From NCBI RefSeq assembly GCF_014144855.1, contig NZ_JAALDN010000480.1, positions 1-39,912 of the forward strand: 39,912 bases of DNA. The letters are read 5' to 3'. The DNA comes from Dietzia maris (GTDB taxonomy: Bacteria > Actinomycetota > Actinomycetes > Mycobacteriales > Mycobacteriaceae). This document shows, piece after piece, positions 1 through 39,912 of the stretch (within the stretch, counting starts at the first letter, position 1; each line of letters begins with the position of its first letter). A program made the translations under genes and the position numbers. The notes under the pieces were generated by a model. It was not told where the DNA came from and made no database searches. It worked only from the letters and a program-made list of their open reading frames with translations.

Positions 1-110
1 TCCTATTTGCGTTCCACTCGCCCGTTTCCTCACGCCCGCCTGCCCTCTGGCCGCGAAAACGAAACACTTTTCCACGGGATGTAACAAAGCATGCCTCCGG
101 AGCGGTAGTT

Positions 111-116
111 TATAGT
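111..116 (+). promoter_or_regulatory. Probable -10 box of the mceG/mce operon
   Basis: TATAGT matches the actinobacterial -10 consensus TAnnnT. No convincing -35 lies 16-18 bp upstream. Transcription would start near 122-124, leaving a leader of about 35 nt before the GTG at 158. This supports that start over the ATG pair at 131, which would leave too little room for a ribosome-binding site. The stretch 1-110 shows no gene I can support. Confidence 0.45.
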
Positions 117-157
117 GACCGTGGCCACAGATGATGGCTGCAGTGAGGAGTGGTGTC

Positions 158-1258
158 GTGGGCGCAGAGGTATCCGTCGAAGGTCTGACCAAGTCCTTCG
201 GAACGCAGGCGATCTGGGAGGACGTCTCGTTCACCCTTCCCGTGGGAGAGGTCAGCGCGCTCCTGGGTCCGTCGGGCACAGGAAAGTCGGTTTTCCTCAA
301 GTCGTTGATCGGCCTGCTCCGTCCAGAGCGCGGCAAGATCATCATCGACGGCACGGACATCCTCCAGTGCACCGTCAAGGAGCTCTACGAGATCCGCAAG
401 CTCTTCGGCGTCCTGTTCCAGGACGGGGCGCTGTTCGGCTCCATGGACCTCTACGACAACGTGGCGTTCCCGTTGCGTGAGCACACCCGCAAGTCCGAGT
501 CCGAGATCCGTAGCATCGTCATGGAGAAGCTCGAGCTCACCGGCCTCACAGGGGCCGAGGGCAAGCTCCCCGCCGAGATCTCCGGAGGGATGCGCAAACG
601 CGCCGGCCTGGCCCGTGCGCTGGTCCTGGACCCGGAGATCATCCTGGTGGACGAGCCGGACTCGGGGCTCGATCCGGTGCGCACCACGTACCTGGCGCAG
701 TCGCTCATCGACATCAACGCGCAGATCGACGCCACCATCCTCATCGTGACGCACAACATCAACCTCGCCCGGACCGTCCCGGACAACCTGGGCATGCTCT
801 ACCGCAAGAAGCTCGTGATGTTCGGTCCCCGCGAGGTGCTGCTCACGAGCGAGGAGCCCTCGGTCCGCCAGTTCCTGCGCGGTTCCAAGCTGGGACCGAT
901 CGGGATGTCCGAGGAGAAGGACGACGCGCAGATGCGCGAGGAGCAGGCACAGGCGGACGCCGGCCACAACGACGGGTCCCCGGGAGCCGACGAGGTCACG
1001 GGTGTCCCGCCACAGATGCAGCCCACCCCGGGCGGCCCCGAGCGCCGGGGTGAGATCCGCCGTGAGAAGCGTGTGGCAGAGATGCTCGACACGCTGCCGG
1101 AGGGTGCGCAGCAGGCCATCCGCGAGGAATGGGCCTCTCGCGGTCACGGCAACGGTAAGGTCGCCGCGTCGGCGCCTGCAGGGGCCACCTCGTCGCAGTC
1201 GGACGCGGGCTCCAACTCGTCCGGAGTGGACGAGCACTACGGGTCCGACGAGAATTGA
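158..1258 (+). CDS. mceG: MceG (Mkl) ATPase of the Mce lipid transporter
   Basis: Cytoplasmic ABC ATPase that powers Mce import of lipids and sterols. Visible motifs are Walker A GPSGTGKS (residues 37-44), a Q-loop in VLFQDGALF, the family-typical signature ISGGMRKRAGLARAL (around 141) instead of LSGGQ, Walker B ILVDEPDSGLDP (162-173) and the H-loop IVTHN. A hydrophilic, charged C-terminal extension of about 120 residues follows the ATPase core, as in mycobacterial Mkl. I choose GTG 158 (366 aa) because GAGGAG lies 7 nt upstream; the in-frame ATG at 131 has no Shine-Dalgarno. It is the first gene of the mce operon and directly precedes the permease genes. In M. tuberculosis mceG is unlinked to the mce operons, so the linkage here is informative. 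Confidence 0.93.
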   Translation: MGAEVSVEGLTKSFGTQAIWEDVSFTLPVGEVSALLGPSGTGKSVFLKSLIGLLRPERGKIIIDGTDILQCTVKELYEIRKLFGVLFQDGALFGSMDLYDNVAFPLREHTRKSESEIRSIVMEKLELTGLTGAEGKLPAEISGGMRKRAGLARALVLDPEIILVDEPDSGLDPVRTTYLAQSLIDINAQIDATILIVTHNINLARTVPDNLGMLYRKKLVMFGPREVLLTSEEPSVRQFLRGSKLGPIGMSEEKDDAQMREEQAQADAGHNDGSPGADEVTGVPPQMQPTPGGPERRGEIRREKRVAEMLDTLPEGAQQAIREEWASRGHGNGKVAASAPAGATSSQSDAGSNSSGVDEHYGSDEN

Positions 1259-1284
1259 CGCGTCGACCGAACCGGGGGGATTTG

Positions 1285-2115
1285 ATGGCGGAGAGTACGA
1301 CCCAGCATCCAGAAGGACGGGCCGGTATGTCACCGGCCGATGTCGGAGGAGGCTTCCGGACCGCGGTGGGCGGGGCCGGCGAGGTATTCCGACTGTTCCT
1401 CGACGTGCTACGAGGGGTCTTCAGGCGACCGTTCCAGTTCCGTGAGTTCATAGAGCAGTCCTGGTTCATCGCCTCGGTGACGATCCTCCCGTCGGCACTG
1501 GTGGCGATCCCGTTCGGGGCCGTCGTGGCGATGCAGACCGGGTCGCTCGTCCAGCAGCTCGGCGCCGAGGCCTACACGGGGGCCACCGGCGTCCTCGCCG
1601 TCGTCCAACAGGGTGCGCCGCTGGTGACCTCACTGCTGATCGCGGGCGCCGCCGGTTCGGCGGTGGCCGCCGACCTCGGTGCCCGGACCATCCGCGAGGA
1701 GCTCGACGCGATGCGCGTCCTGGGGATCGACCCCATCCAGAGGCTCGTCGTCCCCCGGGTGCTCGGCATGATGCTCGTCGCGGTGCTCCTGAACGGACTC
1801 GTCTCCATCGTCGGGATCTCCGGCGGTTACGTGTTCAACATCATGCTGCAGGGCGGCACACCGGGCGCCTACCTGATGTCGTTCGGTGCCCTCGCCCAGC
1901 TGCCCGACTTCATCATGTCCTCGATCAAGGCCCTGATCTTCGGACTCATCGCCGGCGTGGTCGCCTCGTACTGCGGGATGAACCCCAAGGGCGGACCCAA
2001 GGGGGTCGGCGACGCCGTCAACCTGGGCGTGGTCCTCACATTCCTCCTGCTGTTCTTCGCCAACCTCATCCTCACGGCGATGTACCTGCAGATCGTTCCC
2101 CCGAAGGGGTCGTAA
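1285..2115 (+). CDS. yrbEA: YrbEA (MlaE-family) permease of the Mce transporter
   Basis: Integral inner-membrane permease; with YrbEB it forms the channel energised by MceG. It shows five or so hydrophobic segments and the MlaE/YrbE signature EELDAMRVLGIDPIQRLVVPR, followed by the glycine-rich end CGMNPKGGPKGVGDAV that is typical of YrbEA. Length from ATG 1285 is 276 aa, normal for the family. ATG 1285 has GGGGGGA just upstream; ATG 1327 (with AAGGA 9 nt upstream) is a reasonable alternative, and the in-frame TTG at 1255 overlapping the mceG stop is less likely. It overlaps yrbEB by one base (TAATG), so translation is coupled. Confidence 0.93.
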   Translation: MAESTTQHPEGRAGMSPADVGGGFRTAVGGAGEVFRLFLDVLRGVFRRPFQFREFIEQSWFIASVTILPSALVAIPFGAVVAMQTGSLVQQLGAEAYTGATGVLAVVQQGAPLVTSLLIAGAAGSAVAADLGARTIREELDAMRVLGIDPIQRLVVPRVLGMMLVAVLLNGLVSIVGISGGYVFNIMLQGGTPGAYLMSFGALAQLPDFIMSSIKALIFGLIAGVVASYCGMNPKGGPKGVGDAVNLGVVLTFLLLFFANLILTAMYLQIVPPKGS

Positions 2116-2972
2116 TGGCGATCCATACCGATGTCGGACCCACGCGGGCCCGGCTGAGGGCCCTCGTCCGTGGCCCGGTCAACTCGTTCGACTCCCTGGG
2201 TGACCAGCTCGCCTTCCACCTGAGGGCTATCCGCTGGATTCCCCAGACGATCGTCCACTACCGGCACGAGGTGTTGCGTCTGATCGCGGAAGTGACCTTC
2301 GGCGTCGGCACCCTGGCGGTGCTCGGTGGAACCATCGGCGTCATCGTCATGATGAGCGGGTTCACCGGGGTCGTCGTCGGCCTGCAGGGGTACGCAGCCC
2401 TCGACCAGATCGGCAGCTCGGTCCTCACCGGCTTCCTGTCCGCCTACGTCAACACCCGTGAGGTCGCGCCCGTCGTGGCGTCACTCGCCCTGTCCGCAAC
2501 CGTCGGCTGCGGTTTCACCGCCCAGCTCGGTGCCATGCGGATCTCCGAGGAGATCGACGCCTTGGAGGTCATGGCGATTCCGAGCGTGCCGTACCTCGTC
2601 ACCACTCGGGTCATCGCCGGGTTCATCGCCGTCATTCCGCTCTACGTCGTGGGTCTGCTCTCGTCATACCTCGCCACGCGGGGAGTCAACACCATGATTC
2701 AAGGACAGTCCACAGGGTCGTTCGACCACTACTTCCATCTGTTCCTGCCTCCGGAAGACGTGATCTACTCCTTCATCAAAGTGATCATCTTCGCCTTCGT
2801 GCTGGTGATGATCCACTGCTACTACGGCTACACCGCGTCCGGGGGCCCGGCCGGCGTCGGCGTGGCGGTGGGGCGCGCTGTCCGCACCACGATCGTCGTG
2901 GTGGCGATCCTGAACTTCTTCGTCGGACTGGCACTTTGGGGCACGACCACGACGGTGCGGGTGGCGGGATGA
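2115..2972 (+). CDS. yrbEB: YrbEB (MlaE-family) permease of the Mce transporter
   Basis: Second permease subunit of the Mce ABC importer, 285 aa. The N-terminal amphipathic stretch is followed by hydrophobic segments and the family signature around EEIDALEVMAIPSVPYLV, then CYYGYTASGGPAGVGVAVG near the C-terminus. The A/B assignment rests on order and on the EVMAIP variant. The ATG shares its A with the yrbEA stop TAA, and the TGA overlaps the ATG of mceA by 4 bp (ATGA), so the three cistrons are coupled. Confidence 0.93.
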   Translation: MAIHTDVGPTRARLRALVRGPVNSFDSLGDQLAFHLRAIRWIPQTIVHYRHEVLRLIAEVTFGVGTLAVLGGTIGVIVMMSGFTGVVVGLQGYAALDQIGSSVLTGFLSAYVNTREVAPVVASLALSATVGCGFTAQLGAMRISEEIDALEVMAIPSVPYLVTTRVIAGFIAVIPLYVVGLLSSYLATRGVNTMIQGQSTGSFDHYFHLFLPPEDVIYSFIKVIIFAFVLVMIHCYYGYTASGGPAGVGVAVGRAVRTTIVVVAILNFFVGLALWGTTTTVRVAG

Positions 2973-4405
2973 ACGAGCTCTCCGTACTCTCCAAGCGGTT
3001 GCTGGCCGCCCTTTTCATCATTATCGTCCTGGCGTTCGTCGGGACCACCATCGCGATCTACAACCGCGCCTTCACCGACTCGGACGGCGTCACCCTGTAC
3101 ACCGACGACATGGCGTTCGCGCTGCCGAACGACGCCGACGTCAAGGCGCGCGGTGTCCTCGTGGGCCGCGTCTCCGGTGTCGAACCCGACGGGGACCGCG
3201 TGCAGGTCAACATGGAGTTCGACCCGGCGCTCATCGAACAACTGCCGGCCAACGTCAGTGGCCGCCTGCTCCCCAAGACGTTGTTCGGTGAGCGGTTCGT
3301 CGACCTGGGGTTCCCCGATCAGCCCGTGGGGACGCTCGAACCGGGAGCGACCATCGAGCAGGACACCCGCGGCAACGCGATCGAGTTGGGGCGCGTCCTG
3401 GACGGGCTACTCCCCGTTCTCGAGGCGGTCCCGCCGGAGAAACTGGCGGGCACGCTCGGCGCGATCAACCAGGCGTTGTCAGGCCGTGGGGACGAGATCG
3501 GCGCCAGCCTGGTCGAGATCGGACAGGTGTTCGACGGCATCAACCAGGAGTTGCCCGCTCTGGAATCCGGGCTGGAGGATCTGGCGACATTCTCCCAGAC
3601 CTATTCCGAGGCGCTGCCTGATCTCATCAACGCTCTGGACGCTCTGCGCACCACCGGCGACACGGTGGTCCAGCGCCGCCCCGACATCGCCGACGGACTG
3701 CGGCGGATCAGCGAATCGTCCGAGGTCCTCACCGGTTTCCTCGCCGCTAACCGCAACGACCTCATCTCCCTGGCGGTGGACTCGCGCACCTCCCTGGAGT
3801 ACCTGGCTGAGTATTCGCCAGCACTGCCGTGCTCGGTGGGGAATTTCATGACACTTCTGGACCGGTCCGATGCCATCCTGGGCGTGGGCACCGAGCACCC
3901 CGCCATCCGGGTGACGCTCGAGCTCGTCAATCCCAGAGGGCGTTACGTGCCCAACCAGGACGAGCCGCGGTTCTTCGACACCCGCGGTCCCCGCTGTTAC
4001 GACCCGGCGCAGGAGCCGTTCTACTTCGGTGGGGCCCCCGGCGGGGCGATCGCCGACGGGAGCTACCAGATCCCCACCCGCAATCCGGGGCCCGCGTTCA
4101 TCCCGACTCTGCCCAATCCGCTTCTCCGGGACGGGCCGGTTCCGGCACTCCGTAACCGTGGCTCGGTTCCCCCGGCTCCCGGGCGGGCGGTGCCCGAGCA
4201 GCCCAATATGCCGTTTCCGTCAACCGTGACCGCGGGTCAGGACACCGACGTGGTGGCTATGGCCTACGCCGGCTCGCCGCTGGAGACCGACACCGTCCGA
4301 ACCGTCCTGGGGGTCGCGTCCTCGCGCGGCGCGCAGGAGATCCCTGCCTGGATCGGCCAGATCGGCGCCCCGGCGCTTCGCGGAACGGAGGTCGGTTTCC
4401 GATGA
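2969..4405 (+). CDS. mceA: MceA substrate-binding subunit
   Basis: First of six MCE proteins that build the periplasm-spanning lipid conduit. One N-terminal membrane anchor (residues about 10-27, LLAALFIIIVLAFVGTT) is followed by the MCE domain (about 38-115), a long helical region that would form the needle, and a proline-rich tail. Two cysteines in SPALPCSVG and GPRCYDP are typical of the family's C-terminal region. ATG 2969 is chosen over upstream in-frame starts because it forms the ATGA overlap with yrbEB and sits behind GGCGGG; the protein is 478 aa. No cleavable signal is seen. It overlaps mceB by 4 bp. Confidence 0.92.
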   Translation: MNELSVLSKRLLAALFIIIVLAFVGTTIAIYNRAFTDSDGVTLYTDDMAFALPNDADVKARGVLVGRVSGVEPDGDRVQVNMEFDPALIEQLPANVSGRLLPKTLFGERFVDLGFPDQPVGTLEPGATIEQDTRGNAIELGRVLDGLLPVLEAVPPEKLAGTLGAINQALSGRGDEIGASLVEIGQVFDGINQELPALESGLEDLATFSQTYSEALPDLINALDALRTTGDTVVQRRPDIADGLRRISESSEVLTGFLAANRNDLISLAVDSRTSLEYLAEYSPALPCSVGNFMTLLDRSDAILGVGTEHPAIRVTLELVNPRGRYVPNQDEPRFFDTRGPRCYDPAQEPFYFGGAPGGAIADGSYQIPTRNPGPAFIPTLPNPLLRDGPVPALRNRGSVPPAPGRAVPEQPNMPFPSTVTAGQDTDVVAMAYAGSPLETDTVRTVLGVASSRGAQEIPAWIGQIGAPALRGTEVGFR

Positions 4406-5493
4406 ACGCCAAACTGAAGGCCCTATTCCGTGGCGGCCTGCTGGGGTCATTCGTCAAACTGGTGGTCTTCATCGTGGTCACAGTGCTGCTCAGTTCGGTC
4501 CTCGCCGTGACCATCAGGGGCGGCACCCGGGCGGAAGGTACGGAGTACTCTGCGATCTTCTCCGACGTGACCATGCTGGAGGAGGGCGACGACGTCCGGA
4601 TAGCCGGCGTCGTGGTGGGCAACATCACCGGGATGGAGATCCACGAACGCGACCTGGCTAAGGTGGACTTCACCCTGGCCGGCGACCGCACGCTGCCGGC
4701 CAACGTGCACCTGGCACTGCGGTTCCGGAACATGATCGGCCAGCGGTACCTGAACATCTCCCGGGAGCCCGGACCCGTCCAATCGGCCCTGGAGGAAGGG
4801 AGCACGATCGGAATCGAGAAGACCTCGCCCGCGGTCGATCTCACGGCGCTGTTCAACGGTTTCCGCCCGCTCTTCACGACCCTGCAGCCGGAGGACGTCA
4901 ACGCGCTCGCCGACTCGCTGGTGCGGGTACTGCAAGGGGAGGGCGGCACCGTGACGAGCCTGGTCCGCCAGACTGGTGAGCTGACCAACCACCTGGCCGA
5001 TCGGGATCAGGTGATCGGCGAAGTCATCGACAACCTCACCCGGGTCCTCGAGACCATCAACGAGCGGGACGTGCAGTTCCAGCAGCTCGTGGTGACCACC
5101 AGGCAACTCGTCGAGGGACTCGCCGACGAGCGCGACGCTATCGGCAGTTCGCTCGACTCGATGGCGGATCTGACCTCGTCGGCGGAGAACATCGTCACCG
5201 CCACGCGGCCCGCCGTGACGGATTCGCTCGACCACCTCAAGGTGGTCACCGACCAGATCACGACGAACCGCGACACGCTCAGCGAGGTTCTCATCAACCT
5301 GCCGCGCAAGACCGACAACCTCATCAGGATGGGTTCGTTCGGGTCCTGGCTCCAGTTCTATCTCTGTGGACTCGACGTGGTGCACGGCCCAGGCACCAAC
5401 GTGCCCAACCTTCTTCCGAGCGGCGGTCCCACGATCAATCAGCCGGTGTACACGAACGTCGCGCCCCGGTGCCACGCAGGGGGAATCCCATGA
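4402..5493 (+). CDS. mceB: MceB substrate-binding subunit
   Basis: MCE-family protein, 363 aa, with a membrane anchor at about 15-36 (FVKLVVFIVVTVLLSSVLAV) and the MCE domain right after it (EYSAIFSDVTMLEEGDDVRI to about 120). A coiled-coil-like region rich in Glu/Asp/Arg follows, then a C-terminal segment with cysteines in YLCGLDV and APRCHAG, as in other MceB proteins. Start and stop are both in ATGA overlaps with mceA and mceC, which fixes the start. Its role is structural and lipid-conducting within the hexameric Mce1-type assembly, by family knowledge. Confidence 0.92.
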   Translation: MNAKLKALFRGGLLGSFVKLVVFIVVTVLLSSVLAVTIRGGTRAEGTEYSAIFSDVTMLEEGDDVRIAGVVVGNITGMEIHERDLAKVDFTLAGDRTLPANVHLALRFRNMIGQRYLNISREPGPVQSALEEGSTIGIEKTSPAVDLTALFNGFRPLFTTLQPEDVNALADSLVRVLQGEGGTVTSLVRQTGELTNHLADRDQVIGEVIDNLTRVLETINERDVQFQQLVVTTRQLVEGLADERDAIGSSLDSMADLTSSAENIVTATRPAVTDSLDHLKVVTDQITTNRDTLSEVLINLPRKTDNLIRMGSFGSWLQFYLCGLDVVHGPGTNVPNLLPSGGPTINQPVYTNVAPRCHAGGIP

Positions 5494-6512
5494 GCAAGCG
5501 CAGTGCGAACGAGCCGAGGTTCAGCAACGCCACCATCGGAGCGATCGGGGTCCTGGTGATCCTCGCCCTGACCGCCGTGTCGTTCAGACTCGACGCGCTA
5601 CCGATCGTCGGGGCGGGACCCAAATACACAGCCTACTTTTCCGAGGCCGCCGGGCTAGCGGACGGTAGCGAGGTCCGCGTGGCCGGCGTCAAGGTTGGCG
5701 TCGTGACCGACGTGGCGCTCGAAGGCGACAAGGTGGCCGTGGGCTTCCGGGCCAAGGACGCCTGGCTGGGTGACGACACCCGGGCGAGCATCCAGCTCAA
5801 GACCGTGCTCGGCCAGAAGTACCTCGCGCTCACGCCGGCGGGAACCGGGGAACTCGACACGTCGGAGCCGATCCCGCTTGAGCGGACGGTGGCCCCGTAC
5901 GACGTGGTCACAGCTTTCTCCTCCGCAGCGGAGACGCTCGACGAGATCGATGACGCCAAATTGGCAGCGAGCCTGGACACCCTCACCGATACGATGCAGG
6001 CGTCGCCCGAGGAGTTCCGGGGCGCGGTCGACGGCATGGCGCGTCTGTCGCAGACCGTGTCCAGCCGGGACGCCGAATTGCGGAACCTACTCGAGGCCAC
6101 GCGTACGAGCTCCCAGATCGTGGCGGACCGTAATGACGACTTCCGGCGCCTGATCATCGGCACCGGACAGTTGTTGGGCGAACTCAACGACCGCGCCGAG
6201 AGTCTCAAGCTGGTGTTGGCCTCCACGCGCGGACTGTCGATCGAACTCCGCCGGTTCGTCGCGGAGAACGAGGCCGAGTTCAAGCCGACCCTGGATAGTC
6301 TCGACTCCGCCCTGGCGGTGTTGACCGACCACGAGGAAGAGCTGAGGGCATCCATCCACAACCTCGGGCCCTTCTATCGGCTGTACTCCAACATTCTGGG
6401 CTCGGGCAGATGGTTCGACACCGTGGTCACCAACCTCGTCCCGCCGGGTATTCCTGAGCCGCCCTTCTATCCCGGCGCCCGCGCGCCGGCCAGACAGAGT
6501 GGGATCAACTGA
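5490..6512 (+). CDS. mceC: MceC substrate-binding subunit
   Basis: MCE-family protein of 340 aa. The anchor lies near residues 15-35 (IGAIGVLVILALTAVSF), the MCE domain follows (KYTAYFSEAAGLADGSEVRV), then a helical region. The end GSGRWFDTVVTNLVPPGIP resembles MceC C-termini. The ATG at 5490 overlaps the mceB stop (ATGA) and has GGGGGAAT just upstream; the in-frame ATG at 5469 lies inside mceB and is rejected. It overlaps mceD by one base (TGATG). Confidence 0.91.
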   Translation: MSKRSANEPRFSNATIGAIGVLVILALTAVSFRLDALPIVGAGPKYTAYFSEAAGLADGSEVRVAGVKVGVVTDVALEGDKVAVGFRAKDAWLGDDTRASIQLKTVLGQKYLALTPAGTGELDTSEPIPLERTVAPYDVVTAFSSAAETLDEIDDAKLAASLDTLTDTMQASPEEFRGAVDGMARLSQTVSSRDAELRNLLEATRTSSQIVADRNDDFRRLIIGTGQLLGELNDRAESLKLVLASTRGLSIELRRFVAENEAEFKPTLDSLDSALAVLTDHEEELRASIHNLGPFYRLYSNILGSGRWFDTVVTNLVPPGIPEPPFYPGARAPARQSGIN

Positions 6513-7741
6513 TGCACAAGAAGATGCCGTACTCGTTCGTCGGGCTGCTGCTCGTCGTCGTCGTGGCCGCCGTGACTGTGATTTTCCTCGCCGTCACGGG
6601 GTTCGGACGCACCAGCATCACCGCCACCTTCCCGACAGCCGTCGGAATATCGGAGGGCTCCGATGTCCGGATCCTGGGGGTCACGGTGGGTTCCGTCGAC
6701 AAGGTGACCCCGATGGGGGAGACCGTCGAGGTCGAGTTCCACGTCCGCCGGGGCGTGGACGTCCCGGCGGACGCCAAGGCGGTCCAGGTGACGCCCTCGG
6801 TCGTCCCTGACCGTAACGTCCAACTACTGCCCGCCTACTCAGGCGGCCCCAAGATGGAATCGGGCGCGCACATCCCCCTCGAGCGGACCGCGACACCGGT
6901 CGAGGTGGACAAGCTCTACGCCTCGGTGGAGGAACTGACCGATGCTCTCGGCCCGGAGGGTGCCAACAAGGACGGCGCTCTCGACCGGTTCGTCACCGCG
7001 TCCGCGGACACGCTCGGAGGCAACGGTGCCGCACTCGGGCGGTCGATCGACGAGTTGTCGCAGGCCGCGACGACGCTGGCGGATTCGAGTCAGGACATCA
7101 GCGAGACCGTGGTCAATCTGCAGTCGTTCGTCACGATGCTCGCGCAGAACGATGCCCAGGTGAGGCAGTTCAACTCCCAGATGTCGACCTTCAACCAGAC
7201 TGTCGCTGGTCAGCGCGAGGACCTCCAGGGCGCCCTCGCCGAACTGAGCTACGCCCTCGCGGACGTCGCGCGTGTCGTGCGGGACAACCAGGACGTGATC
7301 CGCAGCAATGCGGACCGTTTGGTGAGACTCAGTCAGATCACCGCGGACCAGAGGGGCGACATCGAGGAGATCCTCAAGACTGCTCCGTTGGCTCTGTCCA
7401 ACCTCCTCGGCGCCTACGACCCCGAGGCCGGGCTGTTGTCCTTACGTCTCAACATCCCGGAGTTGCAGGACCCGGCCGGCGTCCTGTGCCAGCTCATGAC
7501 ACTTGGCCGCCTGAACCCCGGGGACCAGATGCTGGCCGAACTCGACAACCTCCGGCGCGCCGATATCGAGGCCTGCGAGGCTCTCGCGCCGCAGCGCAAC
7601 GCCGATCTACAAGCGTCGAACCCGGATCTGCCGTTGGGCATCCTCGCTGGCGAGATGAATCAGTCTGTCCCGGTTCCCGGGACGGTCCAGGGCAATCGCG
7701 GGTGGCCGATGACGCCCGCCTCGGAAGGGGGACGGGGATGA
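6512..7741 (+). CDS. mceD: MceD substrate-binding subunit
   Basis: MCE-family protein, 409 aa. The N-terminal anchor YSFVGLLLVVVVAAVTVIFL (about 6-25) is followed by an MCE domain beginning ITATFPTAVGISEGSDVRI, then a long alpha-helical stretch and a C-terminal part with cysteines at GVLCQLM and IEACEAL. The length is at the usual size for MceD. The start is one base into the mceC stop codon; the stop overlaps the mceE ATG by 4 bp. By position and family it is the fourth conduit subunit. Confidence 0.91.
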   Translation: MHKKMPYSFVGLLLVVVVAAVTVIFLAVTGFGRTSITATFPTAVGISEGSDVRILGVTVGSVDKVTPMGETVEVEFHVRRGVDVPADAKAVQVTPSVVPDRNVQLLPAYSGGPKMESGAHIPLERTATPVEVDKLYASVEELTDALGPEGANKDGALDRFVTASADTLGGNGAALGRSIDELSQAATTLADSSQDISETVVNLQSFVTMLAQNDAQVRQFNSQMSTFNQTVAGQREDLQGALAELSYALADVARVVRDNQDVIRSNADRLVRLSQITADQRGDIEEILKTAPLALSNLLGAYDPEAGLLSLRLNIPELQDPAGVLCQLMTLGRLNPGDQMLAELDNLRRADIEACEALAPQRNADLQASNPDLPLGILAGEMNQSVPVPGTVQGNRGWPMTPASEGGRG

Positions 7742-8994
7742 TCCGGCCGACCACGCCCATCCTCGGTCGCGCCGTCCGCGCGGTCGGTGCCAGCGCGCTC
7801 GTGGCCGCCGTCGCGGCGGGGTGCTCGTTGAATCTGGAGGACTACACTCTGCCGGGTGGCGCGGACCTGGGTGAGGACCCCATGCACGTGGCCGTCCGCT
7901 TCGACGATGTGTTGGACCTGGTCCTGCAGTCGTCGGTCAAGGTCAATGGTCTTGACGCCGGTCGCGTGTCCGGTATTTCGCTGGCGGAGGACGGGTGGAC
8001 CGCAGAGGTGGACATCGTCCTCCGCGGCGACATGGAGCTCCCCGCCAACGTCGAGGCCTCGATCCAGCAGACCAATCTCCTTGGCGAGAAGTTCGTGCAG
8101 CTCAGCCCGCCGGAGGACGAGCCGCCCACCGGAGAGCTGTCCGGCGGTGACGTCATCGCCAGTTCGGACACCCGCACGGCTACCGACATCGAGCAGGTTC
8201 TCGGCGCGCTGTCGCTGTTGCTCAACGGCGGCGGCGTGGACCAACTGCAACCGATCGTGGCCGAACTGCGCAAGGCCACCGACGGCCGCGAGGAGGATCT
8301 CACCCGGACCCTGCGATCGGCGGAGGAGCTCATCGGGGGCCTGAACCGGCAGCGCGACAGCATCACCGAAGCCCTCGAGGGCGTGAACCTCATGACGTCG
8401 CGTGCCAACGATCAGCGCCAGCAGATCGAGGCGGCGCTCGACGAGCTGCCCGCCGGGGTGGCGGTGCTCGAGGAGCAGCGCTCGCAGTTCGTGGAGATGC
8501 TGCGCCGGGTCGACACACTGGGCCAGGTCGGCTCGGAAGTCCTGCTCACCAGCAGGGAGGACCTCATCGCCGACCTGCGGGCGCTGCGCCCTGTGCTGCA
8601 GTCCCTCGGCGAGTCGACTCCGGAGCTCATCGAACTGATCGGTTTCGTCCCCACCTTCCCGTTCCCGGACTCGTCTATCCCGGCGACCGTCGGCGGCGCG
8701 GCCAACATCTTTCTCTCCGTGGACGCGACGATCTCTGAGACGCTCCAGAATCTGGGGGCGAATCAGGGCGAACCGGTGGTTCGCCGTCCGAACACCACGA
8801 GCGGGCCCTACGTCGTGGACCCGCAGAACCCGTGGGTCGGCGACAACGGCCCGGACCGGCGGACGACCATCGTGCTGCCGCTCCTGCCGGTCCCGCCGGT
8901 CATGGACCGGGCGGTGGTGCCCAAGCCCGCACCAGGAGTCTCGGAGTTCTCCGAGAACTACCTGCCCGAACCAGGAGAGCCAGGAAACCGATGA
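7738..8994 (+). CDS. mceE: MceE lipoprotein (LprK-type) substrate-binding subunit
   Basis: The lipoprotein member of the Mce set, 418 aa. The signal peptide (MIRPTTPILGRAVRAVGA...) ends in the lipobox VAAGC with Cys29, so the mature protein is expected to be lipidated and tethered to the membrane. The MCE domain follows (MHVAVRFDDVLDLVLQSSVKV), then a helical region and the family-typical GFVPTFPFPDSSIPATVGG block. ATG 7738 is fixed by the ATGA overlap with mceD and by the lipoprotein signal that only this start gives; a longer in-frame extension to 7486 is a shadow within mceD. Confidence 0.93.
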   Translation: MIRPTTPILGRAVRAVGASALVAAVAAGCSLNLEDYTLPGGADLGEDPMHVAVRFDDVLDLVLQSSVKVNGLDAGRVSGISLAEDGWTAEVDIVLRGDMELPANVEASIQQTNLLGEKFVQLSPPEDEPPTGELSGGDVIASSDTRTATDIEQVLGALSLLLNGGGVDQLQPIVAELRKATDGREEDLTRTLRSAEELIGGLNRQRDSITEALEGVNLMTSRANDQRQQIEAALDELPAGVAVLEEQRSQFVEMLRRVDTLGQVGSEVLLTSREDLIADLRALRPVLQSLGESTPELIELIGFVPTFPFPDSSIPATVGGAANIFLSVDATISETLQNLGANQGEPVVRRPNTTSGPYVVDPQNPWVGDNGPDRRTTIVLPLLPVPPVMDRAVVPKPAPGVSEFSENYLPEPGEPGNR

Positions 8995-10235
8995 GCAAGA
9001 CACTCCGCACCCAGCTCATCGCCTTCTGTGTGATCGCCGCGGTCGGGATCACCTATGTAGGTGCCAACTACGTTCGCTTACCTTCGCTGTTCGGGATCGG
9101 CCAGTACCAGGTCTATCTGGACCTACCCGAGACCGGCGGGGTGTTCACCAACGCGGCCGTCAACTACCGCGGCACGGCGATCGGACGGGTGGGCGAGCTC
9201 TCGCTCACCGACGACGGTGTGCGAGTCGAGCTCGACCTCGACTCGAGCGCCCCCGACGTCCCGGCGGACACCGAGGCCGTGGTCGCCAACCGCTCCGCCA
9301 TCGGAGAGCAGTACGTGGACTTGCGACCCAACAGCAGCTCGGCGCCGTATCTCGAGGACGGGGACGTGGTCTCCGCCGGACGTGAGGCGTTGCCGGTACC
9401 CGTCGAGAACCTGTTGGCCTCCGTCGACGACCTTTCCCGATCGGTCCCCTTGGACGATCTCGAGGTGACCGTCGATGAACTCGGCAAGGCGTTCCAGGGC
9501 CGGGGACCCCAACTGGAGCGACTCTCGGACTCCCTCATCCGGATTTCCGAGTCCGGTATCCGCACCATGCCGCAGTTGCAGACGCTGATCCGCGACGGGG
9601 CGACCGTCCTGGAGACGCAGGCCGACCAGTCCGGCGAGATCGTCAGTTTCTCCCGCGATCTCAGGACGGTCACCGAGGCGTTGCGTGACTCGGACTCCGA
9701 CCTGGAACGGCTGATCACCACGGGACCGGAGTTCGCCGACGAGACCCGCTATCTGGTGGAGAACTCCGGCGCCCCGCTCTCTGGAGCCGTGCGGAACCTG
9801 TCGGCGACGATGAAGACAATAGATCCACTGGCGCCGTCGTTCAAGGTGCTCCTGCAGCTGTTGCCGGCACTGGCCGCCGGCGGGATGTCCGTCGCTCCTG
9901 GGGACGGGACAATCCACTTCGGTCTGTCCCTCGAGACGAACAACCCACCAGCGTGTACGCAGGGGTACGAAGGTACGTGGGAGATCATCGACCAGATGAA
10001 GGCGCAGGACCCGTCCTTCGACTGGCAGGAACAGAACTTCCCGCCCAACTACGACGCGCAGTGCACCGTGCCCTTCGGCAGCCCCACCGCCGTCCGCGGT
10101 GCCGACCGGGTGGAGTACGCGCACCCGGACGTGCCGCAGCCGTGGGACACCAAGCCCAAGATCGACCCCGACAGGGCCAACCTGTCCGTGGCGGCCACGC
10201 AGCTCGCGGTGTTGCAGGGGTTGATCCCCCGGTGA
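8991..10235 (+). CDS. mceF: MceF substrate-binding subunit
   Basis: Last of the six MCE proteins, 414 aa. The membrane anchor covers about residues 7-25 (TQLIAFCVIAAVGITYVGA) and the MCE domain starts at QYQVYLDLPETGGVF. MceF-type features are the VNYRGTAIGRVG strand and C-terminal cysteines in PPACTQGYEG and DAQCTVPFGSP. The ATG overlaps the mceE stop by 4 bp with AGGAGAG upstream. The stop overlaps a GTG that probably starts the next gene. This completes one full A-F set, with no duplicated or missing subunit. Confidence 0.92.
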   Translation: MSKTLRTQLIAFCVIAAVGITYVGANYVRLPSLFGIGQYQVYLDLPETGGVFTNAAVNYRGTAIGRVGELSLTDDGVRVELDLDSSAPDVPADTEAVVANRSAIGEQYVDLRPNSSSAPYLEDGDVVSAGREALPVPVENLLASVDDLSRSVPLDDLEVTVDELGKAFQGRGPQLERLSDSLIRISESGIRTMPQLQTLIRDGATVLETQADQSGEIVSFSRDLRTVTEALRDSDSDLERLITTGPEFADETRYLVENSGAPLSGAVRNLSATMKTIDPLAPSFKVLLQLLPALAAGGMSVAPGDGTIHFGLSLETNNPPACTQGYEGTWEIIDQMKAQDPSFDWQEQNFPPNYDAQCTVPFGSPTAVRGADRVEYAHPDVPQPWDTKPKIDPDRANLSVAATQLAVLQGLIPR

Positions 10236-10951
10236 CCGTGCGGCGGGGCGGCGACTCGGCGGACGGTGGGTCCGGTAGTGTCGCCGCCATGGGTTCGCAG
10301 GTAACGGACGGGGATGCGCGCCGCCCCGGGGGGACGGGGACCGTGCCGAGATGGCTGGTGGTCCTCGCGGCGATCATCCTCGTGGCGGGGCTGGCGACGT
10401 TGGGGGTGTTCGGGGTGCGTTACGCCCAGGCGCGGTCGGCACAGGAGGTGGCGTCCGAGCGCGAGGCGGCCGCCGACGTCGCCGCCCAGGTGATCATCAA
10501 CGCGTTCAGCTTCGACCACCGGAACGTCGACGATTCGCTGGAGCAGCTGGCAGAGGCCTCGGCCGGTGAGTTCCTCGCCGAGCAGGAGCAGTGGGCCGAC
10601 GATGTGCGAACGCGCGTGGTGGAGCAGAAGGCGGTCACCACGGCGACGGTCTCGCACACCGCTGTCGAGACCCTGGATCTCGAGGCCGGCGACGCGGCCG
10701 TCCTCGTGGTGTTCACCGCCCACTCCGAGCGGGAGGGCCAGGACGACATCACAGGCCGTCAGGCGATGCGCGTGGACCTGACGCGAGAGGACGGCACCTG
10801 GAAGGCCGACGCGGTCAACCAGGTGGGTGTGACGGTCCCGGTAGGCGAGTCCGGTCGGTCCGTGGAGGAGCTCGACGCTCCGGAGGAACAGGACGACCCG
10901 GCCACCGAGGAGGAGTCGACCCCCGCGCCGACCACCTCCGCCGGACGATGA
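10232..10951 (+). CDS. Mce-associated membrane protein (Mas), first copy
   Basis: Mce-associated protein with a single membrane segment (VVLAAIILVAGLATLGVFGV) preceded by a short cytoplasmic tail and followed by an extracytoplasmic NTF2/SnoaL-like domain. The YAQARSAQEVASEREAAADV segment after the helix is characteristic of Mas proteins, which stabilise Mce complexes by family knowledge. The GTG at 10232 forms a GTGA overlap with mceF and yields 239 aa; ATG 10289 (220 aa) is an alternative with a weaker ribosome-binding site. The acidic, Pro/Thr-rich tail (EEQDDPATEEESTPAPTTS) looks disordered. It lies 19 bp before the second Mas gene. Confidence 0.85.
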   Translation: MTVRRGGDSADGGSGSVAAMGSQVTDGDARRPGGTGTVPRWLVVLAAIILVAGLATLGVFGVRYAQARSAQEVASEREAAADVAAQVIINAFSFDHRNVDDSLEQLAEASAGEFLAEQEQWADDVRTRVVEQKAVTTATVSHTAVETLDLEAGDAAVLVVFTAHSEREGQDDITGRQAMRVDLTREDGTWKADAVNQVGVTVPVGESGRSVEELDAPEEQDDPATEEESTPAPTTSAGR

Positions 10952-10970
10952 CGAAGGACGACAGTCGCTG

Positions 10971-11654
10971 ATGCCACCGATCAAGAGAACCCAGAAGTCG
11001 GTCAATCCGGCGCCCCGTAGGCGGCTGGCCGGACACGCCGGACAGACCCGACCCGAGGGCGGGAACGCCGCGGGCCCCACGTCGTGGGACGCACGAGACG
11101 ACGAGGTGGGCGGCGACGGAACCGGGGCGGGTCGCGGGGAACGGCGTGCCGGCCGTCGGCCCGGTGGTCGCACGATCGCGTACTCCGCCATCGCGACGGG
11201 GCTGGCCGCCGGGGCCATCGGGGCGTTCCTGGCGACGGAACCCGGGGTCGACGTGGACAACAGGGCGTTCGTTGACCGGGAGGCCACCGAGGAGGTCCTC
11301 TCGGCAGCGACGACCAACGTCCAGCGGCTCGTGGCGATCGATCACGAGACCCTCGACGAGTATCACGACTCCCTGGGGGAATTCCTCACCCCGAAGCTCG
11401 TCAACGAGTTGGACGAGAACTGGCCCGCGTTGCGTGACAGCTACGAGCAGTCCGCGACGAGCGTCGACGCAGAGGTCCGCGAGGCCGGTCTCGCCTACCT
11501 GCAGGGCGACAAGGCCGAGGTGTTGCTGGTCCAGGATGTGTCGATGACCAGGGACGGCGCGGCTGCGGGAAGTACCAGCGGCACCTATCTCGTCGGTCTG
11601 GACAAGATCGACGGCGTGTGGAAACTGTCGAGGATCCCGGATCTGCCCTCCTGA
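10971..11654 (+). CDS. Mce-associated membrane protein (Mas), second copy
   Basis: Second Mas-type protein, 227 aa. A hydrophilic N-terminal stretch of about 60 residues, rich in Arg/Gly/Pro, precedes one membrane segment (TIAYSAIATGLAAGAIGAFLA). Then comes DNRAFVDREATEEVLSAATT and a domain ending DGVWKLSRIPDLPS, matching the Mas fold layout. Start ATG 10971 has AAGGA about 10 nt upstream. It is the last gene of the mce operon; after it lie only weak hairpins and the rpoB promoter region. Confidence 0.83.
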   Translation: MPPIKRTQKSVNPAPRRRLAGHAGQTRPEGGNAAGPTSWDARDDEVGGDGTGAGRGERRAGRRPGGRTIAYSAIATGLAAGAIGAFLATEPGVDVDNRAFVDREATEEVLSAATTNVQRLVAIDHETLDEYHDSLGEFLTPKLVNELDENWPALRDSYEQSATSVDAEVREAGLAYLQGDKAEVLLVQDVSMTRDGAAAGSTSGTYLVGLDKIDGVWKLSRIPDLPS

Positions 11655-11662
11655 CGAGGACT

Positions 11663-11689
11663 GGTCGGGAACCGATCCGGCAACCGACC
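11663..11689 (+). terminator. Weak hairpin after the mce operon
   Basis: GGTCGG (11663-11668) and CCGACC (11684-11689) can pair around a 15-nt loop immediately after the last mce gene. There is no T-run, so it may be a weak terminator or nothing. A second imperfect hairpin (11771-11779 with 11788-11795, one bulge) lies further on. Confidence 0.25.
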
Positions 11690-11770
11690 GTGCCAGATCC
11701 TTGACGAAAGTGCTTTCACCCGTCACCCTTTAGGGGCATCGGGCGAGTGCCGTAGAGGTTGAGTGCGACA

Positions 11771-11795
11771 CGGTCCGGGTGCGACGTCCCGACCG
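11771..11795 (+). terminator. Imperfect hairpin upstream of the rpoB promoter
   Basis: CGGTCCGGG (11771-11779) pairs with CCCGACCG (11788-11795) with one bulged base and an 8-nt loop. It sits between the mce operon and the rpoB promoter and could end read-through transcription, but it lacks a T-tract. The rest of 11690-11890 holds no gene I can support. Confidence 0.25.
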
Positions 11796-11891
11796 GGGGC
11801 CGATGAGGCGAGAGCCACGAGGGCAACCAGCGCAGAGACGGACGCCGCACCACGCACGTGACCAGCCTCCGGGGGACACTCCGTTGAAGGC

Positions 11892-11920
11892 TGGACTTTG
11901 TCGCCGCCTTCCGCTAGATT
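11892..11920 (+). promoter_or_regulatory. rpoBC promoter
   Basis: TGGACT (11892-11897) matches TTGACA at 4 of 6 positions. A 17-bp spacer separates it from TAGATT (11915-11920), which fits the actinobacterial -10 consensus. It is the best-formed promoter in the 450-bp gap. Transcription would start about 11926-11928, giving an rpoB leader of about 180 nt. A TTGACG at 11701 lacks a matching -10. Confidence 0.65.
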
Positions 11921-11926
11921 AGGTCG

Positions 11927-12088
11927 TTGCGCTGGCTGCTATTTGCCCTCCCGTCCGTCCGTGACGGCTCACTCCCGGTTCCACCGGGTGCTTTCCGAGC
12001 CCTCGATATCGCGGCGGACCTGGGCGGATACCCGTCGGCGGACCGCTCGCAGATACATCTGTGGTCACCGCCCGTGGTGATCACGTGA
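11927..12088 (+). CDS. Possible leader ORF (53 codons) in the rpoB 5' region
   Basis: A TTG codon placed 6 nt after the TAGATT -10 box, where transcription should begin, opens a frame of 53 codons starting [14 protein letters not shown] and ending with TGA at 12086-12088, 6 nt before the rpoB ribosome-binding site. The geometry suits a leaderless peptide whose translation reaches the third hairpin. However, open frames of this size are common in high-GC DNA, TTG is a poor leaderless start, and the peptide matches nothing I recognise. Treat it as a candidate only. Confidence 0.18.
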
Positions 12089-12107
12089 GGTGCTGGAAGG
12101 ACCCATC
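11927..12107 (+). promoter_or_regulatory. Structured 5' leader of rpoB
   Basis: The predicted untranslated leader holds three clear stem-loops: CCGTC/GACGG around CGT (11955-11967); CCCGGT/ACCGGG around TCC (11974-11988); and a 9-pair stem, 12061-12069 with 12076-12084, containing one G-U pair and a 6-nt loop. The last ends 10 nt before the rpoB Shine-Dalgarno GGAAGGA (12095-12101). No T-run follows any stem, so translational control or mRNA stability is more likely than attenuation. Function is inference. Confidence 0.4.
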
Positions 12108-15100
12108 TTGGCAGTCTCCCGCCAGACCACGTCAGTCTCCACCGTTCCCGGTGCGCCCCGGAGGGTTTCGTTCGCGAAACTCTCCGAGCCGTTGCCGGTC
12201 CCGGGGCTGCTCGACCTCCAGACGGAGTCGTTCGAGTGGTTCATCGGCTCGGAGGAGTGGCAAGAGAGGGCCGCCTCGCGCGGTACCACGAACCTCGAGG
12301 GAGGCCTGGAGTCCATCCTCAAGGAGATCTCCCCGATCGAGGACTTCTCCGGATCAATGTCGCTCTCGTTCTCGGAGCCCTACTTCGAAGAGGTCAAGGC
12401 GTCCCTCGAGGACTGCCGCGAAAAGGATCGCACCTACGAGGCGCCCCTGTTCGTCACGGCCGAGTTCGAGAACACCGAGACCGGTGAGATCAAGTCCCAG
12501 ACGGTCTTCATGGGTGATTTCCCCATGATGACCGACAAGGGCACGTTCATCATCAACGGCACCGAGCGGGTCGTCGTCTCCCAGCTCGTCCGGTCGCCGG
12601 GCGTGTACTTCGATCGCTCGCGTGACAAGTCCACGGAGAGGGACGTCCACTCCGTCAAGGTCATCCCGTCGCGTGGCGCGTGGCTCGAGTTCGACGTCGA
12701 CAAGCGCGACACCGTCGGCGTCCGCATCGACCGCAAGCGTCGCCAGTCGGTCACCGTCCTGCTCAAGGCCCTCGGGTGGACGACCACCGAGATCAAGGAG
12801 CGTTACGGCTTCTCGGAGATCATGATGTCCACGCTCGAGAAGGACACGGTCGAGGACACCGACCAGGCCCTGCTCGAGATCTACCGCAAGCTGCGCCCGG
12901 GCGAGCCGCCGACCCGCGAGTCCGCGGAGGCGCTCCTGGAGAACCTGTTCTTCAAGGAGAAGCGCTACGACCTGGCCCGCGTCGGTCGTTACAAGGTCAA
13001 CCGCAAGCTCGGTCTGCCCGACCCCGAGGGTGACGCCACCACGACGCTCACCCGCGAGGACATCGCCGCCACCATCGAGTACCTCGTGCGCCTCCACGCG
13101 GGCGAGGAGTCGATGCAGGTGGCCGGTGGCCGCGAGGTGCCGGTCGAGGTCGACGACATCGACCACTTCGGCAACCGTCGTCTGCGTACCGTCGGCGAGC
13201 TCATCCAGAACCAGGTCCGCGTCGGCCTGTCCCGCATGGAGCGTGTCGTCCGCGAGCGCATGACCACGCAGGACTCCGAGGCGATCACCCCGCAGTCGCT
13301 GATCAACATCCGGCCCATCACGGCGGCGCTCAAGGAGTTCTTCGGAACCTCCCAGATGTCGCAGTTCATGGACCAGAACAACCCGCTGTCGGGTCTGACC
13401 CACAAGCGTCGTCTGTCCGCGTTGGGCCCCGGTGGTCTGTCGCGTGAGCGCGCCGGGCTCGAGGTCCGCGACGTGCACGCCTCGCACTACGGCCGCATGT
13501 GCCCGATCGAGACCCCCGAGGGTCCGAACATCGGTCTGATCGGTTCGCTCTCGGTGTACGCGCGGGTCAACCCGTTCGGTTTCATCGAGACCCCGTACCG
13601 CCGCGTCTACGAGGGCGTCGTCACCGATCAGGTGGACTACCTCACCGCCGACGAGGAGGACCGCTACGTCGTCGCGCAGGCCAACTCGGAGATCGACGCC
13701 GACGGCCGCTTCGTCGAGGACCGCATCCTCGTGCGCAAGAAGCACGGTGATGTCGAGATGGTCGAGCCGGGCGATGTCGACTACATGGACGTCTCGCCGC
13801 GACAGATGGTCTCCGTGGCCACCGCGATGATCCCGTTCCTCGAGCACGATGACGCCAACCGTGCCCTGATGGGCGCGAACATGCAGCGGCAGTCCGTGCC
13901 GCTCGTGCGTTCCGAGGCGCCGCTCGTCGGCACCGGCATGGAGCTGCGCGCGGCCGTGGACGCCGGCGACGTGGTCGTCAACACCGCCCCGGGCATGGTG
14001 GAGGAGGTCTCGGCCGACTTCATCACCGTGATGGACGACGACGGCGGGCGTCAGACCTACCGCCTGTCGAAGTTCGCGCGCTCGAACCAGGGCACCTGCT
14101 CCAACCAGCGTCCGATCGTCGACGAGGGTGACCGTGTCGAGGTCGGCCAGGTCCTGGCCGACGGCCCCTGCACCGAGAACGGCGAGATGGCGCTGGGCAA
14201 GAACCTGCTCGTCGCGATCATGCCGTGGGAGGGCCACAACTACGAGGACGCGATCATCCTCTCGCAGCGCCTGGTGGAGGAGGACGTGCTCACGTCCATC
14301 CACATCGAGGAGCACGAGATCGACGCCCGCGACACCAAGCTGGGCGCCGAGGAGATCACCAGGGACATCCCCAACGTCTCCGACGAGGTCCTGGCGGACC
14401 TCGACGACCGCGGCATCGTGCGCATCGGCGCCGAGGTCCGTGACGGCGACGTCCTCGTCGGCAAGGTCACCCCGAAGGGTGAGACCGAGCTGACCCCGGA
14501 GGAGCGCCTGCTGCGCGCCATCTTCGGGGAGAAGGCGCGCGAGGTGCGCGACACCTCGCTCAAGGTGCCCCACGGTGAGTCCGGCAAGGTCATCGGCGTC
14601 CGCGTCTTCTCTCGGGACGACGACGACGACCTGCCCCCCGGCGTCAACGAGCTGGTGCGCGTGTACGTCGCGCAGAAGCGCAAGATCCAGGACGGCGACA
14701 AGCTCGCCGGTCGACACGGCAACAAGGGCGTCATCGGCAAGATCCTCCCCGCCGAGGACATGCCGTTCATGCCCGACGGCACGCCGGTGGACATCATCCT
14801 CAACACGCACGGCGTCCCGCGTCGTATGAACATCGGTCAGATCATGGAGACCCACCTCGGCTGGCTGGCCAAGGCCGGCTGGGAGGTCCCGCGTGAGGCG
14901 GACGGCTCCCTGCCCGACTGGGCGACCAAGCTGCCGGAGGAGATCCACAGCGTCGAGGCCGGCACCAACACGGCCACGCCCGTCTTCGACGGCGCGGCGG
15001 ACACGGAGATCACCGGTCTGCTCGGCTGCACCCTGCCGAACCGTGACGGCGAGCGCATGGTGCAGGCCGACGGCAAGGCGACCCTCTTCGACGGTCGCTC

Positions 15101-15596
15101 CGGCGAGCCCTTCCCGTACCCGGTGTCCGTGGGCTACATGTACATCCTCAAGTTGCACCACCTCGTGGATGACAAGATCCACGCGCGTTCGACCGGTCCG
15201 TACTCGATGATCACCCAGCAGCCGCTCGGCGGTAAGGCCCAGTTCGGCGGCCAGCGATTCGGTGAGATGGAGTGCTGGGCGATGCAGGCCTACGGCGCGG
15301 CGTACACGCTGCAGGAGCTGCTGACGATCAAGTCCGACGACGTCGTGGGCCGCGTGAAGGTCTACGAGGCGATCGTCAAGGGCGAGAACATCCCGGAGCC
15401 GGGTATCCCGGAGTCCTTCAAGGTGCTTCTCAAGGAGCTGCAGTCGCTGTGCCTCAACGTGGAGGTGCTCTCCAGCGACGGCCAGGCTGTCTCCCTGGGT
15501 GAGGGCGACGACGACGATCTCGACCGCACCGCCGCGAACCTGGGGATCAACCTCTCGCGCGACGAGTCCTCGGCGGCCGACGAGCTGGCGCAGTAA
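12108..15596 (+). CDS. rpoB: RNA polymerase beta subunit
   Basis: Beta subunit of RNA polymerase, 1162 aa from TTG 12108. The start is chosen because GGAAGGA lies 6 nt upstream and MAVSRQ aligns with the mycobacterial N-terminus; the GTG at 12090, giving [12 protein letters not shown], has no spaced Shine-Dalgarno. Typical blocks run throughout: [34 protein letters not shown], the rifampicin region from FFGTSQ to [51 protein letters not shown] and [13 protein letters not shown]. The rifampicin region is wild-type-like (D, H and S of DQNN/THKRR/SAL kept) except that Met417 replaces the usual Leu (E. coli L511). It is followed by 124 bp with two hairpins, then rpoC. Confidence 0.99.
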
Positions 15597-15602
15597 GTAG
15601 GC

Positions 15603-15630
15603 GGGCGGGCGGCAGCCCTGTCGCCCGCCC
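15603..15630 (+). terminator. Hairpin 1 between rpoB and rpoC
   Basis: GGGCGGGCG (15603-15611) and CGCCCGCCC (15622-15630) form a perfect 9-bp GC stem with a 10-nt loop just after the rpoB stop. There is no U-run, so it is more likely a pause, processing or mRNA-stabilising element than a full terminator. Confidence 0.5.
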
Positions 15631-15657
15631 CGCACCCGAAGAATTCAGTTCCACCAC

Positions 15658-15692
15658 GGCGGGCCCCCGGCCCCACCCCGCGAGGGCCCGCC
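15658..15692 (+). terminator. Hairpin 2 between rpoB and rpoC
   Basis: GGCGGGCCC (15658-15666) and GGGCCCGCC (15684-15692) form a second perfect 9-bp stem with a 17-nt loop, 28 bp before the rpoC start. It precedes the rpoC ribosome-binding site (GGGAAAGGA). Like hairpin 1 it lacks a U-run. Confidence 0.5.
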
Positions 15693-15720
15693 ATCATCCC
15701 ACCCGGGAAAGGACGCCTAC

Positions 15721-18700
15721 GTGCAGGACGTCAACTACTTCGACGAGCTGGTCATCAGCCTCGCGACGGCCGAGGACATCCGTAACTGGTCCTACGGCGA
15801 GGTCAAGAAGCCGGAGACCATCAACTACCGCACCCTCAAGCCGGAGAAGGAGGGCCTGTTCTGCGAGAAGATCTTCGGCCCCACCCGGGACTGGGAGTGC
15901 TACTGCGGCAAGTACAAGCGCGTGCGCTTCAAGGGGATCATCTGTGAGCGCTGCGGCGTCGAGGTGACCCGTGCCAAGGTCCGCCGCGAGCGCATGGGCC
16001 ACATCGAGCTGGCCGCGCCCGTCACCCACATCTGGTACTTCAAGGGCGTCCCGTCGCGCCTGGGTTACCTGCTGGACCTGGCGCCCAAGGACCTCGACAA
16101 GATCATCTACTTCGCCGCCTACGTCATCACCGGCGTCGACACCGAGCTGCGTCACAACGAGCTCAGCACCCTCGAGGCCCAGGTCCTCGAGGAGCGCAAG
16201 ATCATCGAGGACGAGCGGGACTCCGACATCGAGGCCCGCGCGCGGAAGCTCGAAGCCGATCTCGCCGAGCTCGAGGCCGAGGGTGCCAAGGCCGACCAGC
16301 GCCGCAAGGTGAAGGACGGCGGCGAGAAGGAGATGAAGAAGATCCGCGAGTCGGCCCAGCGCGAGCTGGACCGTCTCGACGAGATCTGGACCACCTTCAC
16401 CAAGCTCGACGTCAACCAGATCATCGTCGACGAGGGCATCTACCGCGAGCTCGAGGACCGCTTCGGCGAGTACTTCGAGGGCGGCATGGGCGCCGAGGCG
16501 ATCCAGGCGCTGCTGCTGAACTTCGACCTGGCCGCCGAGGCCGAGTCGCTGCGGGAGATCATCCGCAACGGCAAGGGTCAGAAGAAGATCCGCGCCCTGA
16601 AGCGCCTCAAGGTCGTCTCCGCGTTCCTGCAGTCGGGCAACCACCCGGCCGCGATGGTCCTCGGGGCCGTCCCGGTGATCCCACCGGAGCTGCGTCCGAT
16701 GGTCCAGCTCGACGGTGGCCGCTTCGCCACCTCGGACCTCAACGACCTCTACCGTCGGGTGATCAACCGCAACAACCGCCTCAAGCGGCTGATGGATCTC
16801 GGCGCCCCCGAGATCATCGTCAACAACGAGAAGCGGATGCTGCAGGAGTCCGTCGACGCGCTGTTCGACAACGGCCGGCGTGGCCGGCCCGTCACGGGCC
16901 CGGGCAACCGCCCGCTCAAGTCGCTCTCGGATCTGCTCAAGGGCAAGCAGGGCCGGTTCCGTCAGAACCTGCTCGGCAAGCGCGTCGACTACTCCGGTCG
17001 TTCCGTGATCGTCGTGGGCCCACAGCTGCAGCTGCACCAGTGTGGTCTGCCCAAGCTGATGGCGCTCGAGCTGTTCAAGCCCTTCGTCATGAAGCGTCTG
17101 GTAGACCTCAACCACGCGCAGAACATCAAGTCCGCCAAGCGCATGGTCGAGCGTCAGCGCGACCAGGTGTGGGACGTGCTCGAAGAGGTCATCGCCGAAC
17201 ACCCGGTGATGCTCAACCGTGCGCCCACGCTGCACCGCCTCGGCATCCAGGCGTTCGAGCCGCAGCTCGTCGAGGGCAAGGCCATCCAGCTGCACCCGCT
17301 CGTGTGTGAGGCCTTCAACGCCGACTTCGACGGTGACCAGATGGCCGTGCACCTCCCGCTGTCCGCGGAGGCGCAGGCCGAGGCGCGCATCCTCATGCTC
17401 GCCTCGAACAACATCCTGTCGCCGGCGTCGGGTCGTCCGCTCGCCATGCCGCGTCTGGACATGGTGACCGGCCTGTACTACCTCACCCGTCTGGACGAGG
17501 GTGCGACCGGCTCGTACGTCCCGGCCTCCGAGGACACCCCCGCCGTGGGCGTGTACTCGACGCCGTCGGAGGCCATCATGGCCGTCGACCTCGGCGTGCT
17601 GGACATCCACGCCCCGATCCAGGTCCGACTGACGCACCAGCGTCCGTCGACCGACGTCGAGGCCGAGCAGTTCCCCGAGGGCTGGACGCAGGGCCAGGAG
17701 TGGCTGACCGTGACCACCCTCGGTCGCGTGATGTTCAACGAACTGCTCCCGGCGGACTACCCGTTCGTCAACGAGCAGATGCCCAAGAAGCGTCAGGCCG
17801 TCATCATCAACGACCTGGCCGAGCGCTACCCGATGATCGTCGTGGCGCAGACGGTGGACAAGCTCAAGGACACCGGTTTCTACTGGGCCACCCGCTCGGG
17901 TGTCACCATCGCCATGTCCGACGTGCTGGTCCCGCCGGCCAAAAAGGAGATCCTCGCCTCGTACGACGCGAAGGCCGCGCGCCTGGAGTCGCAGTACGAC
18001 CTCGGCAAGATCACCGACGAGGAGCGCAAGTCGGACCTGGTCAAGCTCTGGCAGGAGGCCACCGACGAGATCGGTCAGGCCATGGAGGAGAACTACCCGG
18101 ACTCCAACCCGATCCCGACGATCGTGAAGTCGGGCGCGGCGGGCAACATGACCCAGATCCGCTCGCTCGCGGGCATGAAGGGTCTGGTGACGCGTCCGAA
18201 CGGCGAGTTCATCCCGCAGCCGATCAAGTCCTCGTTCCGCGAGGGCCTGACCGTGCTCGAGTACTTCATGAACACGCACGGCGCCCGTAAGGGTCTGGCC
18301 GACACCGCCCTGCGTACCGCCGACTCGGGTTACCTCACCCGTCGTCTCGTCGACGTCTCGCAGGACGTCATCGTGCGCGAGACCGACTGTGGGACGTCGA
18401 AGGGTGTCGAGACGACCATCGCCCGCCCGGTGATGGACGTCCACGGCAGCCCGACCGGGTCCCTCGAGCGCGACGAGCACGTCGAGACCTCGACGTTCGC
18501 CCGGACGCTCGCGGAGGACGCGCTCGACGCCGACGGCAACGTGATCGTCGCCGCGGGCACCGACCTCGGTGACCCGAACATCGAGGCGCTGATCGTCGCC
18601 GGCATCGAGAAGGTCAAGGTCCGGTCGGTCCTCACCTGCACCACCGGTACCGGCGTCTGTGCGACCTGCTACGGCCGCTCGATGGCCACCGGTCTCCTGG

Positions 18701-19680
18701 TGGACATCGGCGAGGCCGTCGGCATCGTCGCCGCCCAGTCGATCGGTGAGCCGGGCACCCAGCTGACGATGCGTACCTTCCACCAGGGTGGCGTCGGTGA
18801 CGACATCACCGGCGGTCTCCCGCGCGTGCAGGAGCTCTTCGAGGCTCGTGTTCCAAAGGGCAAGGCGCCGATCGCCGAGGAGGCGGGCCGGATCCGTCTC
18901 GAGGAGGAGGAGCGCTTCTACACGATCACGATCGTGCCGGACAACGGTGCGGACGAGATCGTCTACGAGAAGCTGTCGAAGCGCCAAGGCCTGGCCCATA
19001 TCGAGCTGGAGGACGGCTCCTCCCGCCCGATCGCGGACGGCGATCACCTCGAGCGCGGGCAGGCCCTCCTCGAGGGCCCGGCCGATCCGCACGAGGTGCT
19101 GGCCATCCTCGGCCCCAACGGTGTCCAGAAGTTCCTCGTCGACGAGGTGCAGAAGGTCTACCGTGCGCAGGGTGTGTCGATCCACGACAAGCACCTCGAG
19201 GTCATCGTCCGTCAGATGATGCGTCGAGTCGCGATCAACGACTCGAACAGCACCGAGTTCCTGCCCGGTGCGCTCGTGGAGCGTGCCGAGCTCACGGCGG
19301 AGAACCGCCGCGTGCTCACCGAGGGCGGCTCGCCGGCCTCGGCGCGTCCGGTCCTCATGGGCATCACCAAGGCCTCGCTGGCCACGGACTCGTGGCTCTC
19401 GGCTGCCTCCTTCCAGGAGACCACCCGCGTGCTCACCGACGCCGCCATCAACAAGCGGTCGGACAAGCTCGTGGGCCTCAAGGAGAACGTCATCATCGGT
19501 AAGCTCATCCCGGCGGGTACCGGTATCAACCGCTACCGGAACTCGACGGTCGAGCCCACCGAGGAGGCCCGCGCCGCCGCGTACTCCATCCCGGACTACG
19601 GCGATGGTTTCTACGGTCCCGAGGACGGGTTCGGGGACGCCACCGGCGCCTCGGTCCGCCTGGACGACCTGGGCTACTGA
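15721..19680 (+). CDS. rpoC: RNA polymerase beta' subunit
   Basis: Beta' subunit, 1319 aa, starting at GTG 15721 behind GGGAAAGGA. The N-terminal zinc site shows C60-x-C62 and C75-x2-C78 (CYCG...ICERCGVEV). The catalytic magnesium loop is [12 protein letters not shown] with D535, D537 and D539. The bridge and trigger-helix regions (GLRGLV-type [50 protein letters not shown]) and the second zinc cluster (DCGTSKGV...[15 protein letters not shown]) are intact. A helical insert near residues 150-230 is rich in Glu/Arg/Lys, as in mycobacterial beta'. It is followed by a strong terminator. Confidence 0.99.
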
Positions 19681-19721
19681 GCAGGCCCCACGGCGACTAA
19701 CCGACCGTGGAGTGACACCGA

Positions 19722-19761
19722 CACCGGACCCCCGAGCGCCTCTCGCGCCGGGGGTCCGGTG
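19722..19761 (+). terminator. Terminator after rpoC
   Basis: A perfect 13-bp stem (19722-19734 with 19749-19761) encloses a 14-nt loop, 41 bp past the rpoC stop, and is followed by CGTTCGTCC. It is the strongest hairpin in the window outside the 30889-30960 block and should end the rpoBC transcript. Confidence 0.85.
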
Positions 19762-19801
19762 CGTTCGTCCGGCCGTGTGTGGGATCGGGGCGAACGTGTT
19801 C

Positions 19802-19807
19802 TAGACT
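19802..19807 (+). promoter_or_regulatory. -10 box upstream of the glycosyltransferase unit
   Basis: TAGACT is a consensus actinobacterial -10. No good -35 is seen 17-18 bp upstream. Initiation near 19813 would give a leader of about 65 nt before GTG 19881, with AAGGAGG at 19865-19871. An ATG at 19814 is also well placed for leaderless translation but opens a frame that shadows the glycosyltransferase, so I do not call it. Confidence 0.55.
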
Positions 19808-19880
19808 TTCCCGATGTGCCCGTCGCGGCCCGCGACACTCGCCGACGGCGGGCCGACGACCATGAAGGAGGCGATCGACG

Positions 19881-21260
19881 GTGCGGATCGCGCTGCTCTC
19901 GTACCGGAGCAAGCCGCACGGCGGGGGCCAGGGCGTCTACGTCCGTCACCTCAGCCGCGAGTTGGCGGCACTCGGACACACGGTCGAGGTGTTCTCCGGT
20001 CAGCCCTACCCGGAACTCGACCCGGGCCCCACGCTCACCGAGGTCCCGAGTCTGGACCTCTACAACGACGCGAACCCGTTCCGTACCCCGCACCCGCGGG
20101 AGATCCGCGACCTCATCGACGTGCTCGAGGTGGTCACCATGTGGACCGCTGGGTTCCCGGAGCCGCGGACGTTCAGCATGCGGGCCGCGCGCACACTCCG
20201 GGAGCGTCTGGACGACTTCGACGTGGTGCACGACAACCAGTGCCTGGGATCCGGCCTGCTGGACCTGGAGAAGGCGGGTTTCCCCGTCGTGGCCACGGTG
20301 CACCACCCCATCACGCGGGATCGCGCGCTGGCCATGAAGGAGGCCCCGCTGCGCAAGAAGATCACCACGTGGCGCTGGTTCGGGTTCCTGGGCATGCAGA
20401 TGCGGGTCTCCCGCAAGCTGCAGGAGATCATCACGGTCTCCAGCAACTCCGCCGATGACATCGCCACCGACTTCGGTGTCGATCCGGTTCGCATCGTCAC
20501 CATCCCGCTGGGCGTGGACACCGACCGGTTCCACCATCGTCGCGTGCGCGAGCCCGGCCGCCTGGTCTGCGTGGCCAGTGCCGATCAGCCGCTCAAGGGC
20601 GTGCCGGTCCTGTTGCGCGCGCTGGCCAGGGTCCGCGAGGAGCACCCGGGCGTGCGCCTGACGCTGGTGTCCAAGCTCAAGCGCAAGGGCGAGGCTGCCA
20701 GGCTGCTCGACAAGCTGGGCCTGAGGGACGCGGTGGACCTGGTGTCCGGGGTCGACGACGACGAGCTCGCCGATCTCGTCGGGTCGGCCGAGATCGCGGT
20801 CGTGCCGAGTATGTACGAGGGATTCTCCCTGCCTGCGGTGGAGGCCATGTCCAGCGGCTGCGCTCTCGTCGCGACGCGTGCCGGCGCGCTGCCGGAGGTA
20901 GTCGGCACGGACGACTCGGCGGCCCGCCTGGTCGAGCCGGGCGACGTCGACGCGCTGGCCCGTGAGATCAGCGCGCTGCTGTCCGACCCGGCCGAGCGGC
21001 AACGCCTCTCTCAGGGCGGCCGTGCACGGGTCATGGAGCGTTACAGCTGGGCCGCCGTCGCCCGCCGGACCGTCGAGGTCTACGAGGCCGCTATCGCCCG
21101 GGTCCGCGGCGACGCGCTGCCGGACCTGACGGCCGGGCCGGTCCTCGGGCCGGATCAGACCGAGATCGACGAGCACGTCACCGATGACGTGCCCGAGGTG
21201 CTCCCGGAGTCCGGTGAGTACACCATCCGTGAGCAGGAGGACGCGCATGCTGACCGCTGA
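19881..21260 (+). CDS. GT4-family glycosyltransferase
   Basis: GT-B fold retaining glycosyltransferase, 459 aa, first gene of a three-gene unit. The N-terminal acceptor domain begins MRIALLSYRSKPHGGGQGVY with the glycine loop used by GT4 enzymes. The donor-binding half has VSSNSADDIATDFGV, VCVASADQPLKGVPVLLRAL, a basic KLKRKGEAAR segment and the EX7E motif E313-GFSLPAV-E321 followed by MSSGCALVATRAGALPEVV. The sugar donor and acceptor cannot be read from the sequence. GTG 19881 is set by AAGGAGG 9 nt upstream. The last 14 bp overlap the methyltransferase start. The C-terminal 50 residues are acidic and probably disordered. Confidence 0.88.
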   Translation: MRIALLSYRSKPHGGGQGVYVRHLSRELAALGHTVEVFSGQPYPELDPGPTLTEVPSLDLYNDANPFRTPHPREIRDLIDVLEVVTMWTAGFPEPRTFSMRAARTLRERLDDFDVVHDNQCLGSGLLDLEKAGFPVVATVHHPITRDRALAMKEAPLRKKITTWRWFGFLGMQMRVSRKLQEIITVSSNSADDIATDFGVDPVRIVTIPLGVDTDRFHHRRVREPGRLVCVASADQPLKGVPVLLRALARVREEHPGVRLTLVSKLKRKGEAARLLDKLGLRDAVDLVSGVDDDELADLVGSAEIAVVPSMYEGFSLPAVEAMSSGCALVATRAGALPEVVGTDDSAARLVEPGDVDALAREISALLSDPAERQRLSQGGRARVMERYSWAAVARRTVEVYEAAIARVRGDALPDLTAGPVLGPDQTEIDEHVTDDVPEVLPESGEYTIREQEDAHADR

Positions 21261-21966
21261 TTTCGACCGTCTCGGGGTCACCCCCGGTATGCGAGCCATC
21301 GACGTGGGGGCCGGCCTCGGTCGTCACACCTTCGAGCTCTACCGGCGTGGCGCGGACGTCACGGCGTTCGACCAGAACGCCGACGAGATGCAGCAGGTCT
21401 CCGACATGCTCGCCGCCATGGAGGCCGAGGGCGAGGGGCTGCCCACCTCGAAGGGGGAGGCCGTCACCGGGGACGCGCTCAACATGCCGTACGAGGACGC
21501 GACCTTCGATCTGGTGCTCATCTCCGAGGTGCTCGAACACGTCCCGGAGGACACCAAGGCCATCGCCGAACTGGTGCGGATCCTCAAGCCGGGCGGCGTC
21601 GCCGCGGTGACCGTGCCGCGTGAGTGGCCGGAGAAGCTCTGCTGGAAGCTGTCCGACGCCTACCACTCCAACCCGGGTGGGCACTGCCGGATCTACACCG
21701 CCGAGGAGTTGGGGTTCAAGCTCCGCGCGGCGGGCCTGGAGGTCACCGGCACCGGGTTCGCCCACGCGCTGCACGCCCCGTACTGGTGGCTCAAGTGCGC
21801 GGTGGGCACGGAGAACGACGACCACCCGTTGCCGAAGGCGTACCACAAGCTGCTCGTATGGGACCTGATGAAGGGGCCCTGGATCACCCGCACCGCCGAG
21901 AAGGTGCTCAACCCGGTGATGGGCAAGTCCATCGTGTTCTACCTGCGTAAGCCCGTGGAGGCCTGA
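21247..21966 (+). CDS. Class I SAM-dependent methyltransferase
   Basis: Rossmann-fold methyltransferase, 239 aa. Motif I is D19VGAGLGRH27, followed by VTAFDQNADEM (motif post I), DATFDLVLISEVLEHVPED (motifs II/III, about 84-102) and ILKPGGVAAVTVPREWPEKL. ATG 21247 is chosen because AGGAGG lies 6 nt upstream; the ATG lies inside the end of the glycosyltransferase gene, so the two are translationally coupled. The C-terminal region (PYWWLKCAVGTENDDHPLPK) is rich in aromatics and may face a hydrophobic acceptor. The substrate is unknown; context points to the product of the neighbouring glycosyltransferase or of the toroid protein. Confidence 0.88.
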   Translation: MLTADFDRLGVTPGMRAIDVGAGLGRHTFELYRRGADVTAFDQNADEMQQVSDMLAAMEAEGEGLPTSKGEAVTGDALNMPYEDATFDLVLISEVLEHVPEDTKAIAELVRILKPGGVAAVTVPREWPEKLCWKLSDAYHSNPGGHCRIYTAEELGFKLRAAGLEVTGTGFAHALHAPYWWLKCAVGTENDDHPLPKAYHKLLVWDLMKGPWITRTAEKVLNPVMGKSIVFYLRKPVEA

Positions 21967-21972
21967 TCGTCC

Positions 21973-23103
21973 GTGCAGACGCCCAACACCGGAGTCACCA
22001 GCCAACGTCCGGTCCCCGCCGTGCCCGGGGTCCTCGACGCCGACGCGGTCCGCGCCACCGGCGAGTGGCTCGCCTCCGTCCAGAAACCCAACGGTGAGAT
22101 CCCGTGGTTCACCGGCGGTCACACCGACCCCTGGGATCACGTGGAATCGGCGATGGGCCTGTCCGTCGCGGGTCAGTGGGAGGCCGCCGAGAGGGCGTAC
22201 GGGTTCCTCCGGGACACCCAGCGGGGCGACGGGTCGTGGCCGATGAAGTGGCAGGACGACCACGTCGCCGACGGTGACATCGATTCCAACTTCTGCGCGT
22301 ACGTCGCGGTGGGCGTGTGGCACCACCACCTGGTGAGCGCCAGGCCCGGGTTCCTCGAGTCGATGTGGCCGATGGTGCGCCGGGCACTCGACCTGGTGCT
22401 GACCTTCCAGGGTCCCGAGGGGCAGATGTGGTGGGGCGCCGGACCCGAGGGCTTCTGCGAGGAGGCGCTGGTCACCGGCTCGTCCAGCATCCACCACGCG
22501 CTGCGCTGCGGCGTCGCGATCGCCGAGGAACTCGGCGGGAGCGCGCCGGACTGGGACGCCGCCGCCGACCGGCTGGGCCATGCGCTGCGCGCCCACCCCG
22601 AGCTCTTCACACCCAAGGACGAGTTCTCCATGGACTGGTACTACCCGGTCCTGGCCGGTGTGATGGTGGGGGACCAGGCACAGGCGCGGCTCGACTCCCG
22701 GTGGGACGACTTCGTGGTGGACGGCCTGGGCATCCGCTGCGTCGACCACCGGCCGTGGGTCACCGGGGCCGAGACGTGCGAGCTGGTCCTCGCCCTGGAG
22801 GCGGCCGGGCGACACGAGCAGGCGCTCGCGCAGTTCACCAACATGCAGCACCTGCGGGACACCGACGGCTCCTACTGGACCGGACTCGTCTTCGCCGACG
22901 GCAAGCGGTGGCCGGTCGAGCTGAGCACATGGACCGCGGCCGTCATGTTGCTGGCGGCGGACGCCCTATCTCGCACCACCCCGGGCAACGAGATCTTCCG
23001 CTACGTCTCGCACCACACCATGCAGCGTCTGCAGTCCCAGCCGGGGGATCCGGCCGACTGCGTGGCGGGCGAGGTCTGCCCACCCGCCGCAGTCGTGCGC
23101 TAG
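21973..23103 (+). CDS. Alpha/alpha-toroid protein (prenyltransferase/terpene-cyclase-like)
   Basis: Protein of 376 aa built from helical repeats with QW-like motifs: VQKPNGEIPWF, TQRGDGSWPMKW and RDTDGSYWTG, the pattern seen in squalene-hopene cyclases and prenyltransferase beta subunits. An acidic patch DGDIDSN follows the second repeat, but the class II cyclase DxDD motif is not evident. No signal peptide or membrane span is seen. GTG 21973 starts 6 bp after the methyltransferase stop, so it belongs to the same unit. I recognise the fold family, not the reaction; a glycan-processing (alpha/alpha)6 barrel is the main alternative. Confidence 0.68.
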   Translation: MQTPNTGVTSQRPVPAVPGVLDADAVRATGEWLASVQKPNGEIPWFTGGHTDPWDHVESAMGLSVAGQWEAAERAYGFLRDTQRGDGSWPMKWQDDHVADGDIDSNFCAYVAVGVWHHHLVSARPGFLESMWPMVRRALDLVLTFQGPEGQMWWGAGPEGFCEEALVTGSSSIHHALRCGVAIAEELGGSAPDWDAAADRLGHALRAHPELFTPKDEFSMDWYYPVLAGVMVGDQAQARLDSRWDDFVVDGLGIRCVDHRPWVTGAETCELVLALEAAGRHEQALAQFTNMQHLRDTDGSYWTGLVFADGKRWPVELSTWTAAVMLLAADALSRTTPGNEIFRYVSHHTMQRLQSQPGDPADCVAGEVCPPAAVVR

Positions 23104-23116
23104 TCTGTGGCGACAC

Positions 23117-23154
23117 CGCCGCTGGACACCTGTCTGATCAGGTGTCAGGCGGCG
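23117..23154 (+). terminator. Strong hairpin after the glycosyltransferase unit
   Basis: A 16-pair stem (23117-23132 with 23139-23154, one mismatch and one G-U pair) with loop TCTGAT follows the toroid gene by 13 bp and precedes the LLM gene by 28 bp. No T-run follows. It probably ends or punctuates the upstream transcript. Confidence 0.55.
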
Positions 23155-23182
23155 GGTCGACGCTGCGCACGAGGGAGAACGC

Positions 23183-24040
23183 ATGGAATTCGGACTGACC
23201 CTGTTCACCAGTGACCGGGGCATCCGGCCGACCACGGCCGCCGTGGCCGCCGAGCGGGCCGGGTTCTCCGCGTTCTACGTTCCCGAGCACACGCACATCC
23301 CGGTGCGGCGCGAGGCCGCGCACCCGGGCACCGGCGGCGCCGAGCTCCCCGATGAGCGGTACAGCCGCACCCTGGACCCGTGGGTCGCCCTCGGCGCCGC
23401 CGCGGCGGTCACGTCGACCATCCGTCTCGGGACCGCCGTGTCCATCCCGGTGGAGAGCGACCCCGTCACGTTGGCCAAGACCATCGCGTCGGTCGACCAC
23501 CTCTCCGACGGGCGCACCGTGCTCGGCGTGGGGTACGGCTGGAATCTGGACGAGATGGCCGACCACAACGTGCCGCCGAAGCGTCGGCGCACCATGCTCC
23601 GCGAGTACCTCGAGGCCATGCGGGAGCTGTGGACGCGCGACGAGGCCGAGTACCACGGTGAGTTCGTGGACTTCGGTCCCAGCTGGGCCTGGCCCAAGAC
23701 CGCCCGCACTCCCGGCCCGCTCACCCTCGTGGGAGCGGCCGGCACCGAGAAGAACCTCAGGTGGATCTGCCGCAGCGCCGACGGCTGGATGACCACCCCG
23801 ATCTCCCAGGACATCGCCGGCAGCGTACGGACGCTGCGGGAACTGTGGGCCGAGGCAGGTCGGGAGGGCGAGCCCTACATCGTGGTCCTCGACGGGAAAC
23901 CGGATCACGAGAAGATCGACGCCTACCGCGAGTTCGGCGTCCACGAGCTCGTCTACGGAACCCCGGATCGGACCGAGGACGAGGTCCTGGCCTACATCGA
24001 CCGCCTCGCCGGCAAACTCGGCCTCAACGCCCTGGTCTGA
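23183..24040 (+). CDS. LLM-class F420-dependent oxidoreductase
   Basis: Luciferase-like monooxygenase fold protein of 285 aa. Family features are MEFGLTLFTSDRGI at the first strand, VPEHTHIPV, a LGAAAAVTSTIRLGTAVSIP strand, LAKTIASVDHLSDGRTVLGVGYGWN and the C-terminal TIM-barrel end. The length fits the short F420-dependent subfamily common in mycobacteria. The substrate is unknown. ATG 23183 has GAGGGAGA about 9 nt upstream. It stands alone behind a hairpin; a TAGTCT at 23101-23106 over the previous stop codon could be its -10, but this is weak. Confidence 0.88.
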   Translation: MEFGLTLFTSDRGIRPTTAAVAAERAGFSAFYVPEHTHIPVRREAAHPGTGGAELPDERYSRTLDPWVALGAAAAVTSTIRLGTAVSIPVESDPVTLAKTIASVDHLSDGRTVLGVGYGWNLDEMADHNVPPKRRRTMLREYLEAMRELWTRDEAEYHGEFVDFGPSWAWPKTARTPGPLTLVGAAGTEKNLRWICRSADGWMTTPISQDIAGSVRTLRELWAEAGREGEPYIVVLDGKPDHEKIDAYREFGVHELVYGTPDRTEDEVLAYIDRLAGKLGLNALV

Positions 24041-24087
24041 GGCGGGCGGGGCCACCTGGACAGCCCCACCGGGACTCCGCACGCCGG

Positions 24088-24093
24088 TACCGT
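24088..24093 (+). promoter_or_regulatory. Leaderless -10 box for the SDR gene
   Basis: TACCGT lies 6 nt before ATG 24100, so transcription should begin at or next to the start codon. No Shine-Dalgarno precedes the gene, in keeping with leaderless translation. Confidence 0.4.
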
Positions 24094-24099
24094 CAGGGT

Positions 24100-24993
24100 A
24101 TGGACACCAGCGCGCCCGCCGCCCCCGTCGTCGTCGTCACCGGAGCCGGGGGCGGCCTCGGGGCGGCCACCACCGCGCTCTACGCCTCGCGGGGCTGGCA
24201 CGTCGTGGCCGTCGACCTCCAGGCACCGCCCGGCGGTGACCGCATCACGCCCCACGCCGCGGACGTCACCGACTCCACCTCGCTCACCGCCCTGGCCGAC
24301 CGGGTCCGACGCGAGCACGGTCGCCTCGACGCGCTCGTCACGTTCGCGGGCGTCCTCGGGATCGGGCCGCTGGCCGAGACCGATCCGGACCGGGTGCAGC
24401 AGGTCCTGGATGTCAACGTCATGGGCACCGTGCGCACCGTCCACGCCCTGTGGGACCTGCTCCGGGAGACCCGCGGGAGGGTGGTCCTCATCAGCTCCGA
24501 GACCGGCCCCCAGCACGGCATGCCGATGAACGGCGCCTACGCCATGAGCAAGCACGCGATCGAGGCCTACGGTGACGCGCTGCGGCGCGAGCTGATGTTC
24601 CTCGGCCTGGACGTCGTGCTCGTCCAACCGGGTCCGTTCCGCACCGGGATGACCGCCTCGATCCGGCGGCGCTTCCAGGAATCGACCGCCCCCGGTTCGC
24701 CGTTCGCCGCGATGGCCGCGGTGATGGGGGAGATGGCCGCCGGTGAGGACGACAAGGCCACCGACCCGTCCGTCCTCGCCGAGGCGGTGTGGACTGCCGG
24801 CACCACCGCGCGCCCCCGCCGCCGCTACGCCGTGCGATGGGACCTCGGCCGACGTCTCCTGGACCACCTGCCGGTGGCGGTCGTGGACAAGGCGCTCGTC
24901 CTGGCGCTGGGCGGGAAGATCAACGCCAAGACGCTGGAGCTGCGCCGCGAGGCCGTCGACGCCCGGGCCGAGATGAGCGAGGTCGTCGAATGA
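24100..24993 (+). CDS. Short-chain dehydrogenase/reductase
   Basis: NAD(P)-binding SDR, 297 aa. Cofactor loop T14GAGGGLG21, acidic D39 at the end of beta-2 favouring NAD, catalytic Ser132/133 in LISSETG, and Tyr147-x3-Lys151 (YAMSK). The usual NNAG after beta-4 reads T81FAG84, so the catalytic-tetrad Asn region is atypical; activity may still be retained. It carries an 80-residue C-terminal extension typical of the classical atypical SDRs acting on lipids or retinoid-like substrates. ATG 24100 is set by the leaderless promoter; it ends in a 4-bp overlap with the pirin gene. Confidence 0.87.
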   Translation: MDTSAPAAPVVVVTGAGGGLGAATTALYASRGWHVVAVDLQAPPGGDRITPHAADVTDSTSLTALADRVRREHGRLDALVTFAGVLGIGPLAETDPDRVQQVLDVNVMGTVRTVHALWDLLRETRGRVVLISSETGPQHGMPMNGAYAMSKHAIEAYGDALRRELMFLGLDVVLVQPGPFRTGMTASIRRRFQESTAPGSPFAAMAAVMGEMAAGEDDKATDPSVLAEAVWTAGTTARPRRRYAVRWDLGRRLLDHLPVAVVDKALVLALGGKINAKTLELRREAVDARAEMSEVVE

Positions 24994-26036
24994 GCAACCT
25001 CGACCCCGACCCGCCCGAGATCGAGTGCGAGGCCGGCGGTGCGCCGGGCGGGCCCCGTTCGGAGGACGCACAACCCGGCGCGGCCGCCGTGGAGATCATC
25101 ACCTCCCGCGAGGTGCCCCTGGGCGGGCCGCGGGCGATGACGGTCCGCCGGACGCTGCCGCAGCGCCAGCGCTCGCTCATCGGCGCCTTCTGCTTCGTCG
25201 ACCACTACGGACCCGATGACGTCTCGGCCACCGGAGGCATGGACGTGCCCTCGCACCCGCACACCGGCCTGCAGACCGTGAGCTGGCTCTTCGAGGGCAG
25301 CGTCACCCATCACGACTCCGGGGACAACCATGCTGTGGTGCGCCCGGGGGAGGTCAACCTCATGACCTCCGGCGCAGGCATCTGCCACACCGAGGTCTCG
25401 ACCCAGGACACCACCGTCCTGCACGGCGTGCAGCTGTGGACCGTGCTACCCGAGGAACACCGCGAGAGCAGCGGCCGCAGGTTCGACCACCACGTGCCCG
25501 ACCCCGTCGGATTCGCCGGCGGATCGGCGCGGGTGTTCATGGGGTCGCTGCTGGGCTCGTCGTCGTCGGTCACCACCTACACCCCCCTCGTCGCCGCGGA
25601 GCTCCGGCTCGACCCCGGCGGCGAACTGCGACTGGACGTCGACCCGTCCTTCGAGCACGGGCTGCTCGTCGACTCCGGTGATCTGACCCTCGAGGGCGTC
25701 GACGTCGAGGTCAGCCATCTCGCGTACACCGGCGTCGGCGAGACCACCCTGACGATCTGCAACACCGGCACCACCGCCGGGCGGGCGGTCCTCATCGGTG
25801 GCACCCCGTTCGAGGAGGACATCATCATGTGGTGGAACTTCATCGGCCGGACCCACGACGAGATCGCGGGCTACCGCGAGCAGTGGGAGGCCGGATCGGA
25901 GCGCTTCGGACGCGTGGACGGCTACATCGGCCACGACCCGCGGGGGCTGACCCGGCTGCCCGCGCCCACCCTGCCCACCACCACCCTCAAACCGCGGGTC
26001 AACCCGGACCCGCGCGCGCAGTCGACCCCGATGTGA
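24990..26036 (+). CDS. Pirin-family cupin protein
   Basis: Bicupin of the pirin family, 348 aa, with metal ligands H89-x-H91 (SHPHTGLQT) and H133-x-E135 (GICHTE), spaced as in human pirin. Such proteins bind Fe(II); several bacterial members have quercetinase-like dioxygenase activity or regulate metabolic enzymes. A 33-residue hydrophilic N-terminal stretch precedes the fold, and a pirin C-terminal domain (GTPFEEDIIMWWNFIGRTHDEI) closes it. The ATG overlaps the SDR stop (ATGA), so they form one operon. The GNAT gene follows after 13 bp. Confidence 0.9.
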   Translation: MSNLDPDPPEIECEAGGAPGGPRSEDAQPGAAAVEIITSREVPLGGPRAMTVRRTLPQRQRSLIGAFCFVDHYGPDDVSATGGMDVPSHPHTGLQTVSWLFEGSVTHHDSGDNHAVVRPGEVNLMTSGAGICHTEVSTQDTTVLHGVQLWTVLPEEHRESSGRRFDHHVPDPVGFAGGSARVFMGSLLGSSSSVTTYTPLVAAELRLDPGGELRLDVDPSFEHGLLVDSGDLTLEGVDVEVSHLAYTGVGETTLTICNTGTTAGRAVLIGGTPFEEDIIMWWNFIGRTHDEIAGYREQWEAGSERFGRVDGYIGHDPRGLTRLPAPTLPTTTLKPRVNPDPRAQSTPM

Positions 26037-26049
26037 GAGGACACCGCAG

Positions 26050-26403
26050 ATGACCGAGTACATTGACAAGACCGGCGCGACCGTGACCGTGGACCGAGCC
26101 GACTCCACCGAGGCGTTCGAGGTCCGGGACGCCTCCGGCGAGGTCGCCGGCCACGCCGATTTCCGCGACCACGCCGGCGAGCGCGTCTTCCACCACACCG
26201 TGGTCGACGAGCAGTTCGGTGGCCGGGGCATCGGCACCGCACTCGTGCGCGGCGCGGTGGAGGCCACGCGCGAGGAGGGGATCACCATCGTGCCGGTGTG
26301 TTCGATGGTGGAGGGTTTCCTCGGCAAGAACGCGGACGAGTTCGCCGGCGCGTACCGGGAGGCCACGGACGCCGACCGGGCGCGATTCGGCGGGGAGGGC
26401 TGA
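26050..26403 (+). CDS. YjdJ/NATD1-type GNAT-like protein
   Basis: Small GNAT-fold protein, 117 aa. The acetyl-CoA loop is G-x-G-I-G in FGGRGIGTALV, followed by an AREEG-type helix (GAVEATREEGITIVPVC) and a cysteine-containing end strand. The first half, with ERVFHHTVVDEQF, matches the minimal YjdJ/NATD1 family that usually lacks an N-terminal arm. Substrate unknown. Same direction and 13 bp after pirin; the AhpD-like gene starts 1 bp beyond its stop, so it is cotranscribed. Confidence 0.82.
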   Translation: MTEYIDKTGATVTVDRADSTEAFEVRDASGEVAGHADFRDHAGERVFHHTVVDEQFGGRGIGTALVRGAVEATREEGITIVPVCSMVEGFLGKNADEFAGAYREATDADRARFGGEG

Positions 26404-26404
26404 C

Positions 26405-26860
26405 ATGGGGGTTCCGCAGTTGGACCGCACCCAGCGCGAGGTCTACAAGCGGTTCGTCCGCACCGCCGTCGCCTCGCGGGAGGCCTCCGGCGAGGCCGGG
26501 CTGGAGGAGTCGCTGCTCGAACTGGTCAACGTGCGCGTCTCGCAGCTCAACGGCTGCGCGGCCTGCCTGGCCACCCACGTGCCGGCGGCCCGCAAGGCCG
26601 GGGTCTCCCAGGACCGGCTCGACCTGCTGCCCGCGTGGCGGGAGATCGACGCCTTCGGTGACCAGGAGAGGGCGGCACTACGACTGGCCGAGACGCTGAC
26701 CCGGCTGGACGACGCCGAGGAACGTGCCGCCGCGATCGCAGCCGCCGCCGACCACTTCTCCGACGAGCAGCTCTCGGCGCTCGAGTGGACGATCGTGCTG
26801 ATCAACGCCTTCAACCGGGTGTCGATCGCCAGCCACCACCAGCCGGCGATCGAGGACTGA
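26405..26860 (+). CDS. AhpD-like alkylhydroperoxidase-domain protein
   Basis: Carboxymuconolactone-decarboxylase/AhpD-fold protein of 151 aa. Its active site is complete: Glu39, Cys51-x2-Cys54 (NGCAACLATH) and His58. The spacing Glu-12-Cys-3-Cys-4-His equals that of the mycobacterial AhpD catalytic set, so thiol peroxidase or disulfide chemistry is likely. ATG 26405 has GGGGAGGG just upstream and lies 1 bp after the GNAT stop. It closes a run SDR-pirin-GNAT-AhpD, which suggests a redox or detoxification unit, by inference. Confidence 0.85.
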   Translation: MGVPQLDRTQREVYKRFVRTAVASREASGEAGLEESLLELVNVRVSQLNGCAACLATHVPAARKAGVSQDRLDLLPAWREIDAFGDQERAALRLAETLTRLDDAEERAAAIAAAADHFSDEQLSALEWTIVLINAFNRVSIASHHQPAIED

Positions 26861-26889
26861 CCGGGCCCGGCCGCGGTGCGGGGGTGCGT

Positions 26890-26931
26890 GGTCAGCTGGT
26901 GGCGACCGGGCGGTCAGCGGGTGGCGACCGG
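26890..26931. repeat. 20-bp tandem duplication across the yccF stop
   Basis: GGTCAGCTGGTGGCGACCGG (26890-26909) is repeated with one change at 26912-26931, 22 bp apart. The second copy contains the yccF stop codon (26914-26916), so the last codons of yccF have been duplicated into the gap behind it. Confidence 0.75.
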
Positions 26932-27330
26932 CACCATCGCCGCCCGGTCGGAGCGGACGATCTCCTTGCCGAACGGGAAGCACGTGACCGGGATGAGCTT
27001 GAGGTTGGCCCACGCTAGGGGCAGGCCGATGATCGTCACGGCCTGTGCGACGGCCGTGGCGACGTGGCCGATCGCCAGCCACAGTCCGGCCACCAGGAAC
27101 CAGATGACGTTGGCGACCGTGCTCACCCCGCCGGGACGGCCCCGGTCGACGACCTCCCGGCCGAACGGCCACAGCACGTAGGCGGCGATCCGGAAACTCG
27201 CGACCCCGAACGGGATCGTGATGATGAGGATGCAGGCGAGGATCCCGGCCAGCACGTAGCCGAGGAACAGCCAGATGCCCGCGGTCAGCAGCCAGATGAT
27301 GTTGAGGACGAGGGTCAGCACTGCACGCAT
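26914..27330 (-). CDS. yccF: YccF-family (DUF307) membrane protein
   Basis: Small integral membrane protein, 138 aa, with two tandem YccF repeats. Each has a pair of hydrophobic helices (LVLNIIWLLTAGIWLFLGYV and TVANVIWFLVAGLWLAIGHV) followed by the conserved IPFGVASFR/LPLAWANLK and WPFGREV/FPFGKEIV motifs. The function of the family is not established. ATG 27330 (minus) sits 7 nt behind TAGGGT, so it is probably leaderless. The gene is convergent with the AhpD-like gene and divergent from the MoxR gene, 55 bp away. Confidence 0.9.
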   Translation of the reverse strand: MRAVLTLVLNIIWLLTAGIWLFLGYVLAGILACILIITIPFGVASFRIAAYVLWPFGREVVDRGRPGGVSTVANVIWFLVAGLWLAIGHVATAVAQAVTIIGLPLAWANLKLIPVTCFPFGKEIVRSDRAAMVPVATR

Positions 27331-27337
27331 GGTGCCC

Positions 27338-27343
27338 ACCCTA
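27338..27343 (-). promoter_or_regulatory. Leaderless -10 box of yccF
   Basis: On the minus strand TAGGGT is followed after 7 nt by the ATG at 27330. Transcription would start at the start codon. Confidence 0.4.
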
Positions 27344-27372
27344 TGCCGGAAGCGGAAGTGGCATCGCAGGGC

Positions 27373-27378
27373 TACGGT
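27373..27378 (+). promoter_or_regulatory. Leaderless -10 box of the MoxR gene
   Basis: TACGGT is followed after 7 nt by GTG 27386, so the mRNA should begin at the start codon. Only about 30 bp separate it from the yccF -10 on the other strand. Confidence 0.4.
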
Positions 27379-27385
27379 GGGCGGT

Positions 27386-28783
27386 GTGAGCGATAAGCCG
27401 AACGTCAAGACTCTCGGCGAGCTGCGCGCCGCCGGATACACCAGCCGCACCCTCCGGGAGGAGCTGCGCGAGAACCTGCTCGCGGCCCTGGCCGCCGGAC
27501 GCGATCCGTGGCCCGGCATGCACGGCTTCGACACGACGGTGATCCCTCAGGTCGAGCGGGCGATCATCGCCGGCCACGACATCGTCCTCCTCGGCGAACG
27601 CGGTCAGGGCAAGACCCGCCTGCTGCGCACGCTCGTCGGGTTGCTGGACGAGTGGTCGCCCGTCGTGGCCGGATCCGAGTTGGGTGAGGACCCGCTCGCG
27701 CCGATCACCGGACCCACGCGCGAGCGGATCGCCCGTGAGGGCGATGCGCTGCCCGTGCAGTGGCGCCACCGTGACGAGCGCTACGTGGAGAAACTGTCCA
27801 CCCCGGACACCTCCGTCGCCGACATGATCGGCGACGTCGATCCCATGAGGGTGGCCGAGGGCCGCCGACTGGGTGACCCGGAGACCATCCACTACGGGTT
27901 GGTGCCGCGTGCGAACCGCGGGATCGTGGCCCTCAACGAGCTGCCCGACCTGGCCGAGCGGATCCAGGTGGCGTTGCTCAACGTCATGGAGGAGCGGGAC
28001 GTCCAGATCCGAGGCTACGTCCTGCGCCTGCCGCTGGACGTGCTGGTGGTGGCCTCGGCCAACCCGGAGGACTACACCAACCGCGGTCGGATCATCACTC
28101 CGCTCAAGGACCGGTTCGGCGCCGAGATCCGGACCCATTACCCGCTCGACCTGGCCGACGAGATCGAGGTCGTGCGGCAGGAAGCCGAGCTGACCGCCGA
28201 GGTGCCGGACCCGCTGATGGAACTGCTCGCCCGGTTCACGCGCGAGCTGCGCACCTCCGACTCGATCAACCAGGCCTCCGGCGTCTCCGCCCGCTTCGCC
28301 ATCGCCGGCGCGGAGACCGTCGCGGCGGCGGCCCGACGGCGGGCGGCCGTGCGGGGTGCCGACGACCCGGGTGAGTCCGTGGCACGGCTCGTCGACGTGG
28401 ACGCCGCCGTCGAGGTCCTGCGCGGCAAGATCGAGTTCGAGCCCGGCGAGGAGGGGCGCGAGACCGAGATCCTGCGGTACCTGCTGCGCATCGCCACGGT
28501 GGACGTCGTCCGCGGACTGTTCCGGGGGATCGACATGACCCCGCTGGTCGACGCGTTCGACGGGTCGGTGACCCTCACGACCGGCGCGAGCGTCACCGCC
28601 GCCGAATTCCTCGCAGCCCTGCCCGAGCTGTCCGAACCGGGGCTCTACGATGAGATCGCCGACAGGGTCGGGGCGTCCAACGTCGGCCAGCGGGCCGGCG
28701 GGATCGAACTGGCGCTGGAGGGGCTCTACCTCTCACGGCGTCTGTCCAAGGAGACCGGGGACGGCGCCGCCGTCTACGGCTGA
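27386..28783 (+). CDS. MoxR-type AAA+ ATPase (magnesium-chelatase-I-like)
   Basis: AAA+ ATPase of 465 aa. Walker A is G70ERGQGKT77 and Walker B GIVALNE (N184-E185). The conserved AAA segments that follow, LLNVMEERDVQIRGY and VVASANPEDYTNRGRIITPLKDRF, are of the magnesium-chelatase I/MoxR clade. The C-terminal lid is followed by EILRYLLRIATVDVVRGLFRG. Size and order match M. tuberculosis Rv0958 (recalled as 459 aa). These ATPases act as remodelling chaperones for a partner with a VWA domain, here the next gene. GTG 27386 is set by the leaderless -10; an upstream in-frame extension has no support. No cobalt or magnesium chelatase genes are nearby, so chlorophyll or B12 function is unlikely. Confidence 0.88.
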   Translation: MSDKPNVKTLGELRAAGYTSRTLREELRENLLAALAAGRDPWPGMHGFDTTVIPQVERAIIAGHDIVLLGERGQGKTRLLRTLVGLLDEWSPVVAGSELGEDPLAPITGPTRERIAREGDALPVQWRHRDERYVEKLSTPDTSVADMIGDVDPMRVAEGRRLGDPETIHYGLVPRANRGIVALNELPDLAERIQVALLNVMEERDVQIRGYVLRLPLDVLVVASANPEDYTNRGRIITPLKDRFGAEIRTHYPLDLADEIEVVRQEAELTAEVPDPLMELLARFTRELRTSDSINQASGVSARFAIAGAETVAAAARRRAAVRGADDPGESVARLVDVDAAVEVLRGKIEFEPGEEGRETEILRYLLRIATVDVVRGLFRGIDMTPLVDAFDGSVTLTTGASVTAAEFLAALPELSEPGLYDEIADRVGASNVGQRAGGIELALEGLYLSRRLSKETGDGAAVYG

Positions 28784-28827
28784 CACCATCGGCGGCTGCC
28801 GTGCGCCGCCGGAGCAGGAGGTGCGCG

Positions 28828-30846
28828 ATGTCGCGACCAGAGCCCCGCGCCCGCTACGGGCGCTACATCGGCGGGCCGGACCCCCTCGCGCCCCCGCTCG
28901 ACCTGTCCGAGGCGCTCGACGCGGTTTCCGAGGGCGTCATGGCCGGGTACTCCCCGGAGCAGTCCATGCGGGAGTTCCTCCGCACCGGCGGCCGCGACCA
29001 GACAGGCCTCGACGAGCTGGCCGGACGCATCCAGCGTCGACGCCGCGAACTGCTGCAACGGAACCACCTGGGCGGCACCCTCGAGGAGGTCTCCCGGCTG
29101 CTCGACGAGGCGCTGCTCGCCGAGCGGGGACAGCTCGCCCGCGACACCGCCATGGATCCGATGGACCGCACCCTGCGGGAGATGACCATCGAGAACCTGC
29201 CGGACTCGCCGGCCGCCGCGGTCGGGGAACTCAAGGACTACGACTGGGCCTCGTCCGACGCCCGCGAGGCGTACCGCCGCATCCAGGACCTCATGGGCGC
29301 CGAGGTGCTCGACGCCCGATTCGCCGGGATGAAACAGGCGCTGGAGAACGCGACCGACGCCGACCGGGCGGCGGTGTCGGAGATGCTGTCGGACCTGACC
29401 GAACTGCTCGACAAGCACGCCCGCGGTGAGGACACCCCCGAGGACTTCCGGGAGTTCATGGACAAGCACTCCGACGCGTTCCCGGAGCAGCCGAAGGACG
29501 TCGAGGAGTTGATCGACACCCTCGCCGCGCGGGCGGCCGCGGCCCAGCGGATGATGCGCTCGATGACGCCGGAGCAGCGGGAGGAGCTCATGGCCCTGTC
29601 GCAGCAGGCGTTCGGTTCGCCCGAGTTGATGGAGCAGCTGGGCCGGTTGGACGGGCTGCTGCAGTCCCTGCGTCCGGGCGAGGACTGGGACGGCTCGGAG
29701 GACTTCGAGGGCTCCGAGGGGTTGGGGATGTCCGAGGGGACCGCGGCCATGGCCGAACTCGGGGACCTCGACCGGCTGGCCGAACAGCTCTCCCGGAGCG
29801 ACAGGTCCCCGCTGTCCGAACTCGACCTGGAGGCGGTGGCCCGCCATCTCGGTCGCGAGGCGGCGGTGTCCGTGCAGACGCTGTCGCGGCTCGAACAGCA
29901 GATGCGTGAGTCCGGCTACCTCAGTCGCCGACCGGACGGGGACCTCCGACTCTCCCCGGCCGCGCTGCGCAAACTCGGGAGGTCACTGCTCCGCGACGCC
30001 GCGCAGCGGTTGTCCGGCCGGACCGGCGCGCGCGAGACCAGGCTGTCGGGGGCCGCGGGGGAGCAGACGGGGTCGAGCCGGGCCTGGGAGTTCGGTGACG
30101 TCGAGTCCTGGGACGTGCCGAGGACCGTGGGCAATGCGATCTCCCGGATCGCCGCGGAGGGGGGCGAGACGGGTGCGGGGATCCGGCTCCTGCCCGAGGA
30201 CATCGAGGTCAGGGAGACCGAGGCGCGGACCCAGGCCGCAGTGGCGCTGCTGGTGGACACGTCGTTCTCCATGGCCATGGAGGGGCGGTGGGTCCCGATG
30301 AAGCGTACGGCCCTGGCCCTCCACCACCTGGTGAGCACCCGTTTCCGGCAGGACCGGCTGCAGCTCATCTCGTTCGGCCGCTTCGCCCAGACCCGGACAG
30401 TGGAGGACCTGCTCTCCCTGGACGCGCAGTACGAGGCCGGCACGAACCTGCATCATGCGCTCCTGCTCGCCGGGCGGTATTTCCGTGAGCACCCGACGAT
30501 GCAGCCGGTGTTGCTCATCGTCACCGACGGCGAACCCACCGCCCACCTGCTCAGCGGCGGGGAGCCGTGGTTCGCCTACCCGCCGGACCCCGACACCATC
30601 CGGATCACCGTCGACGAGTTGGACCGGGTCGCCCGCACCGGGGCGCAGACGACCTTCTTCCGGCTGGGCGACGACCCGGGTCTGTCCCGGTTCCTCGACG
30701 CGCTGGCCCGGAGGGTCGACGGCACGGTGGTGGCGCCGGACGTCGACGACCTGGGCGCAGCCGTGGTGGGGCGGTTCCTGCACTCACGGCGCGGCCGGCC
30801 CTCACCCGGCGACCCGTGGAGCGCCGGCGGTCGCTGGGCGGTGTGA
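28828..30846 (+). CDS. VWA-domain protein, partner of the MoxR ATPase
   Basis: Protein of 672 aa, the length I recall for Rv0959. The first 400 residues are acidic, alpha-helical and rich in Asp/Glu/Gln (SPEQSMREFLRTGG, MTPEQREELMALSQQ). A long linker follows, then a C-terminal VWA domain with a complete MIDAS: D477-T-S-F-S481, a Thr in EAGTNLHHAL and D567 in VTDGEPT. No signal peptide or membrane span, so it should be cytoplasmic. ATG 28828 has AGGAGG 6 nt upstream; the GTG at 28801 is rejected. It lies 44 bp after the MoxR gene and is cotranscribed. Together they probably form a chaperone that inserts metal or matures an unknown client. Confidence 0.85.
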   Translation: MSRPEPRARYGRYIGGPDPLAPPLDLSEALDAVSEGVMAGYSPEQSMREFLRTGGRDQTGLDELAGRIQRRRRELLQRNHLGGTLEEVSRLLDEALLAERGQLARDTAMDPMDRTLREMTIENLPDSPAAAVGELKDYDWASSDAREAYRRIQDLMGAEVLDARFAGMKQALENATDADRAAVSEMLSDLTELLDKHARGEDTPEDFREFMDKHSDAFPEQPKDVEELIDTLAARAAAAQRMMRSMTPEQREELMALSQQAFGSPELMEQLGRLDGLLQSLRPGEDWDGSEDFEGSEGLGMSEGTAAMAELGDLDRLAEQLSRSDRSPLSELDLEAVARHLGREAAVSVQTLSRLEQQMRESGYLSRRPDGDLRLSPAALRKLGRSLLRDAAQRLSGRTGARETRLSGAAGEQTGSSRAWEFGDVESWDVPRTVGNAISRIAAEGGETGAGIRLLPEDIEVRETEARTQAAVALLVDTSFSMAMEGRWVPMKRTALALHHLVSTRFRQDRLQLISFGRFAQTRTVEDLLSLDAQYEAGTNLHHALLLAGRYFREHPTMQPVLLIVTDGEPTAHLLSGGEPWFAYPPDPDTIRITVDELDRVARTGAQTTFFRLGDDPGLSRFLDALARRVDGTVVAPDVDDLGAAVVGRFLHSRRGRPSPGDPWSAGGRWAV

Positions 30847-30888
30847 CCCGCCCCGCCGCTGCCCCGCCCCGGCTCTCCGCGAACCACG

Positions 30889-30960
30889 AAATCCGCTACT
30901 CCGAATCGGGATCCGCTACTCGTATCGGAATAGCGGATCCGAGTTCCGGGTAGCGGATCC
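30889..30960. repeat. Nested 10-bp inverted/direct repeats; likely bidirectional terminator
   Basis: ATCCGCTACT at 30891-30900 and 30911-30920 is mirrored by TAGCGGATCC at 30931-30940 and 30951-60, spaced in a strict 10-bp rhythm. The inner pair GGATCCGCTA (30909-30918)/TAGCGGATCC (30931-30940) is a perfect 10-bp stem with a 12-nt loop, and the outer copies extend it into a stem of about 30 bp. It sits between convergent genes, as expected of a two-way terminator. Confidence 0.7.
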
Positions 30961-30991
30961 TTGGAGGTGCGGGTCAAGGGGCGTGCGGGGC

Positions 30992-31675
<684 letters not shown>

Positions 31676-32074
31676 TCAGCTCTCGGCGCGGCGGGCGGCC
31701 TTGCGGGCACGCGCCACGTGCGGGCCCACCACGTTGCCGAGTTTGGTCCCGTTGGGCCAGCCCGCGTAGTAGCAGAGGAACACCACGATCTCCTCCAGTT
31801 CCTCGGGCGTCAGCTCGTCCTTCCCCAACGCCGCCCCCACCTGGATGTCCGCGATGTCGGTGTTGCCCTGGGCCGTCAGCGCCCCCAGGAGCAGCAACCG
31901 GCGATCGCGGTGACTCAGGCCCGGGCGGGACCAGATCCTGCCGAACAGGTGGTCCGCGGTCTCGGCGAAATAATCACCCGGCCCGTCGGACATCTCGAAG
32001 CCGTACACCTCGGTCATCATGGCCAGACCGTGCTCGCGCTCCGGGCTCATCCCGGCGTCCGCGGCGTCGCTCAT
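31676..32074 (-). CDS. Carboxymuconolactone-decarboxylase-family protein
   Basis: CMD-fold protein, 132 aa, with the family blocks LSHRDRRLLLLGALTAQGN, LTPEELEEIVVFLCYYAGWPNG and a trailing Arg/Lys-rich helix. It has a single Cys near residue 103 and no CxxC, unlike the AhpD-like protein at 26405-26860, so it is of the gamma-CMD rather than the peroxidase type. ATG 32074 overlaps the upstream dehydrogenase stop by 4 bp, so it is the last gene of the catabolic operon. Substrate not inferable. Confidence 0.82.
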   Translation of the reverse strand: MSDAADAGMSPEREHGLAMMTEVYGFEMSDGPGDYFAETADHLFGRIWSRPGLSHRDRRLLLLGALTAQGNTDIADIQVGAALGKDELTPEELEEIVVFLCYYAGWPNGTKLGNVVGPHVARARKAARRAES

Positions 32075-33102
32075 CGGTTCTCCTCGTCGTCGTGGTCTCG
32101 TCCGGTCCCGCCCGCATCGCCGGACACGCCGTCGGACGCGCGGACGTCCGCGCGGCGGGCGAGCTCACCCGGCCCGACACCGAACCCGGTGCCCAGGTCG
32201 CGCAGCGCGATGGTGCCCAGGGGCAGGTCCACGCCCAGCCGGTCGGCCAGGCCCAGGGCGAGGGACAGGTCCTTCTCGCCCAGGCCGCGGACGTGGGTGA
32301 ACACGCCGTGCCAGAAGTCGTCGGCCGCGATCGGCGCGGTGGAGTCCCGCAGCATCACGGCCCCGGCGCCGCCGGTGATGGCGTCGGTGTGGCGGACCAC
32401 CCGGCCCAGCTTGGTGATGTCGATGCCCGCGGCCTCGGCCAGCCGGGAGGCCTCGGCGGTGGCGGTGAACGAGATGAAGTGCAGGAGGTTGCGGGCCAGC
32501 TTCATCCGCGTGCCCGCACCCACTTCCCCGGCGTGCACGGGCATGCCCGCCCACAGCGCGAACACCGGCTTGCACGCCTCGTAGACCTCGCGCGGCGCAC
32601 CGACCATCACGGCGAGCTGACCCGATTCCGCCCCCTGCGCGCCACCCGACACCGGCGCGTCCACCAGGTGGACCCCGGCGGCCGCACACACCTCGGCCAG
32701 CTCAACAGCCGTCGAGTCGGCGATGGTGGAGTGGACCGCGATCACGGTCCCCGGTGCGGCGGTGCGCAGGATCCCCTCGGGTCCGTCGACGACGTCACGC
32801 ACCTGGGCGTCGTCCAGCACCGTCACCGACACCAGGCGCGCCGTGCGGGCGACCTCGGCACCGGTGGCGGCGGCGGTTGCGCCCTCGGCGACGAACGGCT
32901 CGGTCGCCTCCGGGCGCACGTCGCACACCACGAGCCCGCCCGGCCAGGCCAGGAGGCGATTCGCGATCGGCGCACCCATGTTGCCCAGGCCGATGAACCC
33001 GACCGGCGCGGGGGAGTCGCCGGGACCGCCGGGGCCGATCCGCAGGGCGGGCTTCTGTTCGGGGGCCGGGGCCGGGTCGCTCGTGATCGGATGCCCGCTC
33101 AT
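32071..33102 (-). CDS. 3-Hydroxyisobutyrate-dehydrogenase-family oxidoreductase
   Basis: NAD(P)-dependent beta-hydroxyacid dehydrogenase, 343 aa. Rossmann loop G38LGNMG43, substrate loop DAPVSGGAQGAESG (149-162) and the catalytic Lys201 in GAGTRMKLARNLL. A hydrophilic N-terminal extension of about 33 residues and an acidic tail (DDEENR) flank the core. ATG 33102 overlaps the SDR stop by 4 bp. It probably oxidises a 3-hydroxy acid intermediate of the pathway served by the operon; valine or another branched degradation is possible but not shown. Confidence 0.87.
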   Translation of the reverse strand: MSGHPITSDPAPAPEQKPALRIGPGGPGDSPAPVGFIGLGNMGAPIANRLLAWPGGLVVCDVRPEATEPFVAEGATAAATGAEVARTARLVSVTVLDDAQVRDVVDGPEGILRTAAPGTVIAVHSTIADSTAVELAEVCAAAGVHLVDAPVSGGAQGAESGQLAVMVGAPREVYEACKPVFALWAGMPVHAGEVGAGTRMKLARNLLHFISFTATAEASRLAEAAGIDITKLGRVVRHTDAITGGAGAVMLRDSTAPIAADDFWHGVFTHVRGLGEKDLSLALGLADRLGVDLPLGTIALRDLGTGFGVGPGELARRADVRASDGVSGDAGGTGRDHDDEENR

Positions 33103-33851
33103 GACCGGATGATCTGTCCGCCGTCGACGTTGAAGATCTGCCCGGTGATCCACGACGCCTCGTCCGACAGCAGGAACAGCAGCATCCCCACCAGGTCCTC
33201 CGGCTGACCCATGCGCTTGATGGGCAGCTTGTCGACCATCTCCTTGACGATCGACTGCGGGGTCGAGGAGCGGTTGGCCTCGGTGTCGATCGGCCCGGGA
33301 GCGATGGCGTTGATGCGGATGTTCGAGCCGCCCAGCTCGGTGGCGAGCTGCTGGGTGAGGCCGTTGACGCCGACCTTGGCCAGGCCGTAGAAGCCCGAGT
33401 ACAGCCACGCCGCGGTGGAGGACTGGTTGACGATCGCGCCACCGCCGGCGGCGGCCATCTTCTCCCAGCAGGCGCGGACCATGAGCAGCTGACCGTTGAG
33501 GTTCACCGACATGAACTTCTCGTAGTAGTCCCACGGCACGGTGATGAGGAAGTCGAGCTTCATGCCGCCGAAGATCGCGGCGTTGTTGACCAGGATGTCC
33601 AGGCGGCCGAACTCCTCGACCGCGGCCTCGGCGCAGGCGTTGGCCGAGTCGGGGTCGGAGACGTCCGTGTGCTGGAAGACCGCCCGGCCGCCCGCGGCGA
33701 CGATGTCCGCGGCGACGCGCTCCCCGTTCTCGGTCGACACGTCGGCGACCACCACGTTCGCGCCCTCGGCCGCGAGGACCTTGGCGTACTCCTCGCCGAT
33801 GCCGCCGGCGGCTCCGGTCACGATGGCGGTCCTACCGTCGAAACGTCCCAT
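33099..33851 (-). CDS. SDR-family oxidoreductase
   Basis: Classical SDR of 250 aa. Cofactor loop T12GAAGGIG19, NNAA (89-92), catalytic Ser144/145, Tyr155 and Lys159, and the end GQIFNVDGGQIIRS. Asp37 at the tip of beta-2 favours NAD. ATG 33851 follows AGGAAGAG; longer in-frame starts reach into the neighbouring aldehyde dehydrogenase and are rejected. It is preceded by a 148-bp spacer with short tandem repeats and overlaps the next dehydrogenase by 4 bp. Confidence 0.87.
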   Translation of the reverse strand: MGRFDGRTAIVTGAAGGIGEEYAKVLAAEGANVVVADVSTENGERVAADIVAAGGRAVFQHTDVSDPDSANACAEAAVEEFGRLDILVNNAAIFGGMKLDFLITVPWDYYEKFMSVNLNGQLLMVRACWEKMAAAGGGAIVNQSSTAAWLYSGFYGLAKVGVNGLTQQLATELGGSNIRINAIAPGPIDTEANRSSTPQSIVKEMVDKLPIKRMGQPEDLVGMLLFLLSDEASWITGQIFNVDGGQIIRS

Positions 33852-33890
33852 GTCGTGTGTGTCTCTTCCTGTCGGCGTGGTGGTGTTGGG

Positions 33891-33920
33891 TGGGGTGATG
33901 CTGGATGGGGTGGTGCTGGT
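33891..33920. repeat. 15-bp imperfect tandem repeat in the SDR upstream spacer
   Basis: TGGGGTGATGCTGGA (33891-33905) is followed directly by TGGGGTGGTGCTGGT (33906-33920). Part of a G/T-rich low-complexity spacer between the aldehyde dehydrogenase and SDR genes. Confidence 0.5.
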
Positions 33921-33970
33921 GAGTGGTGTGGGGCCAGGTGCCGGGCCAGTGGTGCCGGGTGCCCGGGCTC

Positions 33971-34000
33971 TCCGGGGCTGTCCGGGGCTGTCCGGGGCCT
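33971..34000. repeat. 10-bp tandem repeat at the end of the aldehyde dehydrogenase gene
   Basis: TCCGGGGCTG occurs at 33971-33980 and 33981-33990 and partially at 33991-34000 (TCCGGGGCCT), just past the aldehyde dehydrogenase stop. It may be a slippage-generated expansion. Confidence 0.6.
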
Positions 34001-35475
34001 CAGGCCGGGGTGGCCACGGACTTGATCTCGAGGTACTCCTCGAAGCCCTCGCGGCCCCTCTCGCGGCCGATGCCGGACTGCTTGTACCCGCCGAAGGGCA
34101 CGTCGGCGCCGTACCACTGGCCGCCGTTGACGCCGAGGGTGCCGGTGCGAATGCCGGCCACGACCTTCTCGATCCGCTCGGGGTCGGTGCCCCACACGGC
34201 TCCGGACAGGCCGTACGGGGAGTCGTTGGCGATCCGGATCGCATCGGAGTCGCCATCGTGGGGGATGACCACCAGGACGGGGCCGAAGATCTCCTCCTGC
34301 GCCACGCGTGCCGAGTTGTCGAGACCGGAGATGAGGGTCGGCTCCACCCAGAACCCGCGCTCCATGCCCTCGCCGGTGGGGCGACCGCCGCCGATCTCGA
34401 TGGTCCCGCCCTCCTGGCGCGCCAGGGCGATGTAGCCCTCGATGCGCTCGCGCTGGACCGCGGAGATGACCGGGCCGCAGAAGGCACCCGGGTCGTTGGG
34501 GTCCTTCGGGGCGAATGCCGCCATGGCGCCCTTGGCCGCCTCGACCGCCTCGTCGTACCTCTCGCGGGGCACGACGAGGCGGGTGGTCAGCGCACAACCC
34601 TGGCCGGCGTGCGTACACGCGTTGAGGGCGGTCATGAAGCACGCCGAGTTCAGGTCGGCGTCGTCCAGCACGACCGCGGCGGACTTGCCGCCGAGTTCGA
34701 GGAAGACCTTCTTCAGCGTCTCGGCGGCGGCGGCCATGATCTTCTTGCCGGTCGCGGTGGATCCGGTGAAGGAGACCAGGTCGACGCGAGGATCGGTGGT
34801 CAGCTGTTCGCCGAGGCCGTGGTCGGACGACGACACCACGTTGAGTACGCCGGCGGGGATGTCCGTCTCCTCGGCGGCGATCCGGGCCACGGCCGCGGCG
34901 ATGAGCGGGGTGTCGGGGGCGGGCTTGAGCACCACGGTGCAGCCGGCGGCCAGCGCGGGGCCGATCTTGGCGAAGTTGATCTGGTTGGGGAAGTTCCACG
35001 GGGTGATGGCCCCGACGACGCCGATCGCCTCGGGCCGGGTCGAGCGGTTGGAGCGCACGCCCATGATCTCGGACTCCCCTAGCTCGGTGACCCACTCGTA
35101 GGCCTCCACCAGGTCGGCGAGCCAGCCCAGGTCCGCGACGGGCCCCTCCAGCTGGGGGCCGGTCGTGAACATGTGGGGCGCGCCGACCTCGGCGATGGTC
35201 AGTGCCCGCAGCTCCTCGATGTGTCCCTGAAGTGCGTCGCGGAGCTGGCGCAGGCACCGCGCACGGAACGCGTGGTCCCAGGACCAGTCGGTGGTGTCGA
35301 ACGCGGTGCGCGCGGCGGCGATGGCCGCGTCCATGTCCTCGCGCCCGGCGTCGGCGGCCCGGCCGATGACCTCCTCGGTGGCCGGGTTGAGGACGTCGAA
35401 CGTGGCGCCCCCGGTCGCGGGTCGCAGCTCACCGCCGATCAGCAGGGGGGCGGTGTCGGCGATGCTCGTCGTCAC
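34000..35475 (-). CDS. Aldehyde dehydrogenase
   Basis: NAD(P)-dependent aldehyde dehydrogenase, 491 aa. Catalytic residues are in place: Asn161 (PWNFPNQ), Lys184 (LKPAPDTP), Glu260 (FLELGGKS) and Cys294 (HAGQGCALTTR). The substrate is probably an aliphatic or aromatic aldehyde formed in the pathway. I choose GTG 35475 because GGAAGG lies about 8 nt upstream and the protein has the standard length; longer frames run into the operator region. It heads the minus-strand operon (ALDH, SDR, 3-HIBADH-like, CMD-like) and diverges from the TetR gene. Confidence 0.9.
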   Translation of the reverse strand: MTTSIADTAPLLIGGELRPATGGATFDVLNPATEEVIGRAADAGREDMDAAIAAARTAFDTTDWSWDHAFRARCLRQLRDALQGHIEELRALTIAEVGAPHMFTTGPQLEGPVADLGWLADLVEAYEWVTELGESEIMGVRSNRSTRPEAIGVVGAITPWNFPNQINFAKIGPALAAGCTVVLKPAPDTPLIAAAVARIAAEETDIPAGVLNVVSSSDHGLGEQLTTDPRVDLVSFTGSTATGKKIMAAAAETLKKVFLELGGKSAAVVLDDADLNSACFMTALNACTHAGQGCALTTRLVVPRERYDEAVEAAKGAMAAFAPKDPNDPGAFCGPVISAVQRERIEGYIALARQEGGTIEIGGGRPTGEGMERGFWVEPTLISGLDNSARVAQEEIFGPVLVVIPHDGDSDAIRIANDSPYGLSGAVWGTDPERIEKVVAGIRTGTLGVNGGQWYGADVPFGGYKQSGIGRERGREGFEEYLEIKSVATPA

Positions 35476-35493
35476 TTCGGAGCCTTCCGTCGT

Positions 35494-35541
35494 GGTGGGT
35501 CGATTCAGCGGTGGATCGATGCCGAGGTGGATCGATCCAGA
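35494..35541. repeat. Three direct repeats of 16-bp period upstream of the aldehyde dehydrogenase
   Basis: GGTGG(A/G)TCGAT occurs at 35494-35504, 35510-35520 and 35526-35536, each exactly 16 bp apart. The block lies between the aldehyde dehydrogenase start and the palindromic sites, in its 5' leader or promoter, and may be a regulator-binding array. Confidence 0.6.
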
Positions 35542-35545
35542 GTGG

Positions 35546-35592
35546 CTGGACAGCTGTCTAGACGATAGTCCGGACGGTGGTGTACTGTCCAG
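35546..35592. promoter_or_regulatory. Probable TetR operator region between divergent genes
   Basis: The region holds the 8-bp inverted pair CTGGACAG (35546-35553) and CTGTCCAG (35585-35592), the palindromes GACAGCTGTC (35549-35558), GTCTAGAC (35556-35563) and GTCCGGAC (35568-35575), and GTCCAGAC (35587-35594). The last overlaps the tetR -10. This suggests autoregulation and control of the divergent operon; the exact half-site is not certain. Confidence 0.6.
35583..35588 (+). promoter_or_regulatory. Leaderless -10 box of the TetR gene
   Basis: TACTGT stands 8 nt before ATG 35597 and overlaps the right-hand operator arm, so a bound repressor would block it. Confidence 0.4.
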
Positions 35593-35596
35593 ACAC

Positions 35597-36169
35597 ATGT
35601 CCAGTGATCTTCGGTTCGAATCGACGCGGCGCAGGCTCAACGGCCAGCAGGCCGAGACCGTCGACCGCCTGACCAGCGCGGCGGTCGAGGTGCTGCGGGA
35701 GAAGGGTCCGGGAGGCCTGGCCGTCCGTGCCGTGGCCGCCAGGGCCGGCGTCGCACCGGCGACCGCCTACACGTACTTCTCCTCCAAGGGCCACCTCATC
35801 GCGGAGGTGTTCTGGCGCCGTCTGGACGACCACGTGACCGAGGCCGCCGACGGTGGCTCCGCCGCCGACCGGGTGGTCGCCGTGTTGCGCGACGTCGCGC
35901 TCCTCCTCGCCGACGAGCCGGAACTGTCGTCGGCCGTCACCGCCGCCCTGTTGGGCGACGACCCCGAGGTATCCCACCTGCGGGTACGGATCGGCGCCGA
36001 TATCCGACGTCGCCTCGTGGCGGCGTTGGGGGAGCGGAACGACGACGAGGTGGTCCAGGCGCTGGAGATGGTCTACGCCGGGGCACTCGTCCGGGCGGGC
36101 ATGGGCTACGGCTCCTACTCGGACATGGCAGACGCGATCGAATCCGCAGCACGACTGATCCTGAGGTGA
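35597..36169 (+). CDS. TetR-family transcriptional regulator
   Basis: Repressor of 190 aa. The helix-turn-helix is at about 39-68, AVRAVAARAGVAPATAYTYF, with the recognition-helix pattern ATAYTYF. The remaining helices form a ligand pocket of the TetR_C type. It is divergent from the aldehyde dehydrogenase, with palindromes in the shared 121-bp gap; autoregulation and control of the two catabolic operons is the likely role. The start ATG 35597 lacks a Shine-Dalgarno and fits the leaderless box. Its stop overlaps a GTG (36166) that may start the P450 fragment. Confidence 0.87.
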   Translation: MSSDLRFESTRRRLNGQQAETVDRLTSAAVEVLREKGPGGLAVRAVAARAGVAPATAYTYFSSKGHLIAEVFWRRLDDHVTEAADGGSAADRVVAVLRDVALLLADEPELSSAVTAALLGDDPEVSHLRVRIGADIRRRLVAALGERNDDEVVQALEMVYAGALVRAGMGYGSYSDMADAIESAARLILR

Positions 36170-36177
36170 CGCCCGAG

Positions 36178-37167
36178 ATGACCACCGCGACGCCCGCTCC
36201 GCTCGTGTTCAGCCCGTACGACTACGCGGTGCACGAGGATCCCTACCCGTTCTACGCCCGTCTCCGCGCCGAGGCGCCCGTCTACAACAACCCGGACCTC
36301 GACTTCTGGGCGCTGAGCAGGCACGCGGACGTCCGCGAGGCGTTCCGCGCGCCGGACGTGTTCTCCAACGCCATGGGGGTCTCGCTGGACCCCGCCGCGT
36401 ACGGGCCGCACGCCTACAAGACGATGTCCTTCCTCGCGATGGACGATCCCCGCCACGCCCGCCTGCGCAAGCTGGTGAGCAAGGGGTTCACCTCCAGGCG
36501 CGTGGACGCCCTGTCCGAGGGGATCTCGAGGATCTCGCGGCAGCACTGGGACGAGTGCCTGGCCCGGTCCCGCGACGGGGAGACCATCGACTTCGTCGAC
36601 GACTACGCGGGCAAGCTGCCCATGGACGTCATCTCGGATCTCATGGGCGTACCGGAGGTCGACCGGGCCGAACTGCGTCGGCTGGCCGACCTCGTCATGC
36701 ACCGCGAGGAGGGCGTGCAGGACGTGCCGGAGGACTCCATGGTGGCCGCGCTCGACCTCATCACCTACTACCAGGGGATGGTCGCCGAGCGTCGTACCGC
36801 CCGGACCGGGGACCTCACCTCCGCGCTGCTCGACGCCGAGATCGACGGCGAGAAGCTGGACGACGACGAGATCCTGTCCTTCCTGTTCCTCATGGTGGTG
36901 GCCGGTAACGAGACCACGACCAAGCTTCTGGCCAACGCCCTGTTCTGGGGCCACGAGTACCCCGGCCAGTCGCGGGCCGTGCTCGACGGACGTGGCGATC
37001 GAGGAATGGCAGGCCGCCAGTCCCCACTACGCCCGCCGGATGAAGGACGCGCTGTCGATCACCGGCGACGGCGTCGCCGAGATCTTCAAGGGCTTCCAAC
37101 TGGACGTGGGCGCCCCGCCGGAGTTCATGGACTTCCGGTACTCGGTGACCGACCACGACAACGGTGA
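36178..37167 (+). pseudogene. Truncated cytochrome P450, heme domain missing
   Basis: The first about 264 residues are a normal bacterial P450: N-terminal SPYDYAVHEDPYPFYARLR, the C-helix DDPRHARLRKLV, and the I-helix with A242GNETTT248. After ALFWGHEYPGQ (near 36969) the frame loses homology and runs through junk (RAVLDGRGDRGMAGR...) to a stop at 37167. The ExxR helix and the Cys-containing heme loop FGxGxHxCxG are absent from this frame and from the other two downstream, so a deletion of several hundred bases is indicated rather than a simple frameshift. It therefore cannot bind heme. ATG 36178 is used; GTG 36166 overlapping the tetR stop is possible. Confidence 0.82.
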
Positions 37168-38113
37168 GTTCTGGCTGGACCACTGTGGAGCCCTCATGGA
37201 CGTCGAGCCGATGGGGGACCGGCTGGTCACCACCATGTGCCACGACATCGAGGACCCCACCTTTCCCGCCACCGCGCTGGCCACCAATCCGCTCGCGGTC
37301 GTCGAACCCATCCACCGCCCGCCCCGCGCCCCGGAGGGCCGCACCCCGCACTGCCACTGGCGGGTGCGGATCGACCCGGACGGCGAGCCGTTCCCGGTGC
37401 CCGGACCCGCGCTCGAGTCCGCGTCCAGCCGGATCATCGACTTCCGGTTCGACCCCCCGGCGCCCCGGGACACGACCGGCGAGGGCCCGCGCGACGACTA
37501 CGCGGGACCACTGCTGACCGACCTGGTCTTCACCGAGTTCACCTCCGCCGCACTCATCCGGATCACCCGCGAGGTCTATCTCCAGATGCACCTGCTCGCC
37601 GTCGGTTTCCACCAGTCGGTGCGGCGTCGGTCGGACACCGAGACGGCGGACCGGCTCCTCGCCTACCAGGCCACCGGCATCGCCGGTGTCGCGGCGGGAC
37701 GGATCCGCGAGGTCCTGGGCGTGGGCCCCGACGCGCTCGGCCTCGCCGCGGTACTCGACGTGCACCCTCTCGCCGGGCCCACCGCTTACACCGGCTACTC
37801 ATCGGAGGTGTCCGCGGACGGTACCGAGCTGACGGTCCGCTGGGACACCGCCGCCGACGGGTTCGCCGACGACACCTGGCTCCCGCTGCTCGCCCGGGAC
37901 GGGCTCCGGCCCCTCGCCGCCGCCGCGCAGGCGGTCGACCCGCACTGGACCGTGGAGCGAGTCCCGACGGACGGCTCGCACGTGGAGGCGGTCCTGCGGT
38001 TGGGCGACGAGCCGGCCACGGAGGGCGAGGAGGTCGCCGTCACCCGCATCAGCACCGGCGCGGCGTTCACCTTCGGACCCACCCGCACCCCGCTCCCCAT
38101 CACGCCCGTCTGA
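36992..38113 (+). CDS. Unrecognised actinobacterial protein, probably missing its N-terminus
   Basis: 373 aa from GTG 36992, lying inside the P450 fragment's out-of-frame tail. The first residues (VAIEEWQAASPHYARRMKDA) enter directly a conserved-looking domain with DVGAPPEFMDFRY, HCGALMDVEPMG and MCHDIEDPTFPATALATNP. The second half is alpha/beta and ends TGAAFTFGPTRTPLPITPV. I recall similar proteins in mycobacteria near P450 genes, but no function. No catalytic motif, membrane span or signal is seen. The start is weak, and an upstream region appears to be lost in the deletion that removed the P450 heme domain. Confidence 0.6.
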   Translation: MAIEEWQAASPHYARRMKDALSITGDGVAEIFKGFQLDVGAPPEFMDFRYSVTDHDNGEFWLDHCGALMDVEPMGDRLVTTMCHDIEDPTFPATALATNPLAVVEPIHRPPRAPEGRTPHCHWRVRIDPDGEPFPVPGPALESASSRIIDFRFDPPAPRDTTGEGPRDDYAGPLLTDLVFTEFTSAALIRITREVYLQMHLLAVGFHQSVRRRSDTETADRLLAYQATGIAGVAAGRIREVLGVGPDALGLAAVLDVHPLAGPTAYTGYSSEVSADGTELTVRWDTAADGFADDTWLPLLARDGLRPLAAAAQAVDPHWTVERVPTDGSHVEAVLRLGDEPATEGEEVAVTRISTGAAFTFGPTRTPLPITPV

Positions 38114-38171
38114 ACCGACCCCACCCGACGAGTCCGCTCCACCCGAGTAGCCCGCCCCGGAGGACCCCGTA

Positions 38172-39812
38172 ATGGCACACACCCTGGCAGATCTCTTCGA
38201 GCACGCGGTTGACGCGTACGGACGCGACCGGCTCGCGGTGGTGGAGGACGACCGCCGGCTCACCTACGCGGACCTGGAGGCCGAGGCCAACCGGTGGGCG
38301 GACGGGCTGGCCTCCCGGGGGGTGGGGCCCGGCGATCACGTGGCGATCCACCTGCGCAACGGGGCGGACTGCATCGCGCTGTTCCTCGGCGTCCTCAAAC
38401 TCCGTGCCGTGCCCGTCAGCATCAACTACCGCTACGCGGGATCCGAGCTGGGGTACCTCTACGACTACTCCGACTCCTGCGCCCTGGTCTTCCATCGCGA
38501 GTTCACCCCGGCGGTGGCGGGTGCGGCCGGGGACGCGGAGCGGCTGCGTCACCTCATCGTGGTCGAGGACGGATCCGGGGCGGGGGAGCTGCCGTCCGGC
38601 ACGCTCGACGCCCGGGAACTCCTCGCCGCGGCCTCGCCGGACCGGGCGCCGGTGGAACGCATCGCGGACGACCTCTTCCTCGTCTTCACGGGCGGGACCA
38701 CCGGCAAGCCGAAGGGCGTGATGTGGCGCCAGGAGGACCTGTGGCGCAGCCTCGGCGGGGGCAGCGACTACTACACCGGGGAGCCGGTGCCCGACGAGTA
38801 CCACCAGTCCCGTGCCGGCCTGGGCGGGGACCCCGCGCGCTACCTCGTCCTGCTCCCGCTCATCCACACCTCCGGGCTCATGCCCTCGTTCACCGCCCTG
38901 GTCTCCGGGGGCACGTGCCACTACCTGCCGCACTTCCGGGCGCCCGACGTGCTCGAGGAGATCGAGAGCGAGAAGATCCAGATCGTCGTCCTCGCCGGCG
39001 ACGCCATGGTGCGGCCGATGCTCGAACGGATGCGCGGCACCGGTGCCGACACCTCGAGTGTGTTCATGGTCAGCTCCGGCGCCGCCCTGTTCTCGCCATC
39101 GGTCAAGGCCGAGCTCTTCGAGCTGCGCCCCGATCTCATGATCATGGACGCGTTCGGGTCCTCCGAGAGCGGCTTCGGCGGGCTGGGAGTCGTGACGAGG
39201 GCGAACGTCGACGACGGGTCCCTGTTCGCAGACCACGGCCCCCGCATCCCCCGGGGCAGCGGCCTGCAACTGGTGGACGACTTCGACGAGCCGCTGCCCG
39301 ACGACTCCACCGAGATCGGCTGGATCGTCAAGGCCGGCTACCAGCCCAGTGGCTACTACAAGGACGCCGCCAAGTCGGCGGAGACGTTCCGCGAGATCGC
39401 CGGGACCCGGCGGGTCTTCACCGGCGATCGCGGCAGGTACGACGGCCCGGACACGATCATCATGCTCGGCCGGGGCAGCCAGGTGATCAACTCCGGTGGC
39501 GAGAAGATCTTCGCCGAGGAGGTCGAGTCGGCGCTCAAGGCAGCCGAGGGCGTGCAGGACGCCGTGGCGCTGGGCGTGACGGACGAGCGGTTCGGCCACC
39601 GGGTCGGGGCGGTGCTCCAGTGGGATGACGGCCACACCGGGGACTTCGCGGCCCTGGAGGAGGCGCTGCGCGCGACCCTGGCGGGGTTCAAGATCCCGGT
39701 CGCGTTCTGGGTCGTCGACAAGGTGGAGCGGCACCCCAGCAGCAAGACGGACTACGGGTGGGCCAAGCGGACCCTCGCCGCCCGCGGACCCGACCACGAC
39801 CGCCGGCAGTGA
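38172..39812 (+). CDS. FadD19-like acyl-CoA synthetase
   Basis: ANL-superfamily acyl-CoA synthetase, 546 aa. P-loop T173GGTTGKPKG182, the long-chain/steroid-type MWRQEDLWRSLGGGSDY segment, GSSESGFGG, GYYKDAAKSAETF, DRGRYDGPDTIIMLGRGS and the C-terminal SSKTDYGWAK with the catalytic-type Lys. The motif order and spacing align closely with mycobacterial FadD19, which activates steroid side chains, so a branched or steroid-like acid is a good guess. ATG 38172 follows GGAGG 8 nt upstream. It is the only intact enzyme of the plus-strand group and overlaps the next gene by 4 bp. Confidence 0.88.
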   Translation: MAHTLADLFEHAVDAYGRDRLAVVEDDRRLTYADLEAEANRWADGLASRGVGPGDHVAIHLRNGADCIALFLGVLKLRAVPVSINYRYAGSELGYLYDYSDSCALVFHREFTPAVAGAAGDAERLRHLIVVEDGSGAGELPSGTLDARELLAAASPDRAPVERIADDLFLVFTGGTTGKPKGVMWRQEDLWRSLGGGSDYYTGEPVPDEYHQSRAGLGGDPARYLVLLPLIHTSGLMPSFTALVSGGTCHYLPHFRAPDVLEEIESEKIQIVVLAGDAMVRPMLERMRGTGADTSSVFMVSSGAALFSPSVKAELFELRPDLMIMDAFGSSESGFGGLGVVTRANVDDGSLFADHGPRIPRGSGLQLVDDFDEPLPDDSTEIGWIVKAGYQPSGYYKDAAKSAETFREIAGTRRVFTGDRGRYDGPDTIIMLGRGSQVINSGGEKIFAEEVESALKAAEGVQDAVALGVTDERFGHRVGAVLQWDDGHTGDFAALEEALRATLAGFKIPVAFWVVDKVERHPSSKTDYGWAKRTLAARGPDHDRRQ

Positions 39813-39912
39813 CCGCGCTCCACCTGGGCGGGCGGGCGTACGCCGTCACCGGATCCTCGCGCGGGATCGGGTCCGCGGTGGCCGAGGACCTGGCGGCCCG
39901 GGGTGCGGACGT
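39809..39912 (+). CDS. Short-chain dehydrogenase, cut by the window end
   Basis: GTG 39809 overlaps the FadD stop (GTGA). The first 34 codons read VTALHLGGRAYAVTGSSRGI then GSAVAEDLAARGAD, which is the T-G-x3-G-x-G cofactor loop of an SDR. The rest lies beyond the window. The coupling makes it a likely partner of the acyl-CoA synthetase, for example a hydroxyacyl-CoA dehydrogenase. Confidence 0.75.
   Translation, partial: MTALHLGGRAYAVTGSSRGIGSAVAEDLAARGAD

Follow-up and report, generated by a model that had tools for sequence, protein, structure and literature searches.

The analysed stretch of DNA, hereafter the window, is a complete Dietzia contig of 39,912 bp (C422), taken from a 3.07-Mb assembly that consists of 563 contigs. 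This assembly is 83% complete, so that about 17% of the genome is missing from it and the absence of a gene from the assembly alone is weak evidence. The window contained 87 open reading frames of at least 150 residues, and 20 chosen ones were scanned outside the P450 locus described below, several being clearly non-genes. It was observed that positions 131-10232 carried an mce-type operon, which started with an ABC ATPase and a pair of MlaE-like permeases, all three scoring under their NCBIfam cut-offs, and continued with six MCE family proteins, all of them over the NCBIfam cut-off.

The P450 locus is bordered by three intact genes. On the left, an Rv0768-like aldehyde dehydrogenase gene was found on the reverse strand (ORF bounds 34000-35640), divergent from the rest, and its product matched NCBIfam TIGR04284 with 824.8 bits (cut-off 775); its true start is probably placed near 35445, since the match to this family sets in at residue 66. 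It is followed on the forward strand by a TetR-family regulator gene (35597-36169; Pfam TetR_N), whose product aligned with residues 1-190 of the counterpart in G018 with 97% identity. G018, a close Dietzia relative with a single-contig complete genome, was used as the main reference. On the right, a FadD-type acyl-CoA synthetase gene was found on the forward strand (38172-39812; NCBIfam PRK07798.1, 592.3 bits, cut-off 543). The preliminary description of this DNA had raised the possibility that the rest of the locus was decaying, which found no support, since these three genes were full-length and dN/dS ranged from 0.06 to 0.18 in the four stretches tested (TetR, the P450 remnant, the remaining part of the downstream gene, and FadD). 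The FadD gene showed a dS to G018 of only 0.09, far under the 0.38 and 0.45 obtained for the P450 remnant and the downstream part, which suggests recombination between lineages.

Between the TetR and FadD genes, the remnant of a CYP123-type cytochrome P450 gene was identified on the forward strand (36178-36987), covering codons 1-270 of 405 and being 95% identical to residues 1-270 of the G018 protein. The CYP123-type label is tentative and derives from the gene neighbourhood: CYP51 followed this P450 in 71 of 80 P450 loci, many of them mycobacterial, which formed the wider comparison, and cyp51 and cyp123 are listed together in M. tuberculosis (PMC10198500). The remnant matched the Pfam p450 family with 27.1 bits (cut-off 22.8) and 372 distinct PDB sequences at E 0.001, the best match spanning residues 1-265; its top solved structures were CYP125MRCA (a reconstructed ancestor, judging from the name), YjiB, and CYP124. 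Of six P450 loci inspected in its own genome, three had open frames, with 429, 435, and 440 residues, that were related to this P450.

P450 proteins are characterized by the I-helix motif AGxxT, the K-helix motif ExxR, and the heme-ligand cysteine loop FxxGxxxC. P450 homology extended from the start codon at 36178 to residue 265-270, just beyond the I-helix AGNETT, and ended at 36987; as the preliminary description had recognized, it stops after the I-helix, and the heme-binding half is missing. In G018, residues 271-405 hold both ExxR and FxxGxxxC (heme loop FGQGPHFCLG); when this part was searched across the window, nothing better than E 0.1 was obtained, and none of the three forward frames encoded FxxGxxxC within 36600-38300. 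An explanation by frameshift or by sequencing error was rejected on the same grounds, because the heme half would then stay readable in another frame, and none was found in the window. The frame of the remnant stays open for 329 codons from 36178 (ORF 36166-37167), its last 59 codons being an out-of-frame, non-P450 tail (36988-37167, forward strand) that lies inside the next gene and ends with the stop at 37165-37167. Judging from the chemistry of the family, this product would be unable to bind heme or to act as a P450, because the heme ligand is missing.

The downstream gene also proved to be shortened at its N-terminal end and to begin out of phase close to the break, both of which had been proposed earlier. 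It is readable on the forward strand from codon 52 (36992-38113), where the first possible start, a GTG, lies 4 bp past base 36988, in frame +2 relative to frame +1 of the P450. The junction enters the gene at codon 51, so that its first 50 codons are missing and 51 residues would be lost if translation started at 36992; no ATG, GTG, or TTG was found upstream of this position in the downstream open frame. In the relatives, 14 near-invariant positions lie between residues 21 and 49, all in the lost part. The protein belongs to an uncharacterised actinobacterial family in which stretches such as LDHCGAL and MCH.IEDPTF are invariant, and sequence searches of Pfam, NCBIfam, and the PDB assigned no family to it. 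In the structure modelled for an intact relative (pLDDT 82.5), the cut is predicted to fall within a long helix (residues 40-74), and three shorter helices ahead of it would be lost. A Foldseek search with this model gave a best E of 0.03 and nothing at E 0.001, and its comparison with V4R/TRAPP proteins (Z up to 7.4, rmsd 4.0, 154 aligned, VIA) fell in a range commonly met; the model may weakly resemble V4R/TRAPP-type domains over residues 24-188, lost parts included. Deprived of its own start and of its N-terminal helices, the downstream stump is probably inactive or nearly so. It should be considered that the ORF at 36992-38113 may pass in annotation as a complete gene despite the lost true start.

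The two broken genes meet at 36988-36989, a junction at which 3,605 bp are absent relative to G018 and which reads ...GTGCTCGACG on the P450 side, directly followed by GACGTGGCGATC... on the side of the downstream gene. Window positions 27244-36988 aligned without a break with G018 1129827-1120110, and positions 36988-39912 with G018 1116504-1113534, both with 90-92% identity, and the 3,605 bp between the two aligned blocks were present only in G018. The flanks abut directly with nothing inserted, and the homology at the junction amounts to one base, 36988, which fits both sides. When G018 was compared with the whole 40-kb window, the P450 locus was the single multi-kb gap in the alignment, besides one unaligned stretch of 380 bp (26864-27243), in the place of which G018 has 74 bp.

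In G018, the missing stretch contained, in this order, the sequences coding for P450 residues 271-405, a short-chain dehydrogenase/reductase (SDR) of 264 residues, a second P450 of 464 residues, a ferredoxin of 93 residues, a SnoaL-like protein of 194 residues, and codons 1-50 of the downstream gene, which is 424 residues long when complete. The second P450 was identified as a CYP51, with CYP51B1 (7tef) and M. tuberculosis Rv0764c (1e9x) as the best matches among solved structures, at E 3e-212 or better. The ferredoxin matched Pfam single-cluster ferredoxin domains, and neither it nor the SnoaL-like protein had an NCBIfam match at 1e-10; the name SnoaL-like is tentative, because its Pfam score (23.1 bits) lies under the cut-off (27 bits). 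It had been proposed that a deletion fused the P450 to the next gene. A deletion joining two broken genes was indeed recovered, but these genes are not neighbours, as four complete genes lie between them in the relatives.

This arrangement was found to be common in the genus. Among the 22 other genus genomes compared (23 including that of the window), 14 carried on a single contig the P450, followed by the CYP51 and then by the downstream gene; the two break points were 3,583-3,669 bp apart there, as worked out by hand from match positions, versus 28 bp in the window. The gene-by-gene inspection covered 13 of these 14 genomes (all but G005), and each of the 13 had the full set of six block genes. 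Of the eight remaining genomes, D. aerolata (G001) had CYP51 on another contig and G012 had a rearranged block, the block was split over contigs in G010 and G019, the contig of G014 began inside the SDR gene, and G008, G011, and G017 gave no CYP123 or CYP51 match at 1e-60 and no downstream-gene match at 0.001. Even when as many as three mismatches were allowed, the junction string occurred in only 1 of the 23 genomes, that of the window itself. Chance is excluded as an explanation, because 14 of 22 genomes show 3.58-3.67 kb where the window shows 28 bp and the junction string is confined to its own genome. It had also been suggested that relatives with an intact P450 between these points would point to an assembly error. 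Such relatives exist; they reveal the ancestral state, which does not by itself indicate an error.

In the 80 loci of the wider comparison, the genes found after the P450 were the SDR in 75, CYP51 in 71, the ferredoxin in 70, and the SnoaL-like gene in 67, and the P450 reached at least residue 390 in 79, the remaining one stopping 45 bp from a contig end. Four of the nine loci without CYP51 ended less than 200 bp from the P450, and the other five belonged to Dietzia aerolata, two Nocardia, Actinomadura craniellae, and a short contig (L152). The two Nocardia loci (L122 and L131) kept CYP123, SDR, ferredoxin, SnoaL-like gene, downstream gene, and FadD, but CYP51 was not seen within the block, and TetR gave no match. 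In G012 (L048) the block was split, with TetR directly before CYP51, and the CYP123-SDR pair lay more than 5 kb away, past the aldehyde dehydrogenase gene. In G010, two contigs stopped at CYP51 residue 169, each with 489 bp of CYP51, and two stopped at SnoaL-like residue 17 (among L049, L050, L157, and L158); these paired ends may reflect either a duplicated segment or an assembly break.

These data altogether make it very likely that a single, real and recent deletion of about 3.6 kb joined the two broken genes. In this reading, one event in this Dietzia lineage would have removed the 3′ third of the CYP123-type P450 gene, the SDR, CYP51, single-cluster ferredoxin, and SnoaL-like genes, together with codons 1-50 of the next gene, joining the stumps out of frame. 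Recombination between direct repeats was rejected as the cause, since no repeats were found at the break points in the relatives; in G013, the longest direct word common to the 500-bp surroundings of both points had 14 bp and did not lie at the points. Repeat recombination is unlikely for this reason, and end joining is the natural reading: the break was presumably sealed with 0-1 bp of homology, and a Ku gene is present in the same genome (PF02735, 178.6 bits, cut-off 25, E 2e-52). An inserted element at the junction was likewise rejected, as the flanks abut. A second copy of the block elsewhere was not found either: among the 40 of 275 candidates that were scored, the missing segment had no close copy in its own assembly, its three matches there (68-75% identity over 126-196 bp) being taken as paralogues, and CYP51 gave no match at 1e-60 in this genome. 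The effect of the deletion would be the loss of a CYP123/CYP51/ferredoxin oxidation module.

The substitutions of the P450 remnant bear on the age of the event. With G013 as outgroup, the window branch had accumulated 15 synonymous and 6 non-synonymous changes in this part since the split from G018, and the G018 branch 37 and 6. Under neutrality, about three quarters of the changes would be expected to be non-synonymous (from site counts alone, mutation bias being ignored), and 6 of 21 were observed (p 8e-6). Protein change was not significantly faster on the window branch than on the G018 branch (p 0.19). Because the changes are mostly synonymous, the loss would be recent relative to the split from G018, or else not real, two readings that this test does not separate.

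The last point leads to the main rival explanation, in which the whole block is still present in the genome and its flanks were wrongly joined by the assembler or by gap closing. The deletion is known from one draft assembly of one strain, as fragmented and as incomplete as given above, a distance of 2.9 kb separates the junction from the end of its contig, and an undecayed stump would be expected equally from a misjoin. However, the relatives have no misleading repeat at either point, the flanks keep the order and orientation found in the relatives, and both show the same affinity, with dS to G018 and G013 of 0.38 and 0.25 on the left and 0.45 and 0.32 on the right. Moreover, among the candidates scored, no close copy of the missing DNA was found on another contig. 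On the whole, an assembly error is unlikely. As for the background of large deletions, a 20-kb stretch of G018 (1 of 15, L058-L072) compared with the genome of the window gave scattered pieces only and was uninformative.

A mixed population, in which part of the cells in the sample carried the deletion and the assembly displays the deleted form, seems highly improbable. The assembly may derive either from an isolate or from a metagenome, and a deletion of the same genes segregates in an M. tuberculosis sublineage (PMC10198500), but the second allele was not found on another contig among the candidates scored. The open frame of 329 codons could also be seen as a functional new fusion protein, composed of the N-terminal part of the P450 and a novel tail with a new role. 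This has a negligible probability, considering that the tail results from reading the next gene out of frame, that the heme ligand is missing, that in this region chance alone leaves many long, overlapping frames open, and that the 22 other genus genomes all lack the junction.

The deletion, taken as real, looks like ordinary gene loss. The loss of gene blocks is frequent in bacteria. The single event would matter little in itself, a deletion of the same genes having already been published for M. tuberculosis (PMC10198500), and its main use would be that of a natural knockout of a block kept by many relatives and lost elsewhere too. Strains without CYP51, its ferredoxin, and the neighbouring P450 offer a way to ask what the bacterial CYP51 does. 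It is doubtful that the CYP123-SDR-CYP51-ferredoxin block is dispensable and repeatedly lost or reshuffled in actinobacteria and that its loss was, in addition, adaptive here, for example after the substrate vanished from the niche; were this true, natural deletion strains could reveal the native role of the bacterial CYP51. The preliminary description had further deduced the loss of a first oxidation step, for which there is no basis, because no substrate of M. tuberculosis CYP123A1 had been identified as of 2018 (PMC6208970).

CYP51 is named for sterol demethylation. M. tuberculosis keeps CYP51 though it is described as non-sterol-producing (PMC9868604). CYP51B1 is driven in vitro by the corresponding M. 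tuberculosis ferredoxin (PMC6208970), and in a review table both CYP123A1 and CYP51B1 were scored as non-essential in all of the listed screens, including cholesterol (PMC6469627). The M. tuberculosis gene order cyp123, rv0765c, cyp51, and rv0763c, the last one coding for the ferredoxin (PMC10198500, from its gene list), corresponds to that of the genes missing from the window, which in the relatives are ordered as P450, SDR, CYP51, and ferredoxin; a TetR gene and an Rv0768-like aldehyde dehydrogenase gene also adjoin the block, and the CYP51 of G018 matched Rv0764c with E 3e-212. A difference is that the downstream gene and FadD directly follow the block in Dietzia, whereas the mycobacterial loci inspected gene by gene had no downstream-gene match after the SnoaL-like gene.

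Within the genus, D. aerolata (G001, L085/L046) resembles the window in that CYP51, ferredoxin, and SnoaL-like gene are gone between the SDR and the downstream gene. However, its CYP123 and SDR genes are intact, and the CYP51-ferredoxin-SnoaL trio lies on another contig (L156), beside a FadD paralogue (35%), so this case is a relocation and not a loss. No report of the present deletion was found in the part of the Dietzia CYP51 and P450-deletion literature covered, as judged from titles and the beginnings of abstracts.

The closest known counterpart is a 4,886-bp deletion shared by three genomes of M. tuberculosis sublineage 4.8.a, which affects rv0762c, rv0763c, cyp51, rv0765c, cyp123, rv0767c, and aldA, genes termed non-essential or hypothetical by the authors (PMC10198500). 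Both are natural multi-gene losses that hit the same genes. They differ in genus and in end points, and rv0767c, which by its position is probably the TetR gene, and aldA are hit in M. tuberculosis, whereas their counterparts are intact in the window. Such events are known, therefore, even for these genes, and the Dietzia case would represent an independent one, in another genus.
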